From Henricia sp. BOLD:AAB3569 (Eukaryota > Echinodermata > Asteroidea > Spinulosida > Echinasteridae): 64,000 nt of DNA. The position numbers were made by a program, and so were the translations under genes. The DNA is taken from assembly GCA_037783545.1 (NCBI GenBank), contig JBBELK010000522.1, positions 186,001-250,000 on the forward strand, written 5' to 3'. The notes under the pieces were generated by a model that saw only the letters and a program-made list of their open reading frames with translations, was not told the DNA's origin and searched no databases. Of the stretch, positions 1 through 64,000 are shown piece after piece. The stretch's first letter is position 1. Every line of letters begins with the position of its first letter.

Positions 1-316
1 GCGCCTACATTATCACCCTGATCATAGGGCTCCACTAAATCACTCTACCCGGTATACACTGTACCATCTCAGCTCCCTGGGGAGTATAGTGTATAGCCCC
101 GGCTGCCTTAGGCGCTCAATGGCTAATCAAACACATAAACTTTCCCTGCCTCTCAGGTACCCACTTTGCTCCTGGGTGGAGAGAAGCAATGCATGGCAAA
201 GTACCTTGCCCAAGGGTACACGCACCATGGATGGACCAGACCGGGATTTGAACCCACTACCTTAGGAACTAACCAAGGTTTTGAATATGATCCACTAGAC
301 CGCTGGCGCTCCGCCA
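1..316 (-). repeat. tRNA-derived SINE (family A), cut by the window edge
   Basis: Read on the minus strand, a tRNA-like head starts near 316 with an A-box-like GCCAGCGGTCTAGTGG and a B-box-like GGGTTCAAATCCC. A body follows that contains CCCTTGGGCAAGG. The body matches the plus-strand copy at 11011-11380. The 3' tail lies off the left edge. Small open frames here (166-351) are not genes. Confidence 0.75.
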
Positions 317-409
317 CAGTACACCACAGTAATAGCAGCCATGATCCCTGATACCTGTTACTAACAAATTCAATTGATCATTTCAGGAACTTAAAAGCAG
401 AGCAGGGTT

Positions 410-560
410 GTATTGACTCAACTCGAGTCCGACTTGAGTCATTATTTTTGACAACTCGATTTGAATCGACACTTATGGTTAAAACGATTCCACTCAAGTC
501 ACTGCATACAAATGACGCGAGTTGACTTGAACTTCGAAGACTTTAGGCCTAAAGTCCTCT
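410..560. repeat. Degenerate GAGTC/GACTC-rich stretch
   Basis: Words such as GACTCAACTCGAGTCCGACT and their complements recur without strict period. The same vocabulary returns at 21220-21720 and 26060-26300. It looks like decayed simple repeat, with no coding signal. Confidence 0.5.
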
Positions 561-732
561 TAAGGCTACAGAGGCCAAGACCAGGGTCAATGAGCTTTGG
601 CTATCATGACCTTCATACATCATGTACACGTAACTTTCTATCTTGCTTTTTCTAAGGACACAATTTCCTTTGTCATGTTTGTAGGAGAGTTGTGGTTACA
701 GTAAGAGACAGACCTTGGTTTGAAGAACTATA

Positions 733-1308
733 GGCCCCGTTTACACTCGATCCGCAATTTCCAAAAACGCGAGTTAAAGCCGGGTAGGCGATAAGTGTAA
801 ACGCAAAAGGTGAATTGAAAAAGGCGGATCAGACCCGGGTCTGATTTGCCTTTTTCAAGTCACCTTTGGGGTAGGGTTGAACCCCGCAATTGTCAAGGTC
901 GCTTGTAGTGTAAACGCTACCCGAATACAGATTCGGTAATTTGAGTGTCCTTGGGGCGGTACCCGCCGTGTGGTAGATTTAATTGACCAATCTGAGCTGT
1001 AGTTACAATTAGTGGTGACTTTTGTGGTTTCTGAAGGCGAGTTGAAGCTGGATCGAGGTGTAGTGTAAACGCTACCCGAATACAGATTCGGTAATTTGAG
1101 TGTCCTTGGGGCGGTACCCGCCGTGTGGTAGATTTAATTGACCAATCTGAGCTGTAGTTACAATTAGTGGTGACTTTTGTGGTTTCTGAAGGCGAGTTGA
1201 AGCTGGATCGAGGTGTAGTGTAAACGTGGCAAATGTTCATTTTTGTGGTCACAATAAAAATACCGGGTCTGTATCGACCTTTGGCGGTGCGAGTATAAAC
1301 ACGGTGTA
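733..1308. mobile_element. Non-autonomous DNA element with GTTTACACTCG ends
   Basis: The ends read GGCCCCGTTTACACTCGATC at the left and, on the complement, ACACCGTGTTTATACTCGC at the right. An inverted copy with the same end words and interior (GGGTCTGATCCGCC, CCCCAAGGACACTCAAATT) lies at 26824-27327. No transposase is present. The minus-strand open frame at 917-1318 is an artefact of the internal duplication. Confidence 0.7.
906..1215. repeat. Perfect 155 bp tandem duplication
   Basis: TAGTGTAAAC recurs at 906, 1061 and 1216. The two 155 bp units between these points look identical base for base. The other family copy (26824-27327) has only one unit, so the duplication is local and recent, or is an assembly artefact. 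Confidence 0.85.
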
Positions 1309-1392
1309 TGCTCCCCAAAAATGCAACAGTTGCACAATAATAGAAATCGAAAATAATAGAAAATTTTGATTTTCAATACTTGACCAGCTTAC

Positions 1393-3064
1393 CTGAACTT
1401 CGGCAGGTTTCTCAGCCTCTTCTTGATCCCCATCTTCGTCTTCTTGTGCAGAATCAATTATCTCAATGAATGCTGACCTTCCCCTCCCGCTTAGAATATT
1501 CCGTGCCTCTTGGCTTAACTGCAGCTCCAGTTCTCTGGTGTCCATTTCATGATCTTCCAGAATTGGTTCCTTAGAGGAGGTGGATGAAGTTTCATCGTCC
1601 TCATCATTCGTTATTGGAGTTTCTTTGGTCTGCATCGCCATCTCTAGTTTATCCAAGATGTTGATTTGGTCTTCACTTGGACTTTTCTCATCCGAATGTT
1701 TCGACAAAGGGAATGTTCGAGAATCATCAGGTTGAGTATCAGTGTCAGTCCGAGTCGGAAGGATGCTCGAGACCCGTGTAGGGCTCGCTTCGGTCGCCTC
1801 GGTTCTGCCAGCCGATATGGTGACTTCTCGCTCCCCCACAGTGGTGTCTTCTCGCTCCTCCACAGTGTTGTCAGAGGCCTGAGTGCTGTATTCAGATGAC
1901 ATCTCGCTGTCTTCTTCCTCAAACTCCCTGGAATAGCGACGAATGCCAGTCCTCAGCCTGTGCCCCGAGCCAGTCGAGTGTAAATGAGTTGGTTTCTTAG
2001 CCGTGGGAGAAGTTGGAGACAAAGGCGAATTCCTATCCTCGAGATGTTGTCCGCCTTCAATATCGAGACCAAGTTTTTCATGTAAATTTATCTCTGGTTC
2101 ATTCAATGCTATTAAGGACGAAGCTAAGACACCGGTCTTGGTCCTGGGAGCTTGGACATGGTGGACGCTCGCTGAACTTGCGTCCCAATGTACAAAAGGC
2201 ACAGGATCATCAAGGCTTCTTCGTTTCCTTTCTTGGTCTGGTGATCGCGAGCGCATTCTGGCTCTACGCTTTACGGCTGTGTCTCGGGAGTCGTCAGAAA
2301 GCCTCTGAGTCTCACCGTTCTCCACATGTTGCTGCTGAATCGCATCTGCACTCAACTGAGGTGGAGAGTAAAAATCCTGCACTACTTTCGAAATGGGACC
2401 GACATTGCGGGTGCTAGTACTATCAGATACCTTGGTATCGAATCTGGGAGCTGGTTTCTCCACATTGTCAACTGGCGACGGTCGACTAGGGACAGTTCTC
2501 TTGGGCGATTCATTCTCAACAGAACTACCCGTGCTATCCGTTGAAGTATTCCGACTGTAGCGCTTCTTGTTGACATGCGGGCTGGTCGGTGGGCTGAGGG
2601 GCTGTTTTGCCGTTGTAGAGAAACCCTTCCTTGCCACCGGTGGACTTGTTACTCTACCGGTATTGGTGGTCTCAAAAAGCATGCGAGCGTTCTTAAACCG
2701 CAGCCTAGGATCGCCTTTACTGTCTAAGGACTGATCCTCATTTTGGTCCTCCTGATGCTGAAATATGTTCAAGTTTAGCTCTTGACTCGATGGCCGTGGC
2801 CTGCTGGATTGCTGGGGTGGGTGGGCCGTGCCGTTTGCCGATGTTAACCTCTGTCTGGTGACTGGTTTCGCTTCCGGTGCCGGGGCCTCGAAGAGATGAC
2901 GTAACTTGCTGACTTTAGCCCCTGGTGTTGTGGCAACATGCATCTCCCGGGCTATGGAGATGGAGGATCTCTTTTCCATGTTTATACTCCCAGCACTGCC
3001 CGAGCTGCTGCCAACTCGCGTTGTCATGGTAGCTGACATCTCTATTTCGTCATTCTCAAGGGCT
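1393..3064 (-). CDS. PPP1R9: PPP1R9-like exon 2 (large N-terminal exon)
   Basis: Minus-strand exon bounded by an acceptor (TATTCTTTCTAG before 3064) and a donor (CAG|GTAAGC after 1393). It is open for 557 codons plus one leading base, so it enters in phase 2 and leaves in phase 0. A candidate start is the ATG at 3039 (context GAGATGTCA), which would make the upstream exon untranslated; otherwise translation begins at 23263. The product is low complexity: basic and Ser-rich at first, then strongly acidic (EEEDSE, DEDGDQEEAE) near the end. Vertebrate neurabin also puts most of its N-terminus in one long exon. The adjoining intron begins at 1392. Confidence 0.85.
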
Positions 3065-6000
3065 CTAGAAAGAATACACAAAACAAAAACAAATTAATTA
3101 CGTCAGCTGAAAGTTACATTATATGCGGTCAGGTGTCAACCCCTTTGTAGCGCTTGGGAAACTTCGTATATAAAATCTTGATTGGTTTCTTCCAACACAA
3201 TCCGATAATTGCTTATGGTATTGAATGACGATACTAATATCAAGAACTATTCTATACTACAATACGACAAATTTCAGCAGTATCGAATATCAGATACTGT
3301 ACATACATACATTGTACCGGGTACCTGTACAGAATATCAGGTACATGTACAGAATATCAGGTACATGTACGGTATACCATAAAATGACGGTGGGCTGCAC
3401 AAAATGCCAAGCTACATGTACATGTACGTGCAAAGAGTAATGTTTGGCACAGTATTTAATGCAATTTTTACTGTGTACGGGGAAAGTGATTAAAAACAAT
3501 TATACTGTACAATGTTTAACAATTACATTTTTAAGGCCGCCTTTTCCATGATGGGTGTTGAGATTTTGATACCATACCGGTATCATGTGTCATTTATCTC
3601 ATTACCATTCTGAAATCTTTTGTAAACTAATTTATCAACAGTGATTACACCAACACTTTTGCTTTCACATCCAAATTGGAGATTGCAAATTTCCTGTTTT
3701 CTCCCCATGGATAGTATTTTGGGGCAAGGCACTTTATGTGATTGTTACATGTACATGTATGTTGGAACAAAATCCACTTTCTGGAAAAAAATCTTTACAA
3801 ACTCCTTTAATATGAAAATCAGTTTTCAAAAATGCACTGCATGTACATACACATGTATGTACCGTACATTATTATTAATTTGGAGAATGTAGCTTCCTGT
3901 TACCAAGAATTTAATTGCGTGCGCCTTTCTGTTTAAAAGGTGACACCACTGGCAATGTTAAATCTCAGTGCTATTTAATCAAAATGGTTATTACTCATTA
4001 GCCTAAAACTATTCTGATTTTACATCACATACCGTATGTATGAGGAATACACATGGACATTGAGTTATTATGGCATACAATTAACAGCTGCATGGTCCGG
4101 GTAGCCACAATATGCACAGAAATCTGGGCTCTATTAGTTTATCATTAAACCCATTTCATGACAAGTAAAGCCATGTGAACTTTAGAACTTTTAAAAGGAA
4201 TCCATTTCCTGCTTCAGAATTTGTTCATACTGGCACTCAACTCCGGGAGGTCTTTTCCTTTAAACTTCTCGGAAAAATGTTACAACATTGTGTTGTCTGA
4301 AAAGGGGTGGGCATGTGTGTACTACGTGTACATGTACGATCTGTTCTCACTTCATGCCTAATGTTTTACAAACATTTTAACTACAGACCGTATCGAATAG
4401 CCGCCATTTCGTGGGGCACCTTTTGTTACTTAAAACGTTCAACAATGGAAACACAATATGTGCAACCATGCATGTCCTCAAGGAACAAAGAAACTGCCCC
4501 ACGAAATGGTGATACGGTCTATAGATTAAAAAAAAATACATCCAGGGTTCTAACATGTATGTGTAATATTGACTGACAAAATGTATTATATAACGCCCAA
4601 GTAGATCCTTGTGATCTGATTGGACGATAGCAGGTCATGTGTCGTTCAATATTTAATCCATTTAATGCTACATGTACATCACTAACCGTGCAATTTTGTT
4701 CCATTTGCCGTGCAATTTTGTTCCATACGTTTTTTCCATTGCACGGTGCGCCCGCGCCCACTGTATTAATTCAGCGCGTATACATGTATGTGTACATAGT
4801 GTACCGTATGTGCATGTCGAATGTATGACTCGAGCACGACCCCTGACACAAACGTTTTACAACTCACATGCACTAGCGACATGGCGGGTTTTGTACTTAC
4901 ATGTATGACGGACGATGAAATATACTTGAAGAGTAAGCCTGAATAATTTGTAAAATAAAAAAAGTAGAACGACAAGGATCTGTACATGTACTTGGCCGTC
5001 ATATAAAACAAACAATGAATGTTTTAATTCGTGCAATGGGAGGAATATTTTCATTCGTTGAAAGATGAAATGTGTTCCATTCAACTCGGCTTCGCCTCAT
5101 TGAATGGAACATTCGGTTTTTCCATTACACTCATAAACTTTATTTGTATAATTAAATGTACATACGCCCTCCTATTTTGGAACATTGCGCAGTAAGCTGG
5201 TACCGTAAGGGGCCTGTTTAGCCTCTGGGTATTTTGTCAAGCCAATCCATGTTCAAAAGAGCACTTAAAATAATTGCATACATGTATGTATCTCAATTTA
5301 ATTTATTGCCATGGTGACTTAATTTAAGCTTCTGGGGCCAAATTCACAAACTGACTTAATATAATAAATTTAAGTGCCCTGCTTAAAATCTGGACTTACC
5401 GGTACCGTTAAGTCAAATCTCAAAGTTTTATACTTACAACGTGTTTTTACTTACGGTAGTGCTCTGCTTACTTTCAGAACTTAAGTTTAACTTATTTTTG
5501 ACTGTACATGTATGTATTTTGTCCAAACTGTACAAATTTTAGTTGTACAATTATGTACCAGTATGTTTTTTACAACATACATTGTACATGTACATACCCC
5601 GGTACACTGTACATGTACATGTACATATCTACGGGTATTTGGCCAAATTTTTTAGTTGAACTAACAGGTACTGTACAATTGCATAGTTCCGACCTGTCAA
5701 ACAACCGAACCCGCCGACCAATCACAACAGAGCAAGCAGATGTCACCCACATAGGTCAAAGTGCAATGTACGCTCACAACAACATGATCACGCGATATGC
5801 TCTGCCGGCCCCATACAATTTGTACAGTGTTGTATGCGACGATCGGGGTGAATTTTTGGTTTCAAGGCTGGTCGTTCCGTTGTTCAAAGGTGTATGATAT
5901 CCCTGTATTACTGGCCCTTTACTCAGTGTGTTCTAAGATAACTGTTGACCCTGAAATATGAACACCAATGAAATATTTCTCCAATGAATCTGTGCTTTCT

Positions 6001-9000
6001 GTTGAAAGTCCCATTGCTTTGTGCGTTGTGTGTCGCCATTTTTGACGATAGCGTGTGAGCCATAGCAACAATGTCCAAGGGGGCGGGGTTAACTTGGCAA
6101 AATCGGAACTACATGTATGCATTCAATCCCAAGCTACGGTACCTCACAAAAGGATCTCAAAACTAAACCAATAGGCACCACTTTTGCTGCAAAGAGGAGA
6201 CCAATAGACCTGAAACGTAATGACGTCACGCAATGTTTACCGCGGTGCATTATGGGTGAAAAATGGGGACGAAATCTCTGCATCTCTAGTTTGCGTGCGT
6301 TGCTTGCATAGCGCTATAGCGTATTATGCACGTAACTTTGTGAACTTTACTAACCGCTTCGCTGGCAAAAAAACGTTAAAAACAAAGATCGTAAATTTCT
6401 AAAATGGTTCGTGTCAACTTAGTTTTAAGCCCACGACAGACACCGGAACTATGGTTTTAACTTTGAAGGCCTCAAAAGGCGGCGAAAATGGCCCTGCAAT
6501 AATTGTGCAAACTAGCGATGCAGAGATTTCATCCCCACATTTCACCCATAATGCACCGCGGTAAACATTGCGTGACGTCATTATGTCATACATGTAGGTC
6601 TATTGCTCTGTGCATGCACGACTGTAAATTTGTCTACAATTTTTTTGGAGGTGTGCACAACACATGGAAGTGAATCTTGTCTGGGTGTATTGTCTATTGT
6701 AAAGGCATTAACAGCAACTTAATGGGGAAAATCTACAAAAAAGTTTAATAATTGTGACAAAATCAGCAATACTGTAATGGTACACAGCACCTCACTCCAC
6801 ATAATGAATAATGTACAAGTTACATGTAAGTACAGTGTAAACTTAAAGGGCCCATGACATGCTAAACAACTTCATGCCTATTCTTTGCTGTATATGATGG
6901 ATTACTTGTTTAGCAAGACATTACATGTACCGGTACTATTGTTCGTTTTGATGTAAAATCAATAAAAGGTAGTCATTTTCAACTAAATCACAGAAAAAGT
7001 GCAGTTTGGAGTGCATTATTTCAGGAAGACACAAGGGAAAAGTAAAACAAAAACAAGTTGGAGTTATGGCAAATTGCTGCAGTTTCCACCCCCAGCAGTT
7101 TTGTCATGGCTTAAGTTACAGAAGTTTAAGAAAAAAAGTGGAATCTTTTGTTTACAGTTGAATGTGATTTTCCTGTGTTTGCTTCTTGTGACATCACAAC
7201 CTTGGTCATGAATATGCATATTAAATTAACATAAAAGTTTAAAACCTCTGTTTTACCCCTAGGATTTTTATGGCTGTAACTGAGTAGAGTAGTTTCATAG
7301 CATACATTAGATTTCACTCCTGAAGACGAACAGAGCACGCTGTTTGAAACGTTGAGTTTACACTCACCGGTTCTTTTCAGAACCACACATACTATACAAA
7401 TGAGATTCACATGGTGCTACCGTAAACCCATACACACATAGATTTCATTGATAAAAATCTCAAATCATGGCGTGTGAAAGAATTAGCCTTACATGTAACT
7501 GTGGCATGCAGAATGTCAAGTGAAATGTCAAGTATACAAATCTTCAAAGTGTGTTTGGTGTGTTGAAGCTGCAATATCACTAAAGTTGATATTTTATAAA
7601 AACATTCACATAAATGTGTACATTTAAACCTACCGTACTGTGTACACTAAAGCTGGTAATCTCCAGTCTTTTAGTCACAACATGGCGGAGTACATAGTAT
7701 AATGAATATGGACCCAGCAATGTGGGTGTGTTGGAGTTCAGCATCCTTTTTCTCATACCCGGAGTTTGAAACATTTTACAATGTAGAATTTCAAGTGTCA
7801 AATCTGCAAATTGTAAAAAGCACAATTTACTGCCACTGGATAAGTTTAATGCTGGTACATTTGTATCAACAGCACTTTTACCAACTTGCTGTGTCCGCAT
7901 TGGACTTTTCGTCTCGGGAAAAGTTACCTGGGAACTTTTCCTGGGCAGCAGTTGGCCAGGAAAGGTAACCGCTGGGCTCGGGAAAAGTTCCTGAGATGAA
8001 AACGTCCTGGGCTGTCCGCATTGGCATGATTGGACTTAATATGGAAAAAGTACTTATCGTCTTTGTAAGTTTGACCAAAAAAAGTCCAATGCGGACAGGC
8101 CATATTTTTGTGAACAGTGTACATGTACATATGCGCGAGTCATTTGGAAAATTTAATTTCGAATCAAATTTTGATATTGTGCTGCATGATCATGGAAATA
8201 CAGATTCAGGACATTTTAATCAGTTCACACAAGTATGTAGACGTATGCAATTGTACATACATGTATGCACAGGCATGACAGGGTTATAGCACGTACGGTA
8301 AGCTCTTGCACACAATAACGTTTTGTTATGGCCAGTTGACTTCTTCATAGAATTGGTTCAATGGTTTTGGAGAAGAAAAAAAAACTGCGTGATGAGCCGC
8401 CCACAGGAGCATTTTCCCCCCTGTGGCGAACGAGTTACAAATGTACATGTACTGTACCGGTACATGTACATTTCTCCTCCCCCCTGTGGCTAACGAGTTA
8501 CATGTACTGTACAGGTACATGTACAATGTATACATACATGTAGGCTCTATACTGGTACATTTAGTGCATTGAACCAACGACTGTGAATAAGTTTACATTT
8601 TGTAGAACTTTACAATGTACATGAAAGCTGAACCTGATGTCCATCAACATTGTACATACAGTGTACATGTATTTGTAGTGTGCTTTACAATTATTATGCT
8701 ACAACCTATAGACCCTTTGCACGGGCAGCCATGACAGGAGGCACTTACATTATCACCGTGCGTCACGCAAGAGTAGGCACTTTGTGGATCTACTGACACA
8801 TCATTTAAATATGAAAATTTGTCCCCTGTCATGGCCTTTTCAGTGCAGAAATTATGTGAAAGTTAATTTCAAAAACTTTCCTGTATAAATGTACATGGTA
8901 CATGTACGTACCACATGTAGGGTACCGGTACACTATAGAAAGTATGTACACGTGTATACATGGTATACTGTACAAATCAATGTACAGTGTATTACCCACA

Positions 9001-12000
9001 AATTACCATATCTGTTTGATCAGCTGGATTGGACTTCTTTAAATTTTGTCAATGAGAGCATAAAAAAGTGAATGCAAGTGGCAAATAATCACTCCATGCG
9101 ATGCTTAGGCTATTAACCTATTAACGAATATAATGTCCACAATTGTCTAAAAAAATTGAGAGTCAAAAAGGCTGATAATTATATAATATTGGATGGCTTT
9201 GAGGGTGATATGAGAATATACCACACGAGTCATAAAAATACGGAACGAGCCGAAGGCGAGTTCGGTATTTTCATGACTCGTGCGGTATATTCTCATATCA
9301 CCCGAAAAGACATCCAATATTATTATTGTTATATAAAATGAAGCTTTTATCTTCTTTGTTTTGTAAGATTTCCGCAAGATTTTTGTCTGTTTTGTGTTGA
9401 AAACTTAGTTCTTTTCACGGTTTACAAATGCATGTGCTTTTGTTACCGTTGTACAGTATTTTTTGTTACTGTACTCTGGCACGCGTTGCACACGATCGAC
9501 GCAATCCATTACCTCGATCGATGACGCGCGCGTACGCGTGTGTTCGTGGTCCGCCCAGTGTGCACGCACATCGAATCTGGGCTCTGTGCTGCACAGTAAC
9601 AGAAACACACAGTGTCCGCAAAAGCTTAATTTTATATAATATTAAGTGTGACTGATGAAGAGCTTGATAATTATCACACAAAATATGCATTAACGAATCT
9701 TAAGTCTAGCACAGTATGAAAATGTATTTTAATGATTTTCTGTTGCATGAACTGCTGCAGTTCATTTTCTTAAAGCATACAAAATAAGCATGAAATGATT
9801 TTGAGCATCTAATACTAGCAGCCGGGGCTGTATACTCCCCAGGGAGCTGAGACAGTATAATGTGCTTTTTGTTTATATCTAAGGCACCCTCTGTAGAAAA
9901 TTGGTCGTCATTAAGCGCGCACATCCTGTTTTGCATAAATTTGGCACAAAGGTCAAAGTCGATTTGGCATGCAACCTCATTCCCAAACCAAATTTATGTA
10001 AAACATGATACGTGCGGATAACACCGGGCAAGTTTTGGTTTGTTGTGATGTCAAAGGGCACATATCTATAAATGGAATGATTTAATGAAGCCCTAATCAG
10101 GGGTAATGATCATAGGGCTCGATTGGGGTTTCCCTGGATGAATGCGCGGTATAAATCCATACAACCACATATAGGGTATTAGGGAGACACGAGAGGGTTA
10201 TTATCGGGGTATTAGGGAGACACGGGGTATTAGGGAGACATTGCCATGTCTCCCTAATTCCAAGAAGGTTAAAAACCATTTTTATTAGGTTCTTAACTAT
10301 TCTTTTTAGGTCAAGAACCATTTTCGTTTAGGTCGAAAACCATCTTTTGTAAGCTTTTTTTGGAGAAAATTAGTGTTTTTAGAGAGCTTTCTACCCAGAG
10401 TTGAGTGGTCCTAATTAAAACGCTTCCCGAAAATGTCTCCCAAATGCACCATTGTCGGTAATTATTATTATCATTATTATCATCATCATCATTTTTGATA
10501 AAACAGAAAATTATTAATTGGCCCTACATGTATTACAGAAACCTTGTATTTTTAGGAATAAAAACAATGAAAAACACAGGATTGGCCTCTAAATGTTTCC
10601 TTGTCTCAAGCAAATTTTTGTATTAACAGTGAGCCTCTTACTATCAATGTCCAATGTATATATATATACCAGTAGTAAAGTAATTTTCACAGCCTGTACT
10701 GTAGAGAAGCTATTTTACACTGTTACACAGCAGAGTGTTGGACTCAACATGAGTCACACAGTGCAATATAAATCACTGTGGTTGTGAAAATATACACAAT
10801 GCACAGACTGGAGGTACATTAATACTGCATTTGAATTTAGCTTTGGATATTGATCAGTTAATAATAAACCACAATAGTGGCTCCGTTCTAAATGGTACAC
10901 AGAGTTACGTGTACATGTATTTTCTCAATTTACTGAAAGCTTCATCATGTTCATGGAAAGGATTTTCTATCGGTCTGGGTTTGGCAAACTTTGATGCCAC
11001 ATGCATAAAAGAGGGGCAGCGTGGCCAAGCGGTGTGGCATGTTGAAACCAAGATTGTGGTATTAAAATCTACAGATCGTGGGTTCGAATCCCACCCAGCT
11101 CGTCCATGGTGCGTGTGCCCTTGGGCAAGGCACCTTGCCACGAATTGCCTCTCTCCACCAAGGAGAAAATGAGGTACCTGTGAGGGTAGTAAAAGCTGAT
11201 GTGCTTGATTAGTCCCTGTGCCCATAAGCTCCTCAGGGAGTTGAGAAGGATTAAGGAATTATACTACTGAGCCTAATGACCAGGGGTAATAATGCAGAAA
11301 GCGCATTGGGAGTTCCGTCAGTTCTGAAATATGCTATAAGAACTGTCTACATGTATTATTATTATTACGGTGTTGTGGGATAACTGGATAACATGTATGG
11401 TGCAGTGGTACAATGTATAAGGCCAGTAAGTTTTCTATTCCGAGTACATGTACTGTACATGTATGTAGTTGGGCTTGATTCCTGGCCCGGATGTACAATG
11501 TATCACGACAAATTGAGCAAGCGGTAGCCGAGATATGCGTTTTAGGAATCGGCCGTTTTCACGCGATGACGTCACAGATTTCCAAGTCCCTACCTTGGTA
11601 TGAATACCAGAAATAAATAATAATAATAATAATAATCTACAATTATTATATTGACTGTTACTTTTAGATCACAGCTTTTGATTTAAGCATCCTTCCTCCA
11701 TGATTTAAAGGCCCAGTGTATCATTTGCAATGACCTCAAAAAGTAATCGACGAGTTTACAGGGGAAAAGTTCTAAAAGTAAAGATTGAATTAATAGCAAC
11801 TACCCAATGAAAGGTTTTTGATCAAAATTTTATAATTTTACCAGAAAATAATCCGTAAAGATGAAATTATTTAGATCGTTTGCAAACGATTTACTTATTC
11901 ATGTTATTGAGGAATCAGTGGTTAGAGACTTGGAGAAAGAAAATTAAAAGTTTGATTTTGATTGAAAATATCATCTCACATTACACATGTTACAGATTAT

Positions 12001-15000
12001 TTTGTGTACAGTAAATTCAAAAACAGCATTTACCGCATAAATTGAGCAAGCGGTAGCCGAGATATGCGTCTTAGGAATCGGCCGTTTTCCCGCGAAATCG
12101 TGCGTGTAAACTGATTAGGAGAGAGCTCGAAGAATGCGATGCAATATGAAGCGCCCCCACAGTGACATATTGAGCCAACGAAGATACATGTATCTTCAAC
12201 TTCAAGTCTGATTAGTCTTAGTTCAACATGCTGTCTCCTTTTCTGCTCAACTAAAGCTTTGTCAGGAAGCCTCAATGCAACAGGAGTACATACATGTACC
12301 GGTAGCACATGTGAGGGCGCCGGGCGCGCACCACGTGTAAGAGCACATATTTAAGCCTGGAATGAAAACCACGCACTCGAAGACGCTCACAAAGAGTAAC
12401 TGATAATCATTTTTGTGGGCTAAAACGAACAAACAAAGGGCATGTGTTTTACACTGATATTTTGCACAAACACAGACAACAATCTGTACATGTATCTGGT
12501 TTCACAAGTGGGTGATTCCCAAAATTAGGGGTCCAAAATGTTTGGTGTCCCAGTTACATACGACACTTTCTGCCTCAAAAATCACCACTTACATGTATGA
12601 CCACAAATCCTCAGTAATTATAGGGGGCAGCATCATTTTCTTCAATATTTTGTTTTCCGATTCCTGAAAAATATTCAAAACAAAAAACCATAAAGGCTTA
12701 TAATTTGTTCCATGGTATTGAATAGGAGTTTGGTGTCCCGGGTTACCTACGCCAATAAAAATTTGCTGTAGAATGAGTTTGCCTTAACCTTGGTGCCATA
12801 TCTACAAACAAACATTAAATTTAAGTGGCATTTGTTTAAATAAAAATAATTATTTTTTTACTGGGAAACCACTTTCATTTATTAAAAACACTTGGAAATC
12901 TTAAGAAGCATGTCACAAAATTGGGTCCACAAAATTGGACCCCTAATTTTGGGAATTACCCATGTCTGTTTCGCAACACAAACTACCCTTTGGACCAGAA
13001 ATCTCATCGTCAAACAAACATCTTGCTGTGTTCCAATTTAAATATTTCAAAAAAAAATTCAAAATAAATATTGTCAGAAATTCTTTATTTTCAGTATTTA
13101 TTTAAAAAGTTAGAATTTAACATTGTTGGGATGTTTTACAGTGCATTTTTCATGATGCGCCACTTCTTATACAGCAGAAATCCACTGCGAAACTGACCAG
13201 TATATTAGTCTACCCAGTGCGCACGCGATGACGTCACAGATTTCCAAGTCCCTACCTTGGTATGAATACCAGAAAAAAATACTGTTACTTTTAGATCACA
13301 GCTTTTGATTTAAGCATCCTTCCTCCATGATTTAAAGGCCCAGTTATCATTTGCATACTTCTAAATACTGAAAGCCACCCAGACCTCACTGGGTGGCTTT
13401 CAAGAACAGCACTTTTTTTTCCCCATCAAAATCGTTGCCCAAAATGGAATCTTTAAACAAGTCTTTTTACAGGAAATTGCAATTTTTGTTAAAATACAAA
13501 TCTGTACACGTTCTACATAAAACCCAAATATTCCAAGAAAAATCTTGGACCTCGTCTTGCACGATTATCTCTTAAATTCAAAAAGGCGGACTGTGCGCGT
13601 CACGGAGAAAGAGGGCGCTATTCAATTGAGTCGGTATGGCAAGCCAAAAGTCATATACCGTAACGTATTGCGGCAACGCGTTGCGAAAATATCACAACGG
13701 GTTGTGCTATCATCCAATCATACATTACCCCCGTCAGACTGGACGCGTGACGGCGACCATCCGCGACCTTACGGCGACTAGAAAATGTACAAGGTCGCCG
13801 GAAAACGTTAACACAATTCAAAAAAAACTTCCAAAAAATTACAATCTTGAAAAAAACTGAGCTTTTACCGCGACCTGTGCAATCATACGTACGCATCTCA
13901 AGACGCGGTCGACACGACCTCTCCGCGCTTATGGCGTTTCTATTGAGATCTATGGACTTGGCAAAGGCGATCGACGGCGATCCCGCGGCGCTCTCACCGC
14001 GCTCATAGGTTCCACGCGTCTTCTACGTGTATCGCTACTGCACGCAACCTCAGGCGTTTCTACCACGTTCTGGATAACTTCTACCATGATTATTACAGCG
14101 ATGAGGACGACAGACACACTGATGTATAAACTTTGAAACAGTTTTTATAGTAGCTAGCTTAAGGTTGCACCTGAAAAGCATGGTCGCCATTATAGTAGCA
14201 TATTGGGACTAGAACGCCATAGGCGCAGCCGGAGCCCCATGAGGCCGCGGACGTGGTGCAATCGCGCAACGTGAAATCATCGTACATGTAATATTGCCCT
14301 GACAACGTCATACGGGACTCCGAATGCCTATAGTGGGGTCGTTGCAGACACGCGAGGGTCGTGGTGAGGACGCCACAAAGTCGCCATTGCAAATGTTACC
14401 ATTTTCGAAGCGTCTTTGCGCTTGCCACGCGTTTACTGCACGTGTACTACGTTCATGTGGATGTTACGACGCCTGTCTCACGACCTTCGCGACCCGTACC
14501 CTGTACCCCACCGCGTTCTCAGGTCAGATCGCAGAACCTTGGCGTTTGTTTTGAACATGCTCAAAACAAACGCCGTGACTCGGCGACGTCGGTGATCATT
14601 AGCGACCACAGCACAATGTATGGCGTCGCGTTTCCAACACGCTTATAAAATTTACCCGCAACTGAGAACGAATATTTGAAAGACCCTGCCAAGACCAGGA
14701 AAACGCATATGGATTTTCATGTTTTTTTTAAACGTGGTACATTTGACAAAGCTGAAATTCCTTCGGATGAGTTTGTTGATGTCTTTCTTTTGATTTATAA
14801 TGGTTTTATTCGCAGAATCGCTCAAAAACAGATCATCTACAGGGCCTTTAATAAGCTAATACTAGTAATATAGGCCTAGCCTACTAATAATAGAAAAACA
14901 ATAGAAAACAAAATGCCAATTTCCGAGTATAAAAATGGCTATAGCCTTAATATTGAAGATATGAAGGCGATTTCAAATAAGCCAGTTCGGAATCTCGCGC

Positions 15001-18000
15001 GCGCAAGGAACGTCTTTGGGATTGTGTCAAAGGTCATTTGAGATAAACACATAAGGGTGCGCCTTTGTTTATCTCAAATCAAAGTCGGGAAACGCATGCG
15101 CAGTCGAGACTCCGAACTGGCTTATAAAAAGGTCTTTTCATTTCCTATTTGACGGGATCAATTATACATGTGTAGGCTTGATTTTTAATATCTAAAAATG
15201 TTGTAACATCCCTACAGTAAGGAGTCCAACCTGGGCTACACGCCGGACTATTTGTACGGGGGACATAAATTCCCGGAACACTGAACACCGGTGCAAGCTT
15301 ACCGTGACCGTGTGGTGCATGCAGCTGCAGCGGTTCAGTTCACGTTGCGTTGCCGTTGTTGGCGAAATGGTCGGATATTTTATTAGAAAATTTACAGCGA
15401 TACACAAAGTCATGCGAAAACCAGCACAATATGTTGCAGAGATGTCGTGAAAGGAAATGAAGCAAGCGAAAAACTCATATACATCCTAAAAGTGTCCACT
15501 AGCGTGACGAAGAAACGGGGAGTGTTGTTCTACCGGTACTAGAATCGGCCACCATTTTGTGATGATAAAGAGTGGGCAGTGCAATATTGACACATTGTCA
15601 TTGATCGATAGGCCTTTGATCCAATTAATCGATCGGGGGTCAGAGAAGTCGACCGTTGAGACAACTCGACTCGAGACAAATCGATCAAAGTAACTTATCT
15701 CCAAAGATTGAACTTGTCTGTTTTGACAAGCAGCGTGTACTCCTGCATTTATAATAATGTTATTAGATGCCTTCGTCTCTCTATAAGTTGTTATAAGGAA
15801 CAAACAATAAATTTATTCTCCGTATTTTTTCTATTTATCGATTATAACCGATACTCGCGGAATTCGGAAGAAGTCAGTGATTTAGACTGGCTTTCGGTCC
15901 ATATATTATTACACTAAAGGCCATGTCTATAACTCTATAATCGAGTTCGTATATGTCGACGGGAAGCCAGTTTATTAGTGGATGTGACATTGACCTTATT
16001 GGGACTGTTCTATTTCAAACAAAGGTATAGTTTTGTATTTTTTTGGAAAATCCAGGTATTCCAATTGGAATCATTCGAACTTTTCACAATATTTTGAAGT
16101 TGTTTTAAAAACTGAATAATATTATGAAATTTGTGGTTATAAAATCGGAATGAATTTTGATGTGTGTGGATCTCACCATGCTCAGATATGCAACAAAACA
16201 TCACACATTTCCTCTGGTTTCCCCATTTGAAAGTGGTTAGTGCCGACTTAGGGTCACACATTTTACACACCGGCCGATGACCGACAACCCAACAAACGAT
16301 GTTTTTCCTTTTGGCCTAATTTCTATTTTTTAATTCAGCTTCTTATTCTATTGAAGATCGTCATGGCTCGCTTTGTGTCCTGTTTATTTTTAGGTACGCA
16401 TTCTGTAGCATTAGGCCTACAATCCTGGCCAAAACTCGCTGGGCCCCCGGCCCCCGCTCAAGTGAAGTCTTTTTTTTTTTTTTTGCGCGGTCTGTGCTCC
16501 CAGCGCGAGCGCCGGATCGGAGCGGGGAATTAAGTAAGGTGGCCGTGGGTGGCCCAACCATTTTGGCCAGGATTGGAGGCCTAGCTGAGTACGGTTCTGT
16601 GTAGGCCTAATAATAATATGTTACAGTGAATGCTGGACAACTTGTATGTGCCCATGGTACCCGTACCCGGGACAACTCCGAACTCGACCCCGGGACAACT
16701 CGACCCCGGGACAACTCGACCCCGGGACAACTCGACCCCGGGACAACTCGACCCCGGGACAACTCGACCCCGGGACAACTCGGGCAGTTTGTAAAAGTAG
16801 GACCCTCCGGATCTTTGTTAAAAATTTATATTTAACGAACAGAAAGTACCTAGTTTGACTTCTAAATACGCTTACATACCTTTTACCACCATGTATTGCA
16901 CCAATTTGTAATCATACACCACATCGACTATCCACAAAGTGAAATTTTCAAAGAAATAGACGTAGGAAGTGCAGGACACTAAGAAAAAAGAAATTGGTTT
17001 TTTTCCACGCCGGATATTTAAAAAATAAGGCCCGTACATGGTGGTAAAAGGTATGGAAGCGTATTAAGAAGTCAAACTAGGCACTTTCTGTTCATTAAAT
17101 AGCCATTTTTGAAAAATATCCGGAAGATCTGGAAGGATCCGGAGGGTCCGTTTTTCACCCACACCCGACAACTCGACCCCGGGACAACTCGACCCCGGGA
17201 CAACTCGACCCCGGGACAACTCGACCCACATTTTGTCATGTTTGTAGGGTATTTTTTCCGTATTGACCCCTTTTGAACATGTGCGAATACGCCATTTTGG
17301 GAGTCAAATAATGCTGAGTCATTCTGGAAGCGATGTGCGTACGCGTTGTGTGTCTCTCTGGTGGGCATAACACGGTTTAATTCACCAATGGGAGCCTTAG
17401 CACATTACACGTGCTATGGACACACACAACACACACGCACATTGCTTCCACAATGATGAGACATTATTTGACTCCCAAAATGACATCATTGGAAATGAGT
17501 CAATACATTGAACAAAGATTTAAAGGCACAGGCTCGTCAGCAATGTGCGGGCGCCAAATTCGTGCCACGAAATACGCAGCACCATAGCAAAGGCATGGAG
17601 TTGCGTATTTCGTGGCACGAATTTTGCTGACGAGCCTGTGCCTTTAATTTTAAATGAAATTACCTCCTGGAATCAACAGACCATCAAATTTTAAGATATA
17701 GGCCTACCTCCCACTTGCACTTCTGTCAGAAATGTTGCATTTCTGAGATAAATCAATGAAAACATTTCTGCAAAAAGTAATGCACAAACTTACGGCGCGA
17801 GCGGTCCGTGCGTAAGCGCGACAACAGAGGGCGCTCGGGCGCGTAAATGGTTATCTTGTGCACTTACTGATTGCAATTTTTGAAGGAGAAAATGTGATTT
17901 TTCTGCAGAAAGTGCAAATGGGAAGTATATCTTAAAACTAGATTATCTAATGATTCCAGGAGGTAATTTCGGTATTTTTTTTGTATACATTGAACAAAGA

Positions 18001-21000
18001 TTTTAAGGGAATTACCTCCTGGAATCAACAGATCATCAAATTCTAAGATATACTTCCCACTTGCACTTCTGTTGCAAATGTTGTATTTCTGAGATAAATA
18101 AATGATAAAATTACTGCATAAAGTAATGCACAAAATGAAGCGGCGAGCAGTCTGTGCGTAAGCGCGACAACAGAGGGCGCTGCGCCCGCGCGTGAATGGT
18201 TATCTTGTGCACTAACTGACGGCAATTTTTGAAATAGAAAATGTGATTTTTCTACAAAAAAGCAACATTTGCGACAAAAGTGCAAGTGGGAAGTATATCT
18301 TAAAATTACATTATCTGTTGATTCCAGGAGGTAATTTCCTTAAAATCTTTGTTCAATGTATATGAACAAAATACCGTAATTTCCTTCAAATCTTTGTTCA
18401 ATGTATACGGAAAAAATACCGTTTGTAGCAACTCGGGAAAATTTTTCACAATTTCTATTTTGAGTTAAAACTACTTTCACACAACAGACAAGTTGCAACA
18501 GATTAAAAAAATACCTTTGTTGCAAAAATTCATCAAGCGGTTGGTGTTTTATGCTTGTTAAAATGCAGCAGATTTTTGTGCGGAATCATCAATGAAAATA
18601 AATAGACGGCAGCTTCAAAAGCGCCCTCTTTGGCACGAAGCCCATTATTTGTTCTTGGTTAGTCTTAAATTCAAGCGTTATATATTTATCTTGTCCTTCA
18701 AGAGCAGACTTAAATCAAGACTAGGTAGTTGACGGCGCCTGCCAACTGCCGATTTTGGTGATATTTTGGGGTGGAAAATCTCACCACTGCACAGGTGGAT
18801 TTGCGTGATATTTGGCACAAATATGAAGAAGACCTTCTCCAATGGACCTGCACCACAAATAAATCAGCCCGACAGATTAAATGACAGAAACAAAAGGCGG
18901 CATGATTTACAGTGCAATTTCACTCAGCGGTCCATCAAACTTGCGAACTTCGGTTACGGATTTGACCAATAATAGTGTCACGACTGCGTGACTGATGACA
19001 TCACGGATTTCCAAGTCGCTAATGTTTGTCTCTGCAATAAAAAAAGTCTGGATGTCTGGAAAGTTGGCCCAGTGCAGTGGTTATATGCACCTTTCACCGA
19101 TCGGTTTATTGTACCAGCGTGTTTCCACAGAGCAGAAACACCGAACTTATCCGGAAAGAACTACCGCTGAAGACGGGTACGAGAATCGGACTTTCGGTGG
19201 CTATCGGTTTATTAAAAATCTGTATCTGATGTGTTTCCTACTTCCAAATACTGAAAGTATAGGCTTGTTTTTAACTGATGTATGCTTAAAAGACCTATAC
19301 ATTCAATAGAACCATTTTTCTTTTTTTTTTCATCAATTTCGTTGCTAAAAATGGAATCTTTAAGCAAGTCTTTTTACTGGAAATTGCAGTCAAAGAAGAG
19401 AGAATTCACTCCAAATTACCCAAGTGAATGACTTTTCACTCGTAAAGTTGCCATGCGGGTCGCTTTGACAAAAAGCCGTTTGGTGGCGCGCTAAAATAAA
19501 TCCCCCCCCTCATCCAAAAATGGTACGTGCTGGGTCACCATGGTCACATTTCGAGTAGTCTGGTGTTTAACTTTGTTATACGCGAGCGCCATAGCGCAGG
19601 AAGGACTCTATGATTTTATGCAAATCCAAGACAAATTCTAAGATTTTCGTTGAAACACGAGGCAGTTTGAGGTTCTGCGTGGAGCGATGTGAATTTGATC
19701 GTCAAACTGAGAAAAACGAAGGTGTGTACGTCAGTTTTAAGAGGGAGATATGTAGAACGAGTAGAGATTTTGATTTTATCCAAAAATTGCAATTTCCAGT
19801 AAAAAGACTTGCTTAAAGATTCCATTTTTAGCAACGAAATTGATGTGTAAAAAAAATGGTTATATTGAAAGTATAGGCCTTTTAAACATATACATGTATC
19901 AGTTAAAAACAAGCCTATACTTTCAGTATTTGGAAGTAGTGTGTTTGCCTAGACCCCTTTTCCAAGTTTTTTCCGAGTCGACCCGGATTGACCCAGAATT
20001 TTAGGTTCTGTCGAAACACGCCGTATTGACAGCTGTCAAGACATGCTGCACACCTTGCAAGTATAGTTAGGGGTGGCTTTACAGGAAGCATGACTCATGA
20101 CTCATAACTCCCTGCCAACACAAGGAGTTCAAAGGGATTTTAAAAGTGAATTTTAATCTCAGAATTATGCTAGGACATGTACCGGGTAGTTGGATACTTT
20201 GAGACAATTCCTTTTGCACGTTAAAAGCCCGTACACAAGATTTGCAATTTCTAAAAGTTTTAATTAACTATTTAACCAAACAAAACCTTACTCAAATAAA
20301 AAAAAAAAAAAGTGGTTCCAACTGTCCAATTAAATAATTCTGCCTGAAATTATATCTTGAATGAATTTATATTTGAGTCTTTCCACAGTAAAAGGGGACA
20401 TTTCGGCAAAACGGACCATATTTTCGAGGAAATACCTCTGTCTGGTCTCAAAATAGAAAAAATACGTTTAAGTTGTTCTGAAGAGATAACTTAGGCCCCA
20501 AAAGGGTTACAAATAGTGTGACAACATGCCTTCCTAAAAAACCCTGTGTACAAATTAATGCTTGTAACCAGGACGGACACTTGTGTCACATTTTAGGCCG
20601 TAATATACCGTACAATGTAGTAACTTTGCACACACGGCCTTGAAAGAAAAGAAGTTTCGTTACTCAAGTTACGTTACGTTATGTTACTCAAGTTACAGTA
20701 GATTCTAATTTTGGAAGTTCACCATACTGTGGTGTTCACAACCACATTTTTATTCAACAGAACACCCTGCCATAATGTTTAGGCTTCACTTGACGTACAT
20801 GTACAGTGTACATATCTTTAATCGGAGGTTAATGCTTATTGTTTATGACTAGTCTGGACACAGGAAGATGCATGTGGGTCATACGATGGTCCAGCACAAC
20901 AGCTGTTCTGTTGGAAGCTACATACTGTACATGTACGCTAGATCCTATAAAAGTCTGTAAATGGACCCTGGACAATCGGAAATCTCAGACTGTGCTGTAT

Positions 21001-23263
21001 CATACCAGAGAATGCTGTGTCATAAATTCCGTTGCAGTGGCTATTCTCGTGCTAAAATTAAATTTGGGTGGGTCCAGTTGTGTTGTCAAGTGGGGGGTGG
21101 GGGGGGGGAGGTTGTGGAACATGCCCCTCCTCTCCTCCTGAAGACAAAAGTGCACCCCTTGTGCCCCCCTCTTCCAAAGAGGGGAAATTAGTGACCTACA
21201 GTTAAAGTGGTAATGAGTCTCCCTCTAATCGAGTCCAGAGTCAAGTCAAACTGCCTTCGTGACCCAAGTCAAGTCAAATCGAACTGCTTTTGAGTCCAAC
21301 ATCAAGTCTTATGGCCTTCGAGTCCCAAGTCAAGTCGTATGACACCAGTGCCAATTCAAGTCGAGCATACTGGTCAAGTCGGTTCGAGTCAATTAAGTAG
21401 TCACGACATTAAATTTGTTCAAGCTAATTTCAAAATAAGTGTACCGGTAAACGCTTAAACTTGCATTCCTGTAGGTTATTTTTGTTGTTCTGGCCAATAA
21501 TGCTCCATGTTAAAACAAAGCTTTAAGTCATAAGCTTCTGTAGTGCTGACATACAATTTGGACCTCAAAATTACAAGTCAAGTCATTTGATGAGTCATGT
21601 CATTTGAGGTTCGAGTGTCAAGTCAAGTCAATCAGGTCATTTCAGGGTCAAGTCAAGTCAAGTCAATCAGGTCATTTCAGGGTCAAGTCAAGTCAAGTCA
21701 AGTCAAGTAAGTGAAAATCGAGACTCTGTTTGACATGGTAGACTATAGACCATATTAAATAGCTGCCATCGCGTGGGGCAATTTTGTGTTCCTTGATGAC
21801 GTGCATGGTTGCACATTGTGTGCTTACATTGTTGACTAATATGTCAAAAGTTGTCCCAAAAGATGGCAGCTACATGTACATACTTGATATGGTCTATTGA
21901 CCCCTTATCCCTGGGGCAGTCACATTAACCCCATTCTCACTGGAGAAATCACTTCGTTCGACGATGATTAGACAAAGAGATTTCCTGATGTGAACATACG
22001 CCTCTTAATTCGACGATGATTATAATCGCTTCATTCGATGAAGGACATAGCTTCATTCGACGAAGAGATCGCTTCATTCGAAGAAGCAAATTTGTAATGT
22101 GAACGATCCCTTCGTTCAACGAAGCGATTTGACGGACCTGTTGCACAAGCACGTTGTGCGTCGAGTGCCTAGCAAGAGTTGTTTTTGATGCGCCGCTGGA
22201 AAACCACACAGCGCCTCTAGACACTTGAAGCTCAGCGCTTGATGTGCGATGCACATGTAGGACATCCCATGGCTTTATTCGATCTTCGTTAGCGGTCGAT
22301 CTTCGTTCGATCTTCGAAGAATAATCACAAACATTGCCTTTCATTGCAGTTCATTTGAACACATGTAGCTTGTGACTTAAATTTAAACCCATGGGCTTGT
22401 GGTGGACTTGTGAAGGCTCGTGAGGACTTGCATGTACATGTATGGTGGACTTGTAATGGACTCAATTAAAACCCTGACATGCAGTCTATTGTACATTTTG
22501 TACATCACTATAGACCAATCCGGTAACTGAGGTCTCCTTCCCTGTATATCCGCCATAGCTGGGGGCGTCCACTGCATGGATTGTGCATTTTGTGTTGCTG
22601 TTGGAACGAAAAGCGCTCATCCATTACATGCACGCGAAGCACCCCCTTTACGTGCACGCAACGCGCCCTCCTACAAAAATGGGCAACTTGTTCGGAGTAA
22701 ACAAATACAACTTCAGCAACAGCAAAAAACATACAGTTCATTCAGTGGAAGCTCCCCAGCTATGGCGGATATAAAGAAATGGAGTCCTTGGCTCTCGGAT
22801 TGGGATATAGTTACTAGCACATGTATCTGGCGACTACAGCATGTACATGGGTCTTTCTATAAATTAGGGGTCCAAAAGTGTGACATTTGGTGTCCCCCGT
22901 TACACCTAATATGTGTTATTTTTCGTACAAAAATCAATAAAATGGCTTTAAATCATTTTTTATGAATTGTACTTTATGTTCTCACTCTTTGAGATGTAAA
23001 GTATTTAAAGAATGTGTCCTGAATTTACACAAACAAGAAGTAAAATGTAACGGGGGACACCAACATTGGACCCCTAATTTATAGAAAGACCCACATAGTA
23101 CATGTCTACTTGTTACTTGAAGTTTGACCAAAAGACTTTGAAGGAATACTGGAACAAATAATCAGATACAAAAATCAATTTCTACAATGTGCACTAACCT
23201 TATCCGAATTATCTTCTTGTGCCCCAACTGAACTGGGAGGAAAGTACGCATAACAACAGCCAT
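1393..23263 (-). CDS. PPP1R9: Neurabin/spinophilin (PPP1R9) homologue, N-terminal part
   Basis: Neurabin and spinophilin are actin-bundling scaffolds that dock protein phosphatase 1 at synapses and cell junctions. What is visible is one large exon (1393-3064) and a possible first coding exon (23199-23263). The large exon gives a Ser/Pro/Glu-rich, mostly disordered protein with a KLRHLFE-like helix near its start, RFKNARMLFE about 100 residues on, and RFDTK. These resemble, in order and spacing, the RIKNLF, TRKMFE and SRFD motifs of the vertebrate N-terminal actin-binding region. The PP1 motif, PDZ domain and coiled coil are not in the window and should lie left of 1. The head-to-head neighbour is a sarcoglycan gene, as in both vertebrate paralogue pairs. 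Motif likeness alone is weak; the gene order makes the call convincing. Confidence 0.72.
4383..4523. mobile_element. MITE, 'AGACCGTATC' foldback family
   Basis: Terminal inverted words ACAGACCGTATCGAATAGC and GATACGGTCTATAG enclose about 110 bp, with GTGGGGCA and TGCCCCAC just inside. Relatives lie at 21744-21898 and 43754-43904. Ends suggest a TA target. Confidence 0.7.
6202..6605. mobile_element. Foldback element with CRE-like palindromes in both arms
   Basis: CAATAGACCT at 6202 pairs with AGGTCTATTG ending at 6605. The arms continue inward through AATGACGTCACGCAATG, TTTACCGCGGTGCATTATGG and CTCTGCATC. Each arm holds one TGACGTCA. The central 200 bp has no long reading frame. Confidence 0.85.
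7892..8097. mobile_element. Foldback element, TGTCCGCATTGGACTTTT ends
   Basis: Perfect 18 bp terminal inverted repeats enclose 170 bp with further internal self-complementarity (CGGGAAAAGTT repeated). No target duplication could be recognised. Confidence 0.75.
8400..8540. repeat. Tandem duplication with TACATGTAC palindromes
   Basis: CCCCCTGTGGCGAACGAGTTAC, in slightly varied form, occurs twice (about 8419 and 8480). Each copy is followed by a TACATGTACTGTAC(C/A)GGTACATGTACA block. The palindromic blocks can form hairpins. Confidence 0.65.
9184..9325. mobile_element. Near-perfect foldback element
   Basis: The left arm (TAATATTGGATG, then GGGTGATATGAGAATATACC and ACGAGTCAT) is complemented by the right arm (ATGACTCGT, GGTATATTCTCATATCACCC, CATCCAATATTA). 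Only a short spacer separates them, so one strand could form a hairpin of more than 50 bp. Confidence 0.8.
9819..10125. repeat. Fragments of SINE family A
   Basis: CAGCCGGGGCTGTATACTCC with GGGAGCTGAGA (9819-9864) and GATCATAGGGCTC (near 10110) match body segments of the copy at 1-316. They are separated by unrelated sequence. Confidence 0.5.
10172..10262. repeat. Short repeats of GGGTATTAGGGAGACA
   Basis: Three direct copies of GGTATTAGGGAGACA are followed by an inverted TGTCTCCCTAAT. Next to it (10264-10345) are AGGT..AAGAACCATTTT units. Probably a decayed foldback element. Confidence 0.5.
11011..11380 (+). repeat. SINE family A, near full length
   Basis: tRNA-derived head: A-box-like GTGGCCAAGCGGTGTGG (11020) and B-box GGGTTCGAATCCCAC (11079). 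The body contains CCCTTGGGCAAGGCACC, and an ATT-rich tail ends near 11368. The tRNA ends do not pair as an acceptor stem, so this is a SINE rather than a functional tRNA gene. The 113-codon open frame across it is not a gene. Confidence 0.85.
11510..11705 (+). repeat. Direct repeat unit shared with 12037-12095 and 13226-13350
   Basis: AATTGAGCAAGCGGTAGCCG (11510) recurs at 12040. GATGACGTCACAGATTTCCA with CCTACCTTGGTATGAATACC (11566-11610) and the segment up to CCATGATTTAAAGGCCCAG recur at 13226-13345. A decayed form of the first part is at 18998. This suggests fragments of one longer element. Confidence 0.65.
11709..11950. mobile_element. TTAA-type element, AGGCCCAGTGTATCATTTG end
   Basis: Begins at TTAA (11705-11708) followed by AGGCCCAGTGTATCATTTGC. 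The interior includes CAACTACCCAATGAAA and GATCGTTTGCAAACGAT. An inverted copy is at 44515-44709. The right boundary here is uncertain. Confidence 0.6.
12510..12962. mobile_element. Foldback element, GGTCCAAAATGTTTGGTGTCC family
   Basis: GGGTGATTCCCAAAATTAGG pairs with the inverted CCTAATTTTGGGAATTACCC at the right end. Inner words GGTGTCCC and GGACCCC are shared with the shorter element at 22848-23093. No coding capacity. Confidence 0.8.
13345..13475. repeat. Fragment of the 700 bp foldback family of 19239-19938
   Basis: TTCTAAATACTGAAAG, CATCAAAATCGTTGCC and AAAATGGAATCTTTAA match the arms of the element at 19239-19938 in order. Only one arm is present. A small hairpin, GCCACCCAG...CTGGGTGGC, interrupts it. 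Confidence 0.6.
13550..14650. other. CpG-rich stretch of unknown nature
   Basis: CG dinucleotides are far denser here than in the flanks (for example CGCGACCTTACGGCGAC and GGCGATCGACGGCGATCCCG). Many CGTC and GACG words occur in both orientations. Open frames on both strands stay below 100 codons and none carries a recognisable motif. It could be a young repeat not yet depleted of CpG, or an unmethylated regulatory region. Confidence 0.4.
14977..15125. mobile_element. Foldback element, AAGCCAGTTCGGA ends
   Basis: ATAAGCCAGTTCGGAATCTC and GAGACTCCGAACTGGCTTAT are inverted. A second inner pair is TTTGAGATAAACA and TGTTTATCTCAAA. The total is 149 bp, with a possible TA target. Confidence 0.8.
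16684..16783 (+). repeat. 16 bp tandem array, ACTCGACCCCGGGACA
   Basis: About six head-to-tail units with almost no divergence. A second array of the same unit, same orientation, is at 17166-17229. Open frames across it simply repeat the 16-residue translation of the unit and are not genes. Confidence 0.9.
16800..17149. mobile_element. Foldback element between the two 16 bp arrays
   Basis: GGACCCTCCGGATC at 16800 pairs with GATCCGGAGGGTCC ending at 17149. The arms also share AAGTACCTAGTTTGACTTCT and CCTTTTACCACCATGTA with their complements. Confidence 0.8.
17166..17229 (+). repeat. 16 bp tandem array, second block
   Basis: About four units of ACTCGACCCCGGGACA in the same orientation as 16684-16783, just outside the right arm of the foldback element. 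Confidence 0.88.
17524..17643. mobile_element. TTAA-flanked MITE, AGGCACAGGCTCGTCAGCAA family
   Basis: Almost fully palindromic. TTAA stands at 17520-17523 and again at 17644-17647. Ends are AGGCACAGGCTCGTCAGCAA and its complement. Arms include AATTCGTGCCACGAAATACG. Relatives: 49708-49840, 59778-59862, 60175-60307. Confidence 0.88.
17655..17969. mobile_element. Foldback element, AATTACCTCCTGGAATCAAC family, copy 1
   Basis: GAAATTACCTCCTGGAATCA and TGATTCCAGGAGGTAATTTC are inverted at the ends. AGTGCAAATGGGAAGTATAT and related words lie inside. The second copy follows at once (17994-18351). Confidence 0.8.
17994..18351. mobile_element. Foldback element, AATTACCTCCTGGAATCAAC family, copy 2
   Basis: Ends CAAAGATTTTAAGGGAATTA and its complement TAATTTCCTTAAAATCTTTG. 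The interior parallels copy 1 (AGTAATGCACAAA, GCGCGACAACAGAGGGCGCT). Two copies side by side suggest tandem insertion or unequal exchange. Confidence 0.8.
19239..19938. mobile_element. 700 bp foldback element
   Basis: TACTTCCAAATACTGAAAGT begins the left arm. ACTTTCAGTATTTGGAAGTA ends the right arm. The arms run about 150 bp through AAAATGGAATCTTTAAGCAA and its complement. The centre holds CTCATCCAAAAATGGTACGT and no long frame. Confidence 0.82.
20386..20592. repeat. Interspersed repeat, inverted copy at 29163-29365
   Basis: CCACAGTAAAAGGGGACATT, ATACCTCTGTCTGGTCTCAA and AGTTGTTCTGAAGAGATAAC match the complement of 29163-29365. Both copies end near GGACGGACACTTG. A more diverged relative appears around 49200-49350. 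Confidence 0.7.
20593..21219. other. No gene seen
   Basis: Contains AAGTTACGTTACGTTATGTT repeats (20660-20700), TACATGTAC words and a G-rich run (21091-21110). The 100-codon open frame at 20839-21141 has no recognisable motif and ends in low complexity. Confidence 0.5.
21220..21720. repeat. AAGTC pentamer-rich low-complexity tract
   Basis: Dozens of GTCAAGTCAAGTCAA-type words lie on the plus strand. At 21600-21720 a larger unit, CAATCAGGTCATTTCAGGGT, is repeated. No coding signal. Confidence 0.8.
21744..21898. mobile_element. MITE, 'AGACCGTATC' foldback family
   Basis: TATAGACCATATTAAATAGC and GATATGGTCTAT are inverted ends. Inside are CTGCCATCGCGTGGGGCA and AGATGGCAGCTAC, as in the copies at 4383 and 43754. 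Confidence 0.7.
21927..22330. mobile_element. Foldback element, CGTTCTCACTAGAGAAATCG family, diverged copy
   Basis: The left end TAACCCCATTCTCACTGGAG leads into many TTCGTTCGACGAAG-like palindromes. The right end is eroded near 22330. Better preserved members are 60617-60895 and 31883-32601. The 131-codon frame across it is repeat-derived. Confidence 0.65.
22511..22790. mobile_element. Foldback element, CCGCCATAGCTGGGG arms
   Basis: TATATCCGCCATAGCTGGGG near the left end is complemented by CCCCAGCTATGGCGGATATA near the right. Outer words GACCAATCCGG and CTCGGATTGGGATAT also pair. The words AGCTATGGCGGATG and GTCCTTGGAATGGTC at 43713-43756 are related. Confidence 0.7.
22848..23093. mobile_element. 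Foldback element, TGGGTCTTTCTATAAATTAG ends
   Basis: Perfect inverted ends (TGGGTCTTTCTATAAATTAG and its complement). They continue with GGGGTCC and GGACCCC, then GGTGTCCCCCGTTAC and its complement. It lies just downstream of the putative PPP1R9 exon 1. Confidence 0.88.
23199..23263 (-). CDS. Possible first coding exon of the PPP1R9-like gene
   Basis: Minus strand: ATG at 23263 with a strong context (AAAGATGGC), 21 codons, then a donor (AAG|GTTAGT) after 23199. It ends in phase 2, which is exactly the phase the exon at 3064 needs; the other two frames would hit stops after joining. The 21 residues do not resemble the vertebrate neurabin start. The chance of a phase match is one in three, and the intron would be 20 kb. 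The exon may instead be 5' UTR with the real start at 3039, or not an exon at all. Confidence 0.35.
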
Positions 23264-25756
23264 CTTTAAATTCTATACTTCCAAAAAAGTCTTCAACTTG
23301 GGGGGAAAAAATATATCCGTCTGTGTTGATGTTCCGTCGAAGAGCCCTGGTCCACTCTTGCCAAGTTCCACACCCAAAACCCCCGCTTGAGTATCAGCAC
23401 TATGTCTGTGTGGTATTTACAGCTCACGCTTCCCTTGCACTGACCGTGCTTTTATCCCCTTGCGGATCGCTTCGTCGTAAGTTCTTTCCCCTAACTCCAA
23501 TGGTAAAAACACTATCAGTCATCAAGACTACGTAGTAAGCAAAAGTCATCATCCAGCCGTCGTCTTCAAAAAAAAAAAAATAGTGACCCTTGGATGGGAA
23601 TCTTATACCCCCTTTCTATAGCGAAGGTGGAGTGTTCCATTCTGGACTGATTCTTTAACTAGGTCGTGGACGTTTCTCGTGTCACGTTTTCCTTCCTGTG
23701 ATGAAGTGAACACTAATAAACCTTTTGTGCACTTGGGTATCTTGTGTGTAAAACTTTATCTGATGACACAAAGTATTTTATGCCTGGAAAAGACTAATTT
23801 AGAGATTCCAGGAAAGTGTAGGATTTGACACAGTTCTGTCGTGCATGCAGCATACATCAGTATTTGACTTCAATTTGCTTTTTCCTGCAGTTAAGTTTTT
23901 GGCAACTTTTCAAAAATTTATATTGGTCATTATATTAATGAGCTGCTTACTTTATGCAGTGGTTTGAGCTATGTTAAAGAACGTGTGAACTGTACATTTA
24001 TGCTGCACTTATACATGTACATTCAAAATTAATGGCGAAGGTGAATATACACATGTATATAGATAAAGCTTTTTTTTTTATTACAACCACAAATCTGAAT
24101 TTTTTGCGAAAACTTACATGATGTGTCAATTAAAGTTAGAACACATCATTGGTAATCTCGAAAATCAGAAATGTTCACAGATTTACACATAACTTACACA
24201 ACATAAACATGATGACGGTACTAAACATCCCCTGAAATGGTTTCGTCTAAAGTGCTATAGTTTTTTAGAAATGAGTAAAACAATTATTTTTCGTCTCATG
24301 AGACGTAAATTCATTTCACCCCAAAACCATTTCGCCCTGCACCACTTCGCCCTGAACCACTTCGCCCCAAAACCCACATTGCCCCCAAACCACTTCGTCC
24401 TTACACCACTCTGTCCAAATGCCACTTCACCCCAAAATACTTTATACACAGGCCGTGGTTTGGGGCGAAGTGGTTCGGGGCAAAATGGTTTTAGGGCGAA
24501 GTGACCGTAAAGCCTTTTTTGACTGTTTTCTCAAAAGTTAGATAAAGTACGGAGCTGGTTTTTGCTCAGGTTGGTTTTAATCATGCATATCTTCAATCAC
24601 ACAGGGAGATTAAACCATTTGTAACGGTTTACCAATCATGTGTTCTGCCTTTAAGATTCAAAGTGCTATTTTCACTGCAAAGGTCACCGCATATGCAGGT
24701 CATTCGTGGGCTACTTTGCATTGCGGAACTGGTGCTGGATTTGTCAGTTAAAAATACAACCTCGCGCAATCTACAAGCCTGTCAGAACCGCCTTTTTCAA
24801 TCCACTTTTTTTTCCAACCAGACCAAATTTTGGGGGGTTGGCTCAATGACGCAGGGGTAAAAATAAGCCTCGATTTCCACTTCTCACCCCCTGTGCCACC
24901 CCCGAACCACCGCCCGATATTGCTCTATCCCCGGGACGAGTTCAACCCTGCTAGGGACCAGGGTTTAAAAATTTTGCCCGGGGGTGAGACACTTTCCTCG
25001 GGGTGAGAACGGTAGTGTGAAAAGGGACAGGGGTGAGTTCTCACTTCATCCGGCTTCAACTTGCCATTTTGTAAAATGTGGGTTTCAGTTTGGTTTCAAT
25101 TTGGGCCTGTACACATGCTGTACCTGCATTTGCTCTGAATTACACAGTACAGTCAAACCTAATTGTTATAAATAGAGAGGTCCCTGGGAGTTTGCATATA
25201 AAATATTCATGTACCTTTTTCCAACAGGAACCGTGTACAGAATGAAAAACATGGATTGTGAACCTCAAAATGTCCTTGATATAAGCAGAATGTTGTATTA
25301 ACAGTGCTCTTGTTATCCAGGCCCCTACTGTACATGTACAGTATTACATACATGTATATCACCAATTCACAATACAATTTGTCAGCGGATAATTAATACG
25401 ACCTTTGCCACAGCTGTGGTGATCCCTATCCCACTATATGACATGTCCGCTCATTACAGGAGCTTGACTCAGTCTCACACACAGGATCCTCTGGCTAACC
25501 GGAAAAAAACAGACTTTACAGGGGACCCAATACCCACCGTGGAATAGTAGCACGTCAGGCGGAAGGATATACCTGATTTGTCCTGGCTGAGTAAATAAAT
25601 GCTTCAGGGATTCTTACGAAAAGTCAATCTATTGTGATATGTTTTGGGGAATGTGCATAGGTGTAGAATGAACTGGAGCTTACATAGAGTAGAAGTTTCT
25701 AACTAAAGCACAGGCAGGAAGAGAGTATTTTGTTCTGTGGTCGTCAGAGACAAAAT
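23264..25756. other. Shared upstream region of the two divergent genes
   Basis: About 2.5 kb between the putative PPP1R9 start and the sarcoglycan start. It holds the TTAA element at 24134-24650 and otherwise no gene. No TATA box or CpG island stands out. Any bidirectional regulatory sequence would be expected in 23264-24133 or 24651-25756, but I cannot point to one. Confidence 0.45.
24134..24650. mobile_element. 517 bp TTAA element with 15 bp internal repeats, copy 1
   Basis: TTAA flanks at 24130-24133 and 24651-24654. Inverted ends contain ACAT(G/C)ATTGGTAA. The centre holds about eight units of the type TTCGCCCTGAACCAC, then the unit inverted (GTGGTTTGGGGCGAA). Copies at 50775-51291 and 54730-55250 are very similar, in the opposite orientation. 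Confidence 0.88.
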
Positions 25757-25784
25757 ATGGCAGTTTTCTTAATACTCGTACAAG
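25757..25784 (+). CDS. SGCE: Sarcoglycan exon 1 (signal peptide start)
   Basis: ATG at 25757 in the context AAATATGG, nine codons, then donor CAAG|GTATGG. With exon 2 it encodes a typical hydrophobic signal peptide, which supports this start. Any 5' UTR lies upstream and is not delimited. Confidence 0.8.
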
Positions 25785-28700
25785 GTATGGACACAGTGTG
25801 CATTATCCTCTTTTATTTGGACTTACATGTAGTTGTTTTGCGACTGCTCTAAATTGTTTTGTACACAAATCGTGGACCCTATCATTCCTAGTGTTAAACG
25901 TCCCCCATTTGAATACAGAAACCCGCATATGTTAGCTTGTGTGTGTTTACACTAGGAATAGAAAAAGCAGACACAGATTAAACACTTTTATTGCAACCAC
26001 AAAACTTTAGACTTGCTGCCAGGTATTCAGCTGTATGTAAAAGGTGGATTGAAAAAGTAGTGCTGTATGACTCAGACTCGAGACTTGAGACTCTAGTTGA
26101 TTTGAGGTACTGTTAAAAGTGACCTGGCTTGGACTCGAACCACTTTGCAAATGACGTATTGGACTCAAGTCACTGACAGAAATTACTTGGATTGACTCGG
26201 ACTTTAACATTCTTCTTTTTGTAATAAAACTGCAAGCCAAAATCAAAGGCAATTTTACTCTACTTGAGACTTGAACAGAAGGAGACTTGTTCCAACACTG
26301 TGAAAAGGACAAATCAAACCAAGGCCTGATCCGACTTTTTCTCAATTTGGATAGCATTTACACTTGCCTTTGATTTGGCTTGAACTTTTTCGGATAAAAT
26401 GCTGAATCAGATGTGGATCTGATCCAGCAAGTCTAAATCAATTGTAGAAGTGCTATTAATCATCTCAACTGTATGTGTAGTGCATGTGTTACTTCCTGTA
26501 CTTTAAGAAGAGACATCAAAACTCATTATTCAAAGGCAACCTGACATGTGACATGCCTTCTTTAACTTTTTTTAAATTTGTGCATATAGTTTAACAGGCC
26601 TTGAAATAACCCACAGCACCATGGCAAATTGCCATCGGTGCCCTATGCTTTTGCTGTGTTGCCCTTAAAGAGTTCTTTCACAAATTTTCCATTTCCTCAT
26701 TCAGGTGCCCTTTTGAAAGTGAATTTCGAGGCCAGGTTTAATGTAGGCCTATGTGCACAACAGCAGAAAAAAATCTTAATGTTTTAGCGGAACTTAGCAC
26801 TTAAAAGGGTGTATGGCACTATTACACTGTGTTTACACTCGAACCGGCAAAGGTAGATACAGACTCAGCATTTTTATTGCGACCAAAAAACTGAAGATTT
26901 GCCGCGTTTACACTATACACCTCGATCCGGCTTCAACTCACCTTCAGAAATCGCAAAAGTCACCACTAATTGTATTAACTGCAGTGCATGCATGAGTTGT
27001 TAGGTGTTGAGGTACTGGTGCCAGATTGGTCAATTAAATCTACCCCACGGCAGGCACTGCCCCAAGGACACTCAAATTGCCGAATCTGTATTCGGGTAGC
27101 ATTTACACTACAAGCGACTTTGACAATTGCGGGGTTGAACCCCGCAACTGCAGGGGTTCAACCCTACCCCAAAGGCGACTTAAAAAGGAGAATCAGACCT
27201 GGGTCTGATCCGCCTTTTTTAATTCACCTTTTGCATTTACACTTAGCGCCTACCAGGCTTCAACTCGCCTTTTTGGAAATTGCGAAGTTCGATTCGGCAA
27301 AGGCGAATCGAGTGTAAACGGGCCTTTAATTTTACAGCCTGTAGACTAAATGCAATTTAAGCTTATCTTCCACCTTTATAAACATCAAAATACATGGGTG
27401 GGTGGTGCCATTGGCAGCCAACGACCAGAGACACAGAGTAATCCCTGGGATCTTTTAAGTGCATTGTACAAGTTTACATTCCTTCCAAAGGATGTGGCAA
27501 TTGTGCTTAAGTGCCTTGCTCAAGGGCACATGTACCACTACCTGGTGTTGAACCTGAATACCAAATGTTCCCATGAATGATGCGAGTCAACGGCCCAAAC
27601 CACTCGGCCACTGCACCCTACATATCAGAGCCGGAGACACACCATTTTATTGACAATTTTGTTTTCTTCTTACTTTTGTTTTCATCTAGTTTTACTATTT
27701 GCCGCGTCGCTGTCATCCTGCGAAGAGGCTTCAGTGGGCATCAACTTTCAGTATGTTTTCGAAAAGGAGAACTTCTTTGGACATGTCTTAGTTGGTAATT
27801 CAATCCTTAATTTTGGTTCAGAAACTTAGCTTACGGCCAGGAAATGCATTAGAGGAGGGTCATGAGACTGTAGGCATGGTAGGATGCCTTCAGTATTTGT
27901 GACTCGTACATTAAGGTCAAAAGTTACAGACAGGATTTTAAGTCTTAGTGTGTACTGTGTAGGTGTCTAGACACCAACCTCCTAGCTTCCCTTAATAATA
28001 ATACCTTTTCCAAAATGGTACGTATTTTTCAAAATGGTACGTGGTACATGTACATGTCAAGGTTGAATTCAAGTCTATAATTAGGCCTGCTTCAAACGTC
28101 GCGCTTATGCCGTGTCAAATTAAATTATACTTGGCACGACGTTTGCACGGCAGTGGCTTCAAACGTCGAACTTAATTGCAAACTCCCAGTCGAGCTTAAA
28201 TACATCCAACATGGCGGGTGAGTCGTGTGCACGTCATGGACGTTGTGCACGTGCGTTTTCTATTCTGTCTATTATACCTCGCCATTTTATTATTTTGATG
28301 CACTTGTTTGTTGGTTATTTCTTTACTCACATACGCGCTGCGAGCATGCGCATTCTACTTTGTGAAAAAAATTGTGGACCAACTTCGAACTGGAATTAAA
28401 TTCGACACAGCAGAAGCACGACGTTTAAAGCCGCCGCACTAAATTGAGTTAGCACGGCAGACCCTGTCGAGCAAAATGTTTCTGCCGGGCCGAATTTATT
28501 TTGCGGAGCCAAATGGCTTTAAACGTCGTTCTTGTGCCGTGTCTAATTTAAAAAATCAAGTTCAATTAAAAATGACACGGCATAAGCGTGACGTTTGAAG
28601 CGGGCCTAACTAAATTTCGTAGAACAAAGCGATTTCTCTATTGAAAACGGGGTCATAGATGCAGTAATACTTCAGAAAACTCCAGGTCTTTCCAGTCAAA

Positions 28701-31700
28701 TGGCTGATTAAAAATTTAGTACATTGAAAACCATGTGGGCTTTAAAACTCTGTTATCATGACCTGATGGTATTTTGTCCCTAGACCAGCCTGAACCTGTT
28801 GTCTACAAGCCATCCCTGGTGGGTAAACCGGGCCTGCCAAAATGGCTGAGTTACCTCCAGTCAGCCTCCGCCCATCAGGCCTACGTGTATGGCACACCTG
28901 ACTCCAATCATGTTGGTGAAATTACGCTGGAGGTAATAGTTTTAAAGTTTTAAAGGAGAAGTATAAAAGGAGGTTTCACACTACGCTGTTACCCGGATTA
29001 TCTCGGCGTCAACGAAAAATTTAACCCCGAGGTTACCCGGGTAATTCTGAGCGTACACACTACACTTTTTTATATCAGGTCATATTTGTGTCAAAAACAA
29101 TTACCATACCTCATAAATATTAATTAGGCAGCCATGGTAACCCATTGGTCCATTGTAACTCAAGTGTCCGTCCCGGTTACGAACGTATATTGGAAATTTT
29201 TACACGGTTTTTAGAAAGGCATGTTGTGACACTATTTGTAACCCTTTTTGGGCCTAAGTTATCTCTTCATCAGAACAACTTAAACTTATTTCTTTTGTTT
29301 TGAGACCAGACAAAGGTACTTCCTTGAAAATATGGTCTGTGTTGCCAAAATGTCCCCATTACTGTGGAAAGACTCCTATACGAGACACTCTGAGAAAAAC
29401 CATACATCGAACCCACAACCTCCTGTTTACTAGGCAGATCCAATAAACCTCCTAAATAACTACAGTTCTCCTTGCTGTTTTGTTGTATTTGACAGATAAT
29501 TGCTCTCAATCCCAACACCTACCAGTCTTCACGTGTCAAAGTACCCATTTCTATCGGCAAGAAACCAGGTATGAACCACAGATTTCCATTAAAAGCTAGA
29601 TGAGGAACGACTGTGTAAATTGAATGGCACATCAGCGTAAACAGTTTTGGGTCGGTTTGGAACACGTGCGTGCGTATGGCATTTTGTGTTCGAACGTAAC
29701 ATGCGCGATCGTCACAAACAAAACCATGCAAATGGTGCCCAAAACCATGCAAATGGTGCCCAAAGCTATGCAAATAAATTGGCACAAACTATGCAAATGT
29801 GCCCAAAACTATGCTAATTAGAAGGCGCCCAAAACTATGCTAATTAGAAGGCGCCCAAAACTATGCTAATAAGGGCGTGTTTGTTTCACGACAAATCCGA
29901 ATCCAGATCCCGAGTTTAATACCGCGCAGAAACAAACGAAACTGCTCTCAACTACATGTAGGAATTCAAGTCACGTGAATTGGATCTGCGCAGATCTGAA
30001 TCTGGATCCGTCCGAAAGAAACTCGCCCTTAGAAGGCGCCCAAAACTATGCTAATTAGAAGGCGCGGTTATGCACGTCCTGGCTCCGTTTCGCTTCTAAA
30101 TTTCAACAAAGTTCTGTGGTATGAACAGATCATGATATGTTGAACTCTGACCTCTGGCCACGTTTGTTTTACACGCCCATATAAATGTGTACATATCTCA
30201 CCTGCTTATTCCATTTACATGTATAGCGGTTGGCACTCCATTCGGCCAAATGGTTTCCAAGTCGTCTGTAAGCACTCCCATCGTTCAGTTGAAACTGTAA
30301 ATACTTCTCCAACAAGATAACTCCTGAGTCCTGAAGGATTATCACTCCAAGTGACTCAGATGAAAGAGATTAGAAATAACATTTTTCCCGGATCTGCCTG
30401 CTGCAGTAGAATTTCCTCTTTTCTCTTCAATTTATTAAACGACACATTTTTTTTTCATCGGAAGTCATGTACAAACTCGGCAGTTGACGTGCAACGTCAC
30501 CAACAGTTGTTGTTTTTAAAGCCATGTTTCTATTTCCAAATACTAAATTGGTTGAGCAGTGCATGCACTTCCAAATCTGCATCTACATGTAACTGTCAAC
30601 TTACTACAGCCATGATGCAAAACTGACAAGCCGCAAGGACATATTTCCTCTCTAGATTAAAGGGCTGTTTCACTCCATTGGAAACAGTACAGTTTTACTT
30701 CATAAAAGTAACAGTCTGGCAGTAAACAGAGGACTTGCACGGGAAACGTTTACAGCAAACTCGCAGTAAATTTGAACAACTGTCTGTTTGCAAAATGTTT
30801 CCACTGCACTTTTGCTTCTAACAGAAGTCGCTTTCAAAATGGTCGCCTTAGACTTGGTCAGAAATACTGACGCTACATAAAATTGATCTGCCACTTTCAT
30901 CAGTGTGAAGTATTAAACACAAGTCTCCTTTGTAGAAGATAAATCAAGTAAACAGCACATAGACAAAGACAGAAAAATTATGTGAAAATGACACTTGAAG
31001 CAAAATCTTGTTATTACAAAGACGACAACATTCTTTAATGTTGTTAAGTTTTTCCAGATTGCAAGCTCCTCCAGTTGTGTAGTGACGTGAATTTGAATAC
31101 AAAACAGCTGAACTTGGCTTGTGAAGGTGTAAAAAGATACATACATGTACATGTACATATAGTTTGGCTCAGAGTGAAGATGTGTTATATGCTACAGACA
31201 AACCCTCAGTGTGTCCTAGATTACCGGTATATGGCTTTTCAGACATACTTATTGGAAAGTTGACGGTGATCCAATAGGAACCACAGCTTCATACTAATAC
31301 ATGTAATCACCTTGTGACACCGTTGTGGCTGATTGCTGCTTCCATGTGACCTAGCAATTAACTGACTTAAATCACAGCACTGTATGGGTTCAAAACTTGC
31401 ATGAACATCGCCACAATCCAGGCACTTGGGTAATTGAATTAAAAACATGATGGTAATGTGAAATGTCCATTGCTAAAGCACAGGGAAATATTTCACCAAT
31501 ATTCGAACCAGGGCCACCAGAGGTGAAGGCGAGAAAAGTACCACTGCACATTTTCTTCAGCATGTATCATGAGAGTCGCCATTGTCTTTTTATGGGCCTC
31601 ATAGTATAGGGATTCGAACCTCAGACTTCTGACTCTACAGGCAGATGCCCTGCCAGCTGAGCTATGAGGCACATTGGTATACTCCTTTAGGTTTTCCCTA

Positions 31701-34700
31701 CAAACCCAATTTTTCCTCTTGATGGGTGTGCAATTGTGCAAAGTAACGTTCGTTGGAGGAAGAGAATGCAGACTAAATTACACAGTGTACAAGTGCAATG
31801 AATGTTGATGTGATCTTTTGACCAGAGTTGGGTTCCATGTGATGTCAGTACTACATGTACAGTTGTATGTCAACATACGGTAGACCCTGTTCTCACTAGA
31901 GAAATCGCTTTGTTCATCGAAGATTATCATTAGTTAATGGAGTGCGCGTTCATATCTCACTTAATAAAGATCGAACGAAGAGCGGTACCGTTAACATTAG
32001 GCGGCCACTAATGAAAATCGAATGAAATTGTGGGATGCCACTATGCCTGGCCGCACATGCGCGTTGAGTGTCAAATGTCGAGCTGCTGCACTGTGTGGTT
32101 TTCAAATGGTGCATCAAAAAACAATGCTTGCTAGGCGCTTGATGCACGATGCACTTGTGGAACCAGGGGCCAATTTCATGGCGTTGCTTAGCACAACAAT
32201 TTGCTCAGCACAGGATTTGTTTGCTTTATTTTGTAAAAATGGATTGCCAGCCAAAATCGTAAGTGATGTGTATTGAAAGGTATTCTTCTACTCTTGCGAA
32301 GAACACAAGTTGGTGTATAATTTTGGCTTGTAATCCATTTTATAAAGCAAATAAATCCTGTGCTTAGCAAATTTTTGTGCTAAGCAACGCCATGAAATTG
32401 GCCCCAGGCCTGCCAAATCGCTTCGTCGAACCAAGGGAGCGTTCACATTAAAAATTGGATCTGTTGAATTAAGCTGATTTTATATCTTTGAATGAAGCTG
32501 ATTTGCTTCGTCAAACGAAGAGATTCTAATTAGGAAAACTCTTCGTCAAATAATTGTTGAATCTTCGTCGAACAAAGTGTTTTTTAGGGAGAATGGGGGT
32601 CATAGACAGGAATCTTGTAGTTTGTATGTGATATAGTTGGACATTCTCCACCCTTGAAATTTTTCCCCCATAGTCGGGTATCTATGGGGGACCCCCCGTG
32701 CACCCCCCCCAGTACTAACCCAAACCAACTTTTTCTGGTGCTATTTAGTGTCCTAAAACACAATTTGGATGTTAACAGTGAAAAAAACCCGATGCACTCG
32801 GGATATCCAAGATGGCGGCCAATATGGCCGCCAAAAATGGCCAAAAATTGAAAAAGTCATATATCAGCCAAATAATATGATAAAAACATAACTAAATAGG
32901 TTAGTTATATGTTTTTCACCCTCCCAAATCCATTTCTGGTGTCCTTCTTCTGCTATCTTGCTTCAAACTCAACATGGCGACCAATATGGCTGCCAAAAGT
33001 GGCCAAATCTGAGGAAATTAACAATATATATCGGCCAAAAATGTGATGAGCGCATAAATCAGATGATTAAATATGGTTTTGATTTTTACAAATTCATTTG
33101 AGTCATTTTTGTTGTTCTATCATGCTTCAAACAAAATAATGGCCGTTATGGCCACCAAAAATTATATTCCAAGTTATCCACAAGCAACTATAATATTACA
33201 GTATCATTTTGTAAATTAGATGTTATAGGCCTACATAATGTAAGGGATGACTGATCACGGTTATAATGATTTGTTCTTGCTGTTCTATAATAGTAATTAT
33301 ATATCTGGTTGTTTTTTTCACTTACTGTGCACATTTAAATTAATTAATTCACGTGACTTGAGCAAAGTCTATCCTTGCTCTTTGTGACTTAAGAAAATGC
33401 TCATAGTAGAGCCAGACTATTTATTAGTAGAGCTTTGATTTGGTAATTTTATTTCAGTTATATTTGTCAATCATTAAAATCAAAAACATTATTTTTATGT
33501 TCCAATAAACAATTATACTTATCCTGCTTAGAAAGGTGGTCTGTCAATGTATTTGCTTTAAATCACTTATGTGGATTACTCACTTGACGTGAACTGTATG
33601 TTGTACGGTACTTCATATACGGTAGTTCACAGTCGCAGGGCATGCATGCTGAGGCAGTGCCTGCACAATCTTTACAGGTAAATGCATTGTGTTTTATAGG
33701 TCCTTTTTTGAATGCCAAATTTGTACAAAACATCCAGATGGTTATATCTTATGTGCCCATTATTGCAAATCAGCAAATTATTATCGATTAATATGGTTGT
33801 AATTTTGGAGAGTGACAAGAAAAGTTTTGGAAAATATTTGCTCTAAAATTAGGAAGAGCTGTGGCCAAATGCACGACAGTTTGCAACAAATGTTTGTACC
33901 GGTGATACACCCACGCTCGATGCTCATCATAGCAGTACATGTTCACGGTTGGTAGACGGGATTTGTTATGTTAATTATTTAAAAAAATGAATGTACGATC
34001 ATAGATTGCAGAAGTGTAATGTTGTTATCATGGTAATTGGCTCCAAACATTCAGCTCTCGGCTAAAGCGTCCATTGACAAAGCACAGGGAGTTTTAGAGT
34101 AGAGCCACTGCCCAGGCAACTAACATAAGATGACATCCACAACTCTATTACATGTGCCCCCACCCCAACCCCCCTGGCCCATAATAAACAGTAAGAAAAA
34201 GCCAAACACCCAGTTCCTGTGTGTGTGCACTTCCACAACCTTTGTGCCCATTACCCAGACTCCGAATTCAGGCCACCCCTTCCCTGAAGTTATGCCCCCT
34301 CATCACTGCCGTTCTCCCAGCCTCAAGCCACCACAGTCACAGCCCCCATCTGCACATGTATTTCATATTTCAGATCAAGTTCTACTGATAGTTTGAGTAG
34401 CGATTTTCTAACCCATTCGTAAACATGCCGAAAAAACGCAAGGAAATCAGCCCACCTGCATCCAGACCAGCAGCAAAGAAGCAAGAACTTTGCATTATTC
34501 ATATTCCTGGAATCAAGCATGGGCCTTTTACTGTCTTGTCAAGTGAACCTAATGAAAGACTTCAAGTGCTTAAAGTACTTCACAATGTACGGGATCGTCG
34601 CATGGCAGAACCTGCCTCATCGACGCACAGAATGCTAGACATTTGCCAAGGAATCCCTGAAGAAGTTAATGACAAACATGGGTACCACCGTGGTTGTTAC

Positions 34701-37700
34701 CAACGGTTTACAAGTAACTTGAATCGTTTAACCAAGCACAGTGAAGAAGTTCCTTCTACTAGTGGAGCATCTATCATTCAAAGCCGCCAAAAACGGAAAC
34801 CAAGTTCGGAACAGATTATATTCAAGCCTGATTGTATTTTTTGCAACAAGACAGGAAGAATTCACCTCAAAAAAGTTGGGGCTGACACTACAGAAGCAAC
34901 TGCTTCATTTGAAAGAGATGGTTGGCAGCACGTTCTACAGGTAGCTGAACAGAACCATCACGAGTGGCTGTTACGAAGAATCAGAGGCTTCGACCTCTTT
35001 GCATGCGAGGCAAAGTATCATCCAAGGTGCCGCAGACAGTATATCGCTAATCCAAAACACTGGAGAAGTGGCAACACTGACGCTTCTGCAGACCAGTCGG
35101 AATTGGAAGCTGCACATAACTACTGTTTCAGACATGTTGCACAGTACATTGACGAGACTGTTCTACATGGCCGCAAAGTTGTCACGTTGTCTTCACTCCG
35201 TCTGATGTATATTGACCAGCTGGATGAGACTAGATTTGCAAATGCAAACTTTCGTTCGGATAGACTTAAACGTAAGCTGGAAAAGCATCCTATCTTGGGC
35301 CCTAAACTTGTGTTTAAAAAAATACAACCACAAAGCAATACCTGGCCTTTCTACTTGGTCTACAGCTCCAGCATCTCTGTTGATGAAGCGGTTACACAGG
35401 CATACCAATTAGCATCCAGGGATGCCATTAAAGATGTGGCAATGCTTCTTCGGGGTGTGATCCAAAAAGCATTTGAAGAGTCTGAGGATCTTCCATGGCC
35501 ACCTACTGCAACTGCTCTAGAGGTGACGGAAGAAATTATACCCGCCACATTGAAACGATTCTTGAGCTTGGTCATATCTGCCGTACCTACAGCCGCTTCC
35601 GACCGGACAGAACGGATAATCTTTTCCATTGGCCAGGACATTTGCAGAGCTGTTACAAATGGAGAATGGAAGCTTCCGAAACACATCCTACTTTGCATGA
35701 CTCTTCGTCATCTCTACCGAAGCAGACAGCTAGTTACCCTCCTTAACAGACTAGGTCACTGTGAGAATTATCTGTTTTCCGTGGAGTTGGAGACTGCAGT
35801 TGCTGTAGCTCTAGAACAGACATCGTCCATTTTAACTCCACGAATTGTGAAAGCACCACAGAATGTCATTTTCCATTCCGAGTGGGATAACTTCAATCAG
35901 CTTTTCACCGGACTCCATGGTAGGCCTGCCTTCAATACTGCAGCTGGTATCATGCTACAGGAAGCTGATAGGTCTGAAGAAAACGCAGCACACAGCAATC
36001 TCGCTACCATCCCCCGAACCAAGGAACGGACCCTCAAACTGAGCACACCACCTCCTTTGCCACCTTTTCATATTTCGAACAGAAAAGGCCCGGATATGGA
36101 GTTGCCCAATGTCAACCAGCCACATGAAAATATGGCTGCTTTTCTGCAAGGATTGATAGTGTATCTCATCTGGGCCTTCTGTCGCAAAGCAAGTAGTACT
36201 GACAAGCAACAAGTGCCGGCTTTTGGGGGATTTATCTCTGCCACCGGGCTTCCTCCAAGTGAACTTACCACTATTGAGTTCTACCCTTCAATTACTGAGC
36301 CGATCACACAAGACGCTGTTGTGAAAGAGTTGCTGCGTCAATGCGAGAAAGCCACAGAGGAAGTCGGACAACGATATACTGTCACTACATTTGACCTCGG
36401 TGTAGTCATGAAAGCCATGCCAATCATATGGAAGAGACCTGCAGAATACAAGAATCACATCATCCTTATTGGTACTTTCCATACTATCATGAACTATATG
36501 AATATGCTTGGGCATAAGATGGCTGGTTCTGGTTATTCTGAACTCATTATTGAGGCAAACCTAACTACCTCTGGATGTCTGAAAGGAGTACTCAATGGAA
36601 AAGCCTACAACAAGTCTCTCTGGTGCCTTAAGGTAGTAAGTGAAGCACTAGAACGACTACTTATTGCAGCCTACATTGGTCAGAGAGATGAATCTACTCA
36701 AAGCTCAACAAATGCCGATGCAGTGGACGCTCTTATACAGCTATGTAATGCAGAGCATCTTGCAGCAGCGCTACAGGATGACGCCATCAACAAGTACCTA
36801 GTTGACTACATGGCCTTCCAGGAGAGAGTTCGGAAAGGAGAACTAGGCAAGACAGCTCAATTCTGGATGTCTTTCTTGGATCATGCTCATCGGGTGTTCA
36901 TGCTACTATATGCAGTCAAGACCAATAACGTCAAGTTGTACCACAAGTGCATGGGCGACATGGCTGACCTATTTTTTGCCTTTGGAGGTATGAATTACTC
37001 CAGATACCTCACCTGGTTCGATGTTTTCCTTACCAACATTGAAGTCAGCCATCCCGGTGCCACTCAGCTCCTGGAAAAGGGAGCTATATCTGTCGCCCGC
37101 TCTAAGATACCTGGTAATCGATGTGCTGTGGATAAGACCATGGAAGAGACTTTCATGAAATTTGCCAAGTCTCGATGTGGTGCTGGAGGAGCAGGGCTTA
37201 CTGGGATTTTAGAGAACTACGGCGCATATCAGCGATGGATTCGCACAACCTCCGAGCGCACCAAGTATTACCAAGCCACTCTTGAGATGACTGGAATGAC
37301 TAATGACACAGATAGTTCTAAGTCTGGCAAGCACCGTGAACAACTACCGTCTGACGTAAAACGAAGTGAAGCTGCAGTACAACGAGCTATGAATGCCATA
37401 CATGGGTTTCTCAACCCATTTGAAGTGGCTGATCGAGACCGCTTGTATATACTGTCATCTGGTAATCCAGTACCAACTGATGTAGAGTATGACGTACTAA
37501 GGGCAGAAGAGGCTGGTCGGTTTGAGAGAGATAACTTTGTCAATGAAAGGCTGGTAAAACATGGCGATAAAGAAGGAAAAGACTTCTTTGACAAAGTGAA
37601 GAAGCTTAAGCTAAAAACCATGGAAAAGGTAAACAAGAAGGTAAAGCTAACAACTGCTCAAGGTAATGTCATCAAGTACCAGGAGCAGGGAGATGTGGCA

Positions 37701-40700
37701 TTCCAAATACTGGTCAAATCACAACTTCTATCTCAACCTGTTGACATTGAGGAGCTAATGACGTATTCGATCACTCCTGTACCACACTGCTTGGGTACGC
37801 CGGATGGCTACATGGCAAAGACCAACAAAGCGGCATCAGTTCATTACCTGACCAGCGAAGTGCCTGATGTTGAACTACCTTCTTCTTGTCCTGGGGAAAC
37901 CCTTTTCATTGAAGATGGTAATGCCCACTTCCATACTTTGAAAGACCTCCCTCCGACATTCAAGGGAATTTGTCTGAAGTTGCTGGATCAACTTTTTCGC
38001 AAGCCAGACGTAGTTTTCTCCACTGATATGTATGTGGAGAACTCCGTCAAAAGTCAAGAAAGGCTACGCCGGGGAAGCAGTACTAAAATCATCCTCGAAG
38101 GGATCAACACAAGAAAGCCAGCAGACTTCAAAGTGTTCCTGCAGAATGATGAAAACAAGAAGCAACTATGCAAGTTCATGCTCCGTATCTGGGGTTGTCC
38201 TGAAGCAGCACATCGACTAGAAGGGAGAAAGGTCATATTAGTAGTTGAGGGTGTTTCGTTTCAACTGTCCTCTCCAGATGGGCAAACAGTGCAGCAAAAG
38301 GAAATCACAGAACTGAGGTCCAACCAAGAAGAGACAGATAGTCGTGTTATCCTCTACCTGCTATACGCAAGGAAACATGGTTACAAACAGGTTGTTGTGC
38401 ATAGTCCAGACAGTGATATCTTCTTCATCCTGTTGCAGTATGCACAGAAGATGAGACCACTGACCGTCCTATTTGATACCGGGAGTGGAGCAAACCGGAG
38501 GCTGTTGAACATCAGTGATATCGCAGAAGACTTGGGGCCCAGATACTGCCAATCGCTAATAGGGATCTACTGCTTTACTGGCGAGGACTGCAACTGTGCC
38601 TTTAGAGGAAAGGGGAAGAAAACCCCTCTGAAAAAACTCGAGAAGAAGCCACGGTACCAAGAGTGCTTTGCCAAATTGGGTGATAGCTGGAAAGTAGATG
38701 AGGAGCTAGTAGGTGAGCTAGAAGAATTTGTATGCTTCCTCTATGGATTCCCCAGGGTCAAGGAAGTTAACACAGTTAGAGCCCTCATGCTAAAGAAGAT
38801 GGTTGGCGTGGATGGGGTCATCAGGACCTCATCTAAAGTTGATCTGTCCAGGCTTCCCCCGTGCAAGCAGTCACTTGTACCACACATCAAGCGTGCCAAC
38901 TACAGGGCAGCGCAGTGGAAAAGATCAGATGTACCTATCCAGGAAATACCAACTCCCACAGAGCATGGCTGGGTCAAATGTGGAGACTTCATTGAACCAG
39001 TGTGGTCAGAAGGTCCTGTCTTGCCATCCCGTCTTGGCGACATCTTGGTTGAGCTCACACAAGAAGAAACGTCAGATGACGAAGATATTGACATCGATGG
39101 AGATGATCTAAACGAATCTGACTGTTCCGGTCTTGACGACTATGACAGTGATTAATGTAAGTGTGTATTAAAGGTATGAAGTCACTATATAAATCGATCT
39201 TTATCCTATTCTTTTATAATAAGTGTGTGCTAAAGGACATAAAATGTATACGTGTCATTTGTTACTGGTACCTACGCCTTTACATGAGATACCTACAGAT
39301 ACCATTTCACACTTTTTGTTGACAGGTATTTTTCTTCTTATGATTTACTCCTTTTAGACCAGTACCACCATCTTAAATATGACACAGAAGAAAGCAGGTA
39401 TGTGAAATGAGTTTCAAATTTACGATCTCAACGTTTATGTATACTTGGCCAATTTACATTTTGCAGCATGTTTAAGTGGTTAAGATGTCTGCCATGTATG
39501 CAGGAAGTGGTGGGTTCAAGTCCTACCCGAGCACGCTATGAGTTTATTGAGTGTTCTCCTGAAAAGCACTTGGTATATTATTTTGCAAATACTGCGTTGT
39601 GATTGGCAAATTACATTTATTTATCATCATATGGACTGACGCAATATTTACCTTATTTTGTCGCATATTTTAAATGCATATGACATGTACTTTTTGTCCA
39701 ATTTGTTCACCCGTATTAGTGACCATCTTGAATTTTATGCAAGTATCCAAAGAACACAGTACTTGAAAAAAATTTGTAAGGATCAAAACCATATTTAATC
39801 AAATGATTTATGCGCTCATCACATTTTTGGCCGATATATATTGTTAATTTCCTCAGATTTGGCCACTTTTGGCAGCCATATTGGTCGCCATGTTGAGTTT
39901 GAAGCAAGATAGCAGAAGAAGGACACCAGAAATGGATTTGGGAGGGTGAAAAACATATAACTAACCTATTTAGTTATGTTTTTATCATATTATTTGGCTG
40001 ATATATGACTTTTTCAATTTTTGGCCATTTTTGGCGGCCATATTGGCCGCCATCTTGGATATCCCGAGTGCATCGGGTTTTTTTCACTGTTAACATCCAA
40101 ATTGTGTTTTAGGACACTAAATAGCACCAGAAAAAGTTGGTTTGGGTTAGTACTGGGGGGGGTGCACGGGGGGTCCCCCATAGATACCCGACTACCATGT
40201 GTGCATCTTCTTGTCAACACGTCAATCCACTACAGCACAAAGCTCATTCAAAACGGCAAAAAGGTTTTAGGCAAGTGTTATCATTTCCGCCAATGGGACT
40301 CCCAACTATAAGTCACTTGCCAAGAGTCCTTACCAATATGTGGCAAGTTATAATCCCTACAGCTTAGTCCTGTGGCACACTCAACAACTTGAGGGAAGCT
40401 ATTTAGACTAGAGCAAACTCCCACAGGAAACTTGCCTTTATTGTGGATGTCTTTACATTGTCAAGTGTTTGGCAGAGATCTGGTGGTAATACCATGGGTT
40501 CCTGATGGCTAGTCGGACAGTCAATTATGGGTCAGATGACTGGACACCGCGTCAGTGTCCAGTCGGAAACTCTGAAGTTAAGCTCGTCTGTCAGCACTCC
40601 ACAGGGTTCATCCTATTAATTTGCAATCTTAGGTCTATAGACAAGTGATTATAAATATCCAGCTTAAAAATTTGCTGCTAACACCGTGTTTACACTGGTC

Positions 40701-43700
40701 CCGAGCTCGGGATCAAGATTAGTCCCCTGATAAGAATGCATCAGTGTTAACCGCAATGATCCTGAGTGCCGCGTTTACATTCTGTAGTTGATCTCAAGCG
40801 AGGTGCCAGAAGTTGCAGTCAAAGGTCATGCTCTGTGTGTATACTGATCAATGTCTGCATGGGTTGTGCATGTACAGTGTACAAGGCCACTTGAATTTCG
40901 CAGGTTTTTCCCCCACTACGCGGCTGTGGAGCAGATGTGGCAGGTTGCGGTAAAGATTAATTGCTTATCTAACCGCAAACTGATCCTGAGCTCGGATCAA
41001 ACTCCCCCGCCAACGCGAGACAAAAATCTTGGGGGTCTGATCCGGGGCCAATTTGGTTCCGAGAGCGTTTACACTCAGTTGTGATCCGGGGCTGATCCCG
41101 AGCTCGGTGTTCGACCCCGAGCTCGGGATCAAGTGTAAACAGGACGTAAGTTTGTTACATGTTGTCGTTTTAGGAGCAGTACAGCAAGGGCAAATGAAGT
41201 TTACAACATATCCAATTTTGGACCAACACGTAAACAAACTGTGAGGTCATTATTAAGGCTGTGCCTACGAATCAAATATTTGATTATTCGGTCGTCCATC
41301 GAATATCCGAATAGCATTTTACCACTCCAAACCAAACATGTCTTTCAGCTAGGAAGAAGTAAAACAAAAACGGTTTCCTTTGCCGAAACGGCTACTTTGA
41401 TGTGTCCAGTGTACAGGAGCTGACGATGATTTCTGTAGATTATGCTTTCAGACCGCAAATTCAGCAATAAAAAGGCTGCTGTATTCCTGTGAGCTGTGTG
41501 TTCGGATGTGCCAAAATCAATTAATTTCACGCCAAACTTTTTTGTCAAAATGTTAGGAAAAAATTCATATATCGAATATTTGATCGAAAATGAAACCGAT
41601 TATTCGAAGAGTAAATTATTCAAAAATACACAGGCCTAGTCATTGTGTTTCATCAGGTCTGTTATAAAAAGAGTTATTTTCTCCCACAGATACTCCAGAC
41701 TATATCGCAACATTTTTCCTCAGCAATCAAAACATTGAAGACATGATTGCAATCGGCCAACAACAGAGATTTTTGGAAAGGGTGAAATTAGTCTGGTCAA
41801 CACAGACTCCTCTAGTCATCCACAAATTGAGGCCGGCGCTAGACACTGATGAAGGCCCCAGACTAACAAATCCGCAGGGGAAAACGGGGTGAGTCACTCA
41901 AAAGAAAGTTAAACGACAAAAAGTTAATAAACATGTTTTAGGTTTTGGCTTCTGTTTGTTGTTCAGTTTGGTTTTTGTAAAATTGTTCTGTCTTGTAATA
42001 TTTTTGTTGAATATTAGTAAACACAAAGTGATTTTGTCCAGGGGCCAATTTCATAAAGCTGTTTAGCAGAAAAATTTGATTAATCAAAAATTTGTTTGCT
42101 TTATAAAAATGGGTTGATAGTCAAAATTGTATGTCAACTTGTGTTTTTAGCAAGAATAGCAGAACACCAATCAATTGTAATGCATATCTCACAAAATTTT
42201 GACTGAAAACTCATTTTTATAAAGCAAAGAAATTTTTGATTAAGCAGATTTTTCTGCTAAACAGCTTTATGAAATTGGCCCTGCTTGAACAAAGTGCTTT
42301 TCAAGTGCTATTCCCATTTCCTGGAGAATCCTGTAATTAAGAGCTCTCGGAAAACCAATTTTGTTGGATTTTCAACCTGATTAAACTTGTGTGGGACAGG
42401 GTTGTCTATCATAAGTCAATCACAAGTCCGTCACAAGTCCAGTAACAAGAAGCAAAGGATGAACACGCACAAAAGAATGGCTTTGTTGGAGTTCATTTAA
42501 AGAGCTTGTGACTTGAATTAAGACCCAGGGACTTGTGAAGGCTCGTGAGGACTTGTGGTGGACTTGTGATGGACTCGACTACAACCCTGGTGTGGGATGA
42601 GCTGACCTCTGGACCTACATGTATGTGTCTCGATGTTAAGGTGGAATACACTTGCAATGTGTGCCCTTGAGCATGGCATCTACCACAATTGCTCCATCCT
42701 TCAGAAGGGATGTAAAGCCGTTGGTCCAGTGTTGTGTAAGTTACTTTAAAGATCCCAAAACACTCTTTCAATCATATACACACTTGGGGATTCTCTAGTG
42801 TCTCTGGCTGTTGGCTGCCAATTGCCCACCTATGTATCTCGATGTTTCATGCAATTCAGCTACGAGCTGCAAAAGGATGTTCCATAAACCTACTATAACG
42901 TGCAGCACACATGAACATATTCACATTAAATGTGCGCTATATCAATGTAATAAATAATATATTTGTTGACATTATTTAATAATTAATCTGCAGAGTGTAC
43001 GTAACTGTTGGTTCTACAATCCCATTCTCCAAAGAGCTACTTGGGGCTTTCGTGGAAGCATCTATAGACTGTGTCAATGGGACCTACATGCCATTCAGAC
43101 TGCCTGAAGCATTCCAACCCGACTTCGAAGTGCAGTGGTGCCATTTGAAATTGGTATATTAGAACTCTTGTAATGATTTTTGTTTGCCCTAATATGTGAC
43201 GTAACTTGATTTACTTGTTATTAAACGGGGAGAACCTTGTTCTCCACGACCTGTTTTGTCAAAGAAGGGTACCATTAGCGCCCTGACAAAAATAATCCAT
43301 TTCCCCCCTCTAAAACACCTCAGAAGTACGGCCGAGTCATTCCAAAATTGGATGTAAAGTCACCAAACATGTTTCCAACAATGTTTGATTATACAAATAA
43401 TGAATGTTTGTGAGTGCAATGTCCAAGCTAATTTTGTGGTTTTAGGTGCGTTGTTTCACCTCAAATTCCTTCCACGAAATTAGCTTGGACAGAAAGTGTT
43501 TTCATAATTCAGTGATTTTCAGTGCATCGTTTCACTCAAAATTTCTTCCACACCGCTTTTTCTCAAAGCGACGCGCGTGGCCATCACGCGTGAAGAGACT
43601 CTGTGTGAATTTGTGTGTGCGAACAGCGCGATGCACGCATCATGGATGCGCGCTGTTCGATTTAACAACAATGGAAAACGCGCAGTCCATGCACTGGAAA

Positions 43701-46700
43701 AAGCTGCATCCTAGCTATGGCGGATGTGTACAGGGAAGGCGTCCTTGGAATGGTCTATTTTGTATCGATTAGCTGCCCTTTTAGGGCGAGTTTAATATTT
43801 AAATTGGTCAACAATGCAAGCAGAAAACCTGCCACCATGCATGCCTTCACGGAACAAAAAAACTGCCCTACAAGATGGCAGCTATTATGATACGGTCTAT
43901 ACAGGTTGGTTTTTATCACACACATCCTCAGTCACACATGGAAATAATGCCGTTTGTAGCAGCTTTCCATCTATACTTTAACCACCTGCCTTTCATCAAT
44001 TCACAATTCCCTTCCCCTTAGGTACAGCAGAGCCAGTCATCTCCCCAGACAGCTAGTCCCAAACCTGTTCCCCTAGGTGATGAGTACATGCCCCCAGCGC
44101 TCTCCACTGAATCCTCCAGTCAACTGCTGGAGTTTCTGCTTATTGTCATTCCGCCGCTCAGCGTGGCTCTCATCCTTGTTGTGGTTTTGGGTTTTCTCAT
44201 GTGCAGTTGTCGAGGCCAATCGTAAGTAGGGGTCAAATGTTTGTTAGATACTATAAAAGGTGGTGCGCGGTAAAATATTAGGGGTCGTCAAAAGTTGTCA
44301 ACATTTCCACAGTTCTACAGAGCGTAGTATTTTTAAAGACTCCCTCCCTCCCCTGAAATACTACTTATGTGAACATTTTACAGTGCATGTAAAGTCATAT
44401 ATGTGGCGCGCATCATACTGCATGTGCGCGCGACCCATAGAGTTAAAAAATGCTTCGCGTTGGAACAGCACATACACAGTACACGGCGCCCATTTTGTAC
44501 CGCCCAAATGAGAACTAACTAAGTAAATAGTTTGCAAACGATCTAAATAATTTTATCCTCATGGATTATTTTCTTGTAAAATTATATCATCTCGGGCGGA
44601 AACATTTCATTGGATAGTTGCTACCAATTCAATCTTTACTCTGAGGAAGGTTTTCCCTGTCAACTCGTTAATTAACGTTTGGGGTAATTGCAAATGATAC
44701 ACTGGGCCTTTAACTCTTTCAGTGCCAGCGATTTTTCAAAATGTACCCCTAAAGTGCCAGACTTCCAACGTTTTTGGTAATTCTTTGAAATTCTGTAAAA
44801 ATATCAATAAATAAGTTATACTCATCAAACTTGTTGTATCTTGGTCTTTGTTATGTCCTCTGCACATATCAGCCTGTTTTGGAGTGGTAGATACTGAAAC
44901 ACTTTCCTTTGCAGAGGGCGATTTGGCACTTTTTGCAGTAAAAAACGCGTATCCCGTTTGACTCTGTGGGCTGCCATCTTTGCAAATGTCGCAAATCCGA
45001 CTCCCGACTCGGAGACATTGCGTACTACGGGGAATCCCCAGGTCGTACGGGAATGAAATTGCACCGTAAGGTAGATGAATACGCCCTTTAGAGATATCTA
45101 GAGCTCGTATAGTTACGGTGTTTGGCGTTTTTGAGAAAACAAATGTTGAAATCCTGATCGTATATTTACGATATTGGCACTTTTGGGGTACATGCGGTAG
45201 ATCGTAAATTTACGTTTTTGCCACTGAAAGAGTTAACTAAAGAAATGGGTAGCAACTGGCAAATTTAGCTAATGTGTGAGTGAAACTTCAAAATAGCCGT
45301 AATCAAAGTAGCAGACCTTGTAACTCAACACCAGTGAATACAAAGTCATCAACTAAAATTGCAACTTTCATTTTATTTCTTCTCTTATCTATCAGGAAAA
45401 ACGTTAGCAGAACAAATGAGTAAGTATACATCTTTATTCATTTTTATAGTTATTTTTTTCATAGAAAATTTTACTTTCTGTTTCAGGCGTACTTTTGCAA
45501 AATCATCTTGTGAGCTTGGCTGCTCGTATTGAATGTGTTAATAGATCCGGAACCAACTTAACACCACTGGTTTCCTGTATACTATCTTGTATTGATGACA
45601 AGCCTCTGTTACACATACCCTGAGGGATAGCGGTATGTTGTGTTCTGGAAATTTTTATTTTTCAAATTACTGTTTTTATCTATTCCTGTGACAAGGTGTG
45701 TCGGTCATGCAGATACAATTGTCTAATCATATACAAATTCATTCAAGCGGAATGCATACCCTCGGTAAAATATCTGCGTACATTCCACAATATCCCTAAC
45801 TTATTGTGAGTAGTGTACATGTATGTCAATACCTCTGTAGGATTTTGTGTGTGTTTTTAAAACCCTGTGCCACAATTGATGACCTGTAACATCACTCTTT
45901 AGCGATGTTATAATTTGATTTTTTTTATGGGGGCGGTTGTAAACTTCCATGGTAGAATTACTAAATACGCAAATCCTTTGAGGACACATGGAGAACTAAT
46001 ATCCCTGTGAAGTGACAGCAGCGACATTGCAAAACTTACAGGTGACACAAACTGTCCATTGAGCTGTGGTAGTTTTAACACGATTATACGCCATAAGGTC
46101 ACAAATAATACAAGTTTTGGAGAATTCACATCGATAATTTGAAATGCATACCAGTAACTTAATACTGGCCCCCTTTACTAATTATAAAATCATAAATTTT
46201 CTTCATGAAACAGCTTTGTCAAAGAATTTAAACAGCTCTTAACTACGGTTTTACGCCATGAGATTCCCATTTTTGGGAACCTGTTAGACCGCCCTCTACT
46301 GACTGTCTCGGGACACGCATACCACGTGCCACTATGACCATTTCCTGAGTGGGGAAGTGCATATCCTTATTAGATATCCTCCCCTTTTGACATTTACAGT
46401 GTCTTTCAAATGTCTCCGATTTTATTCTCGGTGTTTAGAAAGCATAGTGATAAAATACATGTGGGGTAAGATTACATTATGACCAATGTCTGTTCACATT
46501 CACCATCAAATACTGTGGTATACTGCCATGATACAAACAGTGGATTTCTGAAGAGTTTCTTTATGAAGTCCTAGAACAGTGGCATTGCATGTCGAAGGAG
46601 GAATTTTGCAAACTAGCCTACAGAATTCCCCTTAAAATCAAACTTTGCGTACAGATTATGACTCAACAGTTGCCGTCTCCAAGCATGTAAAAAATGCACA

Positions 46701-49700
46701 GCCAAGCAGAACTTGTCTGCTGTACCTTTATCGCGCCGTAGCCATCTTGTTTTGTTTCCCATAGTTTGAGTCATTATGTGTCATTGTGATTCTAATAACT
46801 TCGAAATGGGGCCAAACTATTTTTTCCCTGCAAGCCTTGATGTTGATTTGGTTACGTTGATTTAAATAGGGAAGCAGGGAAGATGGCCGTACCATGATTA
46901 AAGTTAATAGCAATAGACTACTAAAGTGAAAACGTCACCCTTTGTGTGTTGCCATGGATTTTGGGTCTACACTAAAACCAGTGAACTGTTTCCCTGCGCT
47001 ATACCAATGGACGTTTCAGATTACCAGCGAATGTTTAGACCCAATTACCATGGCAACTGACGTCACAGTCTATTAGTAGGGGGTGGTGTTAGTACCAACT
47101 TCTTTATATACCCCTCTTAGAATATGGAGATGTTCAATATGAACGAGAAAATACCAATGAAAAACTGTTTAGTCAAGCCTAACCCCCCTGTACATATCCC
47201 CTGAAGTTTGCACCTCCCATACCAAAAATGAGCGTTTTTAAAATTCAAAATCGCCTCACAATATTGGTAAAGACCTGGAATACAGTAAAGAAACTCAATA
47301 TCAATGATATTAAATTTATTAGAGACAAATGATAATACACATCATGCACACCAAGACCACTTTCAAACAGTACATATATGTACAGGGGGGTTGTAACGAT
47401 ACCACGGGCCAAATGTTGGTGTTTCCAGATTCAGGTAAGCCTAGACCATAATATTAGGGGGTACTGCTTCGATACAAAAACTTTTGCGAAATAACACCAC
47501 CCCCTACTATTAGCAAGCGTGCTTTTGAATTAATGCTTAAGCAGTGCAATGTCATTAGATCCTGAATAACTTCTGAAAATTCTCAATATTGTATGTTGTG
47601 TTAAATGAACGAAATTTTGAGGTACACTGCTTTAAAAGCAGTCATTAGTTTTTCATGAATAATAGTTAACTGGCAGTTTAACAGAAATTCAGCAAATTGG
47701 CTTCGATAAGGCCATTTCCATGCTGAGTGGTGTGACATTTGAAGCAGCTGACCCATTAAGTCACAGTGTGTGATTAGGCATTTTAAATAAAACATTAGCG
47801 CAAATAATCTCTAAAACAAAAGAATCTCACAGAACTCATTCATAATATTTTACAATATTGTGCTATCACAAATCAAAAACTGATTTTTTTCTCTCTTCAT
47901 ATTAGTCAAAACCTGGGGACATATTCACTTATTCAATCTAGGCTGGGTGCTTAATCTCTCCCAAATCTAAGCATCCAACTACATGTATGTTTAAGCACAT
48001 AATACGGCATAGTTTGACATTTTTGTAATCAATACATTCAACGTTTTAAGGCCTTTAGTCGATAATTTTATGAAACTGCTTGTGGTAGCCACTGACCTTT
48101 GTAGATAATTACATCTTTGAATCACTGAAGAGGCCTCGAAGTAGAGGCAACAATTTTGGAGAAAGAATTATCTACAAAGGTCTGTGGCTACCATAAGCAA
48201 TTTCATAAAATTTGACATTTATATCACTCACTAGCCTTGTCAAAGGTTGTGAGCTTACCGTGCCGGCGATGGCCAAGCCGTGGAGAAAGGCCCAAGGAAA
48301 ACCAGGCCAACCCGGTGCAGTTGCAATGACCGTGCATTGCGAATAGTGCCCAAAAGTGAATAAATAGACTGGTTCCCGGAATCTCTTGGTCTAAAAACCA
48401 GACTACCCAAAATAGTCTAAAGCACAGCCTTTTTCCAACTCCACACGGCGCAGTTATGTGTTTCATTTAATACATTTGTGTTAGAAATCCGGAATCTCTT
48501 AAGTGTGTTACACAATTAACACACTGGATCAATGGCTTACATCCCTTCCGGAGAAAGGAGCATGTGTGTTTAAGTGCCTTGCTCAAGGGCACAGATACCA
48601 CGGCCGGGTATCGAACCCGCAACCCCAAGTTTTTACCCGAGTGTTTTGCGAGCCAGTGACCCAAACCACTCGGCCACGGTACCCCAAACCGCTCGGCCAC
48701 GGTACCCCAAACCGCTCGGCCACGGTACCCCAAACCGCTCGGCCACGGTACCCCAAACCGCTCGGCCACGGTACCCCAAACCGCTCGGCCACGGTACCCC
48801 AAACCGCTCGGTACCCCAAACCACTCGGCCACGGTACCCCAAACCACTCGGCCACGGTACCCCAAACCACTCGGCCACGGTACCCCAAGTTGACTCTGAT
48901 GTACATGTACTCCTGTCTGTTTCTCCATTTTTCTAAATGTTTCATTTGTGAGTTGTTTTTGATGTCTGTAATTTGCATTGACAATTATTGACGTTTTGCA
49001 CTGATAATGTGTTTTCTTCACTGCACACCAATAAAAAGACCGACACACTTCAGGTTAGTGTAATGGTTTTCAGAAAACTTTGCATGGTTTATGGCATTCG
49101 TGATCATTATTTTAACTTTGACTCAGTTTTGAATTTGGGTCTTTTTCGTGTATAGATCTCCTCAGTTTGTGATTGAGATATTTTCCTAAAAATGCTTTTG
49201 TTTTCTCAAAACAGAAGAAATAGCTGTACTTTGTTCCAAAGAGGTAACTTTAGCCTAGAAAATGCAACAAACATTCTGACAGTATGTATTTCTAAAACCT
49301 CCCTGTTCAAATTTGCCATTTAACTTGCGTAACAGGACAAAGATGTCACACAAGGACAGCTCAAATATTATGAAAACTATATGATACCAATACATGTCCA
49401 ACTGTTTGTTAATTTTTTTTAAATGTTCTACACTACTTAGATTGCACAGGAATTACTTTTACTAAAATAGATAACTTGAAAAAGCAATTTTTTGAAATGT
49501 TTCAAAATGTCACACGTCGGCCCCCATTATATGGAAGGACCCACTGCATTTCAAAGTGAAGAGGTCGGAGAACCCTAGCCCTATGTGGATGGGTTACACG
49601 TACAAGGCTTGTGGCATTTAGCCGTAAAAAAAAGACAAATATTTGACCAGCTTCCTACACCAAACTGGCAGTTTTCAACGTCATTTGTTTTCACTTGTCG

Positions 49701-52700
49701 ATCTTAAAGGCACAGGCTCGTCGGCAATGCGCTCGTGCCAAATTCGTGCCATGAAATACACAGCTCCATAGCAAATGCAAGTAGCTGCGTAATTCATGGC
49801 ACGAATTTGACGTGCGCGAATTGCTGACGAGCCTCTGCCTTTGATTGCTTTCTCAAACAGACGTCCTGAAAAAGCAATTGGATTTAGGCTTGAGACCTCG
49901 AGGGGAAAAAGTGTTTTTACTGAAACCCCTCATTGACAATCCATTGTTTGAATGTCTTGTTTTTTTTGTGTAATCAAAATGTTCTTTCCTTTATAATTTA
50001 TGTTTTGTGTTGTATCGTTTGTCTTTAGTTTTTGTTTTTTTTACCATTTTGTTATATTTGTATCATGTTTTGTCATGTTTTATGTTTTCTTAGATTTGAC
50101 AGTGTACCAGGAAATATTTTTGTTTAATAATTTAGTTACTTCCTTCCTTTGTAAAACTGTGTCTCTTTTACAAACAGTCATTATTTTCATTTCATTTTTT
50201 TGTTTAGTATTTGAAATGTGACCTGCTAATTTCCTGTTCTCTGAGTGTACAGATTTAAATACAGGCTTTGTTTACGTTTGGTTGAAAAATTAATGCATTT
50301 CAATTAATCCCAATCTGTTTTTCAGATAATTTTAGATTGCAAATGAAAGGAAATGTCATTTCTTGTTTGTTAAATTTTATTTAGAAAAGTTAAAAACACT
50401 TTCTCCAAATTCTACATGTTTAATAAAGGTTGGGTTATTTTGGGTGATAAATAGTACAGCATATAAGGATTTCTTGTTTTCAACATGTGTAGTTAACACA
50501 CATTTTAGTTTAACAATAACCATGTAGGGCAAATTCTTCTAGGGGCAGTGAATACAACAGTATCTACTTTACACAGTACAAGTTGTTTTAGTTTATACGA
50601 GACTGGAGATTTATTCATTTGGTGAAATGTAACCCACTCTGCGCAGGCTAGGTCGAGTTTTTACGACCATAAGAACAAATCTGTGTCAGATCCACACTCA
50701 TTAAAATACAAAAACGTGTACAGTGTGCATATGTAACTTGTACACAATCTTACAAAGATAGGCAACATGTTTAAAGATAGTATACATGATTGGTAAACTG
50801 TTACAAATAGTTTTATCCTCCTGTGTGATTGAAGATATGCATGATTAAAACCAACCTGAGCAAAAACCAGCTCAGTACTTAGTCTAACTTTTGAGAAAAC
50901 AGTCAAAAAAGGGTTTGCAGTAATTTCGCCCCAAAACCACTTCGCCTTGAACCATTTCGTCCTGAACCACGGTCTGTGCACGCAGTGGTTTTGGGGCGAA
51001 GTGGCATTTGGACGATGTAGTATTTGGACGAAGTAATTTGGGGCAAAATGGCACTCGGGTGAAGTGGTTTGGGGCGAAATGGCACTTGGGCGAAATGGTT
51101 TTGGGGCGAATTTAATTTTCGTCTCATGAGACGAAAACTAATTGTTTTACTCATTTCTCAAAGACTATAGCACTTCAGACAAAACCATTTCAGGGGAAGT
51201 TTTCTACGGTCATCATGTTTATATTGTGTAAGTTAGGCGTAAATCTGAGAACATTTCTGATTTTCGAGATTACCAATGATGTATACTGCCTTTAAAGTGA
51301 GGACTAAACAGCACAAAACAGTTTCCCCCCCATCCCCCATATTAAATGGTGGATATTCGCTGGCGGAGTCGTGATGTCACCCCGAGGTCAACCAGCCGCA
51401 ACCATAGTGACTGGTTCACACGTGCCGTGCGCGTGGTTCATACATGTAGACAGTACACGTCACACAGCCACAGGTATGCCGGTGTTGAATCATGGCCATG
51501 ATGGCAGTGACATTCGTATGGAATAATGTTGTTTTCAAGGCTATCCAAAAGCAGTTAGCAGGGGAGAAATCGCAATGAAATCAAAATAATGTTCAGAGAA
51601 TTTTGTATGATCCCTGGGAGTCGTAAAATCCAGTCAAAAAATGGAAACTTAAATGTATCTATTGAGGGGAGTCCATCATGTCTGTGCAGCGCATAATTCA
51701 TCTGAATTTTGCATAGGGGTCTAAGTGAATGACATTTCTTGTAATTTTACCGAAAAAAATAAATGCATTTATGACTTTCACTTGTATGACTACAACCTGC
51801 TGCAGACCAGTTCACCATCTTTTGCCTTTATTTTTATGTAAATTTGCCACTATCGCGAGTTGAAAGTCGGTACTTTTCGTGCTCCGTGTTTTGTGTTTGA
51901 TCAAACTGGTTATTATAGGGAGTGCACGTGAACCATTGCCAAGGCCACATGCGTGACCTGGGCAGAAGCTGTCGTCACACTCTGCCAGCGAATACGGAGG
52001 AGTTTCTAGCTTGCTTTTTGATTTATAGACCTTTTAATTATGCTTATGATGTCATCTCAGGGGGGCAAGACTTTGTTCGCTGAGGCACCTCTGTTCATAG
52101 CCTTATCATAGCCTTTTGCGTGTTTCGCATGAATAGCATCTAGTGTACTGACGTACTTCATTTCACAACCACACAGTATCCACTTCACCATACTAAATTT
52201 TTGTTGCTGTGTGGTGCACGTGGCAGGTGTGAAGTACAGAATCAATACTGTGTTCACCGTAGGAGAGAATGGCATAAAGCAACCAGATCGTTGATTGATA
52301 GGCAATGTCATGCACTACGTAGCAACAATGGCATAGTATGTGACTTTCTAAACTGCACCTCCATTTCAAAGTGAAGAATTCGGGGCACCATCCATTATGG
52401 AAATGTTACATGCAAAAGACTAATTGAAATGATACAACTACCCTATAGCCTTTTTCAAAAGTTGATTTGATGACTTACATGTACGTTTTGGCCTTTGACC
52501 TCCGCCCTCCCCTCCCTGCAGAGTACAGCTGACCCATCACCAAGGTATCCGTCAGGCCAGTCGTCAACTAAGGGCGCTATCCAATCGTCGGGACAATGCC
52601 CCGTCGTCCTCGCCGACAACTCCAATTATTCCGCACGGCGCCAATCCGGCAGTTAGCAGTGTCCACTCATCACCTCGGCAACACATACGGTATGTTCTGC

Positions 52701-55700
52701 ACGAAAAAAGAAATAATGTTTTGCTTTAGTTTTATACAGAACTTTGGAGCGACACTCGGTAACATCACTATAGCATATAGGGGAGTCAGGTTGGCGTAGT
52801 GGTATTTCCTCGCCTTCCACTTCTGTGGCCCTGGTTCAAATCCCGTCCGAGTCAGCGTGTGGATTGGGTTCTCTAACCCTGCTGGATTCTGTGGGTTTCC
52901 CCTATACAGAATTGTGTAGGGGTTTTCCTCCCACCTCTAAAACTGAGCATTTTTTTACCGTCTTCTCTTCACAGGTTTCTTCAGGCTTGCGAACTACAGT
53001 GCCTCAGGCACTTTTTAGGAATCCTTGGTTTCAATACCAGAAAGAATTAATAATATCCTGTTATACACTATACATGTTATACATTATATCAGGCATGCAA
53101 TTTTTCAGCTGATCAGCTGATTTCCTCTTTGTTTCCTTATCTGTCCCATTGAAAATTAAAAAACACTGTACAAAGTTGGAGATTTTTTGCATTTTCCTCT
53201 TTTTTTTGTAATGACACAGTTGCATGCACACAACTAATTAATGTACACATTAATTAATACTTCTGGGTGACACTGGTTGAAACCGGTAATTACCGGCTGG
53301 AGGCAATATGGGTGAAGCTTGGGAAAATCCTCACCAAATTGATTAGAATCGATTCCACATGTTAATGGGGACAAGAAATTTGAAAATCTTACGAATTGTT
53401 TTGTAGCAGGCATGCAGGATATTTCTCTTATTTTAGTGCCAATTTTTGTCTCTTTTTCACCCAATTTGTCAGATTTCTGAATTGAATTTCACCTATTACA
53501 TTCGTCATAAATATATGAAAAACCTAATTTATTATTGTGTATTGTCAACGAGAATGTAAATGACACGATGTACCCAACGAAAATCCTTGCAATTTTTACA
53601 TGGCCATTTTGGATCATATGCTAAACCATCTTGCGATCAGAATCTTCGAGAAATGAACACATGGAATTTATATATGAATCTGCAAATCTGGACTTTCGCA
53701 CCTTGTCTGTACTACCTTGTCCCAAATAAAGCATTATTGCAGTTACACTATTACAGATTAATGTGCATTGTCCTAAACTTATGTTCATCTTCATTCCCCC
53801 ATCTTCCAACCTTCATCAGAAAACGTCAAACTCTCTATAATATCCTAAAGTTCAAATTAAAAGCCATCCGGAATTGATCCCCATGGGAAAACCAAGGGGC
53901 TAGCAGTGACAGCCGTGTGCTTCATTCCCCCTTCACTAGCCGGATGCTTCGCAGGAAATACCAATTTAGCCCCCATTTTTTGTGACCCTTGCTAAACCTT
54001 CGCTGCAGATTATTAAGTGAATCTCAATTGTGTGTTCTTTGCTGTAACTGAAGTTTTTGCGGGTTTTGTTATCCAATGTGGAAATTATTACCCATTGACC
54101 TTTATCAGAGTGCGGCCATCTTTGTCTTGTTCCCCATACATGTAGTACGTGTTGGGTACGATCAGTGCATCTGCACGACCGCGCGATAGGGCGTGTAATC
54201 TTTCATTGTTGTTTGATGAAATCACTGTCCACACATTTTCTTGATTGGGCTACGCATGTGTCATAGTGATGCACACAATCAACATTTTTAATACGGGACC
54301 AAACTATTTTTCCACCAAGCCTTGCTTTGGTTACGTTTGGTTATAGGGGAAAAAGGAAGATAACCGCACTATAATAAAGATCTATTGCAAGCATTCACAT
54401 ATTTCTAGTCATTAATTTCCAATATCGAGGCCCTTCTTGCCCCTCCAATTCCACTTAAATTCAAATTACATTATCAGCAAAATTTCAATGAATCTTCCAA
54501 AGTTTTAAAATGTCACACATCAAATATGCGAAGATGGCTTTAGTAGTTTATTGAATCGTTCTTCTTTTGGGTAATATCATCTGGTAAAAGTGTTTGATTC
54601 ACGAGGCTGAACATACTTCTAATGTGTGGAGACTATTAATCATTCTCTAAAGCCCGATATTTCTTTCTTTTAAAAATCAACTTCAGCGGTATTGTCATTG
54701 CTTATATTCATGGAATGACCCATAGTTAAAGATAGTATACATGATTGGTAAACTGTTATAAATAGTTTTATCCCCCTGTGTGGTTGAAGATATGCATGAT
54801 TAAAACCAACATGAGCAAAAACCAGCTCCGTACGTCGTCTAACTTTTGAGAAAACAGTCAAAAAAGGGTTTGCAGTCATTTCGCCCCAAAACCATTTCGC
54901 CCTGAACCATCTCGCCCTGAACCACGGCCTGTGCACGAAGTGGTTTTGGGGCGAATTGGCATTTTTGGCGAATGTAGTGTTTGGACGAAGTAATTTGGGG
55001 CGAAATGGCACTCGGGCGAAGTGGTTTGGGGCAAAATGGCACTTGGGCGAAATGGTTTTAGGGCGAATTGAATTTTTGTCTCATGAGACGAAAACTAATT
55101 GTTTTACTCATTTCTCAAAGACTATAGCACTTCAGACAAAACCATTTCAGGGGAAGTTTTCTACGGTCATCATGTTTATATTGTGTAAGTTAGGCGTAAA
55201 TCTGTGAACATTTCTGATTTTTGAGATTACCAATCATGTATACTGCGCCTTTAAGGATAGTGATGCTTGCATATTGTTCCATTGGCCCCGTGTTTAAATT
55301 GTTCATTGTGTGCATCACAATGGCACATGGAAAGTGCGATCAAACAAATGCCAAGTGCAAATAGTGATTCTCTCGAAACAGCATGGGAAAATTACACACG
55401 CTTTTGCACGGTTGCGCAGACACACTGATCGTGCCCGACACATACTGTGGTGAACAAGATAGTCACTCAGTTTTCCCTAAAAGAAATAAACTTTTCTAAT
55501 AGACTAAAGTATGATGTCAGTTGCATGGGTAACCGGGTCTAAACATTCCCTGGTAATCTGAAACATCCATTGCTAAAGCGCAGGGATTCAGTTCACTGGT
55601 TTTAGTGTAGACCAAGTAACCTTTCAACACATATTTTATTAAAAGGTGATACATACCATCGACTGTTGGTACATGTATTCCTTGATCCATTATTCCAAAT

Positions 55701-58700
55701 ACATGCACTATTAATTCACATAGACTTCAGTCCAACATCATTGAAAATCCCAACGACATCCTTTAGGCAGTATTCACCATGAACAATCATCTTGCAGTAA
55801 TTGGCATCGTTCGCTGACCTCATAACGTTGAGGAACCTTTCTCCAGATACCACCTGTTTTCCTGTCTCCGTTTGATACATCCTGCCAAGTTTCACTGGGT
55901 ACGCGGACAGCAGCATAACCCCCTTAGGCTTGTGCCTATAGAGTCTCGGAGCCCCAGTGTATACTATAATGGAACTAGTGAATTTTTGGACCATGTCATG
56001 AGGAAACCACGAGTTACTATTTAAGAGGTTCCTGGTCCAGATCTGATTTGATGACTCGATCGCTAAAGGGAATGTTGATCCACAGCTCGGTCTAAAAATA
56101 CATTTATCAGTATAGCTCCTTACAGACGGATTACATGATTGGAAAACTTTTTAAAAAAACAGGAACAACAGCATAACATAACTAAGGAATAATGTTGATA
56201 AACTGCCTTGTAGAAATTTCAGCCACATAGATGCAGTAATACTTCAGAAAACTTTAAAAATCCATGCATGGTTTTAGTGTTGAGTGATGGTAAAAAAGTC
56301 GTCTGCAAACATTTTAAAAATAGCACCTTAAGTTGACAATTTTTCCAACAAAGGTACCAATTTACAAAAACAAAAAATGTGGTGTTTGTTACCATTGCTA
56401 TCAACACTTTTAGTGTGGTTTTTCTTGTCAAAAATTGATTTAGCTTGTGACGGGGAGACTGAATGTTAATTAGGGTTTGTTTTGCCCTTACCTGACGTAA
56501 ATGTTAACACTGTATACTCAGTGCTTTTCCGAGATACTATGAAAAACTTCATAGCATGCTCGGGTGGGACTTGAACCCACGACCTTCTGCAAACAGGGCA
56601 GATGTATTAACCACTCGACCATCGAGCTAGCCGGTGTTGAATGGCCGGTTCGAATCAATTCGCAACGGGGATCGCAATTATTCAGAAATTGATTTAGCTT
56701 GCGTCGGGGAGACTCAATGTTAATTGGGGTTTGTTTTGCCCTTACCCGACAAAATTGTTAACACTCTATACTCAGTGCTTTCCCGAGACACTATGAAAAA
56801 CGTCATAGCATGTTCAAGTGGGTTCGAGTCCCATCTGAGCATGCTATGACGTTTTTTTTTATAGTGTCTCTGGAAAGCACTGAGTATAGAGTGTTAATAA
56901 TTATGTCGGGTAAGGGCAAAACGAACCCTAATTAACATTTTCTAGTCAACATATGAAGTAAAATTTTGGGTCGCTGCAAATGATGCAAAGTTTTTAAACC
57001 TTGATTGTAAAAATACAATCTGAAAGAGAATGAATATTTATAACGGTTGTTTTCGGTCTGGCCTCTAACTTTAGGAATCCAGATGCACTGTCAATGGCAA
57101 GCACCCCGATGTTTAGTCGTACATCGCCGCCTCCATACCGCGCCCCGGCCCAGCAGACCTCCACCCCGGCCCAGCAGACCTCCACCCCCACCACCTAAGG
57201 ATTTCAGGAAACTTGCTTCAGGTGAATGCACAGACCATCAACTGGCTTCAAAAATCCCGTTCTTATTTGGGAAATCGCTTTATTCAATGAAGATTAATTA
57301 ATCATAATTAGTTAATGAAGTGTTCGTTTACATCTCACTTAACGAACATCGGATGAAGAAAGGCAGTTTTACTATTGATTGCTTTCCGTGACGTAGAACA
57401 TCCGGGAATGTTTGGCGGTCATTGATCACGCGTGTACACACGCGCGCCAATAGACGCACATACATGTAGTATGAACACGCGTAAAAAATACTCACCAGCA
57501 TATTTTCATTCAAAGATGCCGCACGCGCGCGCTGTGATACGTTCAAATTATTGAGCATAGACTCCACTTGATCGCGATTTTTAGCCTGAAGAAATACGTT
57601 TTTATCTTTATCGATACAACAGCCATGGGGCAACAACATAAAGCAAGGTTAAGCAACAGAGGCAAGTGCAACCAATGCGTTTTTCTTGCTCTTTTTGCTG
57701 GTTATGAAAAATGACAACCAAAATGGTGGATGGAAGGTGTGACGTCACCGGAAAGCAATCAATAGCCTATATGAATTGATGCCAGTTATAAACTTTTTTT
57801 GCACAAAGACAATCTCGTCAATTTCCCTTTTCTTGAACACAACATCTGGTATGGTGCCTAATCACCATTGAAATGAAACAACTAAACTTGGGATGAGAGA
57901 AAAATTCGAACCCGAGACCTCTGTCTCACCGGGCAGATGTTCTGCCAGCTGAGCTATAAGGCACAGTTGGTATACTCCCTCGGGTTTTCCCTACAGACCA
58001 AATGTTTCTCTCGGCACTGCTACCATGCCCGGTGAATCAGAGGTGTCTTGGGTTCGAATCCAAGGCCCTTACGATTTTTTCTCATATCCCAAGTTTGGCC
58101 TTTTCTTGAAGACATGTTGCATGCCTTATTTCAGTTTCCCCCCATGACCTCCATTTTTTTGAATTTTTGTTGTTTTATGTATTACTAGTGACCCCTTTGA
58201 CAGTCGCGCATCGTTAGAACCTGGAAATGCAAAAGGTAATTAAATTTTCCTGTCTAATTTCTCTATTGATCACGTTCAAATGACGTCACTTCCTACAAAT
58301 TGCCACGTGCATCATGATTTTGAGCGTATTTTTTTGTGACGCGCATCGGTTGCGCCGTATTTCAAACAAATTTCGAGCAACACGCAGGCGTGTTTGGAAC
58401 ATGTTCCAGCGTGTGCGTGCACGTACTTTATGGCGTTTAATATGCAGTAGCTTTTTTTCCTACAAAGATGGCGTCTGTGAACGTGATCAATTCGTCACTG
58501 TCTTTTTCAGTAATTTTTTTTTAGAACTGGACTACTTCCACAATTTCATAATTTTATAACTTTGTATTGCACAAATATTGACGAAAGTTCCGACCAGAGA
58601 GCTTTTGAGACACATCCATGTCTCTTCTTCCAAATTTGGGGCAGTTGGTGACTCACCCCCATCCGGTTCAGTGAATGTTTCAACTTCCTGATGCCAAGAA

Positions 58701-59482
58701 TAAAAAAAATACCTGTGTTTCCTATTATATCAGAACAATATTCAGGGTGGGTAGGTGGGAAATATCTTTTTATTTTGCTCTAAATTTTTTTCAGCCAAAA
58801 TTATTAGGGTGGGATGACTGTCAGTATTTTGTTTAACACTTGCACATTACAACATTGCAAATATACAAGAGTGAGCCACTTTTTCATGCTTTGAAGAGGT
58901 CAAAAATAAAGGCGATGTACCGGTACACAAAATTTATGTTTTAGGTAGGCACAATAAGTTTTTATTTTTGTATTCATTTTTTAGCAAAAAGATATAGGTT
59001 CTGCATGATTTTCTAGGTTGGGGCGGGTATTAAATAGGAAACGACTATTTTTTTTCTTGGCCTGATATAAATGGCCTCCTTCACTCTTCTGTGGAACCAG
59101 TCGTCCTCCAAGATAGGATTCTGACTTGGTCCATTTCAAAAGAGTGTCCAAGGCAGTGTGGGTAAAAAAGTTAGGTACAAAAACATAATTCTTTGCTTCG
59201 TTTTTGGATAAAATGGTGGCAGCCATACTACATGTATGTCATATCTGCATTTTAAATTTTATTAAAAAAAAAATTTTTTAATGATAATGCTGCACTTGCT
59301 TATCCCAATATCTTTTGTTTCCTGTGTATAATTTTCCTTTAAAATAAAAGAATACATGTTTCATTTGATCTTTTTTTTAAAAACTTTATTTGAAACCTCC
59401 AGGTCGACCAGTCCCGTTTCCACCCCCGTTTATGAGTGGTTCATCCTCTAGATGCTCTGCAGCAGGTGGTCCAACATCTTAG
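25757..59482 (+). CDS. SGCE: Alpha/epsilon-sarcoglycan homologue (12 exons placed)
   Basis: Sarcoglycans alpha and epsilon are single-pass membrane glycoproteins of the dystrophin complex that link the cytoskeleton to the extracellular matrix. Ten exons join in phase to a 409-residue protein (human SGCE 437, SGCA 387). In order: signal peptide (about 1-19); an N-terminal extracellular domain containing GKPGLPKWLSYLQ and YVYGTP, matching the family's PDRPGWLRYIQ and VLYGSP; a second domain with EDMIA and VKLVW; NGT at about 213; a membrane segment (about 273-299) ending LMCSCRG, like the family's IMCCRRE; and a cytoplasmic tail with VQLTHHQGI and QLRALSNR. The gene is single here, so it probably predates the SGCA/SGCE split. 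Exons 11-12 provide an alternative end. Intron 4 holds a 7.5 kb transposon. Confidence 0.93.
26824..27327. mobile_element. DNA element with GTTTACACTCG ends, inverted copy
   Basis: Same family as 733-1308, reversed. It begins CACTGTGTTTACACTCGAAC and ends CGAGTGTAAACGGGCC. It lacks the 155 bp duplication. The 109-codon frame across it is not a gene. Confidence 0.72.
27350..27625 (-). repeat. tRNA-derived SINE, family B
   Basis: On the minus strand the head carries GTGGCCGAGTGGTTTGGG (A-box-like). The body has TGTGCCCTTGAGCAAGGCAC and GATCCCAGGGATTACTCTG. The same body is at 42640-42965 (plus) and the same head type at 48541-48690 (minus). The B box has decayed. Confidence 0.72.
27690..27794 (+). 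CDS. SGCE: Sarcoglycan exon 2
   Basis: Acceptor TTTTCATCTAG, donor GTTG|GTAATT. Completes the signal peptide and opens the mature chain with INFQYVFEKENFFGHVL, aligned with the family's LFVHVLEREYFKG. Enters and leaves in phase 1. Confidence 0.88.
28081..28609. mobile_element. Foldback element, TTAGGCCTGCTTCAAACGTC ends
   Basis: TTAGGCCTGCTTCAAACGTC pairs with GACGTTTGAAGCGGGCCTAA. The arms continue through GCGCTTATGCCGTGTCAAATT-like words. Several inner GGCTTCAAACGTCG repeats occur. No transposase. The 62-codon frame at 28211 is unconvincing. A right-end fragment of the CGTTCTCACTAGAGAAATCG family follows at 28621-28655. Confidence 0.82.
28784..28932 (+). CDS. SGCE: Sarcoglycan exon 3
   Basis: Acceptor TTTTGTCCCTAG, donor GAG|GTAATA. 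Carries the most diagnostic family segment, GKPGLPKWLSYLQ followed by AYVYGTPDSNHVGEITLE. Enters in phase 1 and leaves in phase 0. Confidence 0.95.
29163..29365. repeat. Interspersed repeat, inverted relative of 20386-20592
   Basis: Shares AAGTGTCCGTCC, AAAGGCATGTTGTGACACTA and AGTTATCTCTTCATCAGAAC with the complement of 20386-20592. It lies in sarcoglycan intron 3, just upstream of exon 4. Confidence 0.7.
29496..29568 (+). CDS. SGCE: Sarcoglycan exon 4
   Basis: Acceptor GTATTTGACAG, donor CCAG|GTATGA. Encodes IIALNPNTYQSSRVKVPISI, matching the IEITAYNRRTF region of the family. Leaves in phase 1. The 12.1 kb intron that follows contains the transposon. Confidence 0.92.
29729..30062 (+). repeat. 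Tandem array of ATGCAAAT/ATGCTAAT octamers
   Basis: Imperfect units of 20-26 bp centred on GCCCAAAACTATGC(A/T)AAT. I count four ATGCAAAT and four ATGCTAAT words. A 156 bp foldback element splits the array. Later units carry TAGAAGGCGCCC as spacer. ATGCAAAT is the classical POU-factor octamer. Confidence 0.85.
29873..30028. mobile_element. GGGCGTGTTTGTTTC foldback element inside the octamer array
   Basis: GGGCGTGTTTGTTTC pairs with GAAAGAAACTCGCCC. Inner CCGAATCCAGATCC pairs with GGATCTGAATCTGG-like sequence. Flanks TAA (left) and TTA (right) suggest a three-base T(A/T)A target as in PIF/Harbinger MITEs, with one change. Confidence 0.7.
31530..31690 (-). repeat. tRNA-derived SINE, family E head
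   Basis: Minus strand: GCCTCATAGCTCAGCTGGCA (A box) and GAGGTTCGAATCCC (B box). GCCTCAT and ATGAGGC could pair as an acceptor stem. The anticodon and T stems are mismatched, so I do not call a functional tRNA. A relative is at 57880-58080. Confidence 0.6.
31883..32601. mobile_element. Foldback element, CGTTCTCACTAGAGAAATCG family, with a nested insertion
   Basis: Left end GACCCTGTTCTCACTAGAGA, right end TAGGGAGAATGGGGGTC. Inner words TTCGTCGAACGAAG recur as in 60617-60895. It is about 440 bp longer than that member because another foldback element (32166-32405) sits inside. The right end lies about 70 bp from the transposon's left end. Confidence 0.75.
32166..32405. mobile_element. Foldback element, GGGGCCAATTTCATGGCGTT ends
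   Basis: GGGGCCAATTTCATGGCGTT pairs with AACGCCATGAAATTGGCCCC. Inner arms hold GGATTTGTTTGCTTTATTTTG and its near complement. A relative is at 42041-42281. Confidence 0.88.
32668..32670. other. Candidate target-site duplication CCA, left copy
   Basis: CCA directly precedes the left inverted repeat (TAGTCGGG), and CCA directly follows the right one at 40195-40197. An alternative reading is a TA duplication with ends starting GTCGGG. Confidence 0.6.
32671..33094 (+). repeat. Left terminal inverted repeat of the transposon
   Basis: Starts TAGTCGGGTATCTATGGGGG. Contains the subterminal words ATGGCGGCCAATATGGCCGC (32813) and ATGGCGACCAATATGGCTGC (32974). A third, weaker one (ATGGCCGTTATGGCCACC, near 33139) lies just inside the repeat. 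Confidence 0.95.
33095..34424 (+). other. Transposon 5' region upstream of the transposase gene
   Basis: 1.3 kb of AT-rich sequence that becomes C-rich just before the gene (34140-34360). A promoter must lie here or in the inverted repeat, but no TATA box at a clear distance stands out. The 88-codon frame at 34130-34396 is Pro-rich low complexity. Confidence 0.55.
34425..39155 (+). CDS. Transposon-encoded 1,576-residue transposase/nuclease
   Basis: Single intronless frame, start context AAACATGCC, ending with an acidic tail. Visible order: basic N-terminus (PKKRK); a Cys/His cluster HGYHRGCYQRF (about 85-95); a second one, CIFC...CEAKYHPRCRRQY (about 137-205); a central region with FDLGVVMKAMPIIW (about 656), IGTFHTIMNYMNMLG (about 683) and ELIIEANLTTSGC (about 706), a plausible D-H-E transposase core; then a FEN1/XPG-like PIN domain: EDGNAHFH (about 1164), DMYVENSVKSQERLRRG (about 1201), EETDSR (about 1303), VVVHSPDSDIFFILL (about 1328), FTGEDCNCAF (about 1385). 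The acidic residues of these motifs are the metal-binding set of that nuclease fold. Proteins of this type are common, usually unnamed, in marine invertebrate genomes. Role in excision and integration is inferred. Confidence 0.88.
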   Translation: MPKKRKEISPPASRPAAKKQELCIIHIPGIKHGPFTVLSSEPNERLQVLKVLHNVRDRRMAEPASSTHRMLDICQGIPEEVNDKHGYHRGCYQRFTSNLNRLTKHSEEVPSTSGASIIQSRQKRKPSSEQIIFKPDCIFCNKTGRIHLKKVGADTTEATASFERDGWQHVLQVAEQNHHEWLLRRIRGFDLFACEAKYHPRCRRQYIANPKHWRSGNTDASADQSELEAAHNYCFRHVAQYIDETVLHGRKVVTLSSLRLMYIDQLDETRFANANFRSDRLKRKLEKHPILGPKLVFKKIQPQSNTWPFYLVYSSSISVDEAVTQAYQLASRDAIKDVAMLLRGVIQKAFEESEDLPWPPTATALEVTEEIIPATLKRFLSLVISAVPTAASDRTERIIFSIGQDICRAVTNGEWKLPKHILLCMTLRHLYRSRQLVTLLNRLGHCENYLFSVELETAVAVALEQTSSILTPRIVKAPQNVIFHSEWDNFNQLFTGLHGRPAFNTAAGIMLQEADRSEENAAHSNLATIPRTKERTLKLSTPPPLPPFHISNRKGPDMELPNVNQPHENMAAFLQGLIVYLIWAFCRKASSTDKQQVPAFGGFISATGLPPSELTTIEFYPSITEPITQDAVVKELLRQCEKATEEVGQRYTVTTFDLGVVMKAMPIIWKRPAEYKNHIILIGTFHTIMNYMNMLGHKMAGSGYSELIIEANLTTSGCLKGVLNGKAYNKSLWCLKVVSEALERLLIAAYIGQRDESTQSSTNADAVDALIQLCNAEHLAAALQDDAINKYLVDYMAFQERVRKGELGKTAQFWMSFLDHAHRVFMLLYAVKTNNVKLYHKCMGDMADLFFAFGGMNYSRYLTWFDVFLTNIEVSHPGATQLLEKGAISVARSKIPGNRCAVDKTMEETFMKFAKSRCGAGGAGLTGILENYGAYQRWIRTTSERTKYYQATLEMTGMTNDTDSSKSGKHREQLPSDVKRSEAAVQRAMNAIHGFLNPFEVADRDRLYILSSGNPVPTDVEYDVLRAEEAGRFERDNFVNERLVKHGDKEGKDFFDKVKKLKLKTMEKVNKKVKLTTAQGNVIKYQEQGDVAFQILVKSQLLSQPVDIEELMTYSITPVPHCLGTPDGYMAKTNKAASVHYLTSEVPDVELPSSCPGETLFIEDGNAHFHTLKDLPPTFKGICLKLLDQLFRKPDVVFSTDMYVENSVKSQERLRRGSSTKIILEGINTRKPADFKVFLQNDENKKQLCKFMLRIWGCPEAAHRLEGRKVILVVEGVSFQLSSPDGQTVQQKEITELRSNQEETDSRVILYLLYARKHGYKQVVVHSPDSDIFFILLQYAQKMRPLTVLFDTGSGANRRLLNISDIAEDLGPRYCQSLIGIYCFTGEDCNCAFRGKGKKTPLKKLEKKPRYQECFAKLGDSWKVDEELVGELEEFVCFLYGFPRVKEVNTVRALMLKKMVGVDGVIRTSSKVDLSRLPPCKQSLVPHIKRANYRAAQWKRSDVPIQEIPTPTEHGWVKCGDFIEPVWSEGPVLPSRLGDILVELTQEETSDDEDIDIDGDDLNESDCSGLDDYDSD
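39359..39398 (+). other. Possible 3' UTR exon of the transposase transcript
   Basis: A donor-like AAT|GTAAGT follows the stop codon directly (39158). An acceptor-like CTCCTTTTAG precedes 39359, and AAGCAG|GTATGT follows 39398. No in-frame extension is possible past the stop. These may be chance matches. Confidence 0.25.
39470..39545 (+). repeat. tRNA-like SINE head (family D) inside the transposon
   Basis: GTTTAAGTGGTTAAGATGTC (A-box-like) and GGGTTCAAGTCCTACCC (B box), followed by GAGCACGCTATGAG, the same junction as the elements at 56555-56850. Either a nested insertion or an old part of the transposon. Confidence 0.6.
39771..40194 (-). repeat. Right terminal inverted repeat of the transposon
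   Basis: The complement starts TAGTCGGGTATCTATGGGGG and matches the left repeat without gaps for 424 bp. Mismatches seen are near 39778-39800 only. Similarity stops abruptly inside 39771. Confidence 0.95.
40195..40197. other. Candidate target-site duplication CCA, right copy
   Basis: Pairs with 32668-32670. Confidence 0.6.
40688..41140. mobile_element. Foldback element, GTTTACACT and CCGAGCTCGGGATC arms
   Basis: GTTTACACTGGTCCCGAGCT at the left and GAGCTCGGGATCAAGTGTAAAC at the right. The palindrome CCGAGCTCGG recurs four times. End words recall the 733-1308 family but interiors differ. Confidence 0.75.
41257..41638. mobile_element. Probable MITE, AATCAAATATTTGATTATTCG arms
   Basis: GGCTGTGCCTACGAATCAAA and TACACAGGCCTAG mark the ends. 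Inner CGAATATTTGATCG and GATTATTCG words occur on both sides in opposite orientation. The ends match imperfectly, so the boundaries are approximate. Confidence 0.5.
41690..41888 (+). CDS. SGCE: Sarcoglycan exon 5
   Basis: Acceptor TTCTCCCACAG, donor ACGG|GTGAGT. Encodes TPDYIATFFLSNQNIEDMIA and VKLVW, aligned with the YQAEFFIKNMNVEEMLA and VKNVW segments of human SGCE. Enters in phase 1 and leaves in phase 2. It follows the transposon-bearing intron. Confidence 0.93.
42041..42281. mobile_element. Foldback element, GGGGCCAATTTCATAAAGCT ends
   Basis: GGGGCCAATTTCATAAAGCT pairs with AGCTTTATGAAATTGGCCC. Second inner pairs are TTAGCAGAAAAAT with ATTTTTCTGCTAA and TTTGCTTTATAAAAATG with its complement. 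Related to 32166-32405. Confidence 0.88.
42640..42965 (+). repeat. SINE family B, body copy
   Basis: ATGTGTGCCCTTGAGCATGG, CCTTCAGAAGGGATGTAAAG and GATCCCAAAACACTCTTTCA match the complement of 27350-27625. Ends in AATGTAATAAATAATATATT just before exon 6. Confidence 0.72.
42994..43153 (+). CDS. SGCE: Sarcoglycan exon 6
   Basis: Acceptor TTAATCTGCAG, donor AAATTG|GTATAT. Encodes VYVTVGSTIPFSKELLGAF, a CVNGTYMPF segment with a glycosylation site, and EVQWCHLKL, aligned with the family's FYIDWCKISL. Only two cysteines appear where mammalian SGCE has four. Enters in phase 2 and leaves in phase 0. Confidence 0.92.
43754..43904. mobile_element. MITE, 'AGACCGTATC' foldback family
   Basis: TGGTCTATTTTGTATCGATT at the left and TGATACGGTCTATA at the right. 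CTGCCCTACAAGATGGCAGC inside, as in the copies at 4383 and 21744. The left part runs on from AGCTATGGCGGATG words related to 22511-22790. Confidence 0.6.
44022..44221 (+). CDS. SGCE: Sarcoglycan exon 7 (transmembrane)
   Basis: Acceptor CTTCCCCTTAG, donor CAATC|GTAAGT. A Ser/Pro-rich stalk, then a hydrophobic segment with LLIVIPPLSVALILVVVLG ending LMCSCRG. The membrane segment and its Cys-rich inner edge match the family in position. Enters in phase 0 and leaves in phase 2. Confidence 0.94.
44515..44709. mobile_element. TTAA-type element, inverted copy of 11709-11950
   Basis: GTTTGCAAACGATC, GGATAGTTGCTACC and GCAAATGATACACTGGGCCT match the complement of 11709-11950. It ends at TTAA (44710-44713), which is also the left target site of the next element. 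Confidence 0.72.
44714..45232. mobile_element. TTAA-flanked element, CTCTTTCAGTGCCA ends
   Basis: TTAA at 44710-44713 and 45233-45236. Ends CTCTTTCAGTGCCA and TGCCACTGAAAGAG. 519 bp with no transposase. TTAA targets are typical of piggyBac- or Kolobok-mobilised MITEs. Confidence 0.85.
45396..45419 (+). CDS. SGCE: Sarcoglycan exon 8 (microexon)
   Basis: 24 bp exon: acceptor TTATCTATCAG, donor ATGA|GTAAGT. Encodes KNVSRTN just inside the membrane. It is accepted because phases (2 in, 2 out) and the distance from the membrane to the HH motif fit the family. An acceptor-like site 66 bp on (45485) would give a short early-stopping tail and is less likely. Confidence 0.72.
46912..47076. mobile_element. 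Foldback element, AATAGACT ends
   Basis: AATAGACTACTAAAGTGAAA at the left, GACGTCACAGTCTATT at the right. Inner GCCATGG...TGGGTCTA pairs with TAGACCCAATTACCATGGC. Diverged fragments sharing CCATTGCTAAAGC and CACTGGTTTTAG lie at 31457, 34055, 55497-55615 and 62118-62190. Confidence 0.7.
47074..47509. mobile_element. Foldback element, TAGTAGGGGGTGGTGTTA ends
   Basis: Perfect 18 bp inverted ends, TAGTAGGGGGTGGTGTTA and its complement. Inner CCCCCTGTACATAT pairs with ATATGTACAGGGGGG. It abuts the preceding element. Confidence 0.82.
48063..48220. mobile_element. Foldback element, GGTAGCCAC and CCTTTGTAGATAATT arms
   Basis: TTTTATGAAACTGCTTGTGGTAGCC is complemented by GGCTACCATAAGCAATTTCATAAAA with two differences. 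Inner CCTTTGTAGATAATT also pairs. The loop contains GAGGCCTCGAAGTAGAGG. Confidence 0.72.
48541..48690 (-). repeat. SINE family B head with intact pol III boxes
   Basis: Minus strand: GTGGCCGAGTGGTTTGGG (A box), then GCGGGTTCGATACCCGG (B box), then TCTGTGCCCTTGAGCAAGGC and TCCGGAAGGG. It is preceded on the minus strand by the 23 bp array (48660-48888), which repeats its first bases. Confidence 0.8.
48660..48888 (-). repeat. Ten-copy 23 bp array carrying a pol III A-box
   Basis: Unit on the minus strand: GGGGTACCGTGGCCGAGCGG plus TTT. I count ten units, one shortened by 6 bp (around 48810). Each full unit contains TGGCCGAG(C/T)GG, the A-box consensus. Units are of two classes (CGG and TGG) that cluster, as expected from local duplication. 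The long frames in both strands are translations of the repeat and not genes. Confidence 0.9.
49708..49840. mobile_element. TTAA-type MITE, AGGCACAGGCTCGTCAGCAA family
   Basis: TTAA at 49704-49707 and a decayed TTGA at 49841-49844. Arms AATTCGTGCCATGAAATACA and complement. Same family as 17524-17643. Confidence 0.82.
50775..51291. mobile_element. 517 bp TTAA element with 15 bp internal repeats, copy 2
   Basis: TTAA at 50771-50774 and 51292-51295. AGATAGTATACATGATTGGT at the left, ACCAATGATGTATACTGCCT at the right. Central TTCGCCCCAAAACCAC units and their inversions. Very close to 54730-55250. Confidence 0.9.
52522..52689 (+). CDS. SGCE: Sarcoglycan exon 9 (cytoplasmic)
   Basis: Acceptor CCCTCCCTGCAG, donor TACG|GTATGT. 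Encodes VQLTHHQGIRQASRQLRALS, matching the conserved juxtamembrane IQLVHH...STKELRDMS of epsilon-sarcoglycan, then a Ser/Pro-rich tail. Enters and leaves in phase 2, so it can join either exon 10 or exon 11. Confidence 0.93.
52780..53056 (+). repeat. tRNA-derived SINE, family C
   Basis: Head: GGTTGGCGTAGTGGTATTTC (A box) and TGGTTCAAATCCCGTCC (B box). The body contains GGGTTTCCCCTATACAGAAT, and a weak AATTAATAAT tail follows. Oriented with the gene in intron 9. Confidence 0.78.
53057..54725. other. No gene seen (sarcoglycan intron 9)
   Basis: AT-rich sequence. The 105-codon plus-strand frame at 53560-53877 lacks motifs and good splice sites. 54055-54400 is a repeat related to 46715-46905 and, inverted, to 55305-55450. 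Confidence 0.5.
54730..55250. mobile_element. 517-521 bp TTAA element with 15 bp internal repeats, copy 3
   Basis: TTAA at 54726-54729 and 55251-55254. Ends AGATAGTATACATGATTGGT and ACCAATCATGTATACTGCGC. Central TTCGCCCTGAACCA(C/T) units, then the inverted GGGGCGAA units. Confidence 0.9.
55716..56091 (-). CDS. Unidentified gene on the opposite strand: apparent last exon
   Basis: Minus strand: acceptor ATGTATTTTTAG before 56091, then 124 codons open to a stop at 55716-55718. The residues look like a folded protein: even composition, GSTFPLAIESSNQIWTRNLL early, YTGAPRLYRHKPKGVMLLSAY in the middle, then SGERFLNVM, ANYCKMIVHGEYCLKDVV and a short tail. The frame enters in phase 2. I do not recognise the family. 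Upstream exons should lie at higher coordinates; none could be placed. It is nested in intron 9 of the sarcoglycan gene, antisense to it. It could be the end of a real gene or a captured or retroposed fragment. Confidence 0.5.
56550..56850 (-). repeat. SINE family D, one complete head and repeated flanks
   Basis: Minus strand: GATGGTCGAGTGGTTAATAC (A box) and GGGTTCAAGTCCCACCC (B box) at 56555-56640. GGGGAGACT..AATGTTAATT and GTTTTGCCCTTACC segments occur twice, at 56450 and 56705. A partial B-box copy is at 56815-56845 in the opposite orientation. Confidence 0.65.
57075..57198 (+). CDS. SGCE: Sarcoglycan exon 10, coding part with stop
   Basis: Acceptor TCTAACTTTAG. Encodes NPDALSMASTPMFSRTSPPP and a Pro/Thr/Gln-rich end made by two copies of a 21 bp repeat. 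It stops at TAA 57196-57198, giving 409 residues in all. A donor (TTCAG|GTGAAT) follows at 57221, so the exon also splices on. After the repeat another frame reads RPSRPPPPPPKDFRKL, so a one-base indel in the C-rich repeat is possible and would change the end. Confidence 0.75.
57259..57770. mobile_element. Two overlapping foldback elements
   Basis: 57259-57365 is the left half of a CGTTCTCACTAGAGAAATCG family member. Next to it, 57374-57763 has perfect ends ATTGATTGCTTTCC and its complement, with TGACGT near each end. The minus-strand 103-codon frame inside has no motif. Confidence 0.7.
57880..58080 (-). repeat. SINE family E relatives
   Basis: Minus strand: GCCTTATAGCTCAGCTGGCA (A box) and CTCGGGTTCGAATTTTTC (decayed B box), as at 31530-31690. 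A separate GGGTTCGAATCC lies at 58052 on the plus strand. Confidence 0.6.
58189..58235 (+). CDS. SGCE: Sarcoglycan exon 11 (alternative C-terminus)
   Basis: Acceptor ATGTATTACTAG, donor AAAAG|GTAATT. Open in one frame only, DPFDSRASLEPGNAK, which requires phase 2 on entry. Exon 9 supplies phase 2, so exon 9 to exon 11 splicing is in frame. Exon 10 also ends in phase 2 but has a stop. Confidence 0.65.
58236..59402. other. Intron 11, no gene seen
   Basis: T-rich sequence with repeat debris. The 81-codon frames at 58314 (+) and 58981 (-) carry no motif. 58590-59060 has several short GGGTGGG words. Confidence 0.5.
59403..59482 (+). CDS. SGCE: Sarcoglycan exon 12 (alternative terminal exon)
   Basis: Acceptor GAAACCTCCAG. 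Frame continues from exon 11: RPVPFPPPFMSGSSSRCSAA, then a stop at 59480-59482. Skipping exon 10 gives 410 residues, almost the length of the exon 10 form. No clear AATAAA follows closely, so the 3' end is undefined. Confidence 0.62.
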
Positions 59483-59777
59483 GACTGAACCAAATGCCCG
59501 AGGTTACAGGGGTGGCTTTTCACTAGCAGGGTGATGTGCATGTGCAATATATTAAATATCTTATTCCAGTTGTCATGAATGTTGTAGTTAATAGCAACTG
59601 GTAGTGTTTGTAACAGGAAGTCATTAGTATATGAAATCATAACTTAAGTTTAAATTGTTATTTACAAAGACATTTGTCAGAAATGATATATTATAATTCT
59701 TGCCGAACTGAAACTTGACAACTCAAGAAGGAACTAGGGGCAGTAAGTACATGTACTCAATTCAAGACTTGGATTAA

Positions 59778-59862
59778 AGGCACAGGCTCGTCAGCAATGC
59801 GCGCGTGCCAAATTCGTGCCACGAAGTACGCAGCTCCATAGCAAAGGTATGGAGCTGCGTAT
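59778..59862. mobile_element. Truncated MITE, AGGCACAGGCTCGTCAGCAA family
   Basis: TTAA at 59774-59777, a complete left arm, and the inner part of the right arm (CATGGAGCTGCGTATTT-like). The outer right arm is lost. Confidence 0.8.
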
Positions 59863-60174
59863 TTGAAAGTCAAAACTTTACTTTTAGCTTGGCTAAGAAA
59901 ATTACTTAACTCATATACATGTGTCTCCTATTAAAGATTTTTACTTTAGTAAAACACTAAGACAAATTTTGACGTCACAAATTTATGCAGGGTACAGAAC
60001 TTCATTAACAGCCAGGACCAAATATTGCTCGGGACACATATAACCCGCGGCTTCTAATTCGAATACCTTTTGCGCAAAATGTGCTACATGTACATGTGCA
60101 CTAAAACAAAACCGAACAAAATCGGTTACAGTTTGTGAGATGTATAACTTGCTGAAGTGTGCTACCCTGCTTAA

Positions 60175-60307
60175 AGGCACAGGCTCATCAGCAATGCGCA
60201 CGCGCCAAATTCGTGCCACGAAATACGCAGCTCCATAGCTAAGGCATAGAGCTGCGTATTTCTTGGCACGAATTTGGCGTGGGCGCATTGCTGATGAGCC
60301 TGTGCCT
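60175..60307. mobile_element. TTAA-flanked MITE, AGGCACAGGCTCGTCAGCAA family
   Basis: TTAA at 60171-60174 and 60308-60311. Almost complete palindrome with AATTCGTGCCACGAAATACG arms. The 152-codon minus frame spanning it is not a gene. Confidence 0.88.
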
Positions 60308-60616
60308 TTAAGCAAAAAGAACCAATTATACTTATTGTACCTACCTCGAGGCCAGCTACGCCCCAGATGTATGTTCAGTTGCTGTGTGCATGCGTCAAAT
60401 AACCGGTATTTTGTCTCCAGAAGAAACGGACAAGATAACACTTAAAGGCGTTGCGCACCACATCGACAAAAACGTTTAATGTCAGTGCTCTTATCTTAAC
60501 CACTTGACGCCGGAGGCCGTGTAAACTCGCCAAGATTTCTGCATCGGTGTAGCGGACGACTAGTATTAAACACGTTTTGGGAAATTTCATTTGTTACTGC
60601 ATAGTTCATAACTACG

Positions 60617-60895
60617 ACCCCGTTCTCACTAGAGAAATTGCTTCATTCGACGAACAGTTTTCCTGATGTGAACGTACGCCTCTTCATTCGACAAAGAGAT
60701 CGCTTCATTCGATTAAGCAAAATTGTAATGTGAACGCTCCCTTCGTTCGACGAAGCGATTTGACACATAACGAGATGGGTGTCGCCCAGCTTCATTCGAT
60801 CTTCATTAAGTGAGATGTAAACACACGCTTCATAAACTAAAGATGATTAACTAATCTTCGTCGAACGAAGCAATTTCTCTAGTGAGAACGGGGTC
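60617..60895. mobile_element. Foldback element, GACCCCGTTCTCACTAGAGA ends (best copy)
   Basis: GACCCCGTTCTCACTAGAGA and its exact complement at the right end. The interior is built of TTCATTCGACGAA-like palindromes and AATGTGAACG(C/T)(T/A)CCCTTCGTT. 279 bp. No clear target duplication. Confidence 0.9.
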
Positions 60896-61732
60896 AAAGC
60901 TACATTTGGAAATACAATGAGAGTGCATCGTCATAAACAATACTTTACCATTGATGGTTTAATAATGAGCTCAGTTGTTTTCCTTCCTCCATGCTTCAAA
61001 TAAAAATAAACCCGCGCCTACATACAGCAATGTTTGAAATAATCCTGGTGTTAACTGGTTAATAGAAACACGCTCAAAGAAATTTTATTGGATGTCTTGA
61101 AAATAAAGTCGATTTGATGCACAGTATGTGACAAATTGCGTTTTGCCCTAGCCCAGATTGGACACCTTTCTTCACATCTAACCTTGTCCACATTTTCCCC
61201 TCAAAATACATGTTGGTGCAAATGAAATGCATTTGTATTCCAAGCAGATTACACAGAATATTGAATATCAACGTCAGATTACTGGTACACATGCTTTTGT
61301 TCTTTATTGAGTTCTCTTTCAATAGGAGAGTTTTTAAGATACAGCACTACGATCCCAATAGTCCCTCTAAGGAGATGAAGTATAAAAATGTCCAGTTATA
61401 TTTTGTTTTGTACAGACCCACTTCAAAAAACATGAACCATGTTTTTTTAAGAACCTTCGTCGGTGTTACCAATGTATCAAGTACATGTACTCTTTAACAT
61501 GGACCCTACGTATTGACGTTAAATGGATCTTTTAAAGAAGGGTCCAAGCTGCCATGGTTGATTTAGTAAAAATGGTCATAGATACAAATACACATTGAGG
61601 TTTAAGATTTTAGTAAAATCTCCCATTCAATACACCCAAAACATAATGGCGTCATGGTTTGTTTACGTGTGTGGTACCCTGTAAACAAACTTTGACATTG
61701 TGTTTATGGTCAATTCTAAGGGTGTTACAGGG

Positions 61733-62089
61733 GTCGAAATTAACACTGGTCCGAGACCAGTAAAAAATCAGAAGGACCACTAGATCTATCAAAAGCACTG
61801 GTCCGATGGACCAGTGAAAACATTTCATGACTCATGGAAACATTCCCTAATGCCTAATCTACAGTAAACATTTCTTACTCAATACAAACAATTCCTGATC
61901 GCTTTAGACATTTTCAGATAACTACATTTCTTTCTCCGATCTCTTAGTACTAGTGTTGGATCAAAAAGCAATCCCATCCATCCTGCACTCAATGACCTTA
62001 AACCATTTTAAAAAGCACAGTGGACCACCAAATTTTCAGCAGGACCAGTAGAGTTCTCTATGAAATTCAGGTTAATTTAGACCCCTAGC
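61733..62089. mobile_element. Probable hAT-like MITE
   Basis: Starts AGGGGTCGAAATTAACACTG and ends with TTAATTTAGACCCCT. Inner ACTGGTCC and GGACCAGT words occur in both orientations. Flanking 8-mers GGTGTTAC and AGCGTTAT share GTTA only, so the target duplication is unproven. Confidence 0.55.
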
Positions 62090-63186
62090 GTTATAAAGTG
62101 CGACATCAGTAATTAGGTCTAAACATCCATTGCTAAAGCACTGGGACACAGTTCACTGGTTTTAGCGTAGACGTTTTCACTTTAGGGCTCTATTGTCTCT
62201 GAGATTGCATACTCCATGTGAAGTTTAGTGATGTTATGAACTGCCATTGAGAATCTTGCACTGTAGAATTTACTGCAGTTATAACTCGCTTGGTATGTTT
62301 AAATGTCTGAAACCCGAGTTGGCTTCATATTGTGTGTGCCTTTGAAAATACATACCATTTATGTAGAATTCAAACGACTACATGTATATGTCTCAAATGT
62401 CACCTGCACTTGGAAGCAAAAGATTGTTGGTTTAATAGCCATGATGTCATGGAAGGGCAAGGGTGGCGCCAGAGTTGCTGGTATCTCGGGCTTGTACAAT
62501 AGACCCTTTTCGCGCGTTTGAACAGTTCAATCATGTCACTTGAATCAGTTCTAAAGAGTGCAAACTGTCGATTGGAAGGGTGGCAGTTACAAACCTTGAT
62601 CTGAAGACGAGGTTTAGAACACACGATTACGATACCTTGTGCATGTGACCCCAACTTCATTGTATCATAATTGGTCATCGACGAGAATTCACATCATTTG
62701 CTTGTAATCATATTACATTCAATAAGCCCATGGTGTAGTTTCTGCTTGGCCGCTCGAACCCAGCAAGCACGCAGGGTGGATTACAATACGATGACAAGAT
62801 TGGATGTGACTGCACTGTATTACAATACTATTATTTACAATAGGATCACAATTGAGTACATTGTGTAATTACAAAAAATCTGTGTGACCCTCGCCTACAT
62901 GTGCACTTTCCTTTCACCGGTAACCGTCCATTTTGTGAGACGCATGCAGAAATGTGCACATGCATACAAATCATGTCAACTTAACACACTTAAAAACACC
63001 AGGTACACTATGATTAAACTTTAACAGATGGATGGCACAGAATAAGGAAAGCAAGAGATTGCCAAACGGATCACGGTTTAGAGGTTGTCAACATTTGTGT
63101 ACATTATTACCATACCTCATACATATTGTTCACAAACGAAATCGTCATTGGTCCAATCGCCATGGTATTTACCAGTGCACAAATGC

Positions 63187-63605
63187 TCGTACCCAGGGAT
63201 GCCAGTGGCTCTTACCTTCAGGGCCGGGAAAAAATCCACTATCATAACTGCATGTATGTGTGCACATGGACTCGCCAGCACAGTATACTGTACATTGACA
63301 GTATGAGTGCAATGCAATGGATATGTCAGTATGTATGTGATCTAACCACTGCTGTATGGATACAGACATACTGCATGTGTGCAAATCATTGGGGAAATGT
63401 GCGTGTACATACATGACATGGGGCATATCCCGACATCGTTGATCAGTAAGTGAGACAATTTTCCACGTGTTTTTGGACTTGAGGAGTTGAAAATATATTC
63501 TCCTTATATTTCCGGCCGTTTGCTTTTCCGGCCTGGAAAAAAAGGCTTTGCCGGATTTCTTTTTCCAAAATAAGAAAAAGACTGGCATCCCCGTCGTACC
63601 CTCTT
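63187..63605. mobile_element. Probable foldback element, GGGATGCCAGT ends
   Basis: GTACCCAGGGATGCCAGTGG at the left. GACTGGCATCCCCGTCGTAC at the right. Inner GGGCCGGGAAAAAATCC and TCCGGCCTGGAAAAAAAGG also recur. The arms are imperfect. Confidence 0.55.
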
Positions 63606-63837
63606 GCATCACAAACACGCAAGCATAGTAAACTACCAGTATGCACATGCTTTATGAAGCGACTCTTTCTGGCAACTCTTTTTCAGTGTATGTAGCGCGT
63701 ATAAAATGCTAGAGTTGAATTAAAAGACGCAAAGTTTTACTCGTTTTATTATGATCAGTGTTTTCGAACTGGTGAAGACTATGTACGAGGTATGGTAAAA
63801 CAAATATAACGTGGTTTATTTTGGACAGCTATAGTCA

Positions 63838-63945
63838 AAATTAGCTTCCTCTAGTATTGGAAGTTGACAAACTAGTTCCATCGGCTTTCACCTCGGGTAC
63901 CAGTTTGTCAACTTTCAATACCGAGGGGAGCTAATATTAACTATC
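63838..63945. mobile_element. Short foldback element
   Basis: ATTAGCTTCCTCTAGTATTGGAAGTTGACAAACT-type left arm pairs with AGTTTGTCAACTTTCAATACC and GGGGAGCTAAT at the right, around a loop with CGGCTTTCACCTCGG. Confidence 0.7.
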
Positions 63946-64000
63946 AACAAACACGCAATTTAACTACCAAAGGAAAAAAGACAAAAAGGTTCACACAAAT

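Follow-up and report, generated by a model that had tools for sequence, protein, structure and literature searches.

The analysed stretch of DNA (hereafter the window; 64,000 nucleotides, C522:186001-250000 of the 740.7 Mb assembly used for the genome searches) harbours at positions 32671-40194 an element of 7,524 bp, which is very probably a complete DNA transposon, autonomous and mobile by cut-and-paste, of the AcademX type within the Academ superfamily. The element is bounded by long terminal inverted repeats (TIRs) and a 3-bp target site duplication (TSD), and it encodes a single large protein in an intact frame, which evolves under purifying selection. It occupies one of the two assembled versions of its insertion site and is absent from the other.

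Element anatomy and encoded protein

Inverted-repeat comparison delimits the left TIR at 32671-33094 (forward strand, beginning with TAGTCGGGTATCTATGGGGG) and the right one at 39771-40194 (reverse strand). The two align without gaps over 424 bp with 420/424 identical positions (a repeat search gave 429 nt at 99%), the four mismatches being located at offsets 391, 392, 413 and 414, all within the inner 33 bp, and the outer 391 bp showing no difference. The element is framed by an exact 3-bp TSD, CCA, its left copy (32668-32670) corresponding to the single CCA of the empty site considered below and its right copy (40195-40197) being recognised from the flank comparison; duplications of 2 bp or of 4 to 11 bp gave no match. 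The gene (34425-39155, forward strand), identified by the ORF and protein searches, consists of a single uninterrupted frame of 1,576 codons, free of internal stops in the standard code. An initial annotation of this DNA had described a complete 7.5 kb element at the same coordinates, gapless 424 bp ends with about four mismatches near the inner edge, an unbroken frame of 1,576 codons and a 3 bp target, and in all these respects it proved accurate.

The motif search revealed two occurrences of ATGGCGRCCAATATGG in the left TIR (starts at 32812 and 32974, together spanning 32812-32989 on the forward strand), which are mirrored in the right TIR. This subterminal motif occurs twice per TIR and nowhere else in the element or in the window, and its copies are candidate transposase binding sites. 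The 5′ non-coding region (33095-34424, forward strand) was mostly common only to the second full-length copy, C886, among the 40 of 468 genome search candidates that were scored, the other matches not exceeding 223 bp.

The protein begins with MPKKRKE, which we take to resemble a nuclear-localisation signal. The arrangement CxxC...HxxC (34833-35030, forward strand), formed by C137, C140, H199 and C202, which are kept in 10/10 aligned sequences having that region, suggests an N-terminal zinc-binding domain in the transposase. The central region (residues 600-1042; 36222-37550, forward strand) is strongly conserved in the alignment, includes the invariants D657, H686, D903 and E907, and presumably represents a DDE-type transposase core. 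The window protein has no match in Pfam at E≤10 and no relative in the PDB sequence search; in the PDB profile search, the sole match was to a Cys-rich CXC region (E 0.46) and was contributed by the relatives. Pfam DUF6589 was recorded at E≤1 in 3/16 family members, the window protein not being among them, with the listed scores below the Pfam cut-offs, and our literature search returned nothing linking DUF6589 with transposase. AlphaFold models of two fragments of the window protein, built without an alignment, had mean pLDDT values of 35.7 and 34.9 and were unusable; the fold search with the first model returned no match at E≤0.001. Of the 33 long frames in the window, 10 were compared with Pfam, and none had a match at E≤0.01.

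The C-terminal third likely contains an XPG/FEN1-like nuclease (37890-38700, forward strand), as suggested by ordered acidic motifs and, weakly, by the profile comparison. The motifs, in the order D1164, D1201, E1302/E1303, D1305, D1329/D1331 (SPDSD) and D1388 (TGEDCN...GKGK), are invariant or nearly so in the 16 aligned sequences, and this part of the protein parallels the FEN1 motifs IDGMN, VFDG, EGEAQ, QDYD and GTDYN...GIG. The hhalign comparison with eight archaeal FEN1 sequences gave a weak match (score 23.4, probability 1.5%, P 0.035), with the last two motifs aligned in register. The control scores were 18.7 for the reversed control and 14.4 and 15.9 for other parts of the protein; after column shuffling, 300 controls scored 15.5 on average and 25.8 at most, five of them reaching or exceeding the score obtained. 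None of the 16 members matched Pfam XPG at E≤1. The XPG-like nuclease domain postulated in the initial annotation is therefore favoured by the ordered motifs, but the profile comparison speaks for it only weakly.

We suppose that the single protein would bind the long TIRs via its N-terminal zinc-binding region and the repeated subterminal motif, and would cut both ends of the element, possibly by DDE chemistry. The ends would then be joined to the target across a 3-bp stagger, giving rise to the CCA duplication, and the C-terminal XPG/FEN1-like nuclease would probably trim or cut the second strand or branched intermediates.

Copies, relatives and non-autonomous elements

The genome search revealed one further full-length copy (C886:198854-208168), in which the frame is also open. 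The proteins of the two copies have 95.4% amino-acid identity, with one 1-residue indel and no frameshift. They differ by 88.5 synonymous and 75.5 non-synonymous changes over 1,062 and 3,666 sites, respectively, which corresponds to a dS of 0.088, a dN of 0.021 and a dN/dS of 0.24 (calculated with a custom Nei-Gojobori script). Purifying selection has thus acted on the transposase during most of the period that followed the split of these copies. In the C886 copy, the non-coding part that separates the left TIR from the gene contains an additional 1.9 kb or so, and the flanks of this copy show no clean duplication (TAA / TTT), one end being mutated.

The genome protein search gave 37 matches (30 of the 329 candidates scored), most of them with long open frames. 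They comprise the window copy, the C886 copy (95%), a 42% family (with partial members at 41-43%), a 35% family and several matches at 28-31%. The alignment was built from 16 of these 30 loci, after partial sequences and those nearly identical to others had been set aside. In the FastTree phylogeny of residues 600-1500, the window and C886 copies together with the 42% and 35% families form one clade with a local support of 1.000. Among the five related families with readable ends, four begin with TAG, including three with TAGTCC: the 42% family starts with TAGATCC, and L037/L038 start with TAGTCC at the one end seen. The L018-L021 family has a common boundary without the TAG start, TAGTCC being present just outside this boundary in L020 and L021 and absent in L018 and L019. 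In all four copies that were read at both ends (two families; ends TAGTCCATGGGC), the 3-bp TSDs are exact: AGA and TCG in L014 and L015 of the 35% family, CAT and AAA in L016 and L017 of a 29% family. The viral contigs gave 112 pattern matches and 0 relatives.

A C-terminal Cys-rich zinc finger, which we do not regard as a defining feature, is part of the Academ description, and the window protein lacks it. The last 120 residues contain 9-13 Cys in 8/16 aligned sequences, 3 Cys in the window protein and 1-5 Cys in the window clade as a whole (5 sequences). In addition, 4-6 Cys occur in three sequences of one other family, in which the C terminus is seemingly truncated, and these counts indicate that the loss of the Cys-rich end marks the window clade without being unique to it. 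The Pfam Tesmin/TSO1 CXC (TCR/CXC) domain was recorded at E≤1 in 7/16 members, but not in the window protein, with the listed scores below the cut-offs. In the literature outside the primary Academ papers, we found no description of a missing Cys-rich end.

Many elements without long frames have the same ends as the window element. The initial annotation had proposed to look for other genomic copies by their terminal sequence, and a genome search with the end pattern TAGTCSGGTATCTATGGGGGACCC revealed 183 occurrences (88 forward, 95 reverse; 24 bases with no more than one mismatch). The reversed-pattern control gave 0 occurrences, which excludes chance. Among the 100 places listed there are 37 facing end pairs, 36 of which are spaced by 2.9-4.5 kb and one by 6.95 kb (C406), and these mostly 2.9-4.5 kb pairs look like non-autonomous elements. 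The longest stop-to-stop frame is 106 codons in L047, the only pair for which the full sequence was examined, and no frame of at least 400 codons occurs in the available parts of L005, L007 and L008. An exact 3-bp TSD (ATA, CAG, CAA, ATT, ATA, TAC and CCA) was found in seven of the nine end pairs examined, and no duplication in the other two (C227 and C761). The L047 TIR matches the window TIR at 57/60 positions in the first 60 bp and at about 67-85% deeper in, and L047 has 13 matches of the subterminal motif versus two per window TIR. Since L047 and L007 share 99.4% identity along 1.9 kb, whereas L005 and L008 have only 89-96% identity to L047, the non-autonomous set is of mixed age. From the common ends we infer that the window protein may cross-mobilise these elements.

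Empty site and age of the insertion

The initial annotation regarded the lack of an empty site as evidence against its reading; such a site is present where the locus has been assembled a second time, both flanks being joined there with one CCA and no element (C917:2076881/2076882). To the right of the site, C917:2066000-2071999 is 99.967% identical to window positions 44959-50958 over 6,000 bp, owing to which C917 most likely represents the same locus in another haplotype. The C917 flanks closest to the empty site have 91-98% identity to the window, and farther left C917 is collinear with the window, gapped and 84-98% identical. We read C522 and C917 as most likely being alternative haplotypes of a single locus that include a phase switch, which makes a heterozygous insertion probable. 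Its presence in only one of the two assembled versions of the site suggests that it is probably recent, and the element may be active at present.

It is the empty site, and not the similarity of the TIRs, that constitutes the real evidence for a recent insertion. The TIRs of DNA transposons, unlike LTRs, are not made identical at insertion, and since nothing equalises them at this moment, their similarity is no clock. Moreover, the printed alignment of the C886 copy reveals the same difference at offsets 413-414 (TT left, CC right), which is therefore older than both insertions, which leaves the AG/TT pair at offsets 391-392 as the only one confined to the window copy. With one of the two mismatch pairs being ancestral, we dropped TIR similarity as an age estimate, and the conclusion that the initial annotation drew from the near-identity of the repeats is unsound.

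The empty site would tell nothing about heterozygosity or a recent insertion if C917 were a paralogous segmental duplicate, the element still being an Academ-type insertion. This possibility is suggested by several flank segments that are gapped and only 84-98% identical, which is low for alleles in many animals. We consider it unlikely, since it agrees poorly with the 6,000 bp of near-complete identity and with the collinear order on both sides of the site. In addition, the left-flank search (40 of the 5,451 candidates scored) gave full-length matches only in C522 and C917, the rest being an interspersed repeat, and a highly polymorphic diploid with a partly haplotig assembly would account for both levels of identity. 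A domesticated host gene lying between repeats by chance might also have a long intact frame and be subject to purifying selection. However, this origin of the protein is hardly credible and was rejected: the gene lies within exact TIR and 3-bp TSD bounds and is absent at the empty site, and it belongs to families with dispersed near-identical copies, those examined at both ends having different flanks and their own TSDs.

Comparison with AcademX and other known systems

Since no curated Pfam profile recognises the window protein, one may think of some other superfamily, outside Academ, with the same 3-bp duplication. We regard this as improbable, because the Pfam search up to E 10 gives no match to any other family, and because the 3-bp TSD, the FEN1/XPG-like motifs and the C-terminal Cys-rich domain of the relatives jointly match AcademX. 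The reference for the AcademX lineage of the Academ superfamily is said to be the 2010 work of Kapitonov and Jurka (cited in PMC4455052). The Academ-type assignment made in the initial annotation agrees with the 3-bp TSD and the Academ-like architecture of the protein, and the part of it that relied on the XPG-like domain is weak by profile. The suggestion of an undescribed system is not supported, given the many relatives in the same genome and the match, as far as it extends, to the published AcademX description.

To our knowledge, and within a non-exhaustive literature search, laboratory transposition is not known for any Academ element. The window element is intact, has an empty allele and conserved ends, and is accompanied by many non-autonomous partners, including very young ones, which makes it a good starting point for a functional test. 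Such work could address how a protein that combines a transposase with an XPG/FEN1-like nuclease operates, as well as the question of why nuclease-bearing Academ elements give 3-4 bp duplications and helicase-bearing ones 9-10 bp. As a tentative and rather doubtful possibility, the element may represent a currently active AcademX sub-lineage that lost the C-terminal CXC-like domain and depends instead on its long TIRs, in which the subterminal binding motif is duplicated. This sub-lineage would cross-mobilise a large set of non-autonomous elements of 2.9-4.5 kb, some of them very young, which arose by amplification of the same motifs.

Zator has in common with the window element the 3-bp TSD, but the window protein has no Zator-like or other transposase profile match in Pfam. 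An XPG-like region is, as far as we know, not a Zator feature. In the Academ literature, our search found survey or taxonomy mentions together with a statement on AcademX and AcademH (PMC10045372). According to this source, a 3-bp target duplication is characteristic of Zator, AcademX is distinguished by 3-4 bp duplications tied to the nuclease (Kojima; PMC10045372), and AcademH by 9-10 bp duplications tied to the helicase. A bivalve survey obtained 100 full-length Academ consensus sequences with a mean length of 5,565 bp (PMC10294476), which means that autonomous elements of this superfamily were already known.

AcademH belongs to the same superfamily, but the window element has neither a 9-10 bp duplication nor a Pfam helicase at E≤10, its TSD being 3 bp. 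Duplications in the 3-4 bp range surround the window element, 7/9 of the non-autonomous elements and 4/4 of the related copies, though not the C886 copy. The window clade differs from AcademX in lacking the C-terminal Cys-rich (CXC-like) domain present in 8/16 aligned sequences, and its 424 bp TIRs differ in length from the inverted repeats detected in the relatives L014-L017 (two families, loci that reach both ends), which are 69-106 bp and 26 bp. With AcademX the element shares the 3-bp TSD and a single large protein whose C-terminal part has the XPG/FEN1-like motifs, and, set against the published description, the TSD and the ordered motifs fit AcademX as far as the comparison extends.

Apparent recent activity of the transposon group, and a transposon end with an inverted copy

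The whole Academ-type group to which the element belongs looks recently active in the Henricia genome, since several other families of this group (among loci L011-L038) have copies that are 97-99.97% identical and contain long open frames. The pairs that are alike to both ends may include alleles.

At one locus of the same genome (L078, G000:C133:201760-201910), a transposon end is directly followed by its outermost 26 bp once more, in inverted orientation. The end and this inverted copy have the central TA in common (sequence CCCGACTAGTCGGG), and the similarity ends beyond it. The arrangement may have arisen through a hairpin or as an abortive product, or by insertion of one end against another.

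Flanking repeats and comparison of contigs C522 and C917

The element is placed between two palindromic repeats of approximately 250 bp, one on each side (window 32162-32412 and 42038-42281), and the left one has many copies with 97-99% identity among the genome matches listed. The right flank also harbours a 470-bp repeat (window about 40678-41150), for which dozens of copies with 91-94% identity are present among the matches listed.

When the contig bearing the element (C522) is compared with C917, which carries the empty site and is read as the other haplotype, identity starts at 84-98% and, only a few kb further on, reaches 99.97%. A phase switch or gene conversion would be expected to produce such a jump.

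Other features of the window

On the minus strand, an open frame of 614 codons (window 1249-3093) has no Pfam match at E<=0.01, and a tRNA-Thr gene is located at 56556-56628. In addition, the Rfam Histone3 3' stem-loop is matched at 7364-7408 with 34.6 bits, slightly over the 34-bit cut-off, which suggests that the 3' end of a histone mRNA lies nearby.
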